A DNA stretch of 47,352 nt. Origin: Methanospirillum stamsii. Lineage in GTDB: Archaea > Halobacteriota > Methanomicrobia > Methanomicrobiales > Methanospirillaceae. Made by a program: the position numbers and the translations under genes. How positions within the stretch are numbered: the first letter of the stretch is position 1; the number at the start of each line of letters is the position of its first letter. The notes under the pieces were generated by a model. That model did not search any database. It worked only from the letters and a program-made list of their open reading frames with translations, and was not told the origin of the DNA. Below, piece after piece: positions 1 through 47,352 of the stretch. The stretch is from contig NZ_QGMZ01000049.1 of the NCBI RefSeq assembly GCF_003173335.1, positions 1 to 47,352 on the forward strand, read 5' to 3'.

Positions 1-31
1 GACTGGAGGTTACAGTTTTTCATGAGTTAAG

Positions 32-61
32 CATGAGGCGGAGCCTCATGGGTGTTTTTTT
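32..61 (+). terminator. hairpin plus T-run terminator
   Basis: A perfect 8-bp stem, CATGAGGC and GCCTCATG around the loop GGA (32-50), is followed by GGTG and a run of seven T. The T-run lies on the plus-strand side, so it would end a plus-strand transcript entering from before the window, not the minus-strand gene that stops at 60. Confidence 0.6.
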
Positions 62-1088
62 ATGATATCCCTTCTAAAAACTCTCCGATAATCCCGGATA
101 TCTCCTCAGGCTCCACAAAAATCATCCCATGTCCCAGTCCTTTCCTGATTTCGAGAGTAGCATTCGGAATGAGGTTAGCGATCATCATTGAATTCTCCGG
201 AGGTATGACAATATCCTGGTCCCCGGAGATGACGAGGGTTCTGCTTTGGATAGCAGGCAGGTCAGCATACACACCCTCCCATGAGAGAAAGGCACGGTAC
301 TGGTCTTGCACTGTAGTGGGATCTGCGACCTCTCCAAAATCCACAAACCAGGTCAGAGGGTCCGGATGGGTGTTCCGGAATTCCTCCGTAAGGAGAAGTC
401 TTCCGGCCCTATCAAGCGCTTCTTCCGGGTTTTTTGGTGTCTGACCCATCTCTTCAATCACCGAGTTTTTCGCAGGCACTTTTTGAGCACCCCCGCAATC
501 GGTGCTTATGAGAACGAGATTCTCTACCGAATCGGGATACATTTTCACATATTCAAGGGCAACCATCCCTCCCATTGAGTACCCGATGATATCAACCGGG
601 AGAGGAGAGCATCTCCCTTTATCAAGCATTGTCCGGTTGTCAGAATATAATCCATTGTTAGTAACTCCACATCCATCTTGATCTTTTGCCAGTTGAGAAA
701 TCACATCATGCAGATCCATAGCTGCTTGCGAAATACTGAATGGAACATCCGGGTTTTGGACCCCTGATATTCCCCGGTGGTTGTAGACGATGACTGTGTG
801 GTTTCGTGCAAGATTCAATATCATCTGGTGCGGCCATTCATCGATGGTCATCCCGTACCCCAGGATAAAGATTACCGGAGGGCCTTGTCCATGAATGGTA
901 TACCGAAGGGGAATGCCGTCCCTTGTTATTACAAATGATGATTCATTCATGGTAGAAGAGAAATTATTCTTATCAAAAGAATTTTCCAAGTTAGTTTCGT
1001 GGGTAATATTGTTATCGATACAACCTGACATACAGATGAAGATGATGTATGATACAATGAAGAGAATAGTGATGATAACTTTTTTCAT
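60..1088 (-). CDS. alpha/beta-hydrolase lipoprotein
   Basis: The 342-residue protein has a hydrophobic N-terminal segment ending in M-S-G-C, so Cys23 is a likely lipid-attachment site and the protein should sit on the outer face of the membrane. After a spacer of about 35 residues an alpha/beta-hydrolase fold follows: an HxGQGPP-like oxyanion region near residue 67, the nucleophile elbow GYSMGG near residue 170, an acid in SGDQD and the catalytic His in GLGHGM near the C terminus. The full triad suggests an active esterase, lipase or peptidase-like enzyme. An insertion between the fold core and the nucleophile elbow (around DQDGCGVTNNG) carries an extra Cys and is unusual. The gene stands alone, and the substrate cannot be told from sequence. 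Confidence 0.85.
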   Translation of the reverse strand: MKKVIITILFIVSYIIFICMSGCIDNNITHETNLENSFDKNNFSSTMNESSFVITRDGIPLRYTIHGQGPPVIFILGYGMTIDEWPHQMILNLARNHTVIVYNHRGISGVQNPDVPFSISQAAMDLHDVISQLAKDQDGCGVTNNGLYSDNRTMLDKGRCSPLPVDIIGYSMGGMVALEYVKMYPDSVENLVLISTDCGGAQKVPAKNSVIEEMGQTPKNPEEALDRAGRLLLTEEFRNTHPDPLTWFVDFGEVADPTTVQDQYRAFLSWEGVYADLPAIQSRTLVISGDQDIVIPPENSMMIANLIPNATLEIRKGLGHGMIFVEPEEISGIIGEFLEGIS

Positions 1089-1239
1089 GGAGAATTATCA
1101 ATCTGAATAATAATTTATTAATTCTTCCGATATAGAAAAAAATGAGAATAATTACCCTGTCTGATGTTCACGAATATGGGGTGTTATTATTATCTGTTCT
1201 GGATACTATCAAAAATTTAGTCAAACAGATAAAAGAAGC

Positions 1240-1252
1240 GAAAAAAATAAAC
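1240..1252 (-). terminator. oligo-T terminator after ABCE1
   Basis: On the minus strand the sequence TTATTTTTTTCG begins about 12 bases after the ABCE1 stop codon. Runs of T just after the stop are the usual archaeal termination signal. No stem is needed or seen. Confidence 0.45.
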
Positions 1253-1261
1253 TGAATATTT

Positions 1262-3028
1262 TTATTCAACATCCTGATAGTAATATTCTCCTTTGCTCTT
1301 CTGTTCACGATCCAGGTATGATTCAGGCTTATTTATTCTCGGCCTGCCACTCATATCTCTCCGGAAGGTCACACCGAGTTGTGAGAGGAACATATTCATC
1401 CCGGTCCTCATGTCAAAGGGTCCTTTGGCTTCTCCTCTGACACCCGGATCACCATCAAAGACCAGGAGTCGTTCGCTGATGATATCAATCACATAGATAT
1501 CATGATCAATAACCAGGATTGCTGCTTCTTTTCCTTCGACCTGGTTTCTGAATACCTTGGTTAGTCTGACCCGCTGCTCTACATCCAGGTGGGCACTTGG
1601 TTCATCAAGCACATAGAGATCGGCAGGCTGCGAAAGACATGCAGCGATAGCGACCCTTTGCAGTTCTCCGCCGGAAAGGGTATTTACCGGAAGCTGCAGG
1701 ATTGGAGCCAGTGTCAGCCCCTCAATAATATCATGCTGGTACTGGGGTGAATCAAAGTTTCTGGCAATCTGCCTAAGGAAAAATTCTACAGTGTCTGAAC
1801 TCTCCGCTTTCAGATACTGAGGTTTATATGAAATTCTGACGGAAGTTTCCATGGCTCCGGAATCAGGTTTTTCAACGCCTGCCAGGAGTTTTGCAAAGGT
1901 TGATTTTCCAATACCATTCTGACCAACAATACCGATTACTTCACCTGCAAAAATTTCTCCGGGCAGAACGGTAAGTGAGAACCGGTCAAAGGAACGTTTC
2001 ATCTCAGGGATTACAAGAAGCGGGCTTCGTTCTGCGCCATCCTTGTGAGCCCTGACTTCAAATGTCACCTGGTAATCTCTGAACCTGACATTCTCTTCCG
2101 GAAGGAATCCGTCAAGATACTGGTTTATTCCAATCCTGACTCCCTTGGGCCTGGTAATGATACCAAATACGGCCGGCTTTCCATATGCAACATGCACGGT
2201 ATCGGCAAGCATATCCAGGATCGCAATGTCGTGCTCGATGAGAACCACCGGCTTTTCATTTGCAAGTTCCCTGATAGCCTTTGCTGCAGCCATCCTTTGG
2301 TAAATATCAAGATACGGGGTTACTTCATCAAGGAAGTAAAAGTCTGCATTTCGTGCGAGTGCTGCAGCAAGAGCCACCCTTTGTAGTTCTCCACCGGAGA
2401 GGTTTTTAATATCCTGGTCAAGGATCTGCCTGATTGAGAGAATATCGAGGTATTTATCTAATGATCCCCGTTCATCAGTTGTTTTCAGGAGGTCCCAGAC
2501 ATTTCCCTGGAATACTTTCGGGATAACGTCAATGTATTGTGGTTTGACCGAAGCTTTGATGGAACCTTTCGATAATCGCTGCAGGTAATCAAACAGTTCG
2601 GTTCCGGTATATTTCTTTAAGATCTCCTCCCATCGAACTTCTTCGGTAAAAATTCCAATGTTCGGACTTATCTGTCCGGAAAGGATCTTCATTGAGGTGG
2701 ATTTTCCTATACCGTTTGCCCCGATAACGCCGGTGACTTTTCCCTCGACAGGTGCCGGAAGACCGTATAGAACAAAAGTGTTCGGACCATACCGGTGGGT
2801 CGGATATTCAAGTTCCTCCGGTAGAGTGATGATATCTATTGCTTCAAAGGGACATTTTTTTACACAGATGCCGCATCCGACACAGAGTTCTTCAGATATG
2901 ACTGCTTTTCCATTTTCATCAAGGTGAACCGTCTCATCACCGGTTCGAACCCTCGGACAATAGAGAATACATTCAGTTCCACATTTGCGTGAATGACAGA
3001 GATCTTTATGTACGACGGCTATTCGCAT
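1262..3028 (-). CDS. abcE1: ABCE1/Rli1 ribosome recycling ATPase
   Basis: This 588-residue soluble twin-ATPase splits post-termination and stalled ribosomes together with release factor or Pelota. The N terminus carries two iron-sulphur motifs, with Cys at 11, 16, 20 and 24 and a classical CxxCxxCxxxC at 49-59. Two ABC domains follow: Walker A GANGIGKST (about 103-111) and GQNGIGKST, both with the signature LSGGELQRVA, and Walker B regions ending in LDE. The C-terminal hinge is present and the length is typical. The D-loop of the first domain reads DEVTPYLD, so the usual Pro after DE is Val, while the second domain reads DEPSAHLD. The gene lies 6 bp after a small membrane-protein gene on the same strand and faces the RqcH-Pelota pair, its functional partners. 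Identification is firm. Confidence 0.97.
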   Translation of the reverse strand: MRIAVVHKDLCHSRKCGTECILYCPRVRTGDETVHLDENGKAVISEELCVGCGICVKKCPFEAIDIITLPEELEYPTHRYGPNTFVLYGLPAPVEGKVTGVIGANGIGKSTSMKILSGQISPNIGIFTEEVRWEEILKKYTGTELFDYLQRLSKGSIKASVKPQYIDVIPKVFQGNVWDLLKTTDERGSLDKYLDILSIRQILDQDIKNLSGGELQRVALAAALARNADFYFLDEVTPYLDIYQRMAAAKAIRELANEKPVVLIEHDIAILDMLADTVHVAYGKPAVFGIITRPKGVRIGINQYLDGFLPEENVRFRDYQVTFEVRAHKDGAERSPLLVIPEMKRSFDRFSLTVLPGEIFAGEVIGIVGQNGIGKSTFAKLLAGVEKPDSGAMETSVRISYKPQYLKAESSDTVEFFLRQIARNFDSPQYQHDIIEGLTLAPILQLPVNTLSGGELQRVAIAACLSQPADLYVLDEPSAHLDVEQRVRLTKVFRNQVEGKEAAILVIDHDIYVIDIISERLLVFDGDPGVRGEAKGPFDMRTGMNMFLSQLGVTFRRDMSGRPRINKPESYLDREQKSKGEYYYQDVE

Positions 3029-3034
3029 GGTCTA

Positions 3035-3403
3035 TCAGAACGTGATGGTAGTTTCGGAAAGCAGGATAGTCCAGGATACGTACCAGAACGCAAATGTCAT
3101 AAAACCCTGGTAAAACCAGTCTTTTTTCTCCAGTTTTGCAGTATCAATTCTGATGAGCATGAACACATGTTTCTGGATTACTATTGCCGCGAGCATCACA
3201 AGGATGGGAAAGAGGAAGGTGTTCCCTGCCCCGGCTGTGGATGCTGCCTGTTCAGTAAAATAGCAAATAATTCCGGCGATACACCCTGCACCGATTGCGA
3301 TGAGCGTGCGCGTAATGCGCTTTGTATATTCTGCCGCTTCATCAACGGGGGCAGGTGCGGGTTTTTCTTCTTCAGGAATATTGGGGACCGGTTCTTCTGT
3401 CAT
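3035..3403 (-). CDS. small three-helix membrane protein, EMC6-like
   Basis: The 122-residue protein has a Pro/Glu-rich cytoplasmic N terminus (about residues 1-28) and three hydrophobic segments near 33-50, 62-82 and 96-116. The third is rich in aromatic residues and ends in WYVSWTILL. This layout resembles the archaeal EMC6-like family, relatives of a subunit of the eukaryotic membrane insertase complex, but I assign it by shape and not by alignment. It is the first gene of a two-gene unit with ABCE1 (6-bp gap). That context fits a role near the ribosome or membrane insertion, which remains inference. Confidence 0.6.
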   Translation of the reverse strand: MTEEPVPNIPEEEKPAPAPVDEAAEYTKRITRTLIAIGAGCIAGIICYFTEQAASTAGAGNTFLFPILVMLAAIVIQKHVFMLIRIDTAKLEKKDWFYQGFMTFAFWYVSWTILLSETTITF

Positions 3404-3458
3404 TAGGGCACCAGTTGTCTTATTTTTTTAGTCATGAGGCCATATCTAATTTGGTATT

Positions 3459-5339
3459 ATGGCAACTGCACAGGGGATGAGTGGACTTGACCTCATCACG
3501 GTAACTGACGAGATTACACGGCTGCTCCCCCTCTGGGTTCATAAAATATACCTGGATGAAAAACGGCTCTGTGTTATCAGGCTCAATAGTAAAGAGCAGG
3601 GAAAAAGCAATCTTCTGATAGAACCAGGAAGGCGGCTCCATCTGATTCCTGTTCTTCCGGAAATGCCGCAGATTCCTCCGGCCTTTGCAATGTTTCTCCG
3701 GAAGTACTTGGGTGGCGGAAGAGTTACTGCTATCCGACAGCAGGGACTTCAGAGAACGGTAATTATTGACATCCAGAAATCCGAGCAGCTCTTTCACCTT
3801 ATCGCGGAAATTTTTGATGAAGGAAATATCATTCTCTGCGGGGAAGATATGAAAATCATCCAGCCACTGACCAGGCAGCGGTTCAAAGACCGGGATGTTC
3901 TTCCTGGGTCTGATTACGTGTTCCCCCCGCCTGATGTCAGTATGATAACCGCGAATGAGTTTGCTGAGCGGCTGTCTGCCGATGATCGCGATATTGTCAG
4001 GTCACTTGCAGTCGGTTCATTTCTTGGCGGACGGTACGCAGAATACATATGTACACAAACCGGCGTTGACAAGGAAACTCTTGCAAAAGACACCAATGCC
4101 TCTGAGATATATGTTGCCATTCATAATCTGCTGAATAGTGCACGAATTCCCGTTTCGGTTCTTGCAAAGAGCGGGTGTCATCCGGTAGCAACGGGTGATG
4201 AACCAAAAGCACCCTATGACCTTTTTAATGATGCCCTTGCAGCATTTTATCCCATTGCTCCTCCGGCCAAAAAACGCGAAGAGAAGGTACGCGAATCCAG
4301 AGAAGACCGGATTCGCCACCAGCAGGAAGAAGCGATAAAGAAATTTGAGAAAAATATTACCAGAAATGAAGAACTTGCCGCAATAATTTATGAAAATTAC
4401 GGATTTGTCACTGAAATAATCACTACTCTTTCAAAAGCTGCAGAAAACCACTCATGGCAGGAGATTACCGACATTTTACAGAAAGATAACTCTGGTGCAG
4501 GAAACAATATAATCCGGGTATTTCCTGCTGATGCAGCGGTTGAACTTTCTCTCTCACATCCGGTGAAAATTTTTGTTCACGATAGCATTGACCAGAATGC
4601 CGGCAGGTACTATGACCAGGTGAAGAAGTTTAAGAAGAAACTTGCTGGTGCAAAAGCAGCGATGGAACGTGAAGTTCATCAGGCCAGGCATAAGAAAGTT
4701 TTGTACCAGCGTCCCAAAAAACGGTGGTTTGACCGGTTCCGCTGGTTTTATACCTCAGATCAGGTGCTTGTGATTGGTGGCAGAGACGCCGGACAGAACG
4801 AGGAACTTATCCGGAAATATCTGGAAGGGGGAGATACCTTTGTTCATGCCGATGTCCACGGAGCCAGTGTCGTTGTGGTGAAAGGAAAGACCAGTGCCAT
4901 GGATGAGGTAGCACAGTTTGCAGCAGCATATTCCGGAGCATGGCGTGCAGGGTTTGCCTCTGCTGATGTCTATGCTGCCCGTCCGGATCAGGTTTCAAAA
5001 ACTGCCGAGTCAGGAGAGTATCTCTCACGAGGTTCATTCGTAGTCAGAGGAGAGCGTCAGTGGTTTCACGATGTCCCTCTGGCTGTAACGATAGGTCTTA
5101 TGAAAACTCCGCAAACCCGAATCATCGGGGGACCTTCCTTGACCATACCGAAGGCATGCGAGCTTTACGTAACATTAAAGCCTGGAACTTTTGAACCTAA
5201 TGATATTGCAAAAAAAGTTGTCCGGGCTTTACGAGACAGACTCTCACCAGATGATCAGAAGGCTCTTAAGTTTGCTCTTAATACCGAGGCCGTTGCAGGA
5301 TTTGTTCCTCCCGGAGGGTCTGACCTGGTGGAAGGATGA
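3459..5339 (+). CDS. rqcH: RqcH/NEMF/Tae2 family ribosome quality control protein
   Basis: The protein has 626 residues and the order of the NFACT family: an N-terminal NFACT-N domain (about 1-250), a charged coiled-coil stretch (about 265-420, e.g. HQQEEAIKKFEKN), and a C-terminal NFACT-R/DUF814 domain (about 425-545) with the hallmark HADVHGAS. Family members bind the 50S subunit carrying a stalled peptidyl-tRNA and, in bacteria and eukaryotes, add Ala or Thr tails. Tailing by the archaeal form is inferred. The ATG is preceded only by a weak ribosome binding site, and the 55-bp gap to the minus-strand gene is a shared divergent promoter region. The stop overlaps the pelota start by 4 bp, so the two are surely cotranscribed. 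Confidence 0.95.
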   Translation: MATAQGMSGLDLITVTDEITRLLPLWVHKIYLDEKRLCVIRLNSKEQGKSNLLIEPGRRLHLIPVLPEMPQIPPAFAMFLRKYLGGGRVTAIRQQGLQRTVIIDIQKSEQLFHLIAEIFDEGNIILCGEDMKIIQPLTRQRFKDRDVLPGSDYVFPPPDVSMITANEFAERLSADDRDIVRSLAVGSFLGGRYAEYICTQTGVDKETLAKDTNASEIYVAIHNLLNSARIPVSVLAKSGCHPVATGDEPKAPYDLFNDALAAFYPIAPPAKKREEKVRESREDRIRHQQEEAIKKFEKNITRNEELAAIIYENYGFVTEIITTLSKAAENHSWQEITDILQKDNSGAGNNIIRVFPADAAVELSLSHPVKIFVHDSIDQNAGRYYDQVKKFKKKLAGAKAAMEREVHQARHKKVLYQRPKKRWFDRFRWFYTSDQVLVIGGRDAGQNEELIRKYLEGGDTFVHADVHGASVVVVKGKTSAMDEVAQFAAAYSGAWRAGFASADVYAARPDQVSKTAESGEYLSRGSFVVRGERQWFHDVPLAVTIGLMKTPQTRIIGGPSLTIPKACELYVTLKPGTFEPNDIAKKVVRALRDRLSPDDQKALKFALNTEAVAGFVPPGGSDLVEG

Positions 5340-6361
5340 AAGCAGAAATAGGGGAATTACAACGTTCATACGGAGAAATTCATCTCTTTCCGGAAAATTC
5401 TGATGATCTCTGGCACCTGCATCATCTCATCAACCCCGGTTGTCTGGTTTTTGCAACAACCCTCCGGAGTGTTGAAGGGACGCAGGATAAAATTCGTCCG
5501 GAAAAACAGGAAAAAAGACCGGTACGGCTTGGTATCCGGGTTGAGGATGTTGAATTCCATGAATACTCCATCCGTCTTCGTGTTTTTGGAGTGATTGAGT
5601 CCGGGGTGGATACCGGATCACACCACACTCTTAACCTGGAGCCCGGATTTGAAATATCAGTTATAAAGGCATGGTCTGCAAACGATCTTGAACGGATCGA
5701 ACGGGCGGTAAAAGGATCGAACGCCGAGGCTATTCATATTCTGGTTATCGAAGAAGGAGAAGCAGAACTCTACCGGGTTCACAGTTTTGGACCAAAGCAG
5801 ATATGGTCACTTGCTGCAGGCAGCGGAAAAACTGCAGAGCTGAGCAGCCGTGAGGTTTTTTCAGAGACGGTAATCTCGCAGATATCTGCAATAACAGGCC
5901 CGCTTGTCATAGCAGGACCGGGTTTTGTAAAAGAAGAAATAATTGCAAAATACAGAAGGAATAATCCTTCAAGAACTGCCCCGCTTGTTATTGGAGATAC
6001 CCGTACCGGGGGGAGGCGGGCAGTTCAGGAAATTATCGGACAGGGCATTTTAGAAAAGCTGAACGGGGATCTGCAGCTGGCAAGAGAAGTCACCTGTCTT
6101 GATGAACTTATGAGAAGGATAGGCAAAGATGAACCGGTGGCTTATGGTTCTGCCGATGTCAGGGAAGCTATCTCATGTGGGGCCGTTCAGACGCTGTTAG
6201 TTACCGACTCACTTCTCCGGGAACCGGAGATTGCAGGGATTATCCGTCAGGCTGAAGAGATGCGTTCGGAAGTTGTCATCTTTTCTTCCAGGTTTGAACC
6301 AGGTGAACGACTTTCAGGTCTTGGCGGTGTTGCAGCTCTTCTCAGGTATAATATCCGGTAA
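5336..6361 (+). CDS. pelA: Pelota/Dom34 mRNA surveillance protein
   Basis: The 341-residue protein resembles eRF1 without its GGQ motif and rescues ribosomes stalled on broken mRNA, acting with aEF1A and ABCE1. Visible parts are the Sm-like N domain (about 1-125, including DDLWHLHHLINPG), the central domain (about 130-255) starting near EAIHILVIEEG, and the C domain (about 260-341) with the family pattern AVQTLLVTDSLLR and an end like GGVAALLRY. Length and domain order are normal. It starts inside the rqcH stop codon (ATGA overlap), which implies translational coupling. Identification is firm from the family-wide pattern. Confidence 0.96.
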   Translation: MKAEIGELQRSYGEIHLFPENSDDLWHLHHLINPGCLVFATTLRSVEGTQDKIRPEKQEKRPVRLGIRVEDVEFHEYSIRLRVFGVIESGVDTGSHHTLNLEPGFEISVIKAWSANDLERIERAVKGSNAEAIHILVIEEGEAELYRVHSFGPKQIWSLAAGSGKTAELSSREVFSETVISQISAITGPLVIAGPGFVKEEIIAKYRRNNPSRTAPLVIGDTRTGGRRAVQEIIGQGILEKLNGDLQLAREVTCLDELMRRIGKDEPVAYGSADVREAISCGAVQTLLVTDSLLREPEIAGIIRQAEEMRSEVVIFSSRFEPGERLSGLGGVAALLRYNIR

Positions 6362-6472
6362 ACCCGGAATACCGGTTTTCTGGCTAACAAGAACATGGGG
6401 ATGTACTGATTCCGGTGAGCGTAAGATGTATAAACCGGTTGATGTTTAACCCGGCATTTCTAATATATCTGT

Positions 6473-8602
6473 ATGCGTCGGCTGGTGACAGGTAACGATG
6501 ACCAGAATCGCTGGATTTGTTTCATACTGGCTATTACTATCATTGTTTTTTCAATCGTCTGGTATGCTTTGTCCAGGGATATTCATGTTGTCATATCTCA
6601 CCTGCTCTATATTCCGGTTATTTTAGCCTGTTACCGGTTTCCCATCCCAGGTCTTATTTTCACTCTCGTAATAATTGGTGGTTATCTGGGTTTTGAAGCG
6701 AATATTTCTGATAATTACCAGATTACTCTTGACGCTCTCTTACGCGGGGTAATGATCTTCATCATCGGCGGGGTTGTAACCTACCTTTCATTGTATCTCC
6801 GGTTTCGGGAGAAAAGTTATCTGCGCCTTCTTTCCAATGTCGATACCGGGGTTCTGGTAACAAATAAGGATGGCATCATCCTGTACGCAAATCCCTATGC
6901 TCATGGTGTACTGGACCGCAGAGACAGTAGTGTTGTCGGGATGTCACTTGAAAATTTTGCACAGGATAAAAAAGAGCTGGCCGATTATCTCTTGTCATGC
7001 CTCTCATCTGATACCCGTGCATCTGTCACAGAATTAAACCTGAAAAGAAAAGACGGTTTTTTTGTTCCGGTTATGATTGTTGGGTATTGTGAAAAGCAGG
7101 AGGACGTCATTCTCACCATCACTGATCTTTCTGAAGAGAAATGGATGGCCCATGAACTGGCTACCGGAAAGGTGGTCCTAAAAACACTTCTTGATGCCAT
7201 TTCTGAAGGAGTATTCCTGTCTGATACCTTTGGAAAAATTATCAGTATTAATAAATCATGTCGGGAAATTGCCGGATGGGAAGAGGGCATGGATATCAGT
7301 CAGAAGACCGGATTTTTCGAAGACCGTGTCTATGAGGAACTAAAAAAGGCTGTTTCCCGGTGTGTTCTTGAAAAAATTCCCCTGACTCTCTATCTGGATT
7401 CTGATACCAGTCCATCTAATCGTTACTATGAATTAATCCTGACTCCGGTTCCTGATGATGGGGGTGCAACAACCCGGGTTGCCGGAGTCATCCATGATAT
7501 CACTGATCAGGAAAATTACCTGAACAAGATAAAGGAACGAGAGGAGTATCTTCGCCTGGTTCTGGACGGCCTTCCACTTGCAACGATTGTAATCGATCCT
7601 TCACACAAGGTCATGTCTGTAAACCAGGCACTTTCCATGCTTTTTGAACAGGATGTTCTGAACCTCATTGGAACATCTGATCATGGCAATCTTCTTTATC
7701 CGGCAAAAGAACGTCCCATGCTTGCAGACCTTCTGGTGAATGAGGATGTGGACATTTTGCTTGAAGAAAATTATGGGGGTCTTTTTTCATCTTCTCCAAC
7801 CGTGCCCGGAGCATACGAAGTCATTGATTTTTATCCTCACATCGGTGATGAGGGTAAATGGATCCGGAGCACTGCAGCCCGGCTGGTTGATGAAAACGGG
7901 GTGACTATTGGTGCAATTGAGACATTTGAAGATTTTTCAACCCAGAAACAGGCAGAAGAAATAATCCGGATAAGCGAGGAACGGTTTAAGATTGCATCTC
8001 ATATCGCAACAGATCTCATATTTGAATATGAACAGGTCACTGACAGGATTTCCTGGTTTGGAGATATCGACAAATGGCTTGGCCTTGAATCACCCGGAAG
8101 GGTTAGTACTCTTACCGGCTGGGTCACGCTTATCCATCAGGATGATGTCGACCGTATCAGGAATTCATTTATCCAGCATGTTCTCTCCGGAGATCCAATC
8201 AGTGAAGAACTTCGGATAAAACACCGGAATGGTCAGTACCAGACCTGGGTGATAAAAGCAGTTGCACTCTATAATGCCCAGTTCCAGCAGATAAAAACGA
8301 TTGGAGTTGTATCAGACATCAGTGAGATGCGGGCAAATGAGGAGGCAAAAAAGAAAGCTCTTGTTGCCATAGAAAAATATATCGAGCAGTTTGCAATCCT
8401 TGGTGATCATATCCGAAATCCTCTGCAGGTGATTGCCGGGTATAATGATCTTCAGAGTGGAGAATACAAGGAAAAAATAGCACTCCAGATATCCCATGTG
8501 AACCGGATTGTTGATCAGCTTGACAGGGGATGGATTGAATCAGAAAGTATCAGGGATTTTCTTCGCAGGCATTATGGTATTTCAGAAAACGAAAAATTCT
8601 AA
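6473..8602 (+). CDS. membrane multi-PAS sensor with DHp-like end, no ATPase domain
   Basis: The 709-residue sensor has four hydrophobic segments in the first 110 residues (from WICFILAITIIVF to IGGVVTYLSLYL), then about four PAS modules (roughly 118-220, 230-350, 362-490 and 500-620). The last 80 residues resemble a histidine-kinase dimerisation helix pair with DHIRNPLQVI, where His is the possible phosphoacceptor. The protein then ends: no N, G1 or G2 box of a HATPase domain is present, and the stop is followed 13 bp later by a convergent gene. It therefore either relies on another kinase in trans or signals without phosphorylation. The ligand is unknown. It lies alone between Pelota and the nuclease gene. 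Confidence 0.85.
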   Translation: MRRLVTGNDDQNRWICFILAITIIVFSIVWYALSRDIHVVISHLLYIPVILACYRFPIPGLIFTLVIIGGYLGFEANISDNYQITLDALLRGVMIFIIGGVVTYLSLYLRFREKSYLRLLSNVDTGVLVTNKDGIILYANPYAHGVLDRRDSSVVGMSLENFAQDKKELADYLLSCLSSDTRASVTELNLKRKDGFFVPVMIVGYCEKQEDVILTITDLSEEKWMAHELATGKVVLKTLLDAISEGVFLSDTFGKIISINKSCREIAGWEEGMDISQKTGFFEDRVYEELKKAVSRCVLEKIPLTLYLDSDTSPSNRYYELILTPVPDDGGATTRVAGVIHDITDQENYLNKIKEREEYLRLVLDGLPLATIVIDPSHKVMSVNQALSMLFEQDVLNLIGTSDHGNLLYPAKERPMLADLLVNEDVDILLEENYGGLFSSSPTVPGAYEVIDFYPHIGDEGKWIRSTAARLVDENGVTIGAIETFEDFSTQKQAEEIIRISEERFKIASHIATDLIFEYEQVTDRISWFGDIDKWLGLESPGRVSTLTGWVTLIHQDDVDRIRNSFIQHVLSGDPISEELRIKHRNGQYQTWVIKAVALYNAQFQQIKTIGVVSDISEMRANEEAKKKALVAIEKYIEQFAILGDHIRNPLQVIAGYNDLQSGEYKEKIALQISHVNRIVDQLDRGWIESESIRDFLRRHYGISENEKF

Positions 8603-8615
8603 GGTGTTCTGATAT

Positions 8616-9410
8616 CTATGGAAATTTTAACGTCAGGGTTACCGGACAGTGATCAGAACCTCCTATATCACTGCGAATTCCTGCCATTGAAATATTGTCT
8701 CGCAATTTTGAACTGACAAAGAAGTAGTCGATTCTCCATCCGACATTTCTCATTCTCGCCCTGGTTTTATAATCCCACCAGCTGTACTGGTTTCCTTCCT
8801 TTGAAAAAAGTCTGAAACTGTCAATAAATCCGGCCGCGATAACCTTATCAATCCAGTCCCGTTCAATCTGCAAAAATCCGGATACCTGTTCATTCTCTTT
8901 TGGTCGTGCAAGGTCTAAGGGCATGTGAGCGGTATTGACATCCCCACAGAAAATAACCTTTTCACCTTTATCTTCTATCTCGAGAATTTTCTTCAGGAAT
9001 GCATCATAAAATTTTAGTTTAAATGATAGTCTCTCTTCTGATGCACCGCCATTTGGAAAATAGACGTTCAGAAGGGTGAATTCAGGGTATCGTGCAGTAA
9101 TTATTCTGCCTTCCCTGTCAAACTCAGGTTCAAGGCCACCAAACTCCAATGAATCCGGTTCAGTTTTTGTATAGATGGCAACCCCGCTGTATCCTTTCCG
9201 TTCAGCTGGGTTGATGTAAAAAAAGTAACCGGGGATTCGCGATACTGCAGGTGTCAGGGTTTTGACATCCGCTTTTGTCTCCTGCAGACAGAGGATATCC
9301 GGATTTTCTTTTGATAAAAATTCATGAAACGGGACACCGGGAAGGACTTCTTTTCCACTGACTGCCCGGATGCCATTGACATTCCACGAGAAAAGATGAA
9401 GCTCTTTCAT
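8616..9410 (-). CDS. xthA: exodeoxyribonuclease III / AP endonuclease
   Basis: This 264-residue enzyme of the exonuclease-endonuclease-phosphatase fold cleaves DNA at abasic sites in base excision repair. The pattern is complete: SWNVNGIRAV at the N terminus, LCLQETKAD (metal-binding Glu) near residue 41, a GYSGVAIYTK block, a CGDVNTAH block with catalytic Asp and Asn, NVGWRIDYFFVS, and the final GSDHCPV with the catalytic Asp-His pair. Length is typical for the ExoA/Xth group. It follows a TIM-barrel gene by 9 bp on the same strand, which suggests an operon. Confidence is high for the family and good for the reaction. Confidence 0.95.
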   Translation of the reverse strand: MKELHLFSWNVNGIRAVSGKEVLPGVPFHEFLSKENPDILCLQETKADVKTLTPAVSRIPGYFFYINPAERKGYSGVAIYTKTEPDSLEFGGLEPEFDREGRIITARYPEFTLLNVYFPNGGASEERLSFKLKFYDAFLKKILEIEDKGEKVIFCGDVNTAHMPLDLARPKENEQVSGFLQIERDWIDKVIAAGFIDSFRLFSKEGNQYSWWDYKTRARMRNVGWRIDYFFVSSKLRDNISMAGIRSDIGGSDHCPVTLTLKFP

Positions 9411-9419
9411 GTTATCCGA

Positions 9420-10142
9420 TTATCCGATTCCAAATCTCCTGAGAGCAATCAGGGTGTTATGAGCTGACCTGAATGAAGGAACATCAATGATACCCCGTGC
9501 TCCGTTAGCAAACATCCCTGTAGCAACCTGGTCAAAATGTATGGACCCCCGTCCGATTTCCAAGTGTTCCTCTGAAAACTCCCTGCAGTCATACAGGTAA
9601 AAAGCCCTGCTGGCCGCCTCATGCAAAAATTTCGGAAGACATCCGTTTACATGGGCATGACCGATATCAAGAGCAAGCGGGATCTGGGACATACGATTCA
9701 GATCTTCTGGATGTCGGACCATGTTTCCTGAATAACGTCCCATATTCCTGAACAGGAATCGTATCCCGTATTCATCCGCCGATCGAAGGAGGTCAGTACA
9801 TGACCGTGCAAGTTGCCGTTTTGCATGTAAGAGATCAGATCCTGCTGACACAAATCCCGGATCCACGACAACTTCAGCATTTATCTCTGATGCCAGTTGA
9901 AACCGTTCATTGATAACGGAAACAGCAGCCTGCCGTACTGGTTCCAGAATGCTGGCCAGGTTAATATCCCGGTGTGGCAGCCTTATCATGTACTGATATG
10001 GGAATGATTCAAGGAGGCTAACCGCTGGAATCCGGTGAGCACCCATGTCAACTATCTCTACCCCCCTGGTTAGTGAACCAAGGCTTTCAAGAGCAATTTC
10101 TAGCGGTGTATCCCGCATACAGGTTGTGGAAATCCAGAGCAT
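9420..10142 (-). CDS. xylose isomerase-like TIM barrel protein
   Basis: The 240-residue protein shows the AP-endonuclease-2 / sugar-phosphate isomerase barrel pattern: EIVDMGAHRIP near the N terminus, EVVVDPGFVS at mid-length, a LFRNMGRYSG strand where the family often has ENM, LALDIGHAHVNG with the DxGH metal site, and a late YLYDCREFSEEHLEIGRGSIHF strand. The EIGRG signature matches family members that bind divalent metal. It is slightly short for the family. The pairing with the ExoIII gene downstream (9 bp) would fit DNA repair, but sugar isomerase relatives are equally possible, so no substrate is assigned. Confidence 0.75.
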   Translation of the reverse strand: MLWISTTCMRDTPLEIALESLGSLTRGVEIVDMGAHRIPAVSLLESFPYQYMIRLPHRDINLASILEPVRQAAVSVINERFQLASEINAEVVVDPGFVSAGSDLLHAKRQLARSCTDLLRSADEYGIRFLFRNMGRYSGNMVRHPEDLNRMSQIPLALDIGHAHVNGCLPKFLHEAASRAFYLYDCREFSEEHLEIGRGSIHFDQVATGMFANGARGIIDVPSFRSAHNTLIALRRFGIG

Positions 10143-10278
10143 AGTATCATCAAACTGAATTATTGAGGTTCTTTTCTGGTATACATATAAGGAAGGCTTT
10201 ATCGGTTATAATGTGTTCCGGAATGTCTATGGAGAAAATCCATATCCTTTATACGTCCCCCTCTGTAACATATGTGAT

Positions 10279-10470
10279 ATGGCATTGTCCAAAGATTCTA
10301 CAATTCTTGAAGTACTGCAGGAAAACCCTGATGCAGCAGCAATATTTGCCCGGTTTGGAATGGGGTGTGTAGGTTGTGCAATTAGCAGAGGAGAAACCGT
10401 TGCAGAAGCAGCAGCAGCTCATGGAATCCCTCTGGAAGACCTGATTTCCGCTCTTGGAATTCCTGCATAA
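10279..10470 (+). CDS. DUF1858 small Cys-pair protein
   Basis: I choose the ATG at 10279, giving 63 residues, because the DUF1858/ScdA-N type fold begins just after it (DSTILEVLQENPDAAAIF); an in-frame ATG at 10213 would add a non-conserved tail. The short domain has the GMGCVGCA motif near residue 27, a CxxC pair that could bind metal or act in redox chemistry. Family members occur alone or fused to hybrid-cluster and iron-sulphur repair proteins. A TATA-like CTTTATACG lies about 25-30 bases upstream, which would give a very short leader. The gene ends in a shared bidirectional T-run facing mch. Confidence 0.75.
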   Translation: MALSKDSTILEVLQENPDAAAIFARFGMGCVGCAISRGETVAEAAAAHGIPLEDLISALGIPA

Positions 10471-10491
10471 ACTCTTTTTGATCTTTTCGAT

Positions 10492-10513
10492 CTTTTTTTA
10501 TCGCGAAAAAAAG
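10492..10513. terminator. bidirectional T/A-run terminator
   Basis: CTTTTTTT, a six-base centre ATCGCG and AAAAAAAG form a perfect inverted repeat between two convergent genes. Each strand therefore has a run of seven T directly downstream of a stop codon, which fits archaeal oligo-T termination for both the DUF1858 gene and mch. Confidence 0.6.
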
Positions 10514-11461
10514 TTAGATATATCCGAATGATTTTAAGGTAACATCCGGGTTTACTTCACCGACGTGGTACACTTTACCCTCGGCTAATTCATTAATGGT
10601 AACTTCTGCAGGGGAGAAAAGTGATGTGTCAATCTGGTAAAAGTCAAAGTTTGCCTCTTTGAAAATTTCATAGAATGGCTTTCCATATCCTTTTGACTTG
10701 TTACTCGGGATCTTTTCAAGGTAGTCCTTGATCTCGGGGGCTTTCATAGTCAGGTTTATCTGGCCGTGATAAATGGTTGCATCATTGGTAGTTCCCATTG
10801 CCTTGGTGGCATCAGCCTTTACCGGTGGAATTGGAGCTGATCCAATTGCTGCAGAGATCTTGGTGGTGTCAAATCCAAGTTCATTGAGTTTGTAGATGGC
10901 GGTCTCAACACACCGGCCACAAACCTGAATGGAGCCTACAAGGGATGCTGTGGGTGCAACAACTGCACAGAGGTTCTCAACATCTATGCCACAGTCTTTT
11001 GCAATCTTATCCATGACCTCACCATTTGGAAGGTGGTCTGATTCAAGGGCAATGACTGCATCATCGCTTTCATCTTCGTATCCGATAACTTCGAAGGTGT
11101 GCTTGGGTTTTAAGGCAAGGGCACGTGCCGGACCGGATCCCATCGCAAAATAATTCCCTACCTTGACGGTCCACCCTGCCTTTTGTGCTCCAAGACAGGA
11201 GATGGCCGGATAATCGGTGCATACCTCAATGAACGGCAAGGGGACGTGCTTTATCTGACCCATACGGAAGTTTACTTCACCAAGGCCGCCCATACAAATT
11301 TCTGTGAATGCCCGTCCTGCTGCGTATCCGCCCGGAACTGAAACTCCACAATCAACGATTTTCGCGCCATTATCAAGTTCATGGTAGGCGACATTGAAAT
11401 CTTCAGAATAGTTTGCTAAATTATCGAATATCTCAAGAGCTAATTCATTTACGCTAATCAT
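10514..11461 (-). CDS. mch: methenyl-tetrahydromethanopterin cyclohydrolase
   Basis: Mch converts N5,N10-methenyl-H4MPT to N5-formyl-H4MPT reversibly (EC 3.5.4.27), the third step of CO2 reduction to methane, in the cytoplasm. The 315-residue length is typical. Recognisable family stretches are MISVNELALEIFDNL at the start, DCGVSVPGGYAAG near 55, GAQKAGWTVKVGNYFAMGSGPARAL near 130, and the acidic/Cys stretch VCGRCVETAIYKLNELGFD. A ribosome binding site, GGGGGTT, precedes the ATG by a few bases, and a TATA box overlaps the end of the upstream orc1 gene. No other methanogenesis gene is adjacent. Confidence 0.98.
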   Translation of the reverse strand: MISVNELALEIFDNLANYSEDFNVAYHELDNGAKIVDCGVSVPGGYAAGRAFTEICMGGLGEVNFRMGQIKHVPLPFIEVCTDYPAISCLGAQKAGWTVKVGNYFAMGSGPARALALKPKHTFEVIGYEDESDDAVIALESDHLPNGEVMDKIAKDCGIDVENLCAVVAPTASLVGSIQVCGRCVETAIYKLNELGFDTTKISAAIGSAPIPPVKADATKAMGTTNDATIYHGQINLTMKAPEIKDYLEKIPSNKSKGYGKPFYEIFKEANFDFYQIDTSLFSPAEVTINELAEGKVYHVGEVNPDVTLKSFGYI

Positions 11462-11535
11462 GTTCGAACCCCCGTAGAGTACCTTATCATCTCTGATGCA
11501 CGGGTATTGAATTCTTCGTTTTGCTTTACAAACTG

Positions 11536-11544
11536 ATTTTTATA
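11536..11544 (-). promoter_or_regulatory. TATA box candidate for mch
   Basis: Read on the minus strand, TATAAAAAT lies about 75 bases before the mch ATG and overlaps the last codons of the orc1/cdc6 gene. Archaeal transcription starts about 25 bases after such a box, which predicts a leader near 50 bases carrying the GGGGGTT ribosome binding site. Confidence 0.45.
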
Positions 11545-12664
11545 GATATAATTTGATTTTATCAGGATCGTAGCGAAGGTTAATAAGACGTGTCCTTCCC
11601 CTTCCATCCCTGAATTGAAGGTTTATGAGTCGTAGATTGTCCAGTTTTCTGAGCGCTTCATAATATACCGTATAGCCGAGTTTGAGTTTCTTTTTTACAA
11701 TGAGGTATACTTCACCCGAAGTGAGCTGTTCATCACTTTGGGATAATTCTATCAATATCTTCAGGAGCTCTTTCTCCTCGCGGCGCAGGGATAGTACGGA
11801 ATATTTCAGATGCAAAAACCGTGAGATCTTATATGCTTCATGGATATGTTCCTGACTTATCTCACGCATGGCGTCTTTCTCAGCATTCATCGTCGCCCGT
11901 TTTATCATATCAATGCCCACCCGCATATCTCCGGTGCGGAGGGTATGATCAACGACCACTTCCAGAAGTGCCTCTGAGAGGACTCCCGGATAAAGCCCCT
12001 GCATGACCCGCTCTTTTAGGATCTGGAATGTTTCATCATGAGAATAAGGGGGGAAATAGACCTCTGTTGGGGAAAACACAGAAGTAACCCTGACATCAAG
12101 TTCCCGTGACAGGTCGACATCCATGTCAGAGATGATGACCATGACCCCTATCCTGGTGCCCGGATATGTTTCATGGGATCTAAGAAGCAGATAGAGAACT
12201 TTATTCAGTTCATTCTCAAAGAGGAGATAGTTTGCATCGTCAAGAGCAACAAGAAGAACACGGTCCTCAGCAAGCAGTATTTCAGCAATGGAATCCAGAA
12301 CCCGTTTATATGAATTTCCTGCAGCTGATGGATTGTGTCCTTTTATCTGTCTGTATATCTGGGAAAGGATCATGAAACGGGAATTTTCCACCTGACAGTT
12401 GATGTGAATGGGAATCATTTTTGATGGGATGTCCCTGATGTCAGAGAAGATCTTCCTGACCGAGGTTGTCTTCCCTGTTCCGGGTGTTCCCTTAAGGAGA
12501 GCGTTGAGAGGCCGGGATCCTTTTATTCCCGGACGAAGGAGAAAGGCGAGTTCCCGCATCTGGCCCTCGCGGTAATTGAACTGGTCCGGGATATAATCTA
12601 TCTCAAAAATATCCGGGTCCCGAAACAGCGTCTCATCCCACATCAACATGTTTTTCAGGGTCAT
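11540..12664 (-). CDS. cdc6: Orc1/Cdc6 family replication initiator
   Basis: The 374-residue AAA+ initiator binds origin repeats and helps load MCM. Seen are Walker A GTPGTGKTTS near residue 61, a Walker B region LLVALDDANYLL near 140 that reads DD where most family members have DE, a sensor-2 like TGDMRVGIDMIKRA region, and a C-terminal winged helix (about 290-374). The N terminus, with LFRDPDIFEIDYIPD and YREGQM, matches the family. The gene is solitary between mch and apgM. Archaeal orc1 genes often lie next to an origin, but I found no convincing origin recognition box in the 104-bp upstream gap. Confidence 0.92.
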   Translation of the reverse strand: MTLKNMLMWDETLFRDPDIFEIDYIPDQFNYREGQMRELAFLLRPGIKGSRPLNALLKGTPGTGKTTSVRKIFSDIRDIPSKMIPIHINCQVENSRFMILSQIYRQIKGHNPSAAGNSYKRVLDSIAEILLAEDRVLLVALDDANYLLFENELNKVLYLLLRSHETYPGTRIGVMVIISDMDVDLSRELDVRVTSVFSPTEVYFPPYSHDETFQILKERVMQGLYPGVLSEALLEVVVDHTLRTGDMRVGIDMIKRATMNAEKDAMREISQEHIHEAYKISRFLHLKYSVLSLRREEKELLKILIELSQSDEQLTSGEVYLIVKKKLKLGYTVYYEALRKLDNLRLINLQFRDGRGRTRLINLRYDPDKIKLYL

Positions 12665-12768
12665 CCGGTTATCCTTTTTTTATATTATGATAAATTGCAA
12701 TGGTCACAGCTTTCAGTTCATAAGTTCAGGTGAAAACTCAAAAACATTTCGCTATTTACGAAAAAAGA

Positions 12769-13926
12769 CTATGAGATAAGGAGGGGAATAAGAGACGGGC
12801 CCTGCAGTAGTCCATACATTCCTGTTTTTCCTTCCTGCTCTGAGAATCTGGATGTGGTATCCTTATCCTTTCCCAGAATCGCAAAGGGAACCGGTTCTGC
12901 CGTATGGGTCTTTAGTCTGATTGGGGTTGGATGGTCCGGGAGCACGGTTATTCGTCCGGAAAACCCTTTTATGATGGTGCCAATCATCTCGTCCACCCGC
13001 TCTATTGCAAGAATCTTCTCTTTCAGGTCTCCCATGTGACCTGCCTCATCCGGTGCTTCCACATGAACAAATAAAAAGTCCAGGTGTTTCAATGCTTCAA
13101 TGGCATATCTGGCCTTTGCCTGGTAGTCGGTGTCGATAAATCCGGTAGCACCCGGAACCCTGACAATCTCCATTCCTGCATAGATTCCGATACCGTTCAG
13201 GAGATCTACCGCTGATATAATCCCTCCGGAGAGCCCGGTTAATTCTATAAATGGCTTTATTGCAGGACGCATTCCTCCGGACCAGGGCCAGATGGTTGTA
13301 GCCGGATTTTTTCCCTGGTCGAGCCTTGCAAGGTTGACCGGATGGTGAGCAAAAACCTCCTCACTTATCTTCATGGCCTTAAGGAGTATTCCGGCATCAG
13401 GGCCGTCAGGCAGGTATGATGCGACAGGTTCCCCGGTAATATCGTGTGGGGGTGTGGAGGTGCATCCTTTACCCCCGTCAATGGTGAGAAGATTCCGGTA
13501 ACTGATTCCGGGGTGAAAGACCATGCCGGAGAGTTTTTCATTCAGGCTTTTGAGTAATGCCGCTCCTTCTTCGCTGGTGATATGCCCGGCATTAAAGTCC
13601 TCCAGTATTTCATTCCTGACGGTGACAAGGTTACACCGATAGGCAATCTCTTCCGGACCAAGTGAAATACCCATGCTGGCAGCTTCAAGAGCTCCTCTCC
13701 CGGTGTAGCAGGTAGTCGGGTCATACCCGAGAACAGAAAGATTTGCAACGTCACTACCTGGGGTAAAGCCATCAGGAACCGTTTTTAACAGCCCCATCGC
13801 ACCTTCCCTGGCGATATAATCCATATTCGGAGTATGAGCAGCTTCCAGGGGTGTTTTTCCGGAGAGTTCTGCGATTGGTTCATCTGCCATTCCATCCCCG
13901 AGGATAATGCAATATTTCTGTCTCAT
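12769..13926 (-). CDS. apgM: 2,3-bisphosphoglycerate-independent phosphoglycerate mutase, archaeal type
   Basis: ApgM interconverts 3- and 2-phosphoglycerate in glycolysis and gluconeogenesis without bisphosphoglycerate. It belongs to the alkaline-phosphatase superfamily. The 385-residue protein starts with CIILGDGMADEPI (metal-binding Asp and the family signature), has SDVANLSVLGYDP near residue 60 with the Ser nucleophile, VHVEAPDEAGHMGD near 290 and TVLPDHPTP with further metal ligands. The GDGMADxP start separates it from bacterial GpmI. The upstream epimerase gene overlaps its start by 4 bp (ATGA), so the two form an operon. Confidence 0.95.
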   Translation of the reverse strand: MRQKYCIILGDGMADEPIAELSGKTPLEAAHTPNMDYIAREGAMGLLKTVPDGFTPGSDVANLSVLGYDPTTCYTGRGALEAASMGISLGPEEIAYRCNLVTVRNEILEDFNAGHITSEEGAALLKSLNEKLSGMVFHPGISYRNLLTIDGGKGCTSTPPHDITGEPVASYLPDGPDAGILLKAMKISEEVFAHHPVNLARLDQGKNPATTIWPWSGGMRPAIKPFIELTGLSGGIISAVDLLNGIGIYAGMEIVRVPGATGFIDTDYQAKARYAIEALKHLDFLFVHVEAPDEAGHMGDLKEKILAIERVDEMIGTIIKGFSGRITVLPDHPTPIRLKTHTAEPVPFAILGKDKDTTSRFSEQEGKTGMYGLLQGPSLIPLLIS

Positions 13927-14855
13927 GACGACTCCAGGGCAGCCCGTACTGCAACCCTGACACTCTCGCGGCTTGAGATCTGTGGGATATATCCCGATTC
14001 TTTTAGTTTGGTAACATCAAGCTGCATCTTTGGAACATCGCCGACCCAGCCCCTGCTTCCCCCGGTATATCTGTACTTTGGGTTTAGTCCCATCTCGCTG
14101 GTGAGAATGTCTGCTATCTCGGTGACTGATATCCAGTCTTCAGAACCGACATTAAAGGTATTTACGGTATTTGTTGAATGAGAGGCGGCATACAATATTG
14201 CCCGGATACATTCGGTAATCTCAAGGTACGACTTAGTCTGTTTCCCATCACCGAGTATCTCCAGTTCATTTGGATTTTCACGGAGTTTTCTGATGAAATC
14301 GGTAATTACTCCATGACCTGATCTGGCACCGATGATATTTGCAAACCGGAATATCCAGGCCTTCATAGAAAAACTGTGAGCATATGCAGAAATGAGCGCT
14401 TCACAGGCAAGCTTTGCTGCACCATAGACCGAAACCGGTTCCATCGGGGTGTAGGATTCCGGGGTGGGAATTGCCGTTGCTTCCCCGTATACCGTTGATG
14501 TTGAGGTGAAGACGATCTCTGGCACACCATATTTTCGCATCGCTTCAAGAACCCGGTGTGTTGCAATGATGGTATTATTCAGTTGTTTATCTGGCGATAC
14601 CGCACTTTCCCTGACATCCGGATCTGCTGCAAGATGGTAGACCCGTCCTGCTCCGGCAAGGTGGTGCTGCCAGCTATCTGACAGGAGATCTGCGCTTACA
14701 AGGGTCACTTTTTTAGAATCAAGGTGATCCCTGATAGAATTAATATCGCCAGAAACAAGGGAGTCAATGACAATTACGTCGTCACCGGCACTGACCAGAT
14801 GGTCCACCAGGTGCGACCCGATAAACCCGGCCCCGCCGGTCACTATACTGCGCAT
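13923..14855 (-). CDS. NAD-dependent nucleotide-sugar epimerase (GalE-like)
   Basis: This 310-residue extended short-chain dehydrogenase has the Rossmann start GGAGFIGSHLVDHL (NAD binding), the catalytic Ser/Thr region STSTVYGEA and YGAAKLACE with the YxxxK pair near 145. The overall pattern fits UDP-glucose 4-epimerase and related archaeal enzymes that supply UDP-galactose or other sugars for the S-layer or glycolipids. The C-terminal region GWVGDVPKMQLDVTKLKESGY is typical. The exact sugar is uncertain, so no gene symbol is given. The stop overlaps the apgM start by 4 bp. The gene faces the marker-12 gene across 43 bp. Confidence 0.9.
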   Translation of the reverse strand: MRSIVTGGAGFIGSHLVDHLVSAGDDVIVIDSLVSGDINSIRDHLDSKKVTLVSADLLSDSWQHHLAGAGRVYHLAADPDVRESAVSPDKQLNNTIIATHRVLEAMRKYGVPEIVFTSTSTVYGEATAIPTPESYTPMEPVSVYGAAKLACEALISAYAHSFSMKAWIFRFANIIGARSGHGVITDFIRKLRENPNELEILGDGKQTKSYLEITECIRAILYAASHSTNTVNTFNVGSEDWISVTEIADILTSEMGLNPKYRYTGGSRGWVGDVPKMQLDVTKLKESGYIPQISSRESVRVAVRAALESS

Positions 14856-14898
14856 CCATATTCATATCCCTCTCCATCTACCTAAATGTATAATAGCA

Positions 14899-15774
14899 AT
14901 GTTTGTTGGTATAGATCACGGAACCACTGCCATGCGTTTTGCCGGAGGAGGACGACTTTTTAAAATCCCCCGGGCTGAAGCGGTTTCGTTCTCTCTCTCT
15001 GACCTTGATTCATTGACTCAGGGAGAAAAAATCGAGGGTTTTGCCATTACGTATTCAATGGGTGACAATTTTTCAGACATTACTTCTATTCATAATCTGA
15101 AAAACCGTGGTCTTATCAGCCAGGAGGGTGCAGGTGAACATACCGGAGGGGGCACCCGGGTTTTTGATGTGGTGAAGGAGAGTCGCATTCCGGCAATTGC
15201 AATCCCCGGACTGCACCGTGGTTCACCCACCGACCCACGATTCAAGGTATATTCACACCAGGCGAGCCCGGAAAAGATCGGTCTTGCCTATGAAGTCGCT
15301 GCACGCCTTGGTCCGGACTTTATCGTTTCAGATATCAGTTCCAATACCGTATCTCTGCTTATTCGTGATGGAGTAATCATCGGCGGGTTTGACGCCTGTG
15401 TTTTTGCTCCTGGCTGGGTGCATGGTGCCCTTGACCTTGACGCCATCCGTGCCATTGATGCAGGAGTGATAACTGCAAATGATGCGTTTCTCAGGGCTGG
15501 AGTGCGGGACAATCTTGATGAACCCATTCAAATGTCTACACTGGCGATGTTTGCAGCGATGGAATGTGCCTCTCTTCGGATTTTAGCGCCAGATGTTCCG
15601 ATCGCATTGTGCGGAAGCCGGGCAGCTCTGGTTTCTGGTGAAATATCCTCTCTTCTTGGGTGTGATGTCCTGATCCTTGATGAATGGACCGCTGCAAATG
15701 GCCTATCCAGGATTGCAACGGATGTATTTTCCAAAAATATTAACAATATACTCGGCATTCCTGTCAGACTGTAA
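14899..15774 (+). CDS. methanogenesis marker protein 12
   Basis: I start the gene at the ATG at 14899 (291 residues, MFVGIDHGTTAMRF), which opens directly with the ASKHA-fold phosphate-1 loop. A longer reading from 14767 would run through the divergent epimerase gene. Further motifs are an acidic IEGFAITYSMGDNFSD, GLHRGSPTDPRFKVYSHQ and SDISSNTVSLLI. The family occurs in nearly all methanogens, resembles acetate/butyrate-kinase-like proteins, and has no settled function. It lies 40 bp before the pyruvate synthase operon on the same strand and may be cotranscribed with it. Confidence 0.9.
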   Translation: MFVGIDHGTTAMRFAGGGRLFKIPRAEAVSFSLSDLDSLTQGEKIEGFAITYSMGDNFSDITSIHNLKNRGLISQEGAGEHTGGGTRVFDVVKESRIPAIAIPGLHRGSPTDPRFKVYSHQASPEKIGLAYEVAARLGPDFIVSDISSNTVSLLIRDGVIIGGFDACVFAPGWVHGALDLDAIRAIDAGVITANDAFLRAGVRDNLDEPIQMSTLAMFAAMECASLRILAPDVPIALCGSRAALVSGEISSLLGCDVLILDEWTAANGLSRIATDVFSKNINNILGIPVRL

Positions 15775-15814
15775 TTTTATATGATTAATCGTGTAAAATA
15801 TTCTGGGAATTTTC

Positions 15815-16357
15815 TTGAGAGAGTTACGGATCCATGGGAGAGGTGGTCAGGGCTCAGTGACTGCAGCTGAGCTGATTGCCGTTGCTGCCTTTAAAAGCGG
15901 AGTATTCTCGCAGGCTTTTCCGGCATTTGGTGTCGAAAGAAGGGGTGCACCGGTTCAGGCATTTGTCAGATTTTCAGATGAAAAAGTACGGCTTCGAAGT
16001 CAGGTCTATGAGCCGGATTATGTGATTGTGCAGGACAGCTCCCTGATTAAAGATGTTGATGTTTTTTCCGGCCTGAAAAAGGGTGGAATCATCATCATCA
16101 ATACCAGTGGAGAAATAAGCGGCAACATTCCGGACGGTGTCAGATACATACCGATTGATGCAACCAGGCTTGCGCTTGAGATATTGGGTGTTCCGATTAC
16201 AAACACAACGCTGATGGGAGCATTTGCGGCAGCATCAGGTGAAATCAGTCTTGATGCACTGGAAGAAGCCGTCCGGGAGCGTTTCTCCGGTTCACTTGCC
16301 GATAAAAATGTCGCAGCATCAAGGGCCGCGTATGAAATGGTTAAAGGGGGTGTCTGA
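15815..16357 (+). CDS. porC: pyruvate synthase subunit gamma
   Basis: This is the gamma subunit of pyruvate:ferredoxin oxidoreductase, which in methanogens makes pyruvate from acetyl-CoA, CO2 and reduced ferredoxin. The start is a TTG giving LRELRIHGRGGQGSVTAAEL, the family signature, and no upstream ATG gives this frame. FGVERRGAPVQAFVR near residue 40 is also diagnostic. It has 180 residues, the usual length. It leads the order gamma-delta-alpha-beta, the Por order and not the Kor order, which together with the alpha sequence decides for pyruvate. Confidence 0.96.
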   Translation: MRELRIHGRGGQGSVTAAELIAVAAFKSGVFSQAFPAFGVERRGAPVQAFVRFSDEKVRLRSQVYEPDYVIVQDSSLIKDVDVFSGLKKGGIIIINTSGEISGNIPDGVRYIPIDATRLALEILGVPITNTTLMGAFAAASGEISLDALEEAVRERFSGSLADKNVAASRAAYEMVKGGV

Positions 16358-16359
16358 AT

Positions 16360-16617
16360 ATGGCACTTCGAATCGGGTGCGCATCTGCCCCCGGCCAGGC
16401 CAGGGATAATAAGACCGGGTCATGGCGGGTTTTCAAACCGATCTTTGACCATGAAAAATGTACATCCTGTGGGATGTGTCAGCTTATCTGTCCTGAAGGA
16501 TGTGTCCTGACGGATGATGGGAAGTTTATTCCTGACTATGATTTTTGTAAAGGATGCGGGCTCTGTGCCTATGAATGCCCGGCAAAAGCCATCACCATGG
16601 AAACGGAGGAGAAATAA
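16360..16617 (+). CDS. porD: pyruvate synthase subunit delta (ferredoxin)
   Basis: The 85-residue subunit carries two [4Fe-4S] motifs, CTSCGMCQLICPEGC near residue 35 and CKGCGLCAYECP near 64, and passes electrons from the thiamine site to ferredoxin. It starts 2 bp after porC, and its stop overlaps the porA start by one base. The N-terminal tail before the first cluster is typical of archaeal Por delta subunits. Confidence 0.96.
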   Translation: MALRIGCASAPGQARDNKTGSWRVFKPIFDHEKCTSCGMCQLICPEGCVLTDDGKFIPDYDFCKGCGLCAYECPAKAITMETEEK

Positions 16618-17777
16618 TGAAAGCTATCCTTGAAGGCTCTCATGCAATCGCTGAGGCAGTTCGACTGGCAAAGCCGGAAGTTATATCTGCTTACCCTATT
16701 ACTCCACAGACACATATTGTAGAGCGCCTTGCTGAAATGGTGGCAAATGGTGAACTCGAGAGTGAATATATCTGCGTGGAAAGTGAATTTTCAGCACTTT
16801 CTGCAGCTCTTGGTGCATCCTGTGCCGGTTCCCGTGTCTATTCTGCAACATCTTCCCAGGGACTATTGTTCATGGCTGAAGTCTGTTTTAATGTAGCCGG
16901 AATGAGGCAGCCGATTGTTATGTCCATTGCAAACCGGGCAGTGAGTGCTCCGCTTTCTATCTGGAATGACCAGCAGGATTCCATTGCGCTTCGGGATGCA
17001 GGATGGATTCAACTCTATGCCGAGGATGTACAGGAGAGTTTTGATCTGCATCTCCTTGCGTACCGTGCCTGTGAGGATCACCGGGTTCTGCTTCCGGCCT
17101 TTGTCTGTTTTGACGGATTTATCATCTCTCATACCTATGAACCGGTGGATATTCCGGAAGAAAAGGAGGTGCAGGCATATCTCCCACCCTATAATCCGCT
17201 AAACAAACTGGATGCAGACGATCCCCTGAGCATGGGCATGTATGCCACACCGGATTATTACATGGAGTTCAGATATGAGATGGACCGGGCAATGGACCGT
17301 TCTCTTGCAGTTCTGAAAGAGGCCGGAAAAGAGTTCAAAAAAATATTTGGTCGTGACTACAGCGAACTTATCGAATCTTACAAACTTGAGGATGCAGAAG
17401 TTGCCATAGTGGCTCTTGGCTCTATTTGTGGTACCATCAAGGATGCCGTGGACGAGATGCGGGCAGAAGGTAAAAAAGTCGGACTATTAAAGATCCGTGC
17501 CCTTCGTCCTTTCCCTGCAGAAGACATTAAAAAAGCCCTCTCCGGAATTAAGAAGGTAGGAATATTTGAAAAGAATATCTCAATCGGTTCCCGGATGAAA
17601 GGTGCTGTCGGATATGAAGTCAAGGATGCAATTAATGATTCATCCGTTCAGGTCCTGAGTTATGTTGCCGGACTTGGCGGTCGTGATATCCGCATCCGTG
17701 ATATCAAGAAAATAACTGAGGAAATTGAAAAAGGTAAAGGCGATTGCTTCTATGGTATCCGGGAGGAGTTGATCTGA
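16617..17777 (+). CDS. porA: pyruvate synthase subunit alpha
   Basis: The start is the ATG at 16617 (386 residues, [18 protein letters not shown]), which has GGAGG upstream; an upstream ATG at 16575 lies inside porD. The alpha subunit holds [12 protein letters not shown], the pyruvate/thiamine domain I signature, near residue 24, and [17 protein letters not shown]-like sequence near 60. A C-terminal transketolase-like domain (about 265-386) has IRALRPFP. The sequence matches PorA better than the 2-oxoglutarate enzyme KorA. Confidence 0.96.
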
Positions 17778-17778
17778 A

Positions 17779-18666
17779 ATGGCAGACAAAAGCCTTGAAA
17801 TGGTAGAGTGTGGTCACCGTGCCTGTGGCGGGTGTGGTCCTGCATTGGCAGCTCGCCTTATCCTTAAAGGGGCCGGCGAGCGGACTATTATCTGTGCCGC
17901 AACCGGATGCATGGAGGTATTCTCAACTCCCTATCCCCAGACTGCCTGGAAAGTTCCCTGGGTCCATTCACTCTTCCAGAACAGTGCAGCAGTCGCTTCT
18001 GGTATTGAAGCATCCCTGAAAAGACAGGGACGGGATGAACATGTTATCTGTATCTGTGGTGATGGAGCAACCTTTGATATCGGTGTGCTTTGCATCAGTG
18101 GAGCATTTGAACGTGGACACAATATCACGTACATCTGTTATGATAATGAGGCGTACATGAACACTGGTATCCAGCGTTCCGGTGCAACGCCGTTTGATGC
18201 AAGCACCACCACCTCACCTGCCGGAAAGAATAGCCTTGGAAACAGCCGGCCAAAAAAGGACATGCCTCAGATCCTTGCAGCTCATGGTGCACCCTATGTT
18301 GCAACCTGTTCGATTGCCTACCCCAATGATATCATCAAAAAGGTTGAGCGTGCGGTAAATATTGATGGTCCATGTTATATTCAGATCCATACTCCGTGTT
18401 GTACCGGATGGGGTTTTGACGGATCAAAGACCATTGAACTTGGAAAACTTGCCATTGAAACCGGACTCTGGGTAAACTTTGAGATTGTCAATGGCAAACT
18501 TGAGAAAGTGAAAAAAGTGAAACGAAAACCGGTCGAAGATTATCTAAAGGTCCAGAAACGGTTTGCCCATCTCTTTAAACCGTCTCTCAATACTACAGAG
18601 ATTGCTAAGATCCAGGCGATTGCCGATGCAAATGCAGAAAAATACGGCATTGATCTGAAGATTTAA
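17779..18666 (+). CDS. porB: pyruvate synthase subunit beta
   Basis: The beta subunit (295 residues) binds thiamine diphosphate and one cluster. It starts with [15 protein letters not shown], has [19 protein letters not shown] near 40, [10 protein letters not shown] with the thiamine/Mg2+ GDG motif near 92, and [15 protein letters not shown] near 120. Conserved Cys at about 17, 20 and 47 and a later CCTGWGFD region fit cluster binding. It starts two bases after the porA stop and is the last gene of the operon, followed by a T-run. Confidence 0.97.
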
Positions 18667-18668
18667 TC

Positions 18669-18676
18669 TCTTTTTT
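18669..18676 (+). terminator. oligo-T terminator after porB
   Basis: TCTTTTTT begins three bases after the porB stop and fits archaeal T-rich termination of the pyruvate synthase operon. No hairpin is seen. Confidence 0.4.
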
Positions 18677-18764
18677 AAGGTTTTAGTATTAGCCATGACC
18701 TGATGGAAAGGGGCTGATAATTCCTGAAAATGTTTCTGACCGGATGTCACGATAAAAGGTTAGG

Positions 18765-18772
18765 TATTTATA
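18765..18772 (+). promoter_or_regulatory. TATA box candidate
   Basis: TATTTATA lies 33-40 bases before the GTG start of the response regulator/kinase gene, with a purine-rich AAAAGG about 8 bases upstream as a possible BRE. Spacing predicts a start of transcription about 15 bases before the GTG. Confidence 0.4.
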
Positions 18773-18804
18773 GCGAACAGGAATAATCATAGCATTCTAT
18801 TCGG

Positions 18805-20757
18805 GTGGTCACAATAATACCTGTCCTCTTTGTCGATGACAACAGGGAACTCAGTAATATTTTCCAATTTTACCTGGAAGAGACAGGTCTTTTCACCGTA
18901 CATGTATGTCTGGACGGAGAAGATGCCCTCCGGTATATTGCAGAAAATCCTGTTGAGGCCGTCATTTCTGATTTTGATATGCCTGATATGGATGGAATTA
19001 CCCTTCTTCGGCATATTCGTTCAACTCATCCTCGTCTGCCCTTTATCATGCTTACAGGTAATGACAGCAAGGAGACTGCAATAGAGGCACTAAATGCTGG
19101 TGCTGATTTTTACCAGAATAAGGCAGAAGATCTCGAGATACAGGTCCTTGATCTCTCCCACAAATTGAAAATCCTTGTTGAAAAGGCACAGGCAGAACTG
19201 GCCATACAAAAAAAAGATAAAATTCTCGAGGTCATCAGCAAAACTGCCGGCCAACTTCTTAAGGGGTGTGATTTTTATTCTGAAATGGAAAAAACACTTC
19301 GTGAAGTCGGTCCGCTTACGGGTGCCAAAGGAGCTTTCATCGGCAATCCCGTTTTACAGGAAAATGAACTCCAAGGAGTTCCTCCTGAAGTTATTGTCTG
19401 GTGGGATGATGAAAAGGAGAAGGAAAACGGCTTATCCGGAAAACCTTTACTCACCCTTTTATCTGAACTTGTAAGAGCATTCTCTTCCGGAAAGGAGAAA
19501 TCCGGTCAGTTGATGCATTGCCGGTCTGATGATGCTGATCCGGCGGTCAGAAGATCAATGGAGTATCTTTCCGTTACCTCGGCAATTTTCTTTCCGGTAT
19601 TTGTCGGAACAGAACGATGGGGATATCTTTCATTCCTTTTTGAAGGAATAAAACAGATTCCGGCAGAACCGGAACGATATGCCCTGACCATGATGGCTGA
19701 ACTGGCAGGGGCTGCACGATACCGGGCATACATGGAGGAATACTTTAAGAATCCGGTGGAAAAATCTCTTGTCGGAGTATTTCTCATCCGAAGTAAGCGG
19801 TTCATCTACATCAATCCTCGTTTTTCGATGATATTTGGAATACCTCGGGAAGAGATAATCCGGACAAAAAGCCTTCCTGGTCTTTTAGATGAGAACGACA
19901 GTTCCAGGGTTCTAAAAGTAATGCAGGAGATCTGTGCGGGGAGTATAGAATCCGGACATCTGGAAGTTACTGCCAAAAGCAGGGATGGTTCCCGCATTTT
20001 TCTTGAACTCTATCTCACCGTATTCAGGCACAACAGTTCATCATTTATTATAGGGAACTGTCTGGATATTACCCAGCGAAAAGAGGCTGAAGAACAGGTC
20101 CGGGTAAGTGAAGAACTCCTGAAACAGAATATGATGAGTTCTCTTGAGGAAAAAGAGACTCTTCTTCGGGAGATTCATCACCGGGTAAAGAATAATATGC
20201 AGATTATTGCAAGTCTTCTTCGCCTGTCCAGTTTTGAGAGTAAAAACCCGGAGGTTCACGATATCATTCGTGACTGCAGGAACCGAATCTTTTCAATGGC
20301 AGCTATCCATGAGAAACTCTACCAGACAGATAAATTAACCGCTGTTCCTCTCGGGAGTTATATCCGGGATATTGGCAGCAGGATAATTCATGAGTTTGAA
20401 ATGGATACCGGACAGATAACCTATGATGTTATTGAGGGTGAACCGGTCCTGGTGGATATCAGCATTGGCATTCCTGTCGGTCTCATGATTAATGAATTAA
20501 TAACAAACAGTATCAAGCATGCATTTCCACAAAATCATTCAGGGACGATAGAGATTGAGATAAGCCTGGCAAACGCATCCTGTCACCTCCGGTATCGTGA
20601 CAATGGAATAGGTCTGCCGGTAGATTTCTCCCCAAATCTGCAGGATTCATTAGGTATTGAACTCATTAGAAATCTGACTCATCAGATTCAGGGGACTGTT
20701 TCGTTTGAATCAGAAAATGGCATGATATGTAATCTAATCTTTCCGCTTACCCCTTAA
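18805..20757 (+). CDS. hybrid REC-GAF-PAS-HisKA_2 histidine kinase
   Basis: The 650-residue protein is a soluble signalling kinase. It opens with a receiver domain (about 1-125; Asp11-Asp12 acidic pocket and phosphoacceptor Asp56 in SDFDMPDMDG). A GAF-like region follows (about 140-315), then a PAS domain (about 318-435), then a HisKA_2 type dimerisation domain with LLREIHHRVKNNMQIIASLL near 450-470. The ATPase domain has an N-box MINELITNSIKHAF and G-box RDNGIGLPVDF. The start is GTG. It may receive phosphate from another kinase and pass it to the receiver protein 19 bp downstream. Confidence 0.93.
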   Translation: MVTIIPVLFVDDNRELSNIFQFYLEETGLFTVHVCLDGEDALRYIAENPVEAVISDFDMPDMDGITLLRHIRSTHPRLPFIMLTGNDSKETAIEALNAGADFYQNKAEDLEIQVLDLSHKLKILVEKAQAELAIQKKDKILEVISKTAGQLLKGCDFYSEMEKTLREVGPLTGAKGAFIGNPVLQENELQGVPPEVIVWWDDEKEKENGLSGKPLLTLLSELVRAFSSGKEKSGQLMHCRSDDADPAVRRSMEYLSVTSAIFFPVFVGTERWGYLSFLFEGIKQIPAEPERYALTMMAELAGAARYRAYMEEYFKNPVEKSLVGVFLIRSKRFIYINPRFSMIFGIPREEIIRTKSLPGLLDENDSSRVLKVMQEICAGSIESGHLEVTAKSRDGSRIFLELYLTVFRHNSSSFIIGNCLDITQRKEAEEQVRVSEELLKQNMMSSLEEKETLLREIHHRVKNNMQIIASLLRLSSFESKNPEVHDIIRDCRNRIFSMAAIHEKLYQTDKLTAVPLGSYIRDIGSRIIHEFEMDTGQITYDVIEGEPVLVDISIGIPVGLMINELITNSIKHAFPQNHSGTIEIEISLANASCHLRYRDNGIGLPVDFSPNLQDSLGIELIRNLTHQIQGTVSFESENGMICNLIFPLTP

Positions 20758-20776
20758 CAAAAGAATCCGGAGGAAT

Positions 20777-21496
20777 ATGACGAAGGCACGTAGCATATTG
20801 GTTGTAGAAGATGAAATGGTCATCTCAATGGAACTTGCAGGGACTCTGAAACGATTAGGGTACCAGATTGCAGGACAACTGATCAGCGGAGAAGAGGCAA
20901 TAGCCAGGGCCGGAGAACTCTCTCCTGACCTCATCCTGATGGATATCAGACTGAAAGGAGAGATTGATGGTATTGAAGCAGCAAAGCAAATCGGTGAGTT
21001 ATATGATATTCCGGTTGTGTTCCTGACCGCTCATTCGGATGATACAACCCTTCACCGTGCAATTGCCATACAACCTTCCGGATACCTTATTAAACCATTC
21101 AACGACCGGGAATTATATTCAACCATTGAACTGTCTCTGTATAAGCACGACCTCCGGCTTCGTCTTCGTCCATCCGGAATCATCGAGACCGGATTTTCAG
21201 AAATTCCTGATGATGTTCCCTGTCTTTTTGTCTCCCGTGATTTTATGATTCTCGCTGCAACAAAGGCTGCAGGAATACTCTTTTCTGCTCCGGTCAGTTC
21301 AATGATTGCGACAAAACTTGATTCGTGGATATGTCTCTCTTCCGGTAAAGCAATTACATCTCCAGAGACAGTGCAGGTAAAAACAAAAGATAATCACCGT
21401 GTTCCGGTCACTATCAACCTTGGGTTCTTACAAGATCAGAAAACCCGGACAAATGGATTTCTACTCTTTTTTTCCCGGAGGGATGAGCCTGCCTGA
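20777..21496 (+). CDS. response regulator, receiver plus PAS-like C terminus
   Basis: The 239-residue protein begins with a CheY-like receiver (about 1-125): VVEDEMVISME, phosphoacceptor Asp in LILMDIRLKG near residue 56, Thr in FLTAHSDD and Lys in YLIKPFNDRE. The remaining 110 residues carry no DNA-binding motif; GFSEIPDDVPCLFVSRDFMILAAT suggests a PAS-like sensor fold. A strong ribosome binding site GGAGGAAT precedes the ATG. It follows the hybrid kinase gene by 19 bp and is its likely partner. Output is probably protein-protein rather than transcriptional. Confidence 0.88.
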   Translation: MTKARSILVVEDEMVISMELAGTLKRLGYQIAGQLISGEEAIARAGELSPDLILMDIRLKGEIDGIEAAKQIGELYDIPVVFLTAHSDDTTLHRAIAIQPSGYLIKPFNDRELYSTIELSLYKHDLRLRLRPSGIIETGFSEIPDDVPCLFVSRDFMILAATKAAGILFSAPVSSMIATKLDSWICLSSGKAITSPETVQVKTKDNHRVPVTINLGFLQDQKTRTNGFLLFFSRRDEPA

Positions 21497-21905
21497 GTCA
21501 TGTTCGATTATGCAGGTACACGAGTGCCATCATGAGGAAATGCGTCTTCTTCTTCGCTGTGGTGAGTGGTGGGAGGATTACTGGGATGATTCTGTTCTCT
21601 CTGTAATTGTGGAGAAAAGTTTTGCATTTGTTGTGGCAACAGACAGCGACAACCGGTGGATTGGAATGGGAAGGGTCATCTCAGACGGGGTTTCAGATGC
21701 ATATCTGCAGGATATCGTGGTCCTTCCTGAATGGCGGGAAAAAGGCATTGGCACTGCCATGGTGAAAAAACTAATGGCCCTCTGTCATGATGCAGGGATT
21801 GGGTGGATTGGCATCATCGCAAATCCAAATACCGAGTACTTTTACCGCCGGTTCGGGTTTTCCCGGATGGGCGGATATACCCCTATGCGATATGAGGGAG
21901 CATGA
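21483..21905 (+). CDS. GNAT family acetyltransferase
   Basis: I start at the ATG at 21483 (140 residues), 14 bp inside the receiver gene; an ATG nine codons later is the alternative because the GGAGGG before 21483 is very close. The fold shows the N-terminal EMRLLLRCGEWW helix, ATDSDNRWIGMGRVISDG strand, DIVVLPEWREKGIGTAMVKKLM with the acetyl-CoA loop (R-x-x-G-x-G/A) and NTEYFYRRFGFSRMGGY. It acetylates an amine, but the substrate is unknown. The overlap suggests cotranscription with the two signalling genes. Confidence 0.85.
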   Translation: MSLPESCSIMQVHECHHEEMRLLLRCGEWWEDYWDDSVLSVIVEKSFAFVVATDSDNRWIGMGRVISDGVSDAYLQDIVVLPEWREKGIGTAMVKKLMALCHDAGIGWIGIIANPNTEYFYRRFGFSRMGGYTPMRYEGA

Positions 21906-21946
21906 GAGAACTGATGACTTGTTTCTTCTTATAACTTCATTTCTTT

Positions 21947-22954
21947 ATGCCTGAACGAAAATATCCGCTGTTTACTGATGAAGGAACTCTGGTTCAGGCT
22001 GTATGTCCGGTGATCATCTCTGCAAGCAGGTCCACAGATATTCCGGCGTACTATGCAGACTGGTTTACATCTCGGCTTAAAACCGGATATATCAGATGGA
22101 TAAACAGCTTTAATCCAAACCTGCCATATTATGTTTCATTGCAAAATACCCGTGCAATTGTTTTCTGGACTAAGAACCCTGCTCCTATTTTTCCTTCTCT
22201 GGATTACCTGGATGAACTGGGATTATCATATTATTTTCAATATACTCTGAATGATTATGAGAAAGAAGGATTTGAACCAGGGGTTCCTTCATTAGAGGAT
22301 AGAATAACTTCATTTAAAAATTTATCAGATCGTATCGGAAAAGAACGGGTTATCTGGCGGTTTGATCCGGTTCTGGTTACACCAAATCTTGCTATACCTG
22401 AACTATTAAGCAGAATTGAATATATCGGTTCCCGGATCTCTCCCTATACTGAAAAGATGGTGTTCAGCTTTGTTGAGATGAGATACGCGAAGGTGAAAAA
22501 AGCAGCATCAGTCTTTCATTTCAGGGCACTATCACCTGAAGAAAAAGAGGAGTTCATCTCCGGAATTATCCGCTTAAACAGGGAATGGCATCTCACCCTT
22601 GCATCCTGTGCAGATGAAACAGATTATTCTCCTCTTATAATTCATAACAAATGCATTGATGATGAACTGCTCTTCCGGATTGGAAAGGATGATTCGGAAC
22701 TTATGAAATATCTTCGGGAAACAAAAAAGGATCATGGGCAGCGTTCTGCCTGTCATTGTATCCGGAGTAAGGATGTCGGACAGTATGACACCTGTCTGCA
22801 TGGGTGTGTATATTGTTATGCGACAGACCATGAGAAGGCAGTATTGAATTTTTCAAAGCACAAACAGATGCCGGAATCAGACACCATTACCGGTGAGAAA
22901 CCGGTATGTATGCGACCGGTGAATAATGACATCACAAAGTACATAGATTCATGA
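21947..22954 (+). CDS. DUF1848 family protein
   Basis: The 335-residue protein matches the DUF1848 pattern: VIISASRSTDIPAYYADWF at the N terminus, NSFNPNLPYYVSLQNTRAIVFWTKNP, VIWRFDPVLV, and a C-terminal cysteine cluster CHCIRSKDVGQYDTCLHGCVYCYA (in two parts: CHC-IRSKDVG and CLHGCVYCYA). The cluster could hold an iron-sulphur centre in the manner of radical-SAM relatives, but the biochemical role is unknown. Its stop overlaps the start of the next small gene by 4 bp. Confidence 0.8.
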   Translation: MPERKYPLFTDEGTLVQAVCPVIISASRSTDIPAYYADWFTSRLKTGYIRWINSFNPNLPYYVSLQNTRAIVFWTKNPAPIFPSLDYLDELGLSYYFQYTLNDYEKEGFEPGVPSLEDRITSFKNLSDRIGKERVIWRFDPVLVTPNLAIPELLSRIEYIGSRISPYTEKMVFSFVEMRYAKVKKAASVFHFRALSPEEKEEFISGIIRLNREWHLTLASCADETDYSPLIIHNKCIDDELLFRIGKDDSELMKYLRETKKDHGQRSACHCIRSKDVGQYDTCLHGCVYCYATDHEKAVLNFSKHKQMPESDTITGEKPVCMRPVNNDITKYIDS

Positions 22955-23316
22955 TAAATTATTCAATTCATGCAGATGAAAAGATGGATTTGCTGGATAT
23001 CACCGCATCTGAAGTAGAAATGGTTTTGTTAGAGGGAGAAGAGATAATTGTGAATTGCATGTATTGTAAAAATGGTGACCTCAAAGATGATTATATCACA
23101 AGATCGTACGAAAAAGATGGGGTAGTAACGGTAATTACTGGTGTTCCTGTAAAGATTTGTGAAATCTGTGGTCATGAATACCTAGATCATGAAACCGTTA
23201 AAAAATTAGAAATTATCCGGAAAAAAAGTAGAATGCCTGGACTTTCTATGGCAGTTTTTAATTATTCTACATCTATCCACCATGAAACGAATGAACCGAT
23301 CCCCATTCATGAGTAA
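22951..23316 (+). CDS. small fused DUF4258 / YgiT-type zinc finger protein
   Basis: The 121-residue protein begins with YSIHADEKMDLLDITASEVEMVL, which resembles the beginning of DUF4258 toxin-like proteins, but that part stops after about 35 residues. It then has a YgiT-type zinc-binding antitoxin half: CMYCKNGDLK near residue 37 and CEICGHEYLDHE near 70, two CxxC pairs for one zinc. In many genomes a DUF4258 gene precedes a separate YgiT-type gene, so this looks like an in-frame fusion in which most of the toxin was lost. It overlaps the DUF1848 gene by 4 bp. Confidence 0.7.
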   Translation: MINYSIHADEKMDLLDITASEVEMVLLEGEEIIVNCMYCKNGDLKDDYITRSYEKDGVVTVITGVPVKICEICGHEYLDHETVKKLEIIRKKSRMPGLSMAVFNYSTSIHHETNEPIPIHE

Positions 23317-23359
23317 AATATAATATGATGAGATAAAAACCCTCAGATAGTAATAACAT

Positions 23360-23638
23360 ATGAACTGTGAAATTTGCGGCGAGGAGATATCCGGAGGATC
23401 TGCTTTTACCTGTAATTACTGCGGGGGAGTGTTTTGCCCGAAGCATCGTCTACCGTTCAATCATAACTGTAAAAATATCGCCGAATGGAAAAAAGCAGGT
23501 GCTCCGGGGAAGAAAACTACCCGATATCAGAAAAAGGCTGCTGTCCCCGGAATCACTGTCCGGAGAAAGAAGGAACTTATCATCGGGGGAGCCATCGTCA
23601 TCTGTCTGTTGGTGCTTATAGGGATATACTTATTTTAA
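23360..23638 (+). CDS. membrane-anchored AN1-type zinc finger protein
   Basis: The 92-residue protein starts with an AN1-like finger: CEICGEEI, FTCNYCGGVFCPKHRLPFNHNC, with Cys/His ligands spaced for two zinc ions. A basic linker follows and a single C-terminal membrane helix (about 75-91, GGAIVICLLVLIGIYLF). AN1 fingers in archaea are thought to be protein or ubiquitin-like binding modules; anchoring one to the membrane is notable. Its end overlaps the convergent ADP-ribosylglycohydrolase gene by 9 bp. Confidence 0.85.
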   Translation: MNCEICGEEISGGSAFTCNYCGGVFCPKHRLPFNHNCKNIAEWKKAGAPGKKTTRYQKKAAVPGITVRRKKELIIGGAIVICLLVLIGIYLF

Positions 23639-24586
23639 TCCACCCCTGGCCGGAAAATGGGCAGATAACCTATCTCCTGTCTTTATCAGAAATTCTTTTC
23701 CATATGGGCCCTCTTCAAGTCCGGATATCAGGTTCCATACCCTGTTATCTTCCCCAATAATTAGTGATGCACCAAGAGCCACGGCTGCCACGGTATCAGT
23801 ATCTCCTCCAAGGAGAACTGATTCGGTAAGAAGCCTGTAAGGCTCATCTCCGAAACAGAGAAGGAGTGCAAGTATTGATCCAAGAAAGATTCGTGATTCA
23901 GTAAAAGGAACTCCATACCCGGCATGTTCTTCAAGGATTATTGTCCGGTCAGGCACCGTGAGCCGGGCACATCTGTCACAGTATGAAATAATCTCCGGGT
24001 TTATCTCACCTACCGCATCCCGTATCCGGTTCCATACGATATCCCATGAGGTATTGTGGTAAATTTTTTCATGAGCGATGAGTGCAACCGCGACAGTTGC
24101 GGCGATTGCATCCGGATGACCATGAGTTACTGCTGCACTCAGTATTGAGTTTCGGATGACTTCGTTTCTGTCCGGAAAAAAACCAATGGGTAGTGCCCGC
24201 ATTGCAGCACCATCTGTCTTTCTCTCCAGACGATCTTCCTGGGATATCCCTGAGAGAAATGAATCCGGGTCCGGGCTAGAGAGCATTTTTTTCGTAACCT
24301 TTGAATACCCTGACCGTGGGTCACGATGATATGCAGTCAGAAATGATTGTGCTATTCTCTCTCGAGTGAATGATTCCCCTGACGCCATGAGTTCTGCAAG
24401 GGCCAGTGCCTGCTGGGTATCATCGGTGTACCTCCCGGAGATAAAGCCCCTGGTATGCAATAACTCCTGTATCTCAGTGTATGGCCTGTTCTCAAATGGT
24501 GCTCCATAACTGTCGCCAGTTGCAATACCAAGAAGCATCCGGGCACCGATGGTATAATCAAAAGAACGAACCGATCCGGATGTCAT
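23630..24586 (-). CDS. ADP-ribosylglycohydrolase family protein
   Basis: The 318-residue protein removes ADP-ribose from proteins or related substrates (DraG/ARH superfamily). Motifs are GIATGDSYGAPFENR at the start, RYTDDTQQALALAELM near residue 54 with metal-binding Thr-Asp-Asp, AAVTHGHPDAIAAT near 155, and GGDTDTVAAVALGAS near 265 supplying the second metal site. The full set of acidic ligands suggests an active enzyme. The target is unknown. The gene follows sufC on the same strand by 9 bp and converges on the AN1 gene. Confidence 0.92.
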   Translation of the reverse strand: MTSGSVRSFDYTIGARMLLGIATGDSYGAPFENRPYTEIQELLHTRGFISGRYTDDTQQALALAELMASGESFTRERIAQSFLTAYHRDPRSGYSKVTKKMLSSPDPDSFLSGISQEDRLERKTDGAAMRALPIGFFPDRNEVIRNSILSAAVTHGHPDAIAATVAVALIAHEKIYHNTSWDIVWNRIRDAVGEINPEIISYCDRCARLTVPDRTIILEEHAGYGVPFTESRIFLGSILALLLCFGDEPYRLLTESVLLGGDTDTVAAVALGASLIIGEDNRVWNLISGLEEGPYGKEFLIKTGDRLSAHFPARGGLK

Positions 24587-24595
24587 AAAAAAGGA

Positions 24596-25333
24596 TTATA
24601 AAATTTTTGCACAGCTCAGGCACTCTTTATAGCCTTTTTCTTTGATTAGTTTGAGAATCTCGCGGGGATTCCCATGACACTTGAACTCTCCGTTGATCAT
24701 CACATGGCCCTTATCAACATCAAGGTAATCAAGAATATACCCGGTATGAGTAATCACCAGACCGCTGTTCTTCCGGTCAATAAACCGCTGGTTTTTCTGG
24801 AGAAGCCTGGCGATAGACTCGCCCATAAGATGAATATTCTCAAGGTCTACTCCGCTTTCCGGTTCATCAAGCATGATAAAACTTGGATCCTGCACCATCA
24901 TCTGAAGGATCTCACTTCTCTTGATTTCACCACCGGAAAAACCAAGGTTAATATCCCGTTCAACAAACTCCTCCATGTTCATCCGGGTTACTGCAGCTGT
25001 TACAAACTCCGGTTTCTTCTCCGGGTTTATCACATCCAGCATCTTCCCAAGTTTTAGTCCGGGAATAGATGGCGGCCTCTGGAACATGATACCCATCCCG
25101 AGTCTTGCACGCTCATGGACCGGCATGTGTGTCACATCAGATCCGTTAAAGCTGATGCTTCCTCTGGTAACATGATATGCATCAAAACCCATAATGGTCA
25201 TGAGCAGGGTGGATTTTCCTGATCCGTTCGGCCCCATCAGGACATGGGTTTCCCCGGGTTTGATATGCATGGTTATGCCATGGAGGATTTCCTTACCCCC
25301 AACTTCTACATGCAGATTATCAATTTTCAGCAT
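24596..25333 (-). CDS. sufC: SufC-like Fe-S assembly ABC ATPase
   Basis: The 245-residue ATPase has Walker A GPNGSGKST near residue 35, a Q-loop region, the SufC-type signature FSGGEIKRSEI near 130, Walker B FIMLDEPESGVDL and the H-loop ITHTGYILDYL. SufC works with SufB (and D) to build iron-sulphur clusters on a scaffold. Here no sufB or sufD is adjacent: upstream is a flavin-binding gene 46 bp away and downstream the ADP-ribosylglycohydrolase. The C-terminal CLSCAKIL has two Cys that could be functional. Family confidence is high, its partner uncertain. Confidence 0.9.
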   Translation of the reverse strand: MLKIDNLHVEVGGKEILHGITMHIKPGETHVLMGPNGSGKSTLLMTIMGFDAYHVTRGSISFNGSDVTHMPVHERARLGMGIMFQRPPSIPGLKLGKMLDVINPEKKPEFVTAAVTRMNMEEFVERDINLGFSGGEIKRSEILQMMVQDPSFIMLDEPESGVDLENIHLMGESIARLLQKNQRFIDRKNSGLVITHTGYILDYLDVDKGHVMINGEFKCHGNPREILKLIKEKGYKECLSCAKIL

Positions 25334-25379
25334 ATGGTAACGTACCTGTTTATTTTTGGGTTAAAAAAATCAGGGGTTT

Positions 25380-25784
25380 TCAGAGTAATTTTTTGCCAGC
25401 TTCAGCTCCAGGCATGCATTCGAATACATCGGTTATTTTCAGGATGAGAAGTGACTTTACCGAGAGGTTTGGTTTCTTCTCCTGGATCATAGCTTTCAGT
25501 TTTGCATGTTCATCCCCGCTGGTTTTAACCGTTACATCGGCCTTTATCTGGAAACAGCCTTTTGCACCCGGACCATAGAGATATAATGCAGCTTTTGGAT
25601 TTTCAAGAACATTCTGGAGTGATTTCTGCATGAAATTGTCTCCAATCCAGATGGTCTCATCGTCTATCAGAAAAACAGATCCCATGGGGGCAACATTCGG
25701 AATCCCCGATTTTGAGGCGGTTGCAAGAGGAAATACCTTCAAAGCCTCAAATGCTTCCTTCATTACCTGCGTTAGTGCAACCAT
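25380..25784 (-). CDS. pyridoxamine 5'-phosphate oxidase-like flavin protein
   Basis: The 134-residue protein has the split-barrel fold pattern of the PNPOx-like family: FPLATASKSGIPNVAPMGS near the N terminus, IWIGDNFMQKSLQNVLENPKAALYLYG and a C-terminal KITDVFECMPG. Such proteins bind FMN or F420, but the cofactor and substrate cannot be fixed here. It may be the first gene of a minus-strand run with sufC (46-bp gap). Confidence 0.8.
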   Translation of the reverse strand: MVALTQVMKEAFEALKVFPLATASKSGIPNVAPMGSVFLIDDETIWIGDNFMQKSLQNVLENPKAALYLYGPGAKGCFQIKADVTVKTSGDEHAKLKAMIQEKKPNLSVKSLLILKITDVFECMPGAEAGKKLL

Positions 25785-25836
25785 GGTACTTGAATCTATC
25801 CGGTATCGTATAATAGTTTAGGTTTTTTATCCCGGC

Positions 25837-27522
25837 CTATAATGAGTCAGGGAAGATAACCCTGACAACCGCTCCCCCGTCATTTGCAAGTGTCATCGTC
25901 CCGGATAGTTCGATAGATAGGTTTTCTATGATAGTAAGACCGCTGCCTCCACTTCCTGACTTGATAACCGAATCAGGAAGGCCTTTTCCGGTATCCTGAA
26001 CCTGGAATATGTGCCAGTCCTCTTCATGAAGCAGTGAGACCTCTATTCTTCCGGCCTGGCCTGGCTCAAACGCATGGGAAAGTGCATTAAAAACAGCTTC
26101 TCCGGTGATAATCCCAAGGGCTGATGCATGTTTCTCTGAAATAATTTCATCGTCCGGACATCTGACCGTAAGATCAATGTCTATGAGTTCTTCTGTGAAT
26201 TCTTCGGTTATCTGTTCAACTATCCGCCGGATATACCTGGATATATTGATCCCGCCCCCTTTCCCTCCTCCTGTCTCGTAGAGCTGGATGACTGAATCCA
26301 GGAATATCTTCCCATAGCGCATGGCAAGTTCCGGATCTGCAGATGTGGAGAGTTGTTTCTGGGCAAAAATATTCCGGACGGTCTGAAGATGACTGACATA
26401 AGAATGCCTGGTCTCTCTGGATGGTTCGCTTCTCTCTCCGGTTTCTCCGGAAAGTCCCTGGGCCTGTCCGGAAGAAAACGTCCAGATAATAAGATTTTTA
26501 TCTCCGCTCTGGATCTCCCTGGCCATGACATGGATGTGTCTTCCCTCAGAATCGGTATCAGTCCCTTCCGCCTGGTTAGCAATGCCAAGACTTTCCCGTA
26601 GTTGTTCAATGGTTGCTGTGCTAATTACACCAATATCCCGGAGATCAGATCCGGTCAGTGAAACCGGAGAATCCTGTGTATATTCCCTTGCTGCATGATT
26701 TATCTCCTGGATACGCATGTCTTCAGCCGTTGTGATGATTGCAGGTACAGGCATCCGGGTAAACAGGTCATGGTACAGGAGATCCTTTCCTTCTGATACT
26801 CCGTTCAGATCGTCTCCCGGTGAAATACTTACTATTGATCCGGAAATGCCCCCCGGTTTAAACATTCTGACTAATAGATAACTGTTTTGTCCGTCCGGGT
26901 GGACAAATCCGAATCTGGCACTGCTGGTTCCTGCGGTCAGAATCTGGGACCGGAACTCTTCAAATCTTTTTTGTTCGGTTGGCAGAAGTAACTGAGAAAA
27001 GGGAAGTCCGGTTATCGCGGTCTGTTTCATGCCAAGCACTTTTGTAACAGACGGGGTAATATAGGACAAAACTCCGTCATTATCTAAAAGTGCAATGAGT
27101 TCCTCAGTATGCGAAAGCAGCTGAAGACATATCTCCGGAGATAGTGCTTCACCGGTTTTTGTATATTCCGGAGTAGCAAGCACCCTGATAATATACCCTT
27201 CAATTCCCGAAAGTGACAATGGTCCGGCAAATGATCCGCTTCCGATGATAATTCCCTCTGCAGGAGATCTGTCTTTGACCTGAAGATGTGTCCAGAGAAG
27301 AAAAGTTGTCTTTCCGGTCAGTCCTGCCTGGATAGTGCTCCTGGCTTTGTCCCGCTCATCAGGATGAATAAGATCAGGCAGTGATAAAAATCCGGTATCT
27401 ACCAGTTCTGCCGGTGTATATCCACAAACGGTGCGTGCTCCTTCATCTGCATAGGTAATGGTCAGTGCAGCATCAGCCCTGCACTTAAAACACATTCCTG
27501 CAATATTTGCTTGTTCTCCCAT
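25837..27522 (-). CDS. PAS domain sensor histidine kinase
   Basis: I choose the ATG at 27522, which has GGGGGG four bases upstream and gives 561 residues; a longer reading from 27645 runs into the start of the divergent transporter gene. The protein has about three PAS modules (roughly 5-110, 130-245 and 250-350), a helical dimerisation region around RETRHSYVSHLQTVRNIFAQ, and an ATPase domain with N-box EAVFNALSHAFEPG, G1 VQDTGKGLPDS and G2 GSGGSGLTIIENLS. It has no membrane segment in this form, so it is a cytoplasmic sensor. No response regulator lies next to it. Confidence 0.88.
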   Translation of the reverse strand: MGEQANIAGMCFKCRADAALTITYADEGARTVCGYTPAELVDTGFLSLPDLIHPDERDKARSTIQAGLTGKTTFLLWTHLQVKDRSPAEGIIIGSGSFAGPLSLSGIEGYIIRVLATPEYTKTGEALSPEICLQLLSHTEELIALLDNDGVLSYITPSVTKVLGMKQTAITGLPFSQLLLPTEQKRFEEFRSQILTAGTSSARFGFVHPDGQNSYLLVRMFKPGGISGSIVSISPGDDLNGVSEGKDLLYHDLFTRMPVPAIITTAEDMRIQEINHAAREYTQDSPVSLTGSDLRDIGVISTATIEQLRESLGIANQAEGTDTDSEGRHIHVMAREIQSGDKNLIIWTFSSGQAQGLSGETGERSEPSRETRHSYVSHLQTVRNIFAQKQLSTSADPELAMRYGKIFLDSVIQLYETGGGKGGGINISRYIRRIVEQITEEFTEELIDIDLTVRCPDDEIISEKHASALGIITGEAVFNALSHAFEPGQAGRIEVSLLHEEDWHIFQVQDTGKGLPDSVIKSGSGGSGLTIIENLSIELSGTMTLANDGGAVVRVIFPDSL

Positions 27523-27636
27523 AATCCCCCCGATTACTGGTTGACTGAAAAATATTCCAATAAATACAGTCATGTATGAGAATAGACGAGGTATAGTTTT
27601 ATTGATCCGGGGTCGAAATGAAGAGGGGTCAATAGA

Positions 27637-29043
27637 TTGAAGCAAGAGATAATAAAAAGATATTCTGGTTTGCTTCTCTTGTTATCTCTGACGGTTATGC
27701 TGGTGATGGCAGGAGAATCAATGCTTACTGCGGCTCTTGTGGAAATAGAGCATGAATTCTCTGTACCTGGTATTTATGAGTCATGGGTGCTGCCGGTAGT
27801 CCTCCTGGTGGGAGCAGTCGCAGCACCGTTTGTAGGCTCTGCAGGGGACCGGTATGGACATAGAAAACTCCTTCTGTTATGTCTCAGCATCTACCTTCTT
27901 GGTCTGGTAATGGGTATCCTGGCGCCGGACATCTGGACACTGCTTATCAGTCGTGGTCTTCAGGGTGCGGGAATTGCGGCATTCCCTCTTGCATATGCAA
28001 TAATCAGGAACCGGATGCCTGAACCTGCTGCTGATGTTGGCATTGGTGTCATCAGTGCCATGTATGGTGCAGGGACATTTATCGGGGTGATAACCGGATC
28101 ATTTATCACCGAATCATTTTCATGGCGGATGACATATCTGGTCCTCATTCCGGTAGCAATCCTTTTGATAATCCTGGTATCGGTGTTCATCAGGGAGAAT
28201 GAATCTCACAAAAGGGGAGGGAGCCTTGACTGGGCAGGTTTTTCCTCGTTTTTACTATTCCTGTTCCTTGCACTGGTACTCTTTTCATTACCTGCTGAAG
28301 AGAAAATTTCTCTTTTTGCTGCAGGGATAGGATTATCATGCATTCTGACTTTTGCAGTATTTCTCTATGCAGAAAAAACAGCAGTTCATCCTCTCGCTGA
28401 TCTTCGTCTTCTTCAAAAGCGTCCGGTAACAATCCTCATGATCATGGGATTTCTTACGATACTGGCTTTCATGATGCTGCTTCAGATGATGCCCTATGTT
28501 ATCAGGCTCCCTACCGGCCTTTCCTTCTCTGCAGAAATTGTCGGTCTGATAATTGTTCCCGGAACCTTGTGTGATATGATGGCAGGGCCACTCACCGGTC
28601 GGATGATTCCAAGAATCGGATGCAGGATACCCTGTGTTATCGGATCCCTGATGTTAACCGGAGCAGGAGTAATGCTTTTTGTATCTCCCCTGTCAGTTGA
28701 AGGATTGACAGTGGCATGGATGCTTTTTTCATTTGGAATGTCAGTCATCGCCACTGCTACCCTTATCGGGGTTATGGATCATATAAGAGAGGACAGGACT
28801 GCTGAAGCAACCGGCATAATCCAGAGTATGCAGACCCTTGGAGGTATGACCGGGCCGGTTGTGACCGGACTTCTCCTTGAAACGTCACAGGTTTCGATGG
28901 AACATCTGGGCGAGACCTGGACAGTTCCTACAATAGATACCTATTACCTGGTCTTCCTTTCGGTAATTGTAATCAGTCTCTTCCTGCTCCTGATATCCTG
29001 GTTTTTCATGGATAAAAAGAAAAATTCTGGTGAATATGTATGA
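27637..29043 (+). CDS. MFS drug/proton exporter, DHA2-like
   Basis: The 468-residue membrane protein has about 14 hydrophobic segments spread over its length, the count of the DHA2 family of proton-driven exporters. The loop between segments 2 and 3 carries GDRYGHRKLLLL, the MFS signature A, and YGAGTFIGVITGSFITESF resembles the exporter motif C. The start is TTG, with GAGGGG upstream; an ATG at 27618 is quickly stopped. It diverges from the PAS kinase gene across 114 bp, and its stop overlaps a small Cys-rich gene. Substrate is unknown. Confidence 0.88.
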   Translation: MKQEIIKRYSGLLLLLSLTVMLVMAGESMLTAALVEIEHEFSVPGIYESWVLPVVLLVGAVAAPFVGSAGDRYGHRKLLLLCLSIYLLGLVMGILAPDIWTLLISRGLQGAGIAAFPLAYAIIRNRMPEPAADVGIGVISAMYGAGTFIGVITGSFITESFSWRMTYLVLIPVAILLIILVSVFIRENESHKRGGSLDWAGFSSFLLFLFLALVLFSLPAEEKISLFAAGIGLSCILTFAVFLYAEKTAVHPLADLRLLQKRPVTILMIMGFLTILAFMMLLQMMPYVIRLPTGLSFSAEIVGLIIVPGTLCDMMAGPLTGRMIPRIGCRIPCVIGSLMLTGAGVMLFVSPLSVEGLTVAWMLFSFGMSVIATATLIGVMDHIREDRTAEATGIIQSMQTLGGMTGPVVTGLLLETSQVSMEHLGETWTVPTIDTYYLVFLSVIVISLFLLLISWFFMDKKKNSGEYV

Positions 29044-29252
29044 AATCTGAAAAAAAACTACTATGCCCCTTTGATAAGAAACCATGTATTGAGAATATGT
29101 GTGCGGTATGGTCAGAAGAGAGAGGGGTTTGCTCTTTTGCATCAAGCGGCTTTGCGGACCAGCAGAAAAGCACTCTTCCTCAAAAGAAACCTATCGTGAC
29201 TGAAAAGGCAGATGGAGGTTCTGGAAAATACCGGACTCTTCTTTTTGATTAA
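29040..29252 (+). CDS. small Cys-rich protein coupled to the MFS exporter
   Basis: The 70-residue protein starts inside the transporter stop codon (ATGA). It has four cysteines in 25 residues, in LLCPFDKKPCIENMCAV and GVCSF, a possible metal site, and then a Ser/Lys-rich tail. No family is recognised. The coupling to the transporter suggests it works with it, but this is context only. Confidence 0.6.
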   Translation: MKSEKKLLCPFDKKPCIENMCAVWSEERGVCSFASSGFADQQKSTLPQKKPIVTEKADGGSGKYRTLLFD

Positions 29253-29263
29253 CAGGGGGAGAT

Positions 29264-30715
29264 TCAGGGGAGTTCTTCTACCTTTATCATATTTGTTCTT
29301 CCTTCTTTTCCGGAAAAGTTCCCTGCAATAATTACCAGTTGTTCTTTTGATGAAGCAATCCCGGTCTGTCTGGCAATGGCAATTGAGGTACTGAAGAGTT
29401 CATCCGCTGATTCTATCGGTTTTGAAACGACGGGCTGGACTCCCCATCGTAAAAGAAGTCGTCGTGCAACAAGGGGGTCAGGAGTTAGTGCCAGGATTGG
29501 TGCTCTTGGTCTGCACCGTGATACCCGTTCAGCAGTAAGTCCGGACCTGGTATATGCAACAATTGCCGGACTACATAGTTCTTCAGCGATATAGCAGGCA
29601 CGATAACTGATGATATCTTCCACACTTTTTTCGTGCCAGCCTTCACGTTCATTGAGCATCCGGAGGTACGGCAGGTGTTTCTCGGTCTCATTTGCGATTC
29701 TGCTCATCATGAAGACCGCCTGACCGGGATTCTTTCCAACCGATGTCTCTGCAGAGAGCATGGTCGCGTCACTTCCATCGACAATAGCATTGGCTACATC
29801 GGTCACTTCTGCTCGGGTAGGCCGACCCCTGCTGACCATTGACTCAAGCATTTCTGTCGCGGTAATAACCGGAATCCCTCCAATGTTGCATGTTCGAATG
29901 ATTCGTTTCTGGATATCCGGAACCTGCTCTATTGGAAGTTCCACTCCGAGATCCCCCCGGGCAACCATCACGCCGTCTGCCTCAGCAATGATCTCCGAAA
30001 GCCCTTCTACTGCCCGGACACATTCAATTTTTGCAATTAACGGGATATTATCAATTCCTGCAGAACTCAGGAGGTGGCGGGCAGCCCTGATATCATCAGC
30101 TGAACCAACAAAAGAAAGAGCGATATAGTCTGGCTCCATGCTGATACCCCGCCTGAGTGATTCCTGAAACATGGGGCTTGCATAGGGAATACTGGGTCTT
30201 CTTCCCGGAATAACAACTCCCATTCCTTCCCTGATGGTGCCTCCGGAAACTACGGTTGTGAGCATCGGAGGGCCTGGTTTTATCACTTGGAGGGTGACCG
30301 CACCATCTCCAACCAGAATAGTGTCACCTGCACAGATTGTGGGTATACAATTTTCCGGGTAGACATGGATTGCCCCGGCCATCTTTGTATCCGCTGTTAT
30401 CTGGATACTGTCACCAGTCCTGACCTCCCGGGGAGGTGACCCATAGAGCACCCTGAGCTTTGGTCCGGGGATGTCAACCAATATGCCAATCTCCCGGTTC
30501 ATTTCTTTAGCAACAGACCGGACTTTCATAACCGTTTCCCTGTGCCATGATTCTTCTCCATGAGAGAGATTTAGCCGTGCAATGTCCATTCCGGAGGCTA
30601 TCATCTCTTTAATTATTCGTGGATTATCTGAAGCAGGACCAAGGGTTGCAATTATCTTTGTCCTTCGAAGAATAGATGAAAAAAGAAAATCAGGGGGGTA
30701 ATGATCACTATTCAT
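29264..30715 (-). CDS. pyk: pyruvate kinase
   Basis: I start at the ATG at 30715 (483 residues); a start at 30805 adds an unrelated hydrophobic tail. Pyruvate kinase makes pyruvate and ATP from phosphoenolpyruvate. Motifs are RRTKIIATLGPASD, GMDIARLNLSHG (substrate Arg and Asn), IGILVDIPGPKLRV, SFVGSADD, LIAKIECVRAVEGL with the catalytic Lys, DGVMVARGDLGVELP and TATEMLESM. A C-terminal domain (about 350-475) is present, with YTRSGLTAERVSRCRP. The enzyme is central to the link between pyruvate synthase and gluconeogenesis. Its end converges on the small Cys-rich gene. Confidence 0.96.
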   Translation of the reverse strand: MNSDHYPPDFLFSSILRRTKIIATLGPASDNPRIIKEMIASGMDIARLNLSHGEESWHRETVMKVRSVAKEMNREIGILVDIPGPKLRVLYGSPPREVRTGDSIQITADTKMAGAIHVYPENCIPTICAGDTILVGDGAVTLQVIKPGPPMLTTVVSGGTIREGMGVVIPGRRPSIPYASPMFQESLRRGISMEPDYIALSFVGSADDIRAARHLLSSAGIDNIPLIAKIECVRAVEGLSEIIAEADGVMVARGDLGVELPIEQVPDIQKRIIRTCNIGGIPVITATEMLESMVSRGRPTRAEVTDVANAIVDGSDATMLSAETSVGKNPGQAVFMMSRIANETEKHLPYLRMLNEREGWHEKSVEDIISYRACYIAEELCSPAIVAYTRSGLTAERVSRCRPRAPILALTPDPLVARRLLLRWGVQPVVSKPIESADELFSTSIAIARQTGIASSKEQLVIIAGNFSGKEGRTNMIKVEELP

Positions 30716-30829
30716 TCTGATGAAATATGATCCTGAGGACAATAAAAAAGTATAGTGCTTACCATGTCGTTTGAAGGTTCTGAAAAAAAAATGTGGATGA
30801 GTCAAACATTCAATTTTTTAGCAAACTGA

Positions 30830-31516
30830 ATGAGTACAGTATCGAGCACTATAAACCGGTTTATCAATAATTATTTAACGCGAATGGATACTGCTGAACG
30901 GGAAGATACCCTGCTTTCACTGATGCGTCTTTTTGAACGAACCAAAGAGAGTTCCTGCTCTTCTGATCTGGCTAATCAGGCCGGGATTCCTGTTCAGAAT
31001 ATGGAGCAATTTCTGTATCTTCTCATTGAATCCGGTGATGTAGAAAAAGATGAAAATGGCCGGTATTTTTTGACCAATAAAGGCCTTCATGCTGCAAAAA
31101 CTGTGATGCGCAGGCATCATGTCCTTGAAACATTTCTCCAGGAAATGCTGGGGATGGATCATGAAAAGGCACATGAACAGGCCTGCACCATGGAACATCA
31201 TACATCGGATGATACGATAAACCGGCTCAGGCAATTCCTCCGGAAAGGCCGGGATTGTCCGGGGTCGTGCCAGGTCCATCACCGTCATCATACCTGCACA
31301 ACTCTTGCCGATTGCAGACAGGGCGAACATGTGACAATTACAGCCATCAAAGGATGCGGACGGGCATTACGACTGGCTGACTTAGGTCTAATTCCCGGAC
31401 AGGAGGTTCAAGTTCTTGAGCGAATGGCTGATACGATGCTCATCAGGGTGAAAGATTGCGATATTGCCATTAGTCCTGAAATTGCCCGTACAGTCCTGGT
31501 CGGGGTGGACCAGTGA
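30830..31516 (+). CDS. DtxR-type metalloregulator with FeoA domain
   Basis: The 228-residue protein has an N-terminal winged helix (about 20-90), a DtxR dimerisation segment with AHEQACTMEHHTSDD, the usual metal ligand motif, and a C-terminal FeoA/SH3-like domain (about 155-228, GEHVTITAIKGCGRALRLADLGL). Between them sits a Cys/His-rich stretch, CPGSCQVHHRHHTC, that could add a metal site. The FeoA part regulates or partners FeoB. It overlaps feoB by 4 bp (GTGA), so an iron-responsive regulator and FeoA activity are fused and coupled to the transporter. Iron or manganese repression is likely but untested. Confidence 0.9.
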   Translation: MSTVSSTINRFINNYLTRMDTAEREDTLLSLMRLFERTKESSCSSDLANQAGIPVQNMEQFLYLLIESGDVEKDENGRYFLTNKGLHAAKTVMRRHHVLETFLQEMLGMDHEKAHEQACTMEHHTSDDTINRLRQFLRKGRDCPGSCQVHHRHHTCTTLADCRQGEHVTITAIKGCGRALRLADLGLIPGQEVQVLERMADTMLIRVKDCDIAISPEIARTVLVGVDQ

Positions 31517-33369
31517 AGATTGGGCTTATTGGAAATCCGAATGTTGGAAAATCCCTGATATTCTCCCATCTTACCGGAATTGGTGTTGAGGTTAGTAACT
31601 ATCCGGGAACTACGGTTGATATCCTCTCCGGTGTATCCTGTATCAACCGCCTTCCGGTGGAGATCACCGATCTTCCGGGTATATATTCTCTTGACGGTGA
31701 AAGCGATGAAGAACGACTGGTAAGAGATCTGGTGACTTCCCGGTCATTTGATGTCCTGGTTATGGTTCTTGATGCCGCTCACCTGGAACGAAATCTGTAT
31801 CTCTTTCTGCAGGTTTTAGAACATCAGGTTCCGATGATTGCAGTTCTGAACATGGCAGATGAGGCAGAAGAGCAGGGAATTTCCATTAATACTCAGGCTT
31901 TTTCTGATATCTGCGGGGTTCCCGTGCTCCTTACTGCTGCAACTATCGGAAAAAACCTGCCTGAAATAATTCCTCTTGCTCTGGAAAAAGCGGCAATCGG
32001 ACATTTTCAGGTCTCATATGACCGGCACATTGAAGCTGCAATCCGGACATTGGGGCGATTATCCGGGGCAGACCGGATATCTGTTCTTCTGGCACTTCAG
32101 GGAATTGGAACTGATGTATTACTGCTGGAAGGGGCGGCAACCATCGCCAAAGAGATTGAAGAAGAACACCAGATGCCGGTATCACGAATTCTTGCAGGAA
32201 ACAGGCATCATGCTGCAACAGAACTCAGCAAGCAGGTCATAACTCGTGCGCCGGTAAAAGAATCGCGCGGACCTGACCGGTGGCTGCTCCGTCCATTCCC
32301 CGGAGTCCTGATAATGGCCGGGGTTCTTATCTCATTGCTTTTGTGTGTCTTCATGGTAGGTTCTTTTTTTGAAGAACTCATCGTGGAAGGATTTGATCTC
32401 TTTATCATCGAACCACTCAAGGCCGCAGGTTTTGACCCCCTGGTCTATGAGTTGCTCTTCTCCTTTTTTATTGCCATTCAGGCTGGACTTGGTATTGCAT
32501 TTCCTTTTGTCTTTACGTTCTACCTTCTCATGTCGGTAGTGGAAGATACCGGATACATGAGCCGGATTGCATTCCTTGCCGATCGTATTATGCACCGGTT
32601 TGGTCTTCACGGGCAGGCGATAATTCCCATGGTTCTCGGTCTTGGTTGTAATGTTCCGGCGGTTATGGCAATACGCCAGATAGGGACGAAACGTGAGCGG
32701 TATATTGCAGCATTTCTGATAACCATGGTTCCGTGTTCTGCAAGGACGGTAATTATTGCCGGAATTGTTGCGGTTTTTGTCGGGATTTATGCTGCACTTT
32801 CGATTTATCTGATAATATTCGTACTCATCCTTCTTACCGGAATATTTCTTTCACGGGTGACTACCGGCAGTCAGCTTGGCATGGTCCTGGAAGTTCCTCC
32901 CCTTCGTATTCCCTCACCTGGTATGGTTCTTACCCGTGCATGGATTCATATCCGTGAATTTCTTGTGATTGCAATGCCGCTCCTCATCGTCAGCAGTGTA
33001 ATCCTTGGATTGCTTGGATTTTATGGAATCCTGGATGTCATTGAACTGTATACTGCACCGGTTATGGAAGGACTGCTTGGTCTTCCGACCTTTGCCTCGA
33101 CGTCACTTCTTTTTGGTATCCTTCGAAAAGAGATGGCATTTGAAACCCTTGTTGTTCTTGCCGGAACTGCAAATCTGACTGAGGTCATGACGACTCTTCA
33201 GCTCTATATCTTTGCCCTGGTAAGCACCCTTTTTGTTCCCTGTATCTCAACGATTGCTGTTTTATACCGGGAACAGGGTCTAAAAACAGCGGTCCTGATA
33301 TCAATTTATACCGTTTTACTCGGACTTGTTGCGGGAATCCTGATTAATTATGTATTCAGGGTCATGTAA
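31513..33369 (+). CDS. feoB: ferrous iron transporter FeoB
   Basis: The 618-residue FeoB imports Fe2+. It starts with GTG. The N-terminal G domain has GNPNVGKS (G1), a YPGTTVD G2 segment, DLPGIYSL (G3) and NMAD (G4), followed by a helical spacer (about 165-260). The membrane half has Gate motifs, each with a conserved Cys: LGLGCNVPAVMAIR and MVPCSARTVI. The protein is shorter than many bacterial FeoB, mostly by a short linker. It is translated with the upstream DtxR-FeoA fusion. Confidence 0.96.
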   Translation: MKIGLIGNPNVGKSLIFSHLTGIGVEVSNYPGTTVDILSGVSCINRLPVEITDLPGIYSLDGESDEERLVRDLVTSRSFDVLVMVLDAAHLERNLYLFLQVLEHQVPMIAVLNMADEAEEQGISINTQAFSDICGVPVLLTAATIGKNLPEIIPLALEKAAIGHFQVSYDRHIEAAIRTLGRLSGADRISVLLALQGIGTDVLLLEGAATIAKEIEEEHQMPVSRILAGNRHHAATELSKQVITRAPVKESRGPDRWLLRPFPGVLIMAGVLISLLLCVFMVGSFFEELIVEGFDLFIIEPLKAAGFDPLVYELLFSFFIAIQAGLGIAFPFVFTFYLLMSVVEDTGYMSRIAFLADRIMHRFGLHGQAIIPMVLGLGCNVPAVMAIRQIGTKRERYIAAFLITMVPCSARTVIIAGIVAVFVGIYAALSIYLIIFVLILLTGIFLSRVTTGSQLGMVLEVPPLRIPSPGMVLTRAWIHIREFLVIAMPLLIVSSVILGLLGFYGILDVIELYTAPVMEGLLGLPTFASTSLLFGILRKEMAFETLVVLAGTANLTEVMTTLQLYIFALVSTLFVPCISTIAVLYREQGLKTAVLISIYTVLLGLVAGILINYVFRVM

Positions 33370-33406
33370 CTGAAGTGTTTATTCCAGAAGATCGAAAGAG
33401 TATAAT

Positions 33407-34825
33407 ATGGATTCCCATCCCCTGATTCTTGGTGGAAACTGTAAAAAAACAGCCAATCTTAAAGAGGTACATAATCCCTACACCGGCCAGGTATGTGGCA
33501 TTGTCTCGATGGCAGGAAGGGATGAAGTTCTTGAAGCGCTCATGATTGCTGAAAAGGGAGCTACAGTGATGGCCCGCCTTCCTTCTCATGCACGGGCTGC
33601 AATACTTCATCGACTGGCCGATTTGATGCAGGAAGAGGCTGAAGAACTTACTTCAATCATTATTAAAGAAGGGGGAAAAGTCAGAAAATATGCAGTCGCA
33701 GAAGTTTCACGGGCCATCGGAACCATCAGAATATCTGCAGAGGAAGCTGTCCGGATATCCGGGTCCATGGTTCCGATGGATGGGTATCCTGCAGGGGAAG
33801 GACACCTGGCATTTTCTATACGTGTTCCTGTTGGGATAGTACTCGCGATAACTCCCTTTAATCTACCGCTAAATCAGATCTGTCATAAAGCAGGGCCTGC
33901 AATTGCTGCCGGAAATTCATGTATTATCAAGCCGTCGTCAGCAACTCCGATGACTGCCCTGAAATTTGGCGAACTGTTTCTAAAAGCCGGGCTTCCAAAA
34001 GAGGCAATGAGTGTACTTCCCTGCCAGTCTGATATCGCAGAACTGTTAGCGGTTCATAGAAGGATTGGTGCATTAAGTTTCACCGGCAGTCCGGAAGTCG
34101 GCTGGCATCTTCGTCAGGTGACCAAAGCCGGAAGGATCACTCTTGAACTGGGAGGCAATGCTGCTGTAATTGTTCATGATGATGCGGATATTAAGACTGC
34201 TGCAGGGCGGATTGTTGAGGGCGCATTTTCACATGCCGGTCAGGTGTGTATCTCTGTCCAGCGTGTTTTCGTTCAGCAAAAGGTCTATGATTCTCTTGTC
34301 CGGGAGATTGAATCACGGTGTAATGCCCTCAAAATTGATGATCCTGAAAACATCGAAACCGACATCGGTCCGATGATTCATGAAGACAAGGCAAGCCAGG
34401 CGCTTTCCCGTATTTCCGAAGCAGTAGCAAAAGGGGCAAAACTGGTCTGTGGGGGGAGATGTGAGGGAGCAGTTCTCTATCCAACAGTCCTTGTTGATAC
34501 CACTCCTGATATGACCATTAATTGTGACGAGGTTTTTGCCCCGGTTGTAACAGTTACTCCCTATGAAACATTTGAAGAAGCTATTGAGATGGTGAATAAT
34601 TCAAAATACGGGCTTCAGGCAGGAGTGTTTACCTCAGACATTAAAAGAGCTGTTTATGCGGCCTCCTCAATAGAGTGTGGTGCAGTTGTTATCGGGGACA
34701 TACCGACGTACAGGATTGACAGTATGCCGTATGGAGGCGTGAAAGCTTCCGGAATCGGAAGAGAGGGCCCTTTTTATGCTATCCGGGAGATGACCGAAGA
34801 GAGACTTATAATCATTAAGGCTTGA
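33407..34825 (+). CDS. aldehyde dehydrogenase, lactaldehyde dehydrogenase (CofA) like
   Basis: The 472-residue NAD(P)-dependent aldehyde dehydrogenase has the full pattern: ITPFNLPLNQICHK (substrate Asn), NSCIIKPSSATPM (cofactor Lys), SFTGSPEVGW, LELGGNAAVIV (catalytic Glu), GQVCISVQRV (catalytic Cys) and EVFAPVVTV. Compared with bacterial relatives it resembles the methanogen lactaldehyde dehydrogenase that makes lactate for coenzyme F420, but GapN-like enzymes are close, so I give no gene symbol. It lies 37 bp after feoB with no obvious functional link. Confidence 0.88.
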   Translation: MDSHPLILGGNCKKTANLKEVHNPYTGQVCGIVSMAGRDEVLEALMIAEKGATVMARLPSHARAAILHRLADLMQEEAEELTSIIIKEGGKVRKYAVAEVSRAIGTIRISAEEAVRISGSMVPMDGYPAGEGHLAFSIRVPVGIVLAITPFNLPLNQICHKAGPAIAAGNSCIIKPSSATPMTALKFGELFLKAGLPKEAMSVLPCQSDIAELLAVHRRIGALSFTGSPEVGWHLRQVTKAGRITLELGGNAAVIVHDDADIKTAAGRIVEGAFSHAGQVCISVQRVFVQQKVYDSLVREIESRCNALKIDDPENIETDIGPMIHEDKASQALSRISEAVAKGAKLVCGGRCEGAVLYPTVLVDTTPDMTINCDEVFAPVVTVTPYETFEEAIEMVNNSKYGLQAGVFTSDIKRAVYAASSIECGAVVIGDIPTYRIDSMPYGGVKASGIGREGPFYAIREMTEERLIIIKA

Positions 34826-34934
34826 ATTTTTTGCATAAGAAACCAGAGGACATAAATTCCTTTACTGAAATATTCTGGTATATCAGTACTCGGTGAGAAC
34901 CCGTTCTCCAAATACAATACTGTAGGAAGCATTC

Positions 34935-35969
34935 ATGAAGATTGACAAAAAGTTGTTGTTGATTATTACTTTTGTCGGAGCATTGGTGGTTCTTCTTCTG
35001 GTGTTTTTCCTAACCACCGGGTTTTCTCCAGGTATCAAGGATTATATCAGTGCGGTTTATTTTGCAATATGGATAACGGCAGCCATGGGAATGTGGCTGT
35101 ATGGGATCCAGCCATATTTAGAGGACAGGAAAAAGGCAAAAGAGTCAAAGAAAGCTCCATCGGTGGCACAGAAAGTCGCTCCCATGCCCTCTCCGAAATC
35201 CGGTCTTCCCCTTCGTGACAGGATTCGTGAATATGTTACAGAACGACGGAAGGAAGAAGGATTACCTGTTCCTGAACCTCTTCTCCCGTCAAAGGCCGGT
35301 GGCGGGGCGGCTCCTGTAAAAACTGCAAAAGGTACGGGTAGTTCCTCTGGTGCTGCGATGGGTGCAGCGGCTGTATCCGGAGCTGTTGCCGGCGGAGCAG
35401 CTGCAGCTTCAGTTGGTGAGGGTGACCTGCCCCTGCCTGATGATTTTGACGAGGCCGGTGGCGGAGATGTCTTTGGAGATGAGTTTCCGGAAGAAGAGGG
35501 CGGTTCACTTCCGGGTCTTGGTGATGAGGAACTTGGTTCATTTGATGAAGAGGGTGGTGAGCCTTCCCTTCCTGGCCTTGGTGACGAGGATTTCGGGTCA
35601 TTTGATGAGGGTGAGGGTGGCGAGTCTTCTCTTCCCGGTCTTGGTGATGAAGACCTTGGTTCATTTGATGAGACCGAAGTTGAAGAGGGCCCGTCAGCTG
35701 ATACTGGTGGTCTTCCTGACTTTGAAGGGGATCTTGAATCAGATATTTCTGAATCTGATATCTCTGATTCAATGGATGATTTCTCCGAAGAAGAGTCCGG
35801 CTCTGATACCGATCTCCTGGCAGATGATACCGGTGAAGGTGGGCTCTCCGAAGATGGTCTTCCTGACCTTGATATGCCTCTTGATGATGATATAATGGAT
35901 GAAGATATGTCCAGCGATGATGAATTTTCAGATATTGAATTTGAAGATATCGAACCTGATGAAACCTGA
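34935..35969 (+). CDS. acidic repeat protein with two membrane helices
   Basis: This 344-residue protein has two N-terminal membrane helices (about 6-28 and 37-57), a basic region (about 60-115), an Ala/Gly-rich stretch (about 122-160), and a long Asp/Glu/Ser-rich tail. The tail carries three near-exact units of SLPGLGDEELGSFDE type at residues 191-205, 211-225 and 232-246. I recognise no family. The tail is likely disordered and could bind cations, DNA-binding proteins or a partner. The high GC at codon position three also creates a long antisense reading frame, which I reject as a gene. It is followed by a secreted CAP protein and a kinase on the same strand. Confidence 0.75.
   Translation: MKIDKKLLLIITFVGALVVLLLVFFLTTGFSPGIKDYISAVYFAIWITAAMGMWLYGIQPYLEDRKKAKESKKAPSVAQKVAPMPSPKSGLPLRDRIREYVTERRKEEGLPVPEPLLPSKAGGGAAPVKTAKGTGSSSGAAMGAAAVSGAVAGGAAAASVGEGDLPLPDDFDEAGGGDVFGDEFPEEEGGSLPGLGDEELGSFDEEGGEPSLPGLGDEDFGSFDEGEGGESSLPGLGDEDLGSFDETEVEEGPSADTGGLPDFEGDLESDISESDISDSMDDFSEEESGSDTDLLADDTGEGGLSEDGLPDLDMPLDDDIMDEDMSSDDEFSDIEFEDIEPDET
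35505..35672 (+). repeat. three in-frame coding repeats
   Basis: Three copies of a 15-codon unit (SLPGLGDE-D/E-x-GSFDE) follow each other at a 20- to 21-codon pitch inside the acidic protein. Base differences between copies are mostly at third positions, as in TTCCGGGTCTTGG, CTGGCCTTGG and CCGGTCTTGG, so the units have been kept by selection on protein sequence. Confidence 0.85.
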
Positions 35970-36025
35970 ATAGGGTAAACCCACCACAAACCCCTTTTTC
36001 TTATCGCTCATACCTGTGTAAACTG

Positions 36026-36955
36026 ATGAAATCATCTCTCTTCTCTCCTGTTCTCATTATCCGATTATTCCTTATTGGCACCGTTTTTTCCCTCTCGTCT
36101 TCTGTGGTATATGCAGGCTCTGTCGGACCTGTTCTTGTGATATCAGATATTTCCGGAGATGAGGATGCTTTTTCAGGGTATCCTTATAACGGCTCAATCA
36201 CTCTTGAAAATCAGGGAGATCAGACCTCGGGTGTGACAAAAGTTATCGTATTCCTGAAAAATTCTGAAACTGAAAAGAGTTACACCATTTATTCTGATCT
36301 CATTGATCCGATAAGGCCCAAAGAAGCCAGAACTCTTGACTTTGTTGGTACTGCAGACGAAGAAATAATTCCGGGAAAATACTACCTGCATGGGTATCTT
36401 CCTGAATCATCTATCCGAGAGCTTGATAATACGAAAACACTTGCAAGAAATGTCCATCCGGTTCTGGTCACTCCAAAAGAGCTACCTGATAAGGATGTTC
36501 TCTTGCAGGATATCATCACAGCGATAAGTAACCAGACAAATGAGCAGCGGATGGTAAGCGGAATAAGTTCTCTTGAGTGGGATGACTCACTTGCTGAAAT
36601 TGCCGATGGGTATGCAAAAGAAATTTCTGGTTCAACATTTCTCTCTCATACCGACTCATCCGGCAGGGGACCTTCAGAGCGTGCTGAGGAGGCAGGGTAT
36701 CCGATAACAAAAGAGATAGAAGGTGGTGTCAGGATCGGGATCTCTGAAAATCTTGCATACATCGGGACCGGGATGGTTGCCGGAGTCGGGTACGTGGATC
36801 CGACAGATCCAACCGCCATTGCAAGAGCACTCATGGATGGCTGGATGAAGAGTCCGGGTCACCGTGAAAATATTCTTGATCCCTTATCTGACCGGTTCGG
36901 AGTTGGAATATTCTATCATGACGGGTATTACTACGCGGTATCGAATTTCTGGTAA
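36026..36955 (+). CDS. secreted CAP (SCP/PR1) domain protein
   Basis: The 309-residue protein has a signal peptide (about 1-30). An immunoglobulin-like middle part (about 33-150) reads DISGDEDAFSGYPYNGSITLENQGD, as in CARDB-type domains. A CAP domain (about 165-309) carries SLEWDDSLAEIADGYAKE, FLSHTDSSGRGP, ISENLAY and SPGHRENILDPLSDRFGVGIFY, with the conserved His and Glu of the family. CAP proteins are extracellular; their roles are varied and not enzymatically settled. It lies 56 bp after the acidic repeat gene and 24 bp before a histidine kinase. Confidence 0.9.
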   Translation: MKSSLFSPVLIIRLFLIGTVFSLSSSVVYAGSVGPVLVISDISGDEDAFSGYPYNGSITLENQGDQTSGVTKVIVFLKNSETEKSYTIYSDLIDPIRPKEARTLDFVGTADEEIIPGKYYLHGYLPESSIRELDNTKTLARNVHPVLVTPKELPDKDVLLQDIITAISNQTNEQRMVSGISSLEWDDSLAEIADGYAKEISGSTFLSHTDSSGRGPSERAEEAGYPITKEIEGGVRIGISENLAYIGTGMVAGVGYVDPTDPTAIARALMDGWMKSPGHRENILDPLSDRFGVGIFYHDGYYYAVSNFW

Positions 36956-36979
36956 TACCATAGTTGGGTTCATATCATA

Positions 36980-38080
36980 ATGTATAAAACGAATCCGGAA
37001 GACGCATATAATCAGGTGAACAGAGAAGGCACAAAACCTAAAGAGCCCGTGCATTCGTGGGAACTCCTACTTGAACCCGGAATTTCATGGATTGTCTGGC
37101 GCCAGGATAGTGACATTCTTTTCAGTCTTCCAGAAAATAATGGGAATTCTGTATCGGTATCAGAAGTAAAATCAATAGAATCAGTTTTTCCTCCTGACAT
37201 CGCTTTTGTGGTGCATGAGGAAATCAGCAACGCTCAAGAGATGAATCCGGGACAGACCAGGACTATCTCCCTGGCTCTTCCCGGCTCTGATCATGGGTGG
37301 TCCGGAATCCTCTGCAGACTTGTGGATGGAAGGTTTTTTCTTATCTGGTCAGGTCAGGCAGCCGAAGAATATGAACCTGAATTTTGTGATATCAATGAAC
37401 ATATCCGTTCAGAACGAGCGGTCAGAAAGGCGAATGAAAAACTGAATTTTTTTAACGGTATTGTACGCCATGACATTGCCAATCTCATCATGGGTATCAC
37501 CGGATATCTAGATATTGTTAATGAACTAAATACCGATGAAGAAATCCGTCTTCTGGTCAAAAAAAGCCGGAATCTGAGTGAACGAGTCAGACGGGTCATT
37601 GAGCTTACCCGGAGTTACCAGGACTTTGGAACCCGTCCTCCCTCCTATATTGAGGCTGCACAGGTTGTCCTTCGGATATTGCATCGTCGTGAATTCTCAG
37701 GTATCATCGAAGCAGAAGTTGAGCTTCAGGATCTGTATGTCTATGTTGACCGGATGTTTGATGAGGTCATATACGAGATTGTCAGAAATAGTATTCAATA
37801 TGGTGGAAACGGGGTCCGGATCCGGTTTTCTTGTGCTGCAGGTACGGAGGGAATTACCCTTATTATAGAAGATAACGGACCTGGAATCCATCCGGATGAG
37901 AAAGTCAGAATCTTTTCCCGGAATTATGCAGACCGGAAGGGATATGGTCTTTATCTGGCGGCAGAGATTCTTGATGTCACCGGGGTAACAATAAAAGAAA
38001 CCGGAGTCTTTGGAGAGGGAGTACGGTTTGAAATGTTCTTTCCAACCGATACCGCCCATTTTGGAAATAATTTTGTGTGA
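36980..38080 (+). CDS. histidine kinase with novel N-terminal region
   Basis: The 366-residue cytoplasmic kinase has an N-terminal region of about 140 residues with no domain I recognise. It is followed by a dimerisation helix with FNGIVRHDIANLIMGITGYLDI (phosphoacceptor His in HDIxN form, near 163) and an ATPase domain. The ATPase has an N-box EIVRNSIQYGGNG, G1 IEDNGPGIHPDE and G2 RKGYGLYLAAEIL. No membrane segment is present. It ends immediately beside a convergent HAD gene: the two stop codons abut at 38080/38081 with no gap. Confidence 0.88.
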   Translation: MYKTNPEDAYNQVNREGTKPKEPVHSWELLLEPGISWIVWRQDSDILFSLPENNGNSVSVSEVKSIESVFPPDIAFVVHEEISNAQEMNPGQTRTISLALPGSDHGWSGILCRLVDGRFFLIWSGQAAEEYEPEFCDINEHIRSERAVRKANEKLNFFNGIVRHDIANLIMGITGYLDIVNELNTDEEIRLLVKKSRNLSERVRRVIELTRSYQDFGTRPPSYIEAAQVVLRILHRREFSGIIEAEVELQDLYVYVDRMFDEVIYEIVRNSIQYGGNGVRIRFSCAAGTEGITLIIEDNGPGIHPDEKVRIFSRNYADRKGYGLYLAAEILDVTGVTIKETGVFGEGVRFEMFFPTDTAHFGNNFV

Positions 38081-38761
38081 TTATCCCACGATTCCAAGAA
38101 GGGGCAGGAGATCAGAAAACCGGTCGATTACGTGCACTGGTTTTTCATTTAGCGAGTCACCAATCCAGTCTCCGTATCTTGCATGCACCGTGGTGTAGCC
38201 AAGTTCGTTTCCCGGAATCATTTCCCGGCGAATAGAATCTCCAACAAGCCAGATATCATCTTCCTGAATTTTCAGTTCCCTGATTGCATGAAGGAACGGG
38301 GTATGATCAGGTTTTCTTTTCCCGGTAATGTCCGGTGTTATTAGTACCCGAAAATAATCTGCAAGGCCGCATCGGTCAAGTCTTTTCTTTGCCTGTCCGG
38401 TGGATGCATCGGTTACGATGGCCATGGGGATGCTTTTTTCATAGAGCGTTATGATAGCCTGGATAACTCCCGGATATGGGGTTACATGAGCAATTTTTGT
38501 CTCTTCAAAAAGTTTTACTGCATGGTCTGCCAGTTCCGGAGTAAATACTCCCCTGTCTTTCAGATAATCATGGATATGTAAGGAATCTTCAAATCCACGG
38601 ACCGGACGTAAAAAATATTGAAAGAGATCTTCAGGGTTGCCTGCGGCGAGGTACCTGATAACTGCGGTGCAGGCTGCATGTTTAGCATCGGTAAAGGTGC
38701 AGAGTGTATTGTCAAGGTCAAACAGGATTGCATCCGGCATCTGGCCGGCTGGTTCTTTCAT
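38081..38761 (-). CDS. HAD superfamily phosphatase
   Basis: The 226-residue protein has the HAD motifs: I, AILFDLDNTLCTF with nucleophile Asp; II, AIVTDASTG; III, Lys in RKPDHTPF; IV, LVGDSIRREMIPG with the acidic metal site. An alpha-helical cap (about 20-100) follows motif I, as in phosphoglycolate phosphatase and pyrimidine nucleotidase relatives. The substrate is unknown. It stands alone in a convergent position. Confidence 0.9.
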   Translation of the reverse strand: MKEPAGQMPDAILFDLDNTLCTFTDAKHAACTAVIRYLAAGNPEDLFQYFLRPVRGFEDSLHIHDYLKDRGVFTPELADHAVKLFEETKIAHVTPYPGVIQAIITLYEKSIPMAIVTDASTGQAKKRLDRCGLADYFRVLITPDITGKRKPDHTPFLHAIRELKIQEDDIWLVGDSIRREMIPGNELGYTTVHARYGDWIGDSLNEKPVHVIDRFSDLLPLLGIVG

Positions 38762-38923
38762 CTTTCTTATTCTTTTTTTCTGATGTGAGATAGGGTTTCC
38801 CTGCAGGTCCCTTCGAGAGTCCGAATCATGCGGGTATCCTTCTGTAAGGGTGTGTTATCCTGTCAATATAGGGGATATTATCGGTAAAACCATATTCAAG
38901 TATCACTCATATTTTCATTCGCG

Positions 38924-38960
38924 CAAATATTTGTGGAGGTGTACGAGACTTACCATCTCG
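38924..38960 (+). promoter_or_regulatory. palindrome and hairpin before a DNA-binding gene
   Basis: CAAATATTTG (38924-38933) is a perfect 10-bp palindrome, and CGAGA plus TCTCG (38944-38948 and 38956-38960) form a 5-bp stem with a 7-base loop ending six bases before the ATG at 38967. These could be operator sites for the ribbon-helix-helix protein coded just downstream. Both are short enough to arise by chance. Confidence 0.35.
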
Positions 38961-38966
38961 GCATAT

Positions 38967-39626
38967 ATGAGAAAGGATTTGACAATATCCCTTGATGAAG
39001 AACATATTAATGAACTGCTGGAAGTTGCGGAAAAGCAAAATATCACCCTTTCAGCGCTCATTCGCACGATTGTTGCATCATATCTGCAGGCAGTCCGGGA
39101 TGGGAGAGCCCCGGTCCTTTCGGGCATTTTGTCTGGTGATGAGAATGAAACCCTGGCTGCGGATTCTTCACTTCTATCACAGACGGTAGCATATCATGGG
39201 AAGCTTATTGATGAGTTGCAAAAAAGGGTGGTGTTCCTCGAAGGCGGTCTGAAAAAACCAGGAGTTCAGACTTTTCCCAGTAGTCATATACCCGATATTA
39301 TGACTCTTACCAGTCCGGCTTTAGGTATTGCTTCTGGTACGGGTGTTATTGATACCGATCTCAGGCCGGTATCCGGACTTTCTGATGAGGCTCTGGTCAA
39401 GATACCTCTGCAGCCGATAGCTCCGGTGATGGATGCCATGGAGATGGGATCTATGAAGATTCATCCGGAGAAGGAGTATTCACAGACCGAGGCGGCAGTT
39501 GCCCTTCGGGTTTCGGTATCCACGATGCGGAAATATATCAAAGATAAGAAGATTCCAGCAAGAAAAGTTGGCAGATCCTGGCTTATCCAGGGTGCAAATA
39601 TTCTCTCTTTCAATTCAGAGACGTGA
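38967..39626 (+). CDS. DNA-binding protein with RHH and MerR-like ends
   Basis: I start at the ATG at 38967 (219 residues), because DLTISLDEEHINELLEVAEKQN opens a ribbon-helix-helix domain (about 1-45); an upstream ATG at 38850 adds a non-conserved tail. A middle region of about 120 residues has no recognisable fold apart from a helix LIDELQKRVVFLEGG. The C-terminal 50 residues have SQTEAAVALRVSVSTMRKYIKDKKI and GRSWLI, the pattern of an excisionase or MerR-like winged helix. Two DNA-binding heads in one chain could bridge two sites. The next gene is 120 bp downstream. Confidence 0.75.
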   Translation: MRKDLTISLDEEHINELLEVAEKQNITLSALIRTIVASYLQAVRDGRAPVLSGILSGDENETLAADSSLLSQTVAYHGKLIDELQKRVVFLEGGLKKPGVQTFPSSHIPDIMTLTSPALGIASGTGVIDTDLRPVSGLSDEALVKIPLQPIAPVMDAMEMGSMKIHPEKEYSQTEAAVALRVSVSTMRKYIKDKKIPARKVGRSWLIQGANILSFNSET

Positions 39627-39745
39627 GCAAACCAGAGGGTTTTTCTCTGTGTCCTGATAATGTAAAAGGTACCGGGCATCACTCTGGTGTGGGAGGTGGG
39701 GCTCTACACCAGAACATGCCCTGGGATGCAGCATGCAGGGGGAGC

Positions 39746-40198
39746 ATGCAGAAACAACCGTATAATCTGTTTCCTGTAGTTTTTTTACTTCTTGTACTTC
39801 CGGTTATTTTAACGCCGCCTCAGGTAACGGGTTGCTGTGATGAGATTGTGTCTACCAGAAACATGCTCATACTGGCAGATTATCCGGATGATATGGTGCC
39901 TGTACCGGTGATACACCCGGAAGAAGCCAATAAGACAGCGTCACAGGCAGTACCTGCTCCTGAGTCCGGCCCGGTGATGTCGGTTCCAATTCCTGCCGGA
40001 TTGAAAACTCCTGCGATCTCTCAGGTTTCATTGCTCGCTGACCCGGCACCAACTCCGACTCCATCGATGGCGAAGGGATGGGTTCAGGTCAATCTGGGGA
40101 CTTCGATTGACAGTCCGGGACAGATGGTTGAAGACAGGCAGCGGTACATGGCTTCCGGGTTATTTAATGTGCATGTGTACCACCAGTTTGCCGGATAA
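39746..40198 (+). CDS. lipoprotein-like hypothetical
   Basis: The ATG at 39746 has CAGGGGGAGC directly before it, a strong ribosome binding site, and opens a signal peptide ending in QVTGC, so Cys is a likely lipid site. An upstream GTG at 39623 overlaps the previous stop but would add an uncharged, non-signal stretch. The mature part is Pro/Ala-rich (APAPESGPVMSVPIPAG, TPTPSM), which suggests an extended surface linker, and ends in a short segment with VYHQFAG. No family is recognised. It is the last gene before the tRNA-Val. Confidence 0.6.
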   Translation: MQKQPYNLFPVVFLLLVLPVILTPPQVTGCCDEIVSTRNMLILADYPDDMVPVPVIHPEEANKTASQAVPAPESGPVMSVPIPAGLKTPAISQVSLLADPAPTPTPSMAKGWVQVNLGTSIDSPGQMVEDRQRYMASGLFNVHVYHQFAG

Positions 40199-40214
40199 GG
40201 GACAATAGATAATG

Positions 40215-40223
40215 CTTATATTG
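40215..40223 (+). promoter_or_regulatory. TATA box candidate for tRNA-Val
   Basis: CTTATATTG sits 28-36 bases before the mature tRNA 5' end. Archaeal spacing then puts transcription start about 9-12 bases before the tRNA, as usual. Confidence 0.5.
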
Positions 40224-40250
40224 TTTCAGGTATACTTTGTTAGGCGCAAC

Positions 40251-40324
40251 GGGCTTATGGTCTAGGTGGTTATGACACCGCCTTTACACGGCGGAGGTCG
40301 CCGGTTCGAATCCGGCTGGGCCCA
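40251..40324 (+). tRNA. tRNA-Val (anticodon UAC)
   Basis: The 74-base gene folds as a full cloverleaf. The acceptor GGGCTTA pairs with TGGGCCC with two G-U pairs; the anticodon stem is CCGCC/GGCGG around the loop TTTACAC, giving anticodon UAC (valine, GUA); the T stem is GCCGG/CCGGC with TTCGAAT in the loop. The discriminator is A and CCA is not encoded. No intron is seen. A T-rich stretch CCTTCTTTT follows directly. The last 42 bases recur in decayed form at 47231-47272. Confidence 0.96.
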
Positions 40325-40430
40325 TCCTTCTTTTAATATCACTTTATTATCCGGGAAAAATAAAATCTCTGATGTAAATCCTGGGATTATGGGTGAGAAG
40401 TATTAATTATTCTAAAAATAATTATCCTTA

Positions 40431-40955
40431 ATGAATCCATCGATCTCTTTTTTTCTGGTATTGTTAATCGTATGTCTGTTGGCAGGCGGTGTTCTGGCAG
40501 AATCGATGGATAAATATTTTGAAAGTGAATATTTTAAGGAAAAAATAGGGAGTTCTTATATTTATACCCAGATAGATATCGAATCATTGTATCTGGAAGA
40601 ATTTTCAACTCTTGATAAGTCCATACTGATAGATACCTTAAAAGCGGAAGAACTCAGAAAAAAATTGCCGGAGGGTTGGAGTTTAGGTACCTTTGATGCC
40701 AATACGAAAATTCTGGCATCCTATAAAAAGGCGATTCAAAAGGATGAGTCAAATCCAAAAGCGTGGTATAATATGGCAAATGCCCTGAAAAGACTTGAGC
40801 GATATACCGAAGCACTTTTTGCAATCAATATGGCGATTCAATTAGATTCTGAATATGCTCATGCATGGAGTAATAAGGGGGCTATTCTGAAATCTATGGG
40901 TAAGCTTCAGGAATCGAATGAGGCATTTGCAAAAGCCAGCGAACTGGAAGAATAA
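40431..40955 (+). CDS. secreted TPR protein
   Basis: The 174-residue protein has a signal peptide (about 1-23, ending GGVLAES) and, after a region of about 80 residues, tetratricopeptide repeats (about 100-172). Repeats read PKAWYNMANALKRLERYTEALF and YAHAWSNKGAILKSMGKLQES. It is exported or surface-anchored and probably binds another protein. It is the first gene after the tRNA and may be part of the putative island. Confidence 0.8.
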   Translation: MNPSISFFLVLLIVCLLAGGVLAESMDKYFESEYFKEKIGSSYIYTQIDIESLYLEEFSTLDKSILIDTLKAEELRKKLPEGWSLGTFDANTKILASYKKAIQKDESNPKAWYNMANALKRLERYTEALFAINMAIQLDSEYAHAWSNKGAILKSMGKLQESNEAFAKASELEE

Positions 40956-41098
40956 TAATTGATTATCCGGATATTTTCAATCTCATTTTTTTCACTCGGC
41001 AGATATCAGATTGTTCGTTATTGAAAAGCTCACAGTCCCCAAGGAGATATTTAATGTATCAAAACTCCGCATCTATTGAGACAGGTGTACTAACCCAT

Positions 41099-41788
41099 AT
41101 GAAACTCACACAAATAACCGGAATATTTCTCATTATATGTCTGTTCCTGGTAACAATCACAACGGCAGAAAGCGATAACCCAGCAAAAGATTTTACCGGA
41201 ACATGGACTGATGCAAATTATACCTTTACCATTGTTCAGGAAGGATCAGACATTATATTGACCGGAATTCCGGTCGATGAGGAATCGTATTTTCCAATGA
41301 AACTTACCGGAATGGAATCAGACAACAAAACCCGTCTGGTCACCAATAAGAACATGACTGGAACAATGGAAATTGAGATGTCTGAAGATCAGATGGAACT
41401 TTTCGGAATCCAGACCTTTGATCCGGTCAATCCATTAGAAACGCCATTTATCATTGACTACAACTCCACCCGGAATGGGACAGAAGTACAGAGCGATGCG
41501 GTCTGGTCCGGGGAATGGATTGTGGACAATATGGTTATGACGCTCTTTCAGACCGGTGAAGAGATATCCGGGTTTTTTAATGTTATCAATGAGCCGGAGT
41601 CGAAAGTGTATGTGAACGGATCTGTCTCTGATGATGGAAGAAATATCTCACTTAACTGGACTTTTGCAGAATATGTGAACTTTACCCTGTCAGATGACGG
41701 TATGAATCTTATCGACGAAGCATGCATGAATGGAGAGGGGAAAGAGGGTTATCTCTGTTTGAATCTTCAAAAGCAGGTACAGGAGTGA
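41099..41788 (+). CDS. secreted protein with two similar beta domains
   Basis: The start at 41099 (229 residues) opens a signal peptide, MKLTQITGIFLIICLF, ending near TTAES; earlier in-frame codons do not look like a signal. The mature protein has two related halves: DFTGTWTDANYTFTIVQEGSDIILTG (near 35) and WSGEWIVDNMVMTLFQTGEEISGFF (near 140), each a W-x-(T/V)-x-(N)-(Y/M) type opening and a later xGxx pattern, so an internal duplication. No family is recognised. Its 3' end and the sequence after it recur in degraded form at 46032-46198. Confidence 0.75.
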   Translation: MKLTQITGIFLIICLFLVTITTAESDNPAKDFTGTWTDANYTFTIVQEGSDIILTGIPVDEESYFPMKLTGMESDNKTRLVTNKNMTGTMEIEMSEDQMELFGIQTFDPVNPLETPFIIDYNSTRNGTEVQSDAVWSGEWIVDNMVMTLFQTGEEISGFFNVINEPESKVYVNGSVSDDGRNISLNWTFAEYVNFTLSDDGMNLIDEACMNGEGKEGYLCLNLQKQVQE

Positions 41789-41881
41789 GATCTGAGAAAT
41801 ATCCGGAGTCCGGATAGAAATTTACCGATACAGGGGTAATTCAGGTCTTTGATATCCTCTGTGAGTTTTGGCAGAAAAAAT

Positions 41882-41927
41882 CAACGAGTATCAAGGTTGG
41901 TTGAAAAATTTCATCCAACTCTCGTTG
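41882..41927 (+). repeat. extended imperfect hairpin before the AAA nuclease gene
   Basis: CAACGAG, then GTTGG and TGAAA, are mirrored by TTTCA, CCAAC and CTCGTTG, giving 17 paired bases with one 7-base bulge on the left arm (TATCAAG) and single-base asymmetries. The hairpin ends 64 bases before the ATG and lies before the TATA box, so it is DNA-level structure or an upstream terminator and not part of that gene's mRNA. Confidence 0.75.
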
Positions 41928-41948
41928 CTGGCTTTTAACCGATTAATC

Positions 41949-41958
41949 TATAATAAAA
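41949..41958 (+). promoter_or_regulatory. TATA box candidate for the AAA nuclease gene
   Basis: TATAATAAAA lies 34-43 bases before the ATG, with a T/A-rich context. Predicted transcription starts near 41980, giving a leader of about 12 bases. Confidence 0.45.
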
Positions 41959-41991
41959 GATATCATCACACATATCTCATTACTGAATACG

Positions 41992-43575
41992 ATGCGGTTT
42001 TTCAACACTGCCGGACCTATTAACTGCCAGGATCATTATTGCCTGCCCCCATTGTCTCGTTTCGATCTCAATGAAATTCTCTCTTTAATTGACCAAAAAA
42101 AATACTTTGTTCTTCATGCACCACGGCAGACCGGGAAGACCTCATGTCTCTTAGCCCTTCGTGATTCTCTGAACCAGCAAGGAAGATATGCTGTCCTCTA
42201 TGTTAATGTTGAAATGGGACAGACAGCCAGAGGAGATGTCAGCAGGGGGATGAAGGCAATCCTCAGTGAGCTAACCTATCAGGCAGAACGGACATTGGGG
42301 GAGAGCACATTCCAGAACAGGATATCGGAGATTATTACAGAATCCGGAGAAGATACCGCACTGAAGAGCGTTTTGTCCGGCCTGTGTCAAAGACTGAATC
42401 TGCCTCTTGTTCTCTGTATTGATGAAGTTGATGCTCTCGTTGGTGATACGCTGATCTCACTTCTCCGTCAGATACGGGCCGGATATGCTGACAGGCCGAC
42501 CGGGTTTCCAGTCTCAATAATTCTCTGCGGTGTACGTGATGTCCGAGATTACCGCATCCACTCGGACCGGCAGCAGGAGATAATCACCGGGGGAAGTGCC
42601 TTTAACATTAAAGCCGAATCACTCCGGCTTGGTAATTTTTCTGAAGAAGAGACAAGGACTCTTCTCATGCAACATACCTCAGAAACTGGTCAGGTGTTTG
42701 AGACGGAGGCTCTGTCAGCCATATGGAATTTGACAAAAGGACAGCCCTGGTTGGTGAATGCTCTTGCATATGAAGCCTGTTTTAAACTGGAACAGGGAAA
42801 AGATCGGAAAAATTCCATAACTCATAATCTGATCATAGAAGCCAAAGAACAACTTATTCGCAGGCGTGATACTCATCTCGACCAACTTGCAGATAAACTC
42901 AAAGAAGAGCGGGTTCGAAGGGTTATCGAACCGATGCTCACAGGTGAGGTCTTTGAACAGGATTTCAGATCTGATGATGTCGGATATCTGGTTGATCTAG
43001 GTCTTATTACTCAGGAGTTGAACGGGGCTATCCGGATTGCAAACCCGATATACCAGGAGATAATACCCCGGGAACTGAGCTGGGGAGCACAGACCGGAAT
43101 GACTATTGAGACTGCCTGGTATGTTGCTCCGAACGGAAGACTCCTCCTTTCAAAACTTCTTAGTGCATTTGTCCAGTTTTATCGGGAACATTCCGGAAGC
43201 TGGCTGGAGATTGCCAAATATAAAGAGGCAGGACCACACCTGCTGCTCCAGGCATTCCTTCAACGGATTGTGAACGGAGGCGGGCAGATAACATGGGAAT
43301 ATGGCCTTGGTATGGGGAGGACTGATCTCTTTATCCTCTGGCATCTCCCGGACGGAGCCGGGCAGCGTTTCGTTATTGAATGTAAGGTGCAGCGGGACTC
43401 ACGGGAAAGAACGATTGAAATCGGGCTTAATCAGGTCATCAGGTATGCTGATACCTGTGGAGCAGATGAAGTGTACCTTGTTCTCTTTGATCCGGCTGAA
43501 AAAACATGGGAAAAGAAGATTTTTACCGAAACAGTGGTGAAAGACGGAATTTCAGTTGAGATATTCGGGATGTAA
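41992..43575 (+). CDS. AAA+ ATPase with C-terminal PD-(D/E)XK-like domain
   Basis: The 527-residue protein has an ATPase half (about 1-300): Walker A HAPRQTGKTS near residue 43 and Walker B LVLCIDEVDAL near 145, followed by a winged-helix-like part (about 290-360). The last 110 residues resemble a PD-(D/E)XK nuclease: GRTDLFILW (Asp), FVIECKVQRD (Glu-x-Lys) and a late YLVLFDPAEK. This architecture belongs to a group of archaeal and bacterial ATPase/nuclease proteins that have often been linked to mobile or defence loci; activity is not known. It has its own promoter, behind a long hairpin. Confidence 0.85.
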   Translation: MRFFNTAGPINCQDHYCLPPLSRFDLNEILSLIDQKKYFVLHAPRQTGKTSCLLALRDSLNQQGRYAVLYVNVEMGQTARGDVSRGMKAILSELTYQAERTLGESTFQNRISEIITESGEDTALKSVLSGLCQRLNLPLVLCIDEVDALVGDTLISLLRQIRAGYADRPTGFPVSIILCGVRDVRDYRIHSDRQQEIITGGSAFNIKAESLRLGNFSEEETRTLLMQHTSETGQVFETEALSAIWNLTKGQPWLVNALAYEACFKLEQGKDRKNSITHNLIIEAKEQLIRRRDTHLDQLADKLKEERVRRVIEPMLTGEVFEQDFRSDDVGYLVDLGLITQELNGAIRIANPIYQEIIPRELSWGAQTGMTIETAWYVAPNGRLLLSKLLSAFVQFYREHSGSWLEIAKYKEAGPHLLLQAFLQRIVNGGGQITWEYGLGMGRTDLFILWHLPDGAGQRFVIECKVQRDSRERTIEIGLNQVIRYADTCGADEVYLVLFDPAEKTWEKKIFTETVVKDGISVEIFGM

Positions 43576-43776
43576 ATAATTATTAAAAAGGTTGGGCTCA
43601 ATTCCGGATCGAATAATATAATTTTATTGAATTTATCTCTGATTAGTGGCAATGGATAAGCATGCGGTCAGTTCTTTTCCAAATCTAATTCGTTTTATTT
43701 TAGGTGACAGAGATATGATTCATTATTCAGATTATTGAAGAGTGGATCTCCTTTCCAGTTGTGTAATTATGTTAGA

Positions 43777-44177
43777 TCACGAATGAAACTCCTGATTTTT
43801 GATGAATTCAGCGGGCGTCATTACAATGATATCATCCGGAAAGTGCCTGGTATTTCCTGTAATAAGTGGTACCTTGCTATGATATGCCAGTTCATAAAAA
43901 GGCCTGTCAGAAGGGTCAGGAAGGTTTTTCAAAACTGGAGGGGGGACTATCCATAATCCTTCATGTTTAACGAATGAGAGCAGAGCATTCACATCATCCG
44001 GAGAAAACCAAACCCGGGCCTTTTCAGAACCACATCGTATTCATGAAAAACCCTGCTGTACAGTATGATTCGAACGGTTCAGGCAATTATCATCCGGACT
44101 ATTGTTGCAGGATTTCCATGGGGGTTTAAGAGTCCTGAAACCAGAACATTTGTATCAATGACGATGATATCATTCAT
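43777..44177 (-). pseudogene. broken PIN-domain toxin gene
   Basis: Read from the ATG at 44177 on the minus strand, the product starts with IIVIDTNVLVSGLLNPHGNP, a PIN domain opening, then meets TGA after 32 codons. Beyond it, in the same frame, RIILYSRVFHEYDVVLKRPGFG continues the fold. A one-base shift near 44000 is needed to read FSPDDVNALLSFVKHEG and GNTRHFP, which end the domain at 43777. The total of 401 bases (133.7 codons) fits an original PIN toxin of about 134 residues with one base lost. The start overlaps the antitoxin stop by 8 bp. Confidence 0.85.
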
Positions 44178-44454
44178 GAATCATCTCATTTCTGACTTCA
44201 TGAATTTCTTCATTAATATCAGATAATTTCAGTTTATCTAAACCTGATTTTTTACTTTTCTCCCACATATGCTCAATTGCCTGTTCAGCTCGTAATCTCC
44301 GGATAAGGTCAAGTACTTCTTCAGGTTCTCCGTTAATTGAGATTGAAATGACTTTTGGTTTTCCATTCACCGTGATGATGGTATCTTTATCTTCGCCCTC
44401 TTTCCATAACAATGCAGGATTTGATTTGAGTTCAGCTGAAGAAATATATCTCAT
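44170..44454 (-). CDS. Phd/YefM-like antitoxin
   Basis: The 94-residue protein opens with MRYISSAELKSNPALLWKEG and ITVNGKPKVISISINGE, the pattern of Phd-type DNA-binding antitoxins, followed by a charged helical tail (EEVLDLIRRLRAEQAIEHMWE) that would bind a toxin. It precedes the PIN gene on the same strand with an 8-bp overlap. The toxin is broken, so this is either an orphan antitoxin or still works on another toxin. Confidence 0.85.
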   Translation of the reverse strand: MRYISSAELKSNPALLWKEGEDKDTIITVNGKPKVISISINGEPEEVLDLIRRLRAEQAIEHMWEKSKKSGLDKLKLSDINEEIHEVRNEMIHE

Positions 44455-44612
44455 ACTCTATCCGATAATTGATCACATAATATATCTTCTTTATCCTCTC
44501 TTTTGTGATAATAACCAAAACTTGGGAGTGAATATCATCACGAATCGTATCAATTCTCCTCAAAATTTAATTTTATCAAAAAATTTGGGCCTATTTAGCA
44601 ATCCAAGAGTCC

Positions 44613-44639
44613 GTAGCACTTGTAACACTTGTAGCAGTT
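44613..44639 (+). repeat. three tandem 9-mers (iteron-like)
   Basis: GTAGCACTT, GTAACACTT and GTAGCAGTT follow each other without spacer. They share an 11-base stretch CACTTGTAACA, exact at 44617-44627, with the second cluster read on the opposite strand. Confidence 0.75.
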
Positions 44640-44875
44640 CCTATGGAGAGGCCCCGGAAATTTTTTTAATGATATTTCTCTCTAATCGGATTAGAAAATT
44701 TTTTTCGCCCTCGTTCTTATGTATTGGTATATTAGAAAAAATGATGTAAATCCCATCTCGAAATATCTATATTTCGGTCTGAATATTATAATTTGCATCT
44801 ATTTGAAAATTACACTTTATAATTAACCGAATTGCTATAGACGATTAAAAAAACCCAGGTGTGTTCATTATAATT

Positions 44876-44902
44876 GTTACAAGTGTTAAAACTGTTAAAA
44901 AC
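44876..44902 (+). repeat. three tandem 9-mers, opposite orientation
   Basis: GTTACAAGT, GTTAAAACT and GTTAAAAAC are tandem. The minus strand of the first unit region reads CACTTGTAACA, matching the first cluster exactly over 11 bases. Confidence 0.7.
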
Positions 44903-45037
44903 GAATAAAATTGCTGTATCGGCTTAATTGGGGCGACATATTCTGATTGAAGGTCATATTATGATTTTATTGGAAGACAAGTTCCGGAAAATATCCTGAT
45001 GTTACTTTTATTTGATACACTTCAAATGCAATATTAC

Positions 45038-45409
45038 TTAAACTGACTCACTCCACTGAATAATTTCTGTGGCTATCTCTATTGCTTCTTCTGTTTTCAG
45101 GGTATCCGGAATTGTATCATCATACCTGGCTTTTACTGCATAGGGATTGAGAAGAGCAATGGTGTCACTTTCTATCGGTAATGATAATGATAGATCCTGA
45201 ATTAATTCAGTAAGTTCAACAAGGTCATGTATCTTCCGGATGAGGACTCCTTTCTTAATTAGGATAGATTTTAGAGCTTTTTCTACTGTTTGTTGGGCAT
45301 GAAAACAGATGATTGGAGAAGGGCCATCCATTTCATACAGTAGTTTTGCAGCAAGAAGGTCTGCATGAGCAAGACGGATTAATAATGCACTTTCTTCATC
45401 CACACTCAT
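45038..45409 (-). CDS. HEPN domain toxin-like protein
   Basis: The 123-residue helical protein has CFHAQQTVEKALKSILIKKGVLIRKIHDLVEL near residue 35 (the helix and the R-x-x-H motif near IRKIHDL) and LNPYAVKARYDD near 88, which are hallmarks of HEPN proteins of HEPN/MNT modules. It overlaps the MNT gene by 14 bp on the same strand. In characterised pairs HEPN acts as an RNase toxin and the MNT partner blocks it by adding nucleotides; here this is inferred by homology. Both reading frames appear intact. Confidence 0.9.
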   Translation of the reverse strand: MSVDEESALLIRLAHADLLAAKLLYEMDGPSPIICFHAQQTVEKALKSILIKKGVLIRKIHDLVELTELIQDLSLSLPIESDTIALLNPYAVKARYDDTIPDTLKTEEAIEIATEIIQWSESV

Positions 45410-45725
45410 ACAGTACCTTTCCTTCAGACAGGGCCCAATATAATACTGTTCCCGGTACCGGGTTTAGGGTTTTCTCCGTAGCATATACCATAATATCAAT
45501 CCCTACACCAGGAGCTATTCTTCCGGCGGCTTTTCGGAGCCTGACCATTTCCATTCCCTGATGTTTCACAGTATCCTCAATAACCATGATATCAACATCT
45601 GAATCCGGTGTCTCTTCTCCACGAGCATATGAACCAAAAAGAATGATTTTTCTGGGATTTGCAGCCTCAATAATCCGTGTCACAACCTTTTGGATATCTT
45701 CCATGGTTACTTGTAATTGTTCCAT
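45396..45725 (-). CDS. MNT nucleotidyltransferase antitoxin
   Basis: The 109-residue protein has the minimal nucleotidyltransferase pattern: IILFGSYARGEETPDSDVDIMV near residue 25, with the GSxxRG and the DxD metal pair, followed by a C-terminal MVYATEKTLNPVPG region. It is the upstream gene of the HEPN/MNT unit. Length is normal. It is preceded by about 580 bp with no gene on the same strand, so its own promoter should be in that gap. Confidence 0.92.
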   Translation of the reverse strand: MEQLQVTMEDIQKVVTRIIEAANPRKIILFGSYARGEETPDSDVDIMVIEDTVKHQGMEMVRLRKAAGRIAPGVGIDIMVYATEKTLNPVPGTVLYWALSEGKVLYECG

Positions 45726-46304
45726 ACGTCACTCCGAATTTTATTGAGTACCTTTTAGTCCATGAATCATATTGGAATGGGAGAGGTAATTATCTGTTTT
45801 TTTAATTAAAGAATCTAGTCTTCCGGGGGTATTAACTGGTGTAGTATCTTCATGAACAAATAAAAAATCGTTCGAGGTTGTTGGTTAATTGCTTGTGTAC
45901 TACACACAATTATTAGGGATGTTAATTACAACCGGTATATAGTGATTTTCCATAAATTATCAATGTGTAAATCATGATCACATGAGAAAACCGGTATATT
46001 TAGGTTCATAAATACCGAATTTCGATACTCATTTGTAGATGATACCGTGACTGCAATAGATAAAAAATCTTTTTCAGAGCGTGATATCTGCTTGAATCTT
46101 CAGAAGCAGGTAAAAGAGTGAGGTCTAGTTTACCTAATTCCAGAGTACTGGTGGAGACAGATACTGGTGTTAATCCAGTCTTTAATATCCTCTATGAGCC
46201 GATCAGATTCAGGCGTGCTATTTTTGCAGAAAAAAATCGATTAGTTAAATTTGAAGTGTACTATTATGAGCACAGACAATTTTGAAGAACCTCAAAACAA
46301 AAGA
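45726..46304. other. 579-bp gap: gene remnant and short repeats
   Basis: No complete gene was found. The gap holds the degraded second copy of the secreted protein's 3' end (46032-46198) and two direct copies of AACCGGTATAT (45930-45940 and 45989-45999). These could be TATA/BRE elements. TTGTGT and ACACAA nearby (about 45892-45909) form a weak inverted repeat. Confidence 0.6.
46032..46198 (+). pseudogene. truncated copy of the 3' end of the secreted-protein gene
   Basis: Codons 46032-46121 end in ICLNLQKQVKE then TGA, which matches the end LCLNLQKQVQE of the gene at 41099-41788. The 35 bases from 46092 differ at 4 positions from those at 41759. A second matching block after the stop, GTCTTTAATATCCTCTATGAG (46178) against GTCTTTGATATCCTCTGTGAG (41845), lies exactly 86 bases further in both copies. 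The coding part before 46032 is lost. Confidence 0.8.
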
Positions 46305-46813
46305 TTATCCCGGGCTCCAAATCGTAAAACCGGGTATTCTCGAAAAATCGGAATCACGTGTGGCAATATGGTGGATATCATTTTCAATTCCGGATGCAAC
46401 AACAGAAGCATCAGCAGCCATTAACGGAAATTTGCGGAGAATTTGAACCTGTTTTTTTATCACATTCTCGGAGTAATCAAGCAATTGAATATGAACAGAT
46501 AACAGGGTATCAACAAGTTCCCAGGTTCTAGAAAAAAATTTTTCTTCTATTTTTTGATGTTTTAAAACATTCAGGGCTTTTATCCTACTAATTGAATTAT
46601 CATGCTCCATAATCTCTGCAATCATCAGACGATGGATAAACTCATTTAATACGATGGCAGGAATAAATAAAGTTATTTCCTGTTTTATCCCTTTCATTAT
46701 AAAATTTGTACATTCCTCTCCATACTCTGGATGTGATCTAATGCCCAATAGATGAGAATGTTTGTATCTACCAGACACCATGTATCTGATGGAATATCCT
46801 GTAATTTATTCAA
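46305..46813 (-). pseudogene. frameshifted PIN-domain toxin gene
   Basis: From a TTG at 46813 the minus strand codes DTWCLVDTNILIYWALDH, the start of a PIN domain with the catalytic DTN, but it runs to a stop near 46697. The next frame continues directly with KGIKQEITLFIPAIVLNEF (catalytic Glu), LMAADASVVASG (Asp) and HHIATRDSDF (Asp), ending at 46305. The total of 509 bases (169.7 codons) needs a single-base shift near 46700. The reading that starts with MVSGRY is an artefact of the shift. All four acidic residues survive, so the lesion may be recent, or a sequencing error. Confidence 0.85.
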
Positions 46814-46973
46814 AGTCTTCAGATAAGGCAATTTCGTCAATAAGATTTGAGCTATTTAGGTGAATATATCCGCAAAATGTTTGAATTTTCTCAATAAGCG
46901 CTCTCTTTTCTTCTTCAGATATTGGGGGTGAATGAGAATGCTGATTGAACACCTGGGGCATAATATGTATCAT
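46806..46973 (-). CDS. 55-residue putative antitoxin partner of the PIN gene
   Basis: A 55-codon frame begins with MIHIMPQVFNQHSHSPPISE and continues with a helical EEEKRALIEKIQTFCGYIHL and an acidic end, NLIDEIALSEDFE. It overlaps the TTG start of the PIN gene by 8 bp, the same overlap seen between the Phd and PIN genes at 44170. The length, charge and overlap suggest an antitoxin. No family is recognised, and its starting point is uncertain because a second ATG lies four codons in. Confidence 0.55.
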   Translation of the reverse strand: MIHIMPQVFNQHSHSPPISEEEKRALIEKIQTFCGYIHLNSSNLIDEIALSEDFE

Positions 46974-47352
46974 TCCACTTTACAAAGGATAAGGTTACTG
47001 TTATCGATTGAGCAATTTTTTTTGGAAAATGAATGCAGTTGTTCGATATCTGTTGTATTTTTTGTGGATAATTAAATATTAGGGATAGTATGGAATCTGA
47101 TAGAGGAATAATAAATTTTTCATTTCTATCCTACCTTCTTTGTATCAGGTTCTGATAAGAAAGCATGAATCAAATCTAGGTTTATACCTTCAAATTCTCT
47201 CTATCTCTCAAAATAGGCGGATTTAAGTGATTTACTAGACGGGAGTCGCTGGTTCGAATCCGGTTGGGCTCATTAATATCTTCCTTTTCGGCTCATCGCT
47301 ACTTTGAGTGGGTAATTACAAAACCATAAGGGGAAAATCAAGGGTGGGGGTG
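46974..47352. other. end of window: tRNA remnant, otherwise no gene seen
   Basis: No open reading frame with family signal was found. The region is AT-rich and contains the partial tRNA-Val copy at 47231-47272. Confidence 0.6.
47231..47272 (+). repeat. degenerate copy of the tRNA-Val 3' part (att-like)
   Basis: TTTAC at 47231 to GGGCTCA at 47272 matches bases 33-74 of the tRNA-Val gene at 34 of 42 positions. It begins at the anticodon loop and ends exactly at the discriminator base. The 11 bases TTCGAATCCGG are unchanged, and three of the differences are C to T. No 5' half is present. Confidence 0.8.

Follow-up and report, generated by a model that had tools for sequence, protein, structure and literature searches.

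A multi-copy family of predicted AAA+ ATPase–PD-(D/E)XK nuclease proteins with an exchanged cassette between Walker A and Walker B, represented in Methanospirillum stamsii

The window, meaning the whole stretch of 47,352 nucleotides analysed from Methanospirillum stamsii, comes from the genome designated G000 and carries at 41992–43575, on the forward strand as all features below unless stated, a genuine open reading frame of 527 amino acids, where the preliminary description had placed a gene. Its Pfam matches and structure models point to an AAA+/STAND-like ATPase with a C-terminal PD-(D/E)XK nuclease. Two Pfam families score over their cut-offs, AAA_22 (1.2e-8) and AAA_35 (1.2e-7), and three lie under them, ATPase_2, AAA-ATPase_like (PF09820) and PDDEXK_9 (PF08011; 0.0015); a search of solved structures by sequence returned one insignificant match. 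In an alignment of 49 relatives, for which 48 of the 79 listed loci were tried, the family shows the N-terminal motif FNTAGPxNxxxHYCLPPL, the Walker A motif APRQTGKT (residues 43–50, 42118–42141), with G48 and T50 invariant and K49 nearly invariant, and the Walker B motif LVLCIDEVD (residues 139–147, 42406–42432), with D144, E145 and D147 invariant. Both Walker motifs had been described as intact, which is true of Walker B, but Walker A retains GKT with its leading glycine changed to alanine.

A Walker A together with a Walker B bearing an adjacent acidic pair is the arrangement of STAND-type ATPases. In addition, the stretch GQPWLVNA (residues 250–257, 42739–42762), with G250, Q251, P252 and W253 invariant in the 49 relatives, is presumably the GxP motif of these ATPases, its GQP (250–252) preceding a putative winged-helix-like segment at about residues 294–350 (42871–43041), where the model places helices at 294–302, 306–317 and 327–336 and strands at 339–341 and 347–349. 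The full-length AlphaFold2 model, built on the 49 aligned sequences, has a mean pLDDT of 82. When residues 1–370 are compared with the PDB, archaeal STAND ATPases lead the list, 2qen at Z 20.4 with 312 residues aligned at rmsd 3.7 and 2fna at Z 18.3; Orc2, plant NLRs and CED-4 follow (Z 15–16), and the transposition ATPases TnsC and MuB come next (Z 14–15). The fold is also similar to those of Cdc6/Orc and RuvB. The matches to archaeal STAND ATPases and CED-4/NLRs extend to residue 359–370, so that the predicted model has the nucleotide-binding, helical and winged-helix succession of archaeal STAND ATPases and CED-4. A repeat-rich sensor domain, as the C-terminal repeats of Avs/NLR type, is absent from the full-length model, where the nuclease stands instead.

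Regarding this nuclease, its core spans residues 413–527 (43228–43572), and the C-terminal Asp and Glu-x-Lys residues noticed earlier, D445, E463 and K465, are present and, together with Q481, invariant in the 49 relatives. The ATPase filled the match list in the first full-length PDB comparison, and for this reason the C-terminal 148 residues were modelled separately, with a pLDDT of 89. A plain Foldseek search with this model gave nothing under E 0.001, the N-terminal domain of YqgP and gelsolins ranking top. A second structural aligner placed CinB of Wolbachia (Z 8.7), BamHI (7.8) and McrC (7.3) ahead of BstYI, BglII and EcoT38I, and ranks 1–14, drawn from CinB/CidB and these enzymes, are all, as we take them to be, PD-(D/E)XK enzymes; their Z-scores of 6.7–8.7 are modest, as 7–8 is given by the tool as the typical best for models without a clear match. 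The nuclease fold, whose confirmation the preliminary description had proposed as a check, is thus borne out by the nuclease-only and full-length models, since the order of secondary-structure elements fits PD-(D/E)XK, the four residues are invariant and all of the first 14 ranks belong to this superfamily. As modelled, the window protein is a STAND-like AAA+ ATPase fused to a C-terminal PD-(D/E)XK nuclease, and the members of its family are probably ATP-driven proteins cutting DNA.

Upstream of the gene, the hairpin of 17 pairs (7+6+4) at 41882–41927 ends 64 nt before the ATG, exactly as first reported. It had been considered the gene's recognition or control site, a reading favoured by the real stem and its position, but the folding is ordinary: its z-score against shuffles is −2.2, shuffling the 132-nt stretch 200 times gives equally good folding in 6 cases, and folding at least as good is found at 58 other distinct places of the + strand in the window (50-nt windows). 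The proposed survey of its recurrence, run with the stretch 41866–41943 against 21 genomes, found the window itself only, the next best match being 17 nt (E 0.03). Moreover, similarity to the copy in the relative G001 reaches only 47 nt upstream of the start codon, leaving the hairpin outside. A conserved element or shared recognition site is ruled out by these results, and a control site of this gene keeps next to no probability. The 47 nt shared with G001 (41945–41991) form a putative promoter-proximal block that contains, 34–43 nt upstream of the start, a TATA-like stretch, in agreement with the TATA box previously noted; a 3' tail at 43576–43742 is likewise common to both copies.

The surrounding gene order is the same in G001, namely tRNA-Val, the neighbouring 255-aa gene and the family gene, with about 2.4 kb extra between the last two. 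Similarity to the copy L032 breaks off abruptly on both sides, 47 nt ahead of the gene and 167 nt beyond it, which raised the suspicion of a transposed unit; this was dropped because of the shared order in G001, and the mobility proposed for this copy was not borne out. The locus had also been called tRNA-bounded, which holds on the left, where the tRNA-Val at 40251–40324 is real, and fails on the right, where the element at 47231–47273 is called neither by ARAGORN nor by Rfam. The latter is a 43-nt 3' half of tRNA-Val (81% identical to 40283–40325), possibly the remnant of an old attachment site of an island starting at the tRNA. The stretch 41743–41865, comprising a 3' gene end and intergenic sequence, is repeated about 4.3 kb downstream at 46076–46198 (79–84% identical), and directly before this second copy 45986–46090 matches positions 845–949 of contig C71 in G000, adjoining a region (C71:906–3070) which in G001 follows the family gene; this pattern indicates that the island has been rearranged. 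On the − strand, 44170–46781 holds a toxin-antitoxin-like cluster with a weak Phd/YefM match, a HEPN and nucleotidyltransferase pair and a PIN protein, of which 43797–44488 recurs in G001 (800723–801415) at another distance.

The family is multi-copy and often decayed to fragments. The window's own genome carries four copies; 13 of 101 relatives have a match (up to 15 in the richest, pieces included), as do 11 of 135 genomes of the class that are at least 90% complete, two of them (G036 and G153) with only pieces of 36–52 residues, the two genome sets overlapping. Beyond the class, a scan of GTDB contigs gave at least 545 relatives, and 66 of the 79 loci kept from it have bacterial record titles, with identities of 53–76%. 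A site that flanks a conserved gene and is equivalent to that of copy L035 is occupied by a copy in G003 and G006 and by a remnant in G001; in G000 it is a gap of about 100 bp without matching ends. The coding sequences of L035 and L021 share 92% identity and their flanks show no similarity, and shared units end near the coding sequence in several copy pairs; terminal inverted repeats and target duplications were searched by eye among the compared copies, with none convincing. A second copy or fragment lies near 12 of the 79 related loci within the fetched flanks of at most 5 kb. No match was found in 50,697 phage records, and 15 of 72,556 plasmid records match, all under 60% identity and 11 under cyanobacterial genus names. 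One copy on a contig labelled as a Bacillota MAG (L054) has identities of 0.96, 0.68, 0.82 and 0.82 to the archaeal L046 in start, cassette, middle and nuclease, reflecting either a recent transfer or a mis-binned contig. Between two near-tandem copies, L102 encodes at 8555–9523 (− strand) a 323-aa protein with no Pfam match at 1e-4, which by eye resembles an Rpn-type nuclease/putative transposase.

The conservation of the family proteins is uneven. In an alignment of 25 copies (of 27, two being left out because of interrupting stops), conservation extends over the start, both Walker motifs and the nuclease core but breaks down at residues ~81–135. The core of this hypervariable cassette, residues 84–135 (42241–42396), has the lowest identity in the protein and a length of 51–52 amino acids in 70 aligned sequences, with a mildly acidic mean net charge of −1.9; in the model it follows strand 2 and precedes Walker B, with helices at 83–102, 111–118 and 123–134. 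As seen in tandem copies, a longer tract is replaced, corresponding in the window to about residues 60–172 (42169–42507). In the pair L033, from a complete single-contig relative, the nucleotide identity is 0.870 over residues 1–59, 0.498 over 60–170 and 0.993 from 171 to the end, and in the pair L049, from the window's own genome (tract 62–178), it is 0.842, 0.479 and 0.926 for start, tract and rest. The bacterial pair L084a/b from Thiodictyon behaves alike, with 0.98, 0.53, 0.93 and 0.96 in start, cassette, middle and nuclease, and in the reverse case, L040/L042, the start and cassette are each 0.95 identical and the nuclease part 0.58. A frameshift artefact is ruled out, as the directly aligned nucleotides of the cassette cores in four swapped pairs are 0.55–0.69 identical, about the level of codon-shuffled sequences (0.62–0.65).

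The same is seen across the collection, where pair counts use 97 of 108 sequences after removing 10 duplicates and one 99% orthologue. Among 27 pairs with middle and nuclease at 0.80 or more, the cassette falls below 0.60 in 14 and below 0.45 in six; conversely, five of the 11 pairs with cassettes at 0.85 or more have diverged below 0.75 elsewhere, and in the 31 pairs whose rest exceeds 0.80, every 76-residue segment outside the cassette stays at 0.55 or above. AU tests, which took 39 of the 97 sequences, give a mixed picture. Residues 180–527 reject the cassette-supported clade of L040, L042 and L026 (3e-93); with the cassette alone, joining the pair in one clade is rejected for L045/L046 (1.4e-7) and L084a/b (0.038) but not for L033 (0.071) or L049 (0.257), pairs in which one or both cassettes are without a close relative in the set. 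The window copy itself and its G001 counterpart show no swap, and the cassettes of the tandem pair L087a/b, a counter-example, are 0.99 identical. Judging from these comparisons, the uneven conservation reflects cassette exchange, beyond mere fast change. In five close pairs with measurable divergence, the cassette dN/dS is 0.10–0.22, indicating purifying selection; hence the cassette types seem to be of old origin and maintained in function, passing between copies instead of changing by mutation.

The closest relatives by architecture belong to DUF1703, considered here as a sister family, whose domains and fold, including those of a Methanospirillum protein, were assigned by Knizewski et al. 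2007 (PMC1913061). The window protein falls short of both Pfam gathering cut-offs of DUF1703 (16.7 vs 26.1 bits for PF09820 and 18.9 vs 25.5 for PF08011), and at E ≤ 0.001 these match 13 and three of the 49 family sequences, respectively. Classical DUF1703 genes outnumber the window-gene family in the same genomes: counting pieces, PF09820 matches 17 times in G000, 29 times in G003 and 10 times in G001. Both families share the domain order, a similar length and a multi-copy expansion with intragenic recombination, the latter described by Siozios et al. 2019 as frequent among 25 DUF1703 paralogues of Cardinium (PMC6387759). They differ in Walker A, RPRRFGKS in DUF1703 and APRQTGKT in the window protein, and in the N-terminal motif and sub-cut-off Pfam scores of the latter.

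Swapping between the two Walker motifs also occurs in DUF1703. From 52 extracted copies, 46 were kept after duplicate removal, and the neighbours L143/L147 of G001, a single-contig genome, have nucleotide identities of 0.985 over residues 1–88, 0.498 over 89–195 and 0.966 thereafter; with Walker A at 44 and Walker B at 148, the swapped part occupies the same structural site as the cassette. Six close pairs were profiled: the others differ at residues 229–388, at 338–399 or over the first 293–322, and L152/L167 has no identity step. Since the steps differ among pairs, more than one module moves. The part of Siozios et al. 2019 used here (PMC6387759) covers recombination among DUF1703 paralogues, with no localisation to the cassette site found in it, and it still calls the role of DUF1703 unclear; in the literature searched, no description of a hypervariable cassette was found.

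A role in defence, for which the gene had been put forward as a candidate, is plausible, resting on the architecture and the swapped cassette. Against it, PADLOC 2.0 gave the window protein nothing better than a partial hit at E 0.017, which is no match to a model, and five relatives had no match up to E 0.01. Likewise, a recurring defence neighbour is wanting: among 94 neighbouring proteins scanned, of 213 listed ORFs, no PADLOC family matches more than three, judged by the best 25 of 154 matched families, and no neighbour family is found in more than five of the 94, among the families listed. When the neighbours alone are scanned, single ones do match defence models, such as DpdE, DpdF, ZorD and a type II methyltransferase, among others, and in two Thiodictyon MAGs (L084 and L106) two family copies flank a McrB-like and McrC-like gene pair; these are counted for defence together with the architecture, the patchiness and the repertoire-like variation. 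As PF09820 is the ATPase of the sister family, its listing in a review table among the domains of RADAR RdrA, PARIS1 and Old-tin is also counted for defence (PMC10952713).

The explanation that we favour, with a confidence somewhat short of even, is that of an NLR-like sensor-nuclease whose specificity is set by the cassette, each genome holding a repertoire used against viruses and plasmids. A trigger would bind through the cassette, upon which the STAND-type ATPase would bind or turn over ATP and then switch, probably oligomerising or otherwise assembling; the assembly would license the fused PD-(D/E)XK nuclease, and nucleic acid would be cut. The genes form a birth-and-death family, exchanging a cassette of about 52 residues by recombination with motor and nuclease kept, and a small repertoire of specificities per genome would be deployed in conflicts with viruses or plasmids. 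This mechanism is modelled on STAND proteins and AAA+-driven nucleases. The trigger of each copy is most likely determined by its cassette, because this is exchanged while the motor and nuclease are kept. In other AAA+ proteins the equivalent stretch holds substrate-contacting elements, such as the pore loop and the initiator-specific motif, which makes a recognition role natural, and its mildly acidic character favours a protein, not DNA, as the partner. Some observations count against this sensor-nuclease reading, namely the slow cassette evolution within close pairs, unlike an arms race by point mutation, the mixed AU tests, the alike cassettes of L087a/b, the TnsC/MuB likeness of the ATPase, the modest nuclease Z-scores and the lack of a repeat sensor.

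The family could instead be selfish, its nuclease nicking or breaking DNA at or near paralogues and its copies spreading by gene conversion and duplication with no host benefit. The many copies and decayed fragments, the clustering of second copies or fragments at some loci, the dissimilar flanks of L035 and L021, the want of a constant neighbour family, the TnsC and MuB matches and the intragenic recombination of DUF1703 in Cardinium (PMC6387759) would all suit it. What speaks against it is the synteny of the window copy with G001, the want of terminal repeats or target duplications on inspection by eye, and the strong purifying selection on the coding sequence, cassette included. Spread alone, besides, leaves unexplained why a middle part is replaced with both sides kept, and we consider this selfish origin rather unlikely, if a serious competitor. 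For the swapping itself, a cassette that senses nothing and only prevents mixed oligomers of paralogues would predict the same exchange pattern as a sensor. Such an assembly-specificity element would fit the mutually dissimilar cassettes (0.26–0.37) of the four copies in the window's own genome, and the constant length and negative net charge would fit contact with protein rather than DNA. Against it, like cassettes do coexist, as three copies in G020 keep nearly the same one (0.87–0.95), one of them differing elsewhere, and in other AAA+ families the equivalent region faces the substrate side of the ring; we regard it as improbable. A housekeeping enzyme of chromosomal maintenance or repair, to which the likeness to Cdc6/Orc and RuvB might point, is contradicted by the patchy distribution, with no match in 124 of the 135 well-assembled genomes of the class, among them G004 and G008 of the same genus, and has a very slight probability; paralogues conserved as housekeeping genes at fixed sites, named in the preliminary description as a result that would speak against a defence or mobility gene, are accordingly not what the class shows.

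Compared with known systems, the sensor-nuclease proposed here resembles the STAND/NLR modules (2qen, 2fna, CED-4 and plant NLRs) in its nucleotide-binding, helical and winged-helix domains (Z 15–20), its Walker B with DE and its GxP motif; it differs in having a C-terminal PD-(D/E)XK nuclease as effector, in lacking a repeat sensor and in a hypervariability that, in the family, lies inside the nucleotide-binding domain. As in McrBC, an AAA+ motor would work with a PD-(D/E)XK nuclease, and the nuclease model has McrC as one of its best matches. McrBC, however, consists of two proteins and is a GTPase, whereas the window protein is one chain, and the McrBC-type pair of Thiodictyon is encoded by genes separate from the two family copies flanking it. 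Type I restriction specificity subunits, which change by shuffling of target-recognition domains, offer an analogy, since one module exchanged between conserved frames may give new specificities; no homology is claimed, and the module of the window family sits in the motor.

More broadly, and with less confidence than for the sensor-nuclease itself, we tentatively propose that an exchangeable cassette conferring specificity is built into the motor of two related AAA+/PD-(D/E)XK families of archaea and bacteria, in the position through which initiator ATPases and translocases touch their substrates, and that its swapping may diversify repertoires of sensor-nucleases as a prokaryotic counterpart of the diversification of NLRs and restriction specificity. 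The cassette offers a way to approach the variation among copies and, if it is a sensor, these proteins would constitute an uncatalogued and widespread immune repertoire in archaea and bacteria, of a scale suggested by the relatives obtained from that one GTDB scan. A second exchange zone is also seen in DUF1703 of the window's own genome, where the loci L171, L172 and L173 are arrays of two or three DUF1703 genes whose C-terminal part is 95–98% identical in DNA, the differences being located at residues 229–388 or over the first 293–322.

Follow-up and report, generated by a model that had tools for sequence, protein, structure and literature searches.

The window, a stretch of 47,352 nucleotides that makes up contig NZ_QGMZ01000049.1 of Methanospirillum stamsii, contains an island of ~7 kb between an intact tRNA-Val (TAC) gene and a degenerate copy of the 3' end of this gene, where the contig itself ends (Table 1). 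As in other tRNA islands, the intact tRNA and the displaced 3' fragment form direct repeats, and the synteny shared with the related genome G001, which covers window positions 31343-40333, stops at the tRNA end. The cargo genes include an AAA ATPase, a Phd/YefM-like antitoxin with its truncated partner, a HEPN-MNT pair, and a PIN-domain gene. Integrase or replication genes were not seen among the island ORFs, so that, devoid of an integrase, it would be at most a relic or a non-autonomous island.

Table 1. Features of the tRNA-Val island and of the repeat arrays that it contains (window coordinates).
Feature	Position	Strand	Remarks
tRNA-Val (TAC), intact	40251..40324	+	putative integration target
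att-like repeat 1	40283..40325	+	3' 43 nt of the tRNA-Val gene
AAA ATPase (cargo)	41992..43575	+	weak C-terminal PD-(D/E)XK match
Truncated antitoxin partner	43777-43992	-	partner is a 134-aa ORF in G007 (L050:6110-6514)
Phd/YefM-like antitoxin (cargo)	44170..44454	-	PF02604, E 4e-4, below the Pfam cut-off
Left iteron array	44613..44639	+	matches the family unit pattern
Tail of left site	44640..44657	+	kept across the site family (site alignments)
AT-rich spacer between the two sites	44658..44853		candidate unwinding region; without assigned gene
Tail of right site	44854..44871	-	matches the tail of a G005 pair
Right iteron array	44872..44898	-	three departures from the unit pattern
HEPN gene (cargo)	45038..45409	-	PF05168, E 2.6e-24; 3' end faces the right array
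MNT nucleotidyltransferase (cargo)	45396..45725	-	partner of the HEPN gene; PF18765, E 1.8e-11
PIN-domain gene (cargo)	46305..46781	-	PF01850, E 4.6e-7
att-like repeat 2	47231..47273	+	35/43 identical to the tRNA-Val 3' end, of which it is a degenerate copy; marks the island's right limit

The 583-bp intergenic gap between the antitoxin and HEPN genes, with 30.7% GC as compared with 44.9% for the window, harbours two 27-bp arrays, each made of three 9-mers, that are 21/27 identical and face each other in inverted orientation 232 bp apart. The left array (GTAGCACTT GTAACACTT GTAGCAGTT) fits the family unit pattern G-NNN-CA[CG][AT]T, repeated three times, at 18 of the 18 constrained positions and is followed by the tail CCTATGGAGAGGCCCCGG and a run of T. 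The right array reads TTAACAGTT TTAACACTT GTAACAATT in the phase of the family, the cluster beginning with GTTACAAGT in the first-pass annotation being the same array in another phase, and its tail (ATAATGAACACACCTGGG) matches CTGTGCACACACCTGG, which is also the tail of an origin-like pair found beside a winged-helix gene in G005 (see below). In contrast with the right window array, the homologous array in G007 (G007:C41:42218-42244) is an exact match to the unit pattern; the window copy is partly decayed. The structure described by that annotation, namely facing clusters of 9-mers with an exact 11-base inverted match (CACTTGTAACA) in an AT-rich setting, was thus confirmed: a repeat search recovered inverted arms of 20 nt with 85% complementarity, and the whole interval between the arrays has 29.7% GC. 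Alignments revealed that the interior of the spacer is partly conserved in C7 of the same genome (G000) and in C41 of G007. A clear switch of GC skew, which the annotation had proposed to look for, was not seen at the arrays.

When the 583-bp gap was shuffled 4,000 times with dinucleotides preserved, no inverted pair arose, and 39 shuffles contained a single 9-periodic 27-mer at the threshold used; elsewhere in the window, only two stretches (near 10470 and 18496, ~8 kb apart) attain this level of 9-bp periodicity. The chance emergence of such repeats in AT-rich sequence, named in the first-pass annotation as a refuting explanation, can be rejected on these shuffles and on the recurrence of the repeats in relatives, which constitutes much stronger evidence than the shuffles. 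Pattern searches in 12 genomes of the genus (G000-G011, several of them incomplete drafts) detected the 27-bp array 2-7 times in each of six genomes (G000, G001, G003, G005, G006, and G007), in each case with exactly three 9-mers and, after them, a conserved tail (in many sites CTATGGAAAAGAGACC), while control searches with reversed patterns gave 0 or 1 match per genome. Most sites occur in facing inverted pairs, detected by the same approach in G000, G001, G003, G005, and G007, and all pairs with both ends on one contig have the left array on the + strand and the right one on the - strand. The genome of the window carries two other pairs: C7:109193-109492, a 300-bp unit 78% identical to that of the window and in reverse orientation, and C22:89110-90508, with arrays 1.4 kb apart. 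Most Methanospirillum pairs enclose 1.4-10.5 kb of genes, without a compact AT-rich spacer. Across 232 genomes of the order, close array matches were confined to Methanospirillum, with the exception of four single matches with 1-3 mismatches. A lone near-identical array (GTAACACAT GTAACACTT GTAACACTT) is present in another genus (L151, G140 C2, positions 6898-6924), on a contig where no module of the type described below was detected.

G000, G001, G003, and G005 have in common a type of locus composed of a helicase gene, a primase gene, a gene for a predicted winged-helix protein of ~297 aa, and an array located just past the stop codon of the last gene (24 bp downstream of the ~297-aa gene in G001, where the module is at 1.879-1.886 Mb). 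This ~4.6-kb module shows 77-88% DNA identity across the four genomes, and dN/dS values of ~0.1-0.25 for its three genes among these species indicate that it is under purifying selection. Array and ~297-aa gene co-occur in all six array-containing genomes, although G007 retains only a fragment of the gene, and no match to this gene was found in the array-less G002, G004, G008, G009, and G010, several of which are incomplete drafts. Family searches gave no match for the ~297-aa protein, and PDB profile searches yielded nothing meaningful; the N-terminus of this protein is predicted to fold as a winged helix (H-H-H-E-E, block pLDDT 73-91), the remainder being of low confidence, and Foldseek matches it to transcription factors of a generic kind (best E 0.01). 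In the window's own genome the module is found at the C22 locus, and no gene for an initiator, helicase, or primase lies beside the window copy. G005 possesses a second copy of the module, whose winged-helix protein shares 62-66% identity with the others; after this copy comes a perfect 28-bp inverted pair (AGGTGCAGCTCATGCAGCTCTTGTAGCA) with arms 279 bp apart and AT-rich DNA between them. The sequence of this pair differs from that of the main array and is found nowhere else in six genomes. Of its two tails, the near one matches that of the right window site and the far one is similar to that of the left site, and the unit can be aligned over its whole length with those of the window, C7, and G007.

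Further versions of the array occur in proviruses. G011 encodes a distant homologue of the winged-helix protein, together with primase and helicase, in a provirus with an integrase (PF00589, 3e-27) and a terminase (PF03237, 1e-12). Its arrays (GGAACACAT GTCCCAGAT GTACCAGAT, with tail ATAGGGGACAGACCCC) represent a third sequence type, and their three copies are all located around the winged-helix, primase, and helicase genes, with none elsewhere in G011 or in G001, G004, and G005. A helicase-alignment search revealed relatives of the helicase in other genera and families of Methanomicrobiales, several of which have arrays of 9-bp period within the helicase gene or next to it, with an NNN triplet specific to each: GGACCACTT three times in L118, and arrays of the GGCACACTT, GTGACACAT, and GTTACACTT types in L102, L115, and L152, respectively. 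Repeat periods other than 9 bp are almost absent at these helicase relatives. The family can accordingly be described by the unit G-NNN-CA[CG][AT]T, with NNN differing by element, and a tail near GGTACACACCC or GG[GT]ACA[CG]ACCC; the sites change their iterons from element to element and are concentrated in and around mobile elements. The exact unit pattern has 27 matches in the 232 genomes of the order, as opposed to 0 for the reversed control, and these 27 include at least four probable chance matches (L150, L155, L156, and L157), which we set aside as they are located in ordinary-looking genes and have no conserved tail. At the phylum scale, a search combining pattern and tail was too strict to be informative, as it missed the window's own site.

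In other helicase relatives (L113, L116, L117, and L121), no 9-bp arrays reached the threshold used. L113 (G001, 3.114-3.134 Mb) is a primase/helicase element beside a tRNA-Val (CAC) gene, an inverted copy of whose 3' end is found ~500 bp away. L121 (G011, 2.268-2.288 Mb) is a second provirus, with an integrase, a distant winged-helix homologue, primase and helicase homologues, and a tape measure gene. A contig binned in a Bacteroidetes MAG (L128, MWDJ01000090.1) encodes a helicase 54% identical to that of the G011 provirus, and is probably misbinned methanogen DNA. Scans of viral contigs with the winged-helix alignment and two helicases retrieved no relatives; with tblastn, the helicase had a single weak match among phages (25% identity, Virus Rctr41k) and none in plasmids, and the winged-helix protein had none in phages.

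Comparison with these replication modules and with the proviruses bearing integrase and terminase genes lends good support to the idea, already put forward in the first-pass annotation, that the repeats are an iteron-like origin from an element that once replicated, and the location of the window copy in a tRNA-Val island with att-like repeats points in the same direction. The same tRNA gene in G001 is followed, 6 kb further on, by an array pair, and in G007 the homologous pair has a tRNA-Val 3' fragment 1.2 kb away. We consider it probable that the pair represents a replication origin of the iteron type, of the sort on which a family of integrated viruses and related elements in Methanomicrobiales relies. 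Most likely, this position in the window is the remnant of a viral replication start, or a borrowed one, within an old island integrated at a tRNA, since its repeats match the signature found beside the DNA-copying genes of integrated viruses in related methanogens. As would be expected for such origins, the sites consist of several short direct repeats in cis that are element-specific and, in the window and in the second G005 copy, have an AT-rich neighbouring region, unlike the kilobase-spaced pairs. The two inverted sites, each with three iterons and a conserved tail, flank an AT-rich stretch; an initiator encoded by the element, for which the winged-helix protein beside the site and the C-terminal part of the primase-helicase are the candidates, may bind the iterons, melt the AT-rich DNA, and load the element's own helicase and primase to start replication. 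The origin reading accounts for the odd repeats of the window, and the arrays mark the island as derived from a mobile element.

Several known systems resemble this arrangement. SaPI origins have element-specific iterons and AT-rich DNA between iteron sets, two traits shared with the arrays described here. SaPIs encode an initiator-helicase and a primase, and their short-iteron origin lies just downstream of the helicase gene (PMC7581432), so that both cases combine a helicase-primase module with short iterons beside it. The elements studied here differ in their archaeal host, their 9-bp iterons in threes with the G-NNN-CA[CG][AT]T unit and a common tail, the presence of a separate winged-helix gene, the location of some sites inside the helicase gene, and the orphan copies in chromosomal islands. 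In SCCmec, the Cch2 helicase of a primase-helicase pair binds direct repeats beside its gene, on the downstream side, in a putative origin with a 23-bp repeat region comprising three iterons in which AAGTG is required for activity, the inverted repeats being dispensable for binding (PMC7581432). The likeness extends from the primase-helicase pair and the three iterons by the helicase gene to the CACTT of our unit, which is the reverse complement of AAGTG, but this last similarity may be a coincidence given that family and PDB searches found no link between these helicases and the Cch2 family. Archaeal plasmids of the pRN1 type likewise have a primase-helicase replication protein with an origin just 3' of its gene, although this origin is a stem-loop of ~100 nt, and the authors suggested that this class of proteins recognises stem-loops and not iterons (PMC4234260). 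Helicase relatives in three genomes carry the HBD domain (PF22763) of the NrS-1 phage primase-polymerase, whereas the Methanospirillum and G011 helicases have no Pfam match to it. To our knowledge, replication origins of methanogen viruses are poorly characterised, and no sites of this type were reported in the literature that we searched, mostly outside subscription journals.

The strongest rival to an origin, because some sites are near terminase genes, is a packaging function, in which the arrays would serve head-tailed archaeal viruses as pac sites bound by the small terminase subunit. Such a role can be envisaged since the provirus sites often fall within the 3' portion of the helicase gene and close to terminase genes: in L085, L102, L118, and L152 they are internal to the helicase gene or at its end, and terminase genes then follow in L085, L118, and L152. 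We nonetheless find it unlikely, as the sites of the Methanospirillum modules and of the second G005 copy adjoin the winged-helix gene in surroundings where no terminase was seen, those of G011 and L115 also occur on the far side of the replication genes, and AT-rich DNA framed by facing iterons is a typical feature of origins.

A regulatory function, with the arrays acting as operators or insulators bound by an antitoxin or by the winged-helix protein as a virus repressor, seems less probable still. Winged-helix proteins are often repressors, the best fold matches of the one found here are transcription factors, and toxin-antitoxin genes are present near several loci. However, the sites are as frequent between convergent genes, within genes, and at 3' ends as they are ahead of gene starts, and those of G011 and of the second G005 copy are downstream of the winged-helix gene, not in its divergent gap with the primase gene. 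This also bears on the other half of the first-pass interpretation, an operator for divergent antitoxin units, which did not stand: the antitoxin and HEPN genes on either side of the window arrays share the - strand and are not divergent, equivalent sites exist at loci without toxin-antitoxin genes, and their positions, which are not fixed relative to gene starts across loci, do not appear to fit promoters of antitoxin operons.

Two other readings have very little probability. On a transposon reading, the arrays would be the terminal inverted repeats of an element, with the 300-bp window unit as one of its non-autonomous copies and cargo inside the kb-long pairs, in agreement with the variable content enclosed by facing pairs and with the homology that in some cases stops at array edges; we rejected a MITE or IS origin, as no target-site duplication is apparent outside the pairs, weak conservation extends beyond the arrays, the pairs share no transposase, provirus sites are inside a gene, and the window and C7 units have common flanking DNA (HEPN 3' end), indicating that these two units did not move separately from one another. 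Sites serving site-specific recombination or element partition would equally explain the homology breaks at array edges between some loci, as well as the presence of VapBC genes between direct repeats of the site in G001 and G005, but the att-like repeats seen are tRNA-derived, unlike the arrays, and other rearrangements in the same loci miss the sites (L044 versus L048). As several rearrangements do not end at the sites, we also dropped cassette boundaries as the main reading.

Returning to the iteron-type origin, the window copy can be regarded as an orphan, with no adjacent initiator gene and with iterons matching those of the C22 module in the same genome. This situation, together with the decayed right array, suggests a relic of an integrated element, an origin served in trans, or a decoy for the initiator. 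More tentatively, and as a less probable scenario, the toxin-antitoxin/nuclease islands of Methanospirillum may keep orphan viral-origin copies that match the resident module under purifying selection, either as satellites replicated in trans or as decoys that titrate the initiator and thereby keep out incoming viruses of the same type. A recognisable site with an element-specific triplet (three G-NNN-CA[CG][AT]T units and a tail) could provide a handle on initiator specificity and element incompatibility, and possibly a vector origin for Methanomicrobiales.

Some additional features of these loci deserve mention. Homology between the C44 and C7 copies stops at the outer edge of the left array (window position 44610; L009, 5496), and it likewise ends at the site edge in several other pairs of loci. 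In L045 of G001 (5237-6388) and L049 of G005 (4022-5164), VapBC is enclosed by two sites that point in the same direction and have similar outer flanks of ~250 bp, as if duplicated around the toxin-antitoxin pair. Outside the island, the window also contains a 63-bp tandem repeat (35504-35673) with 2.8 copies and 76% matches.
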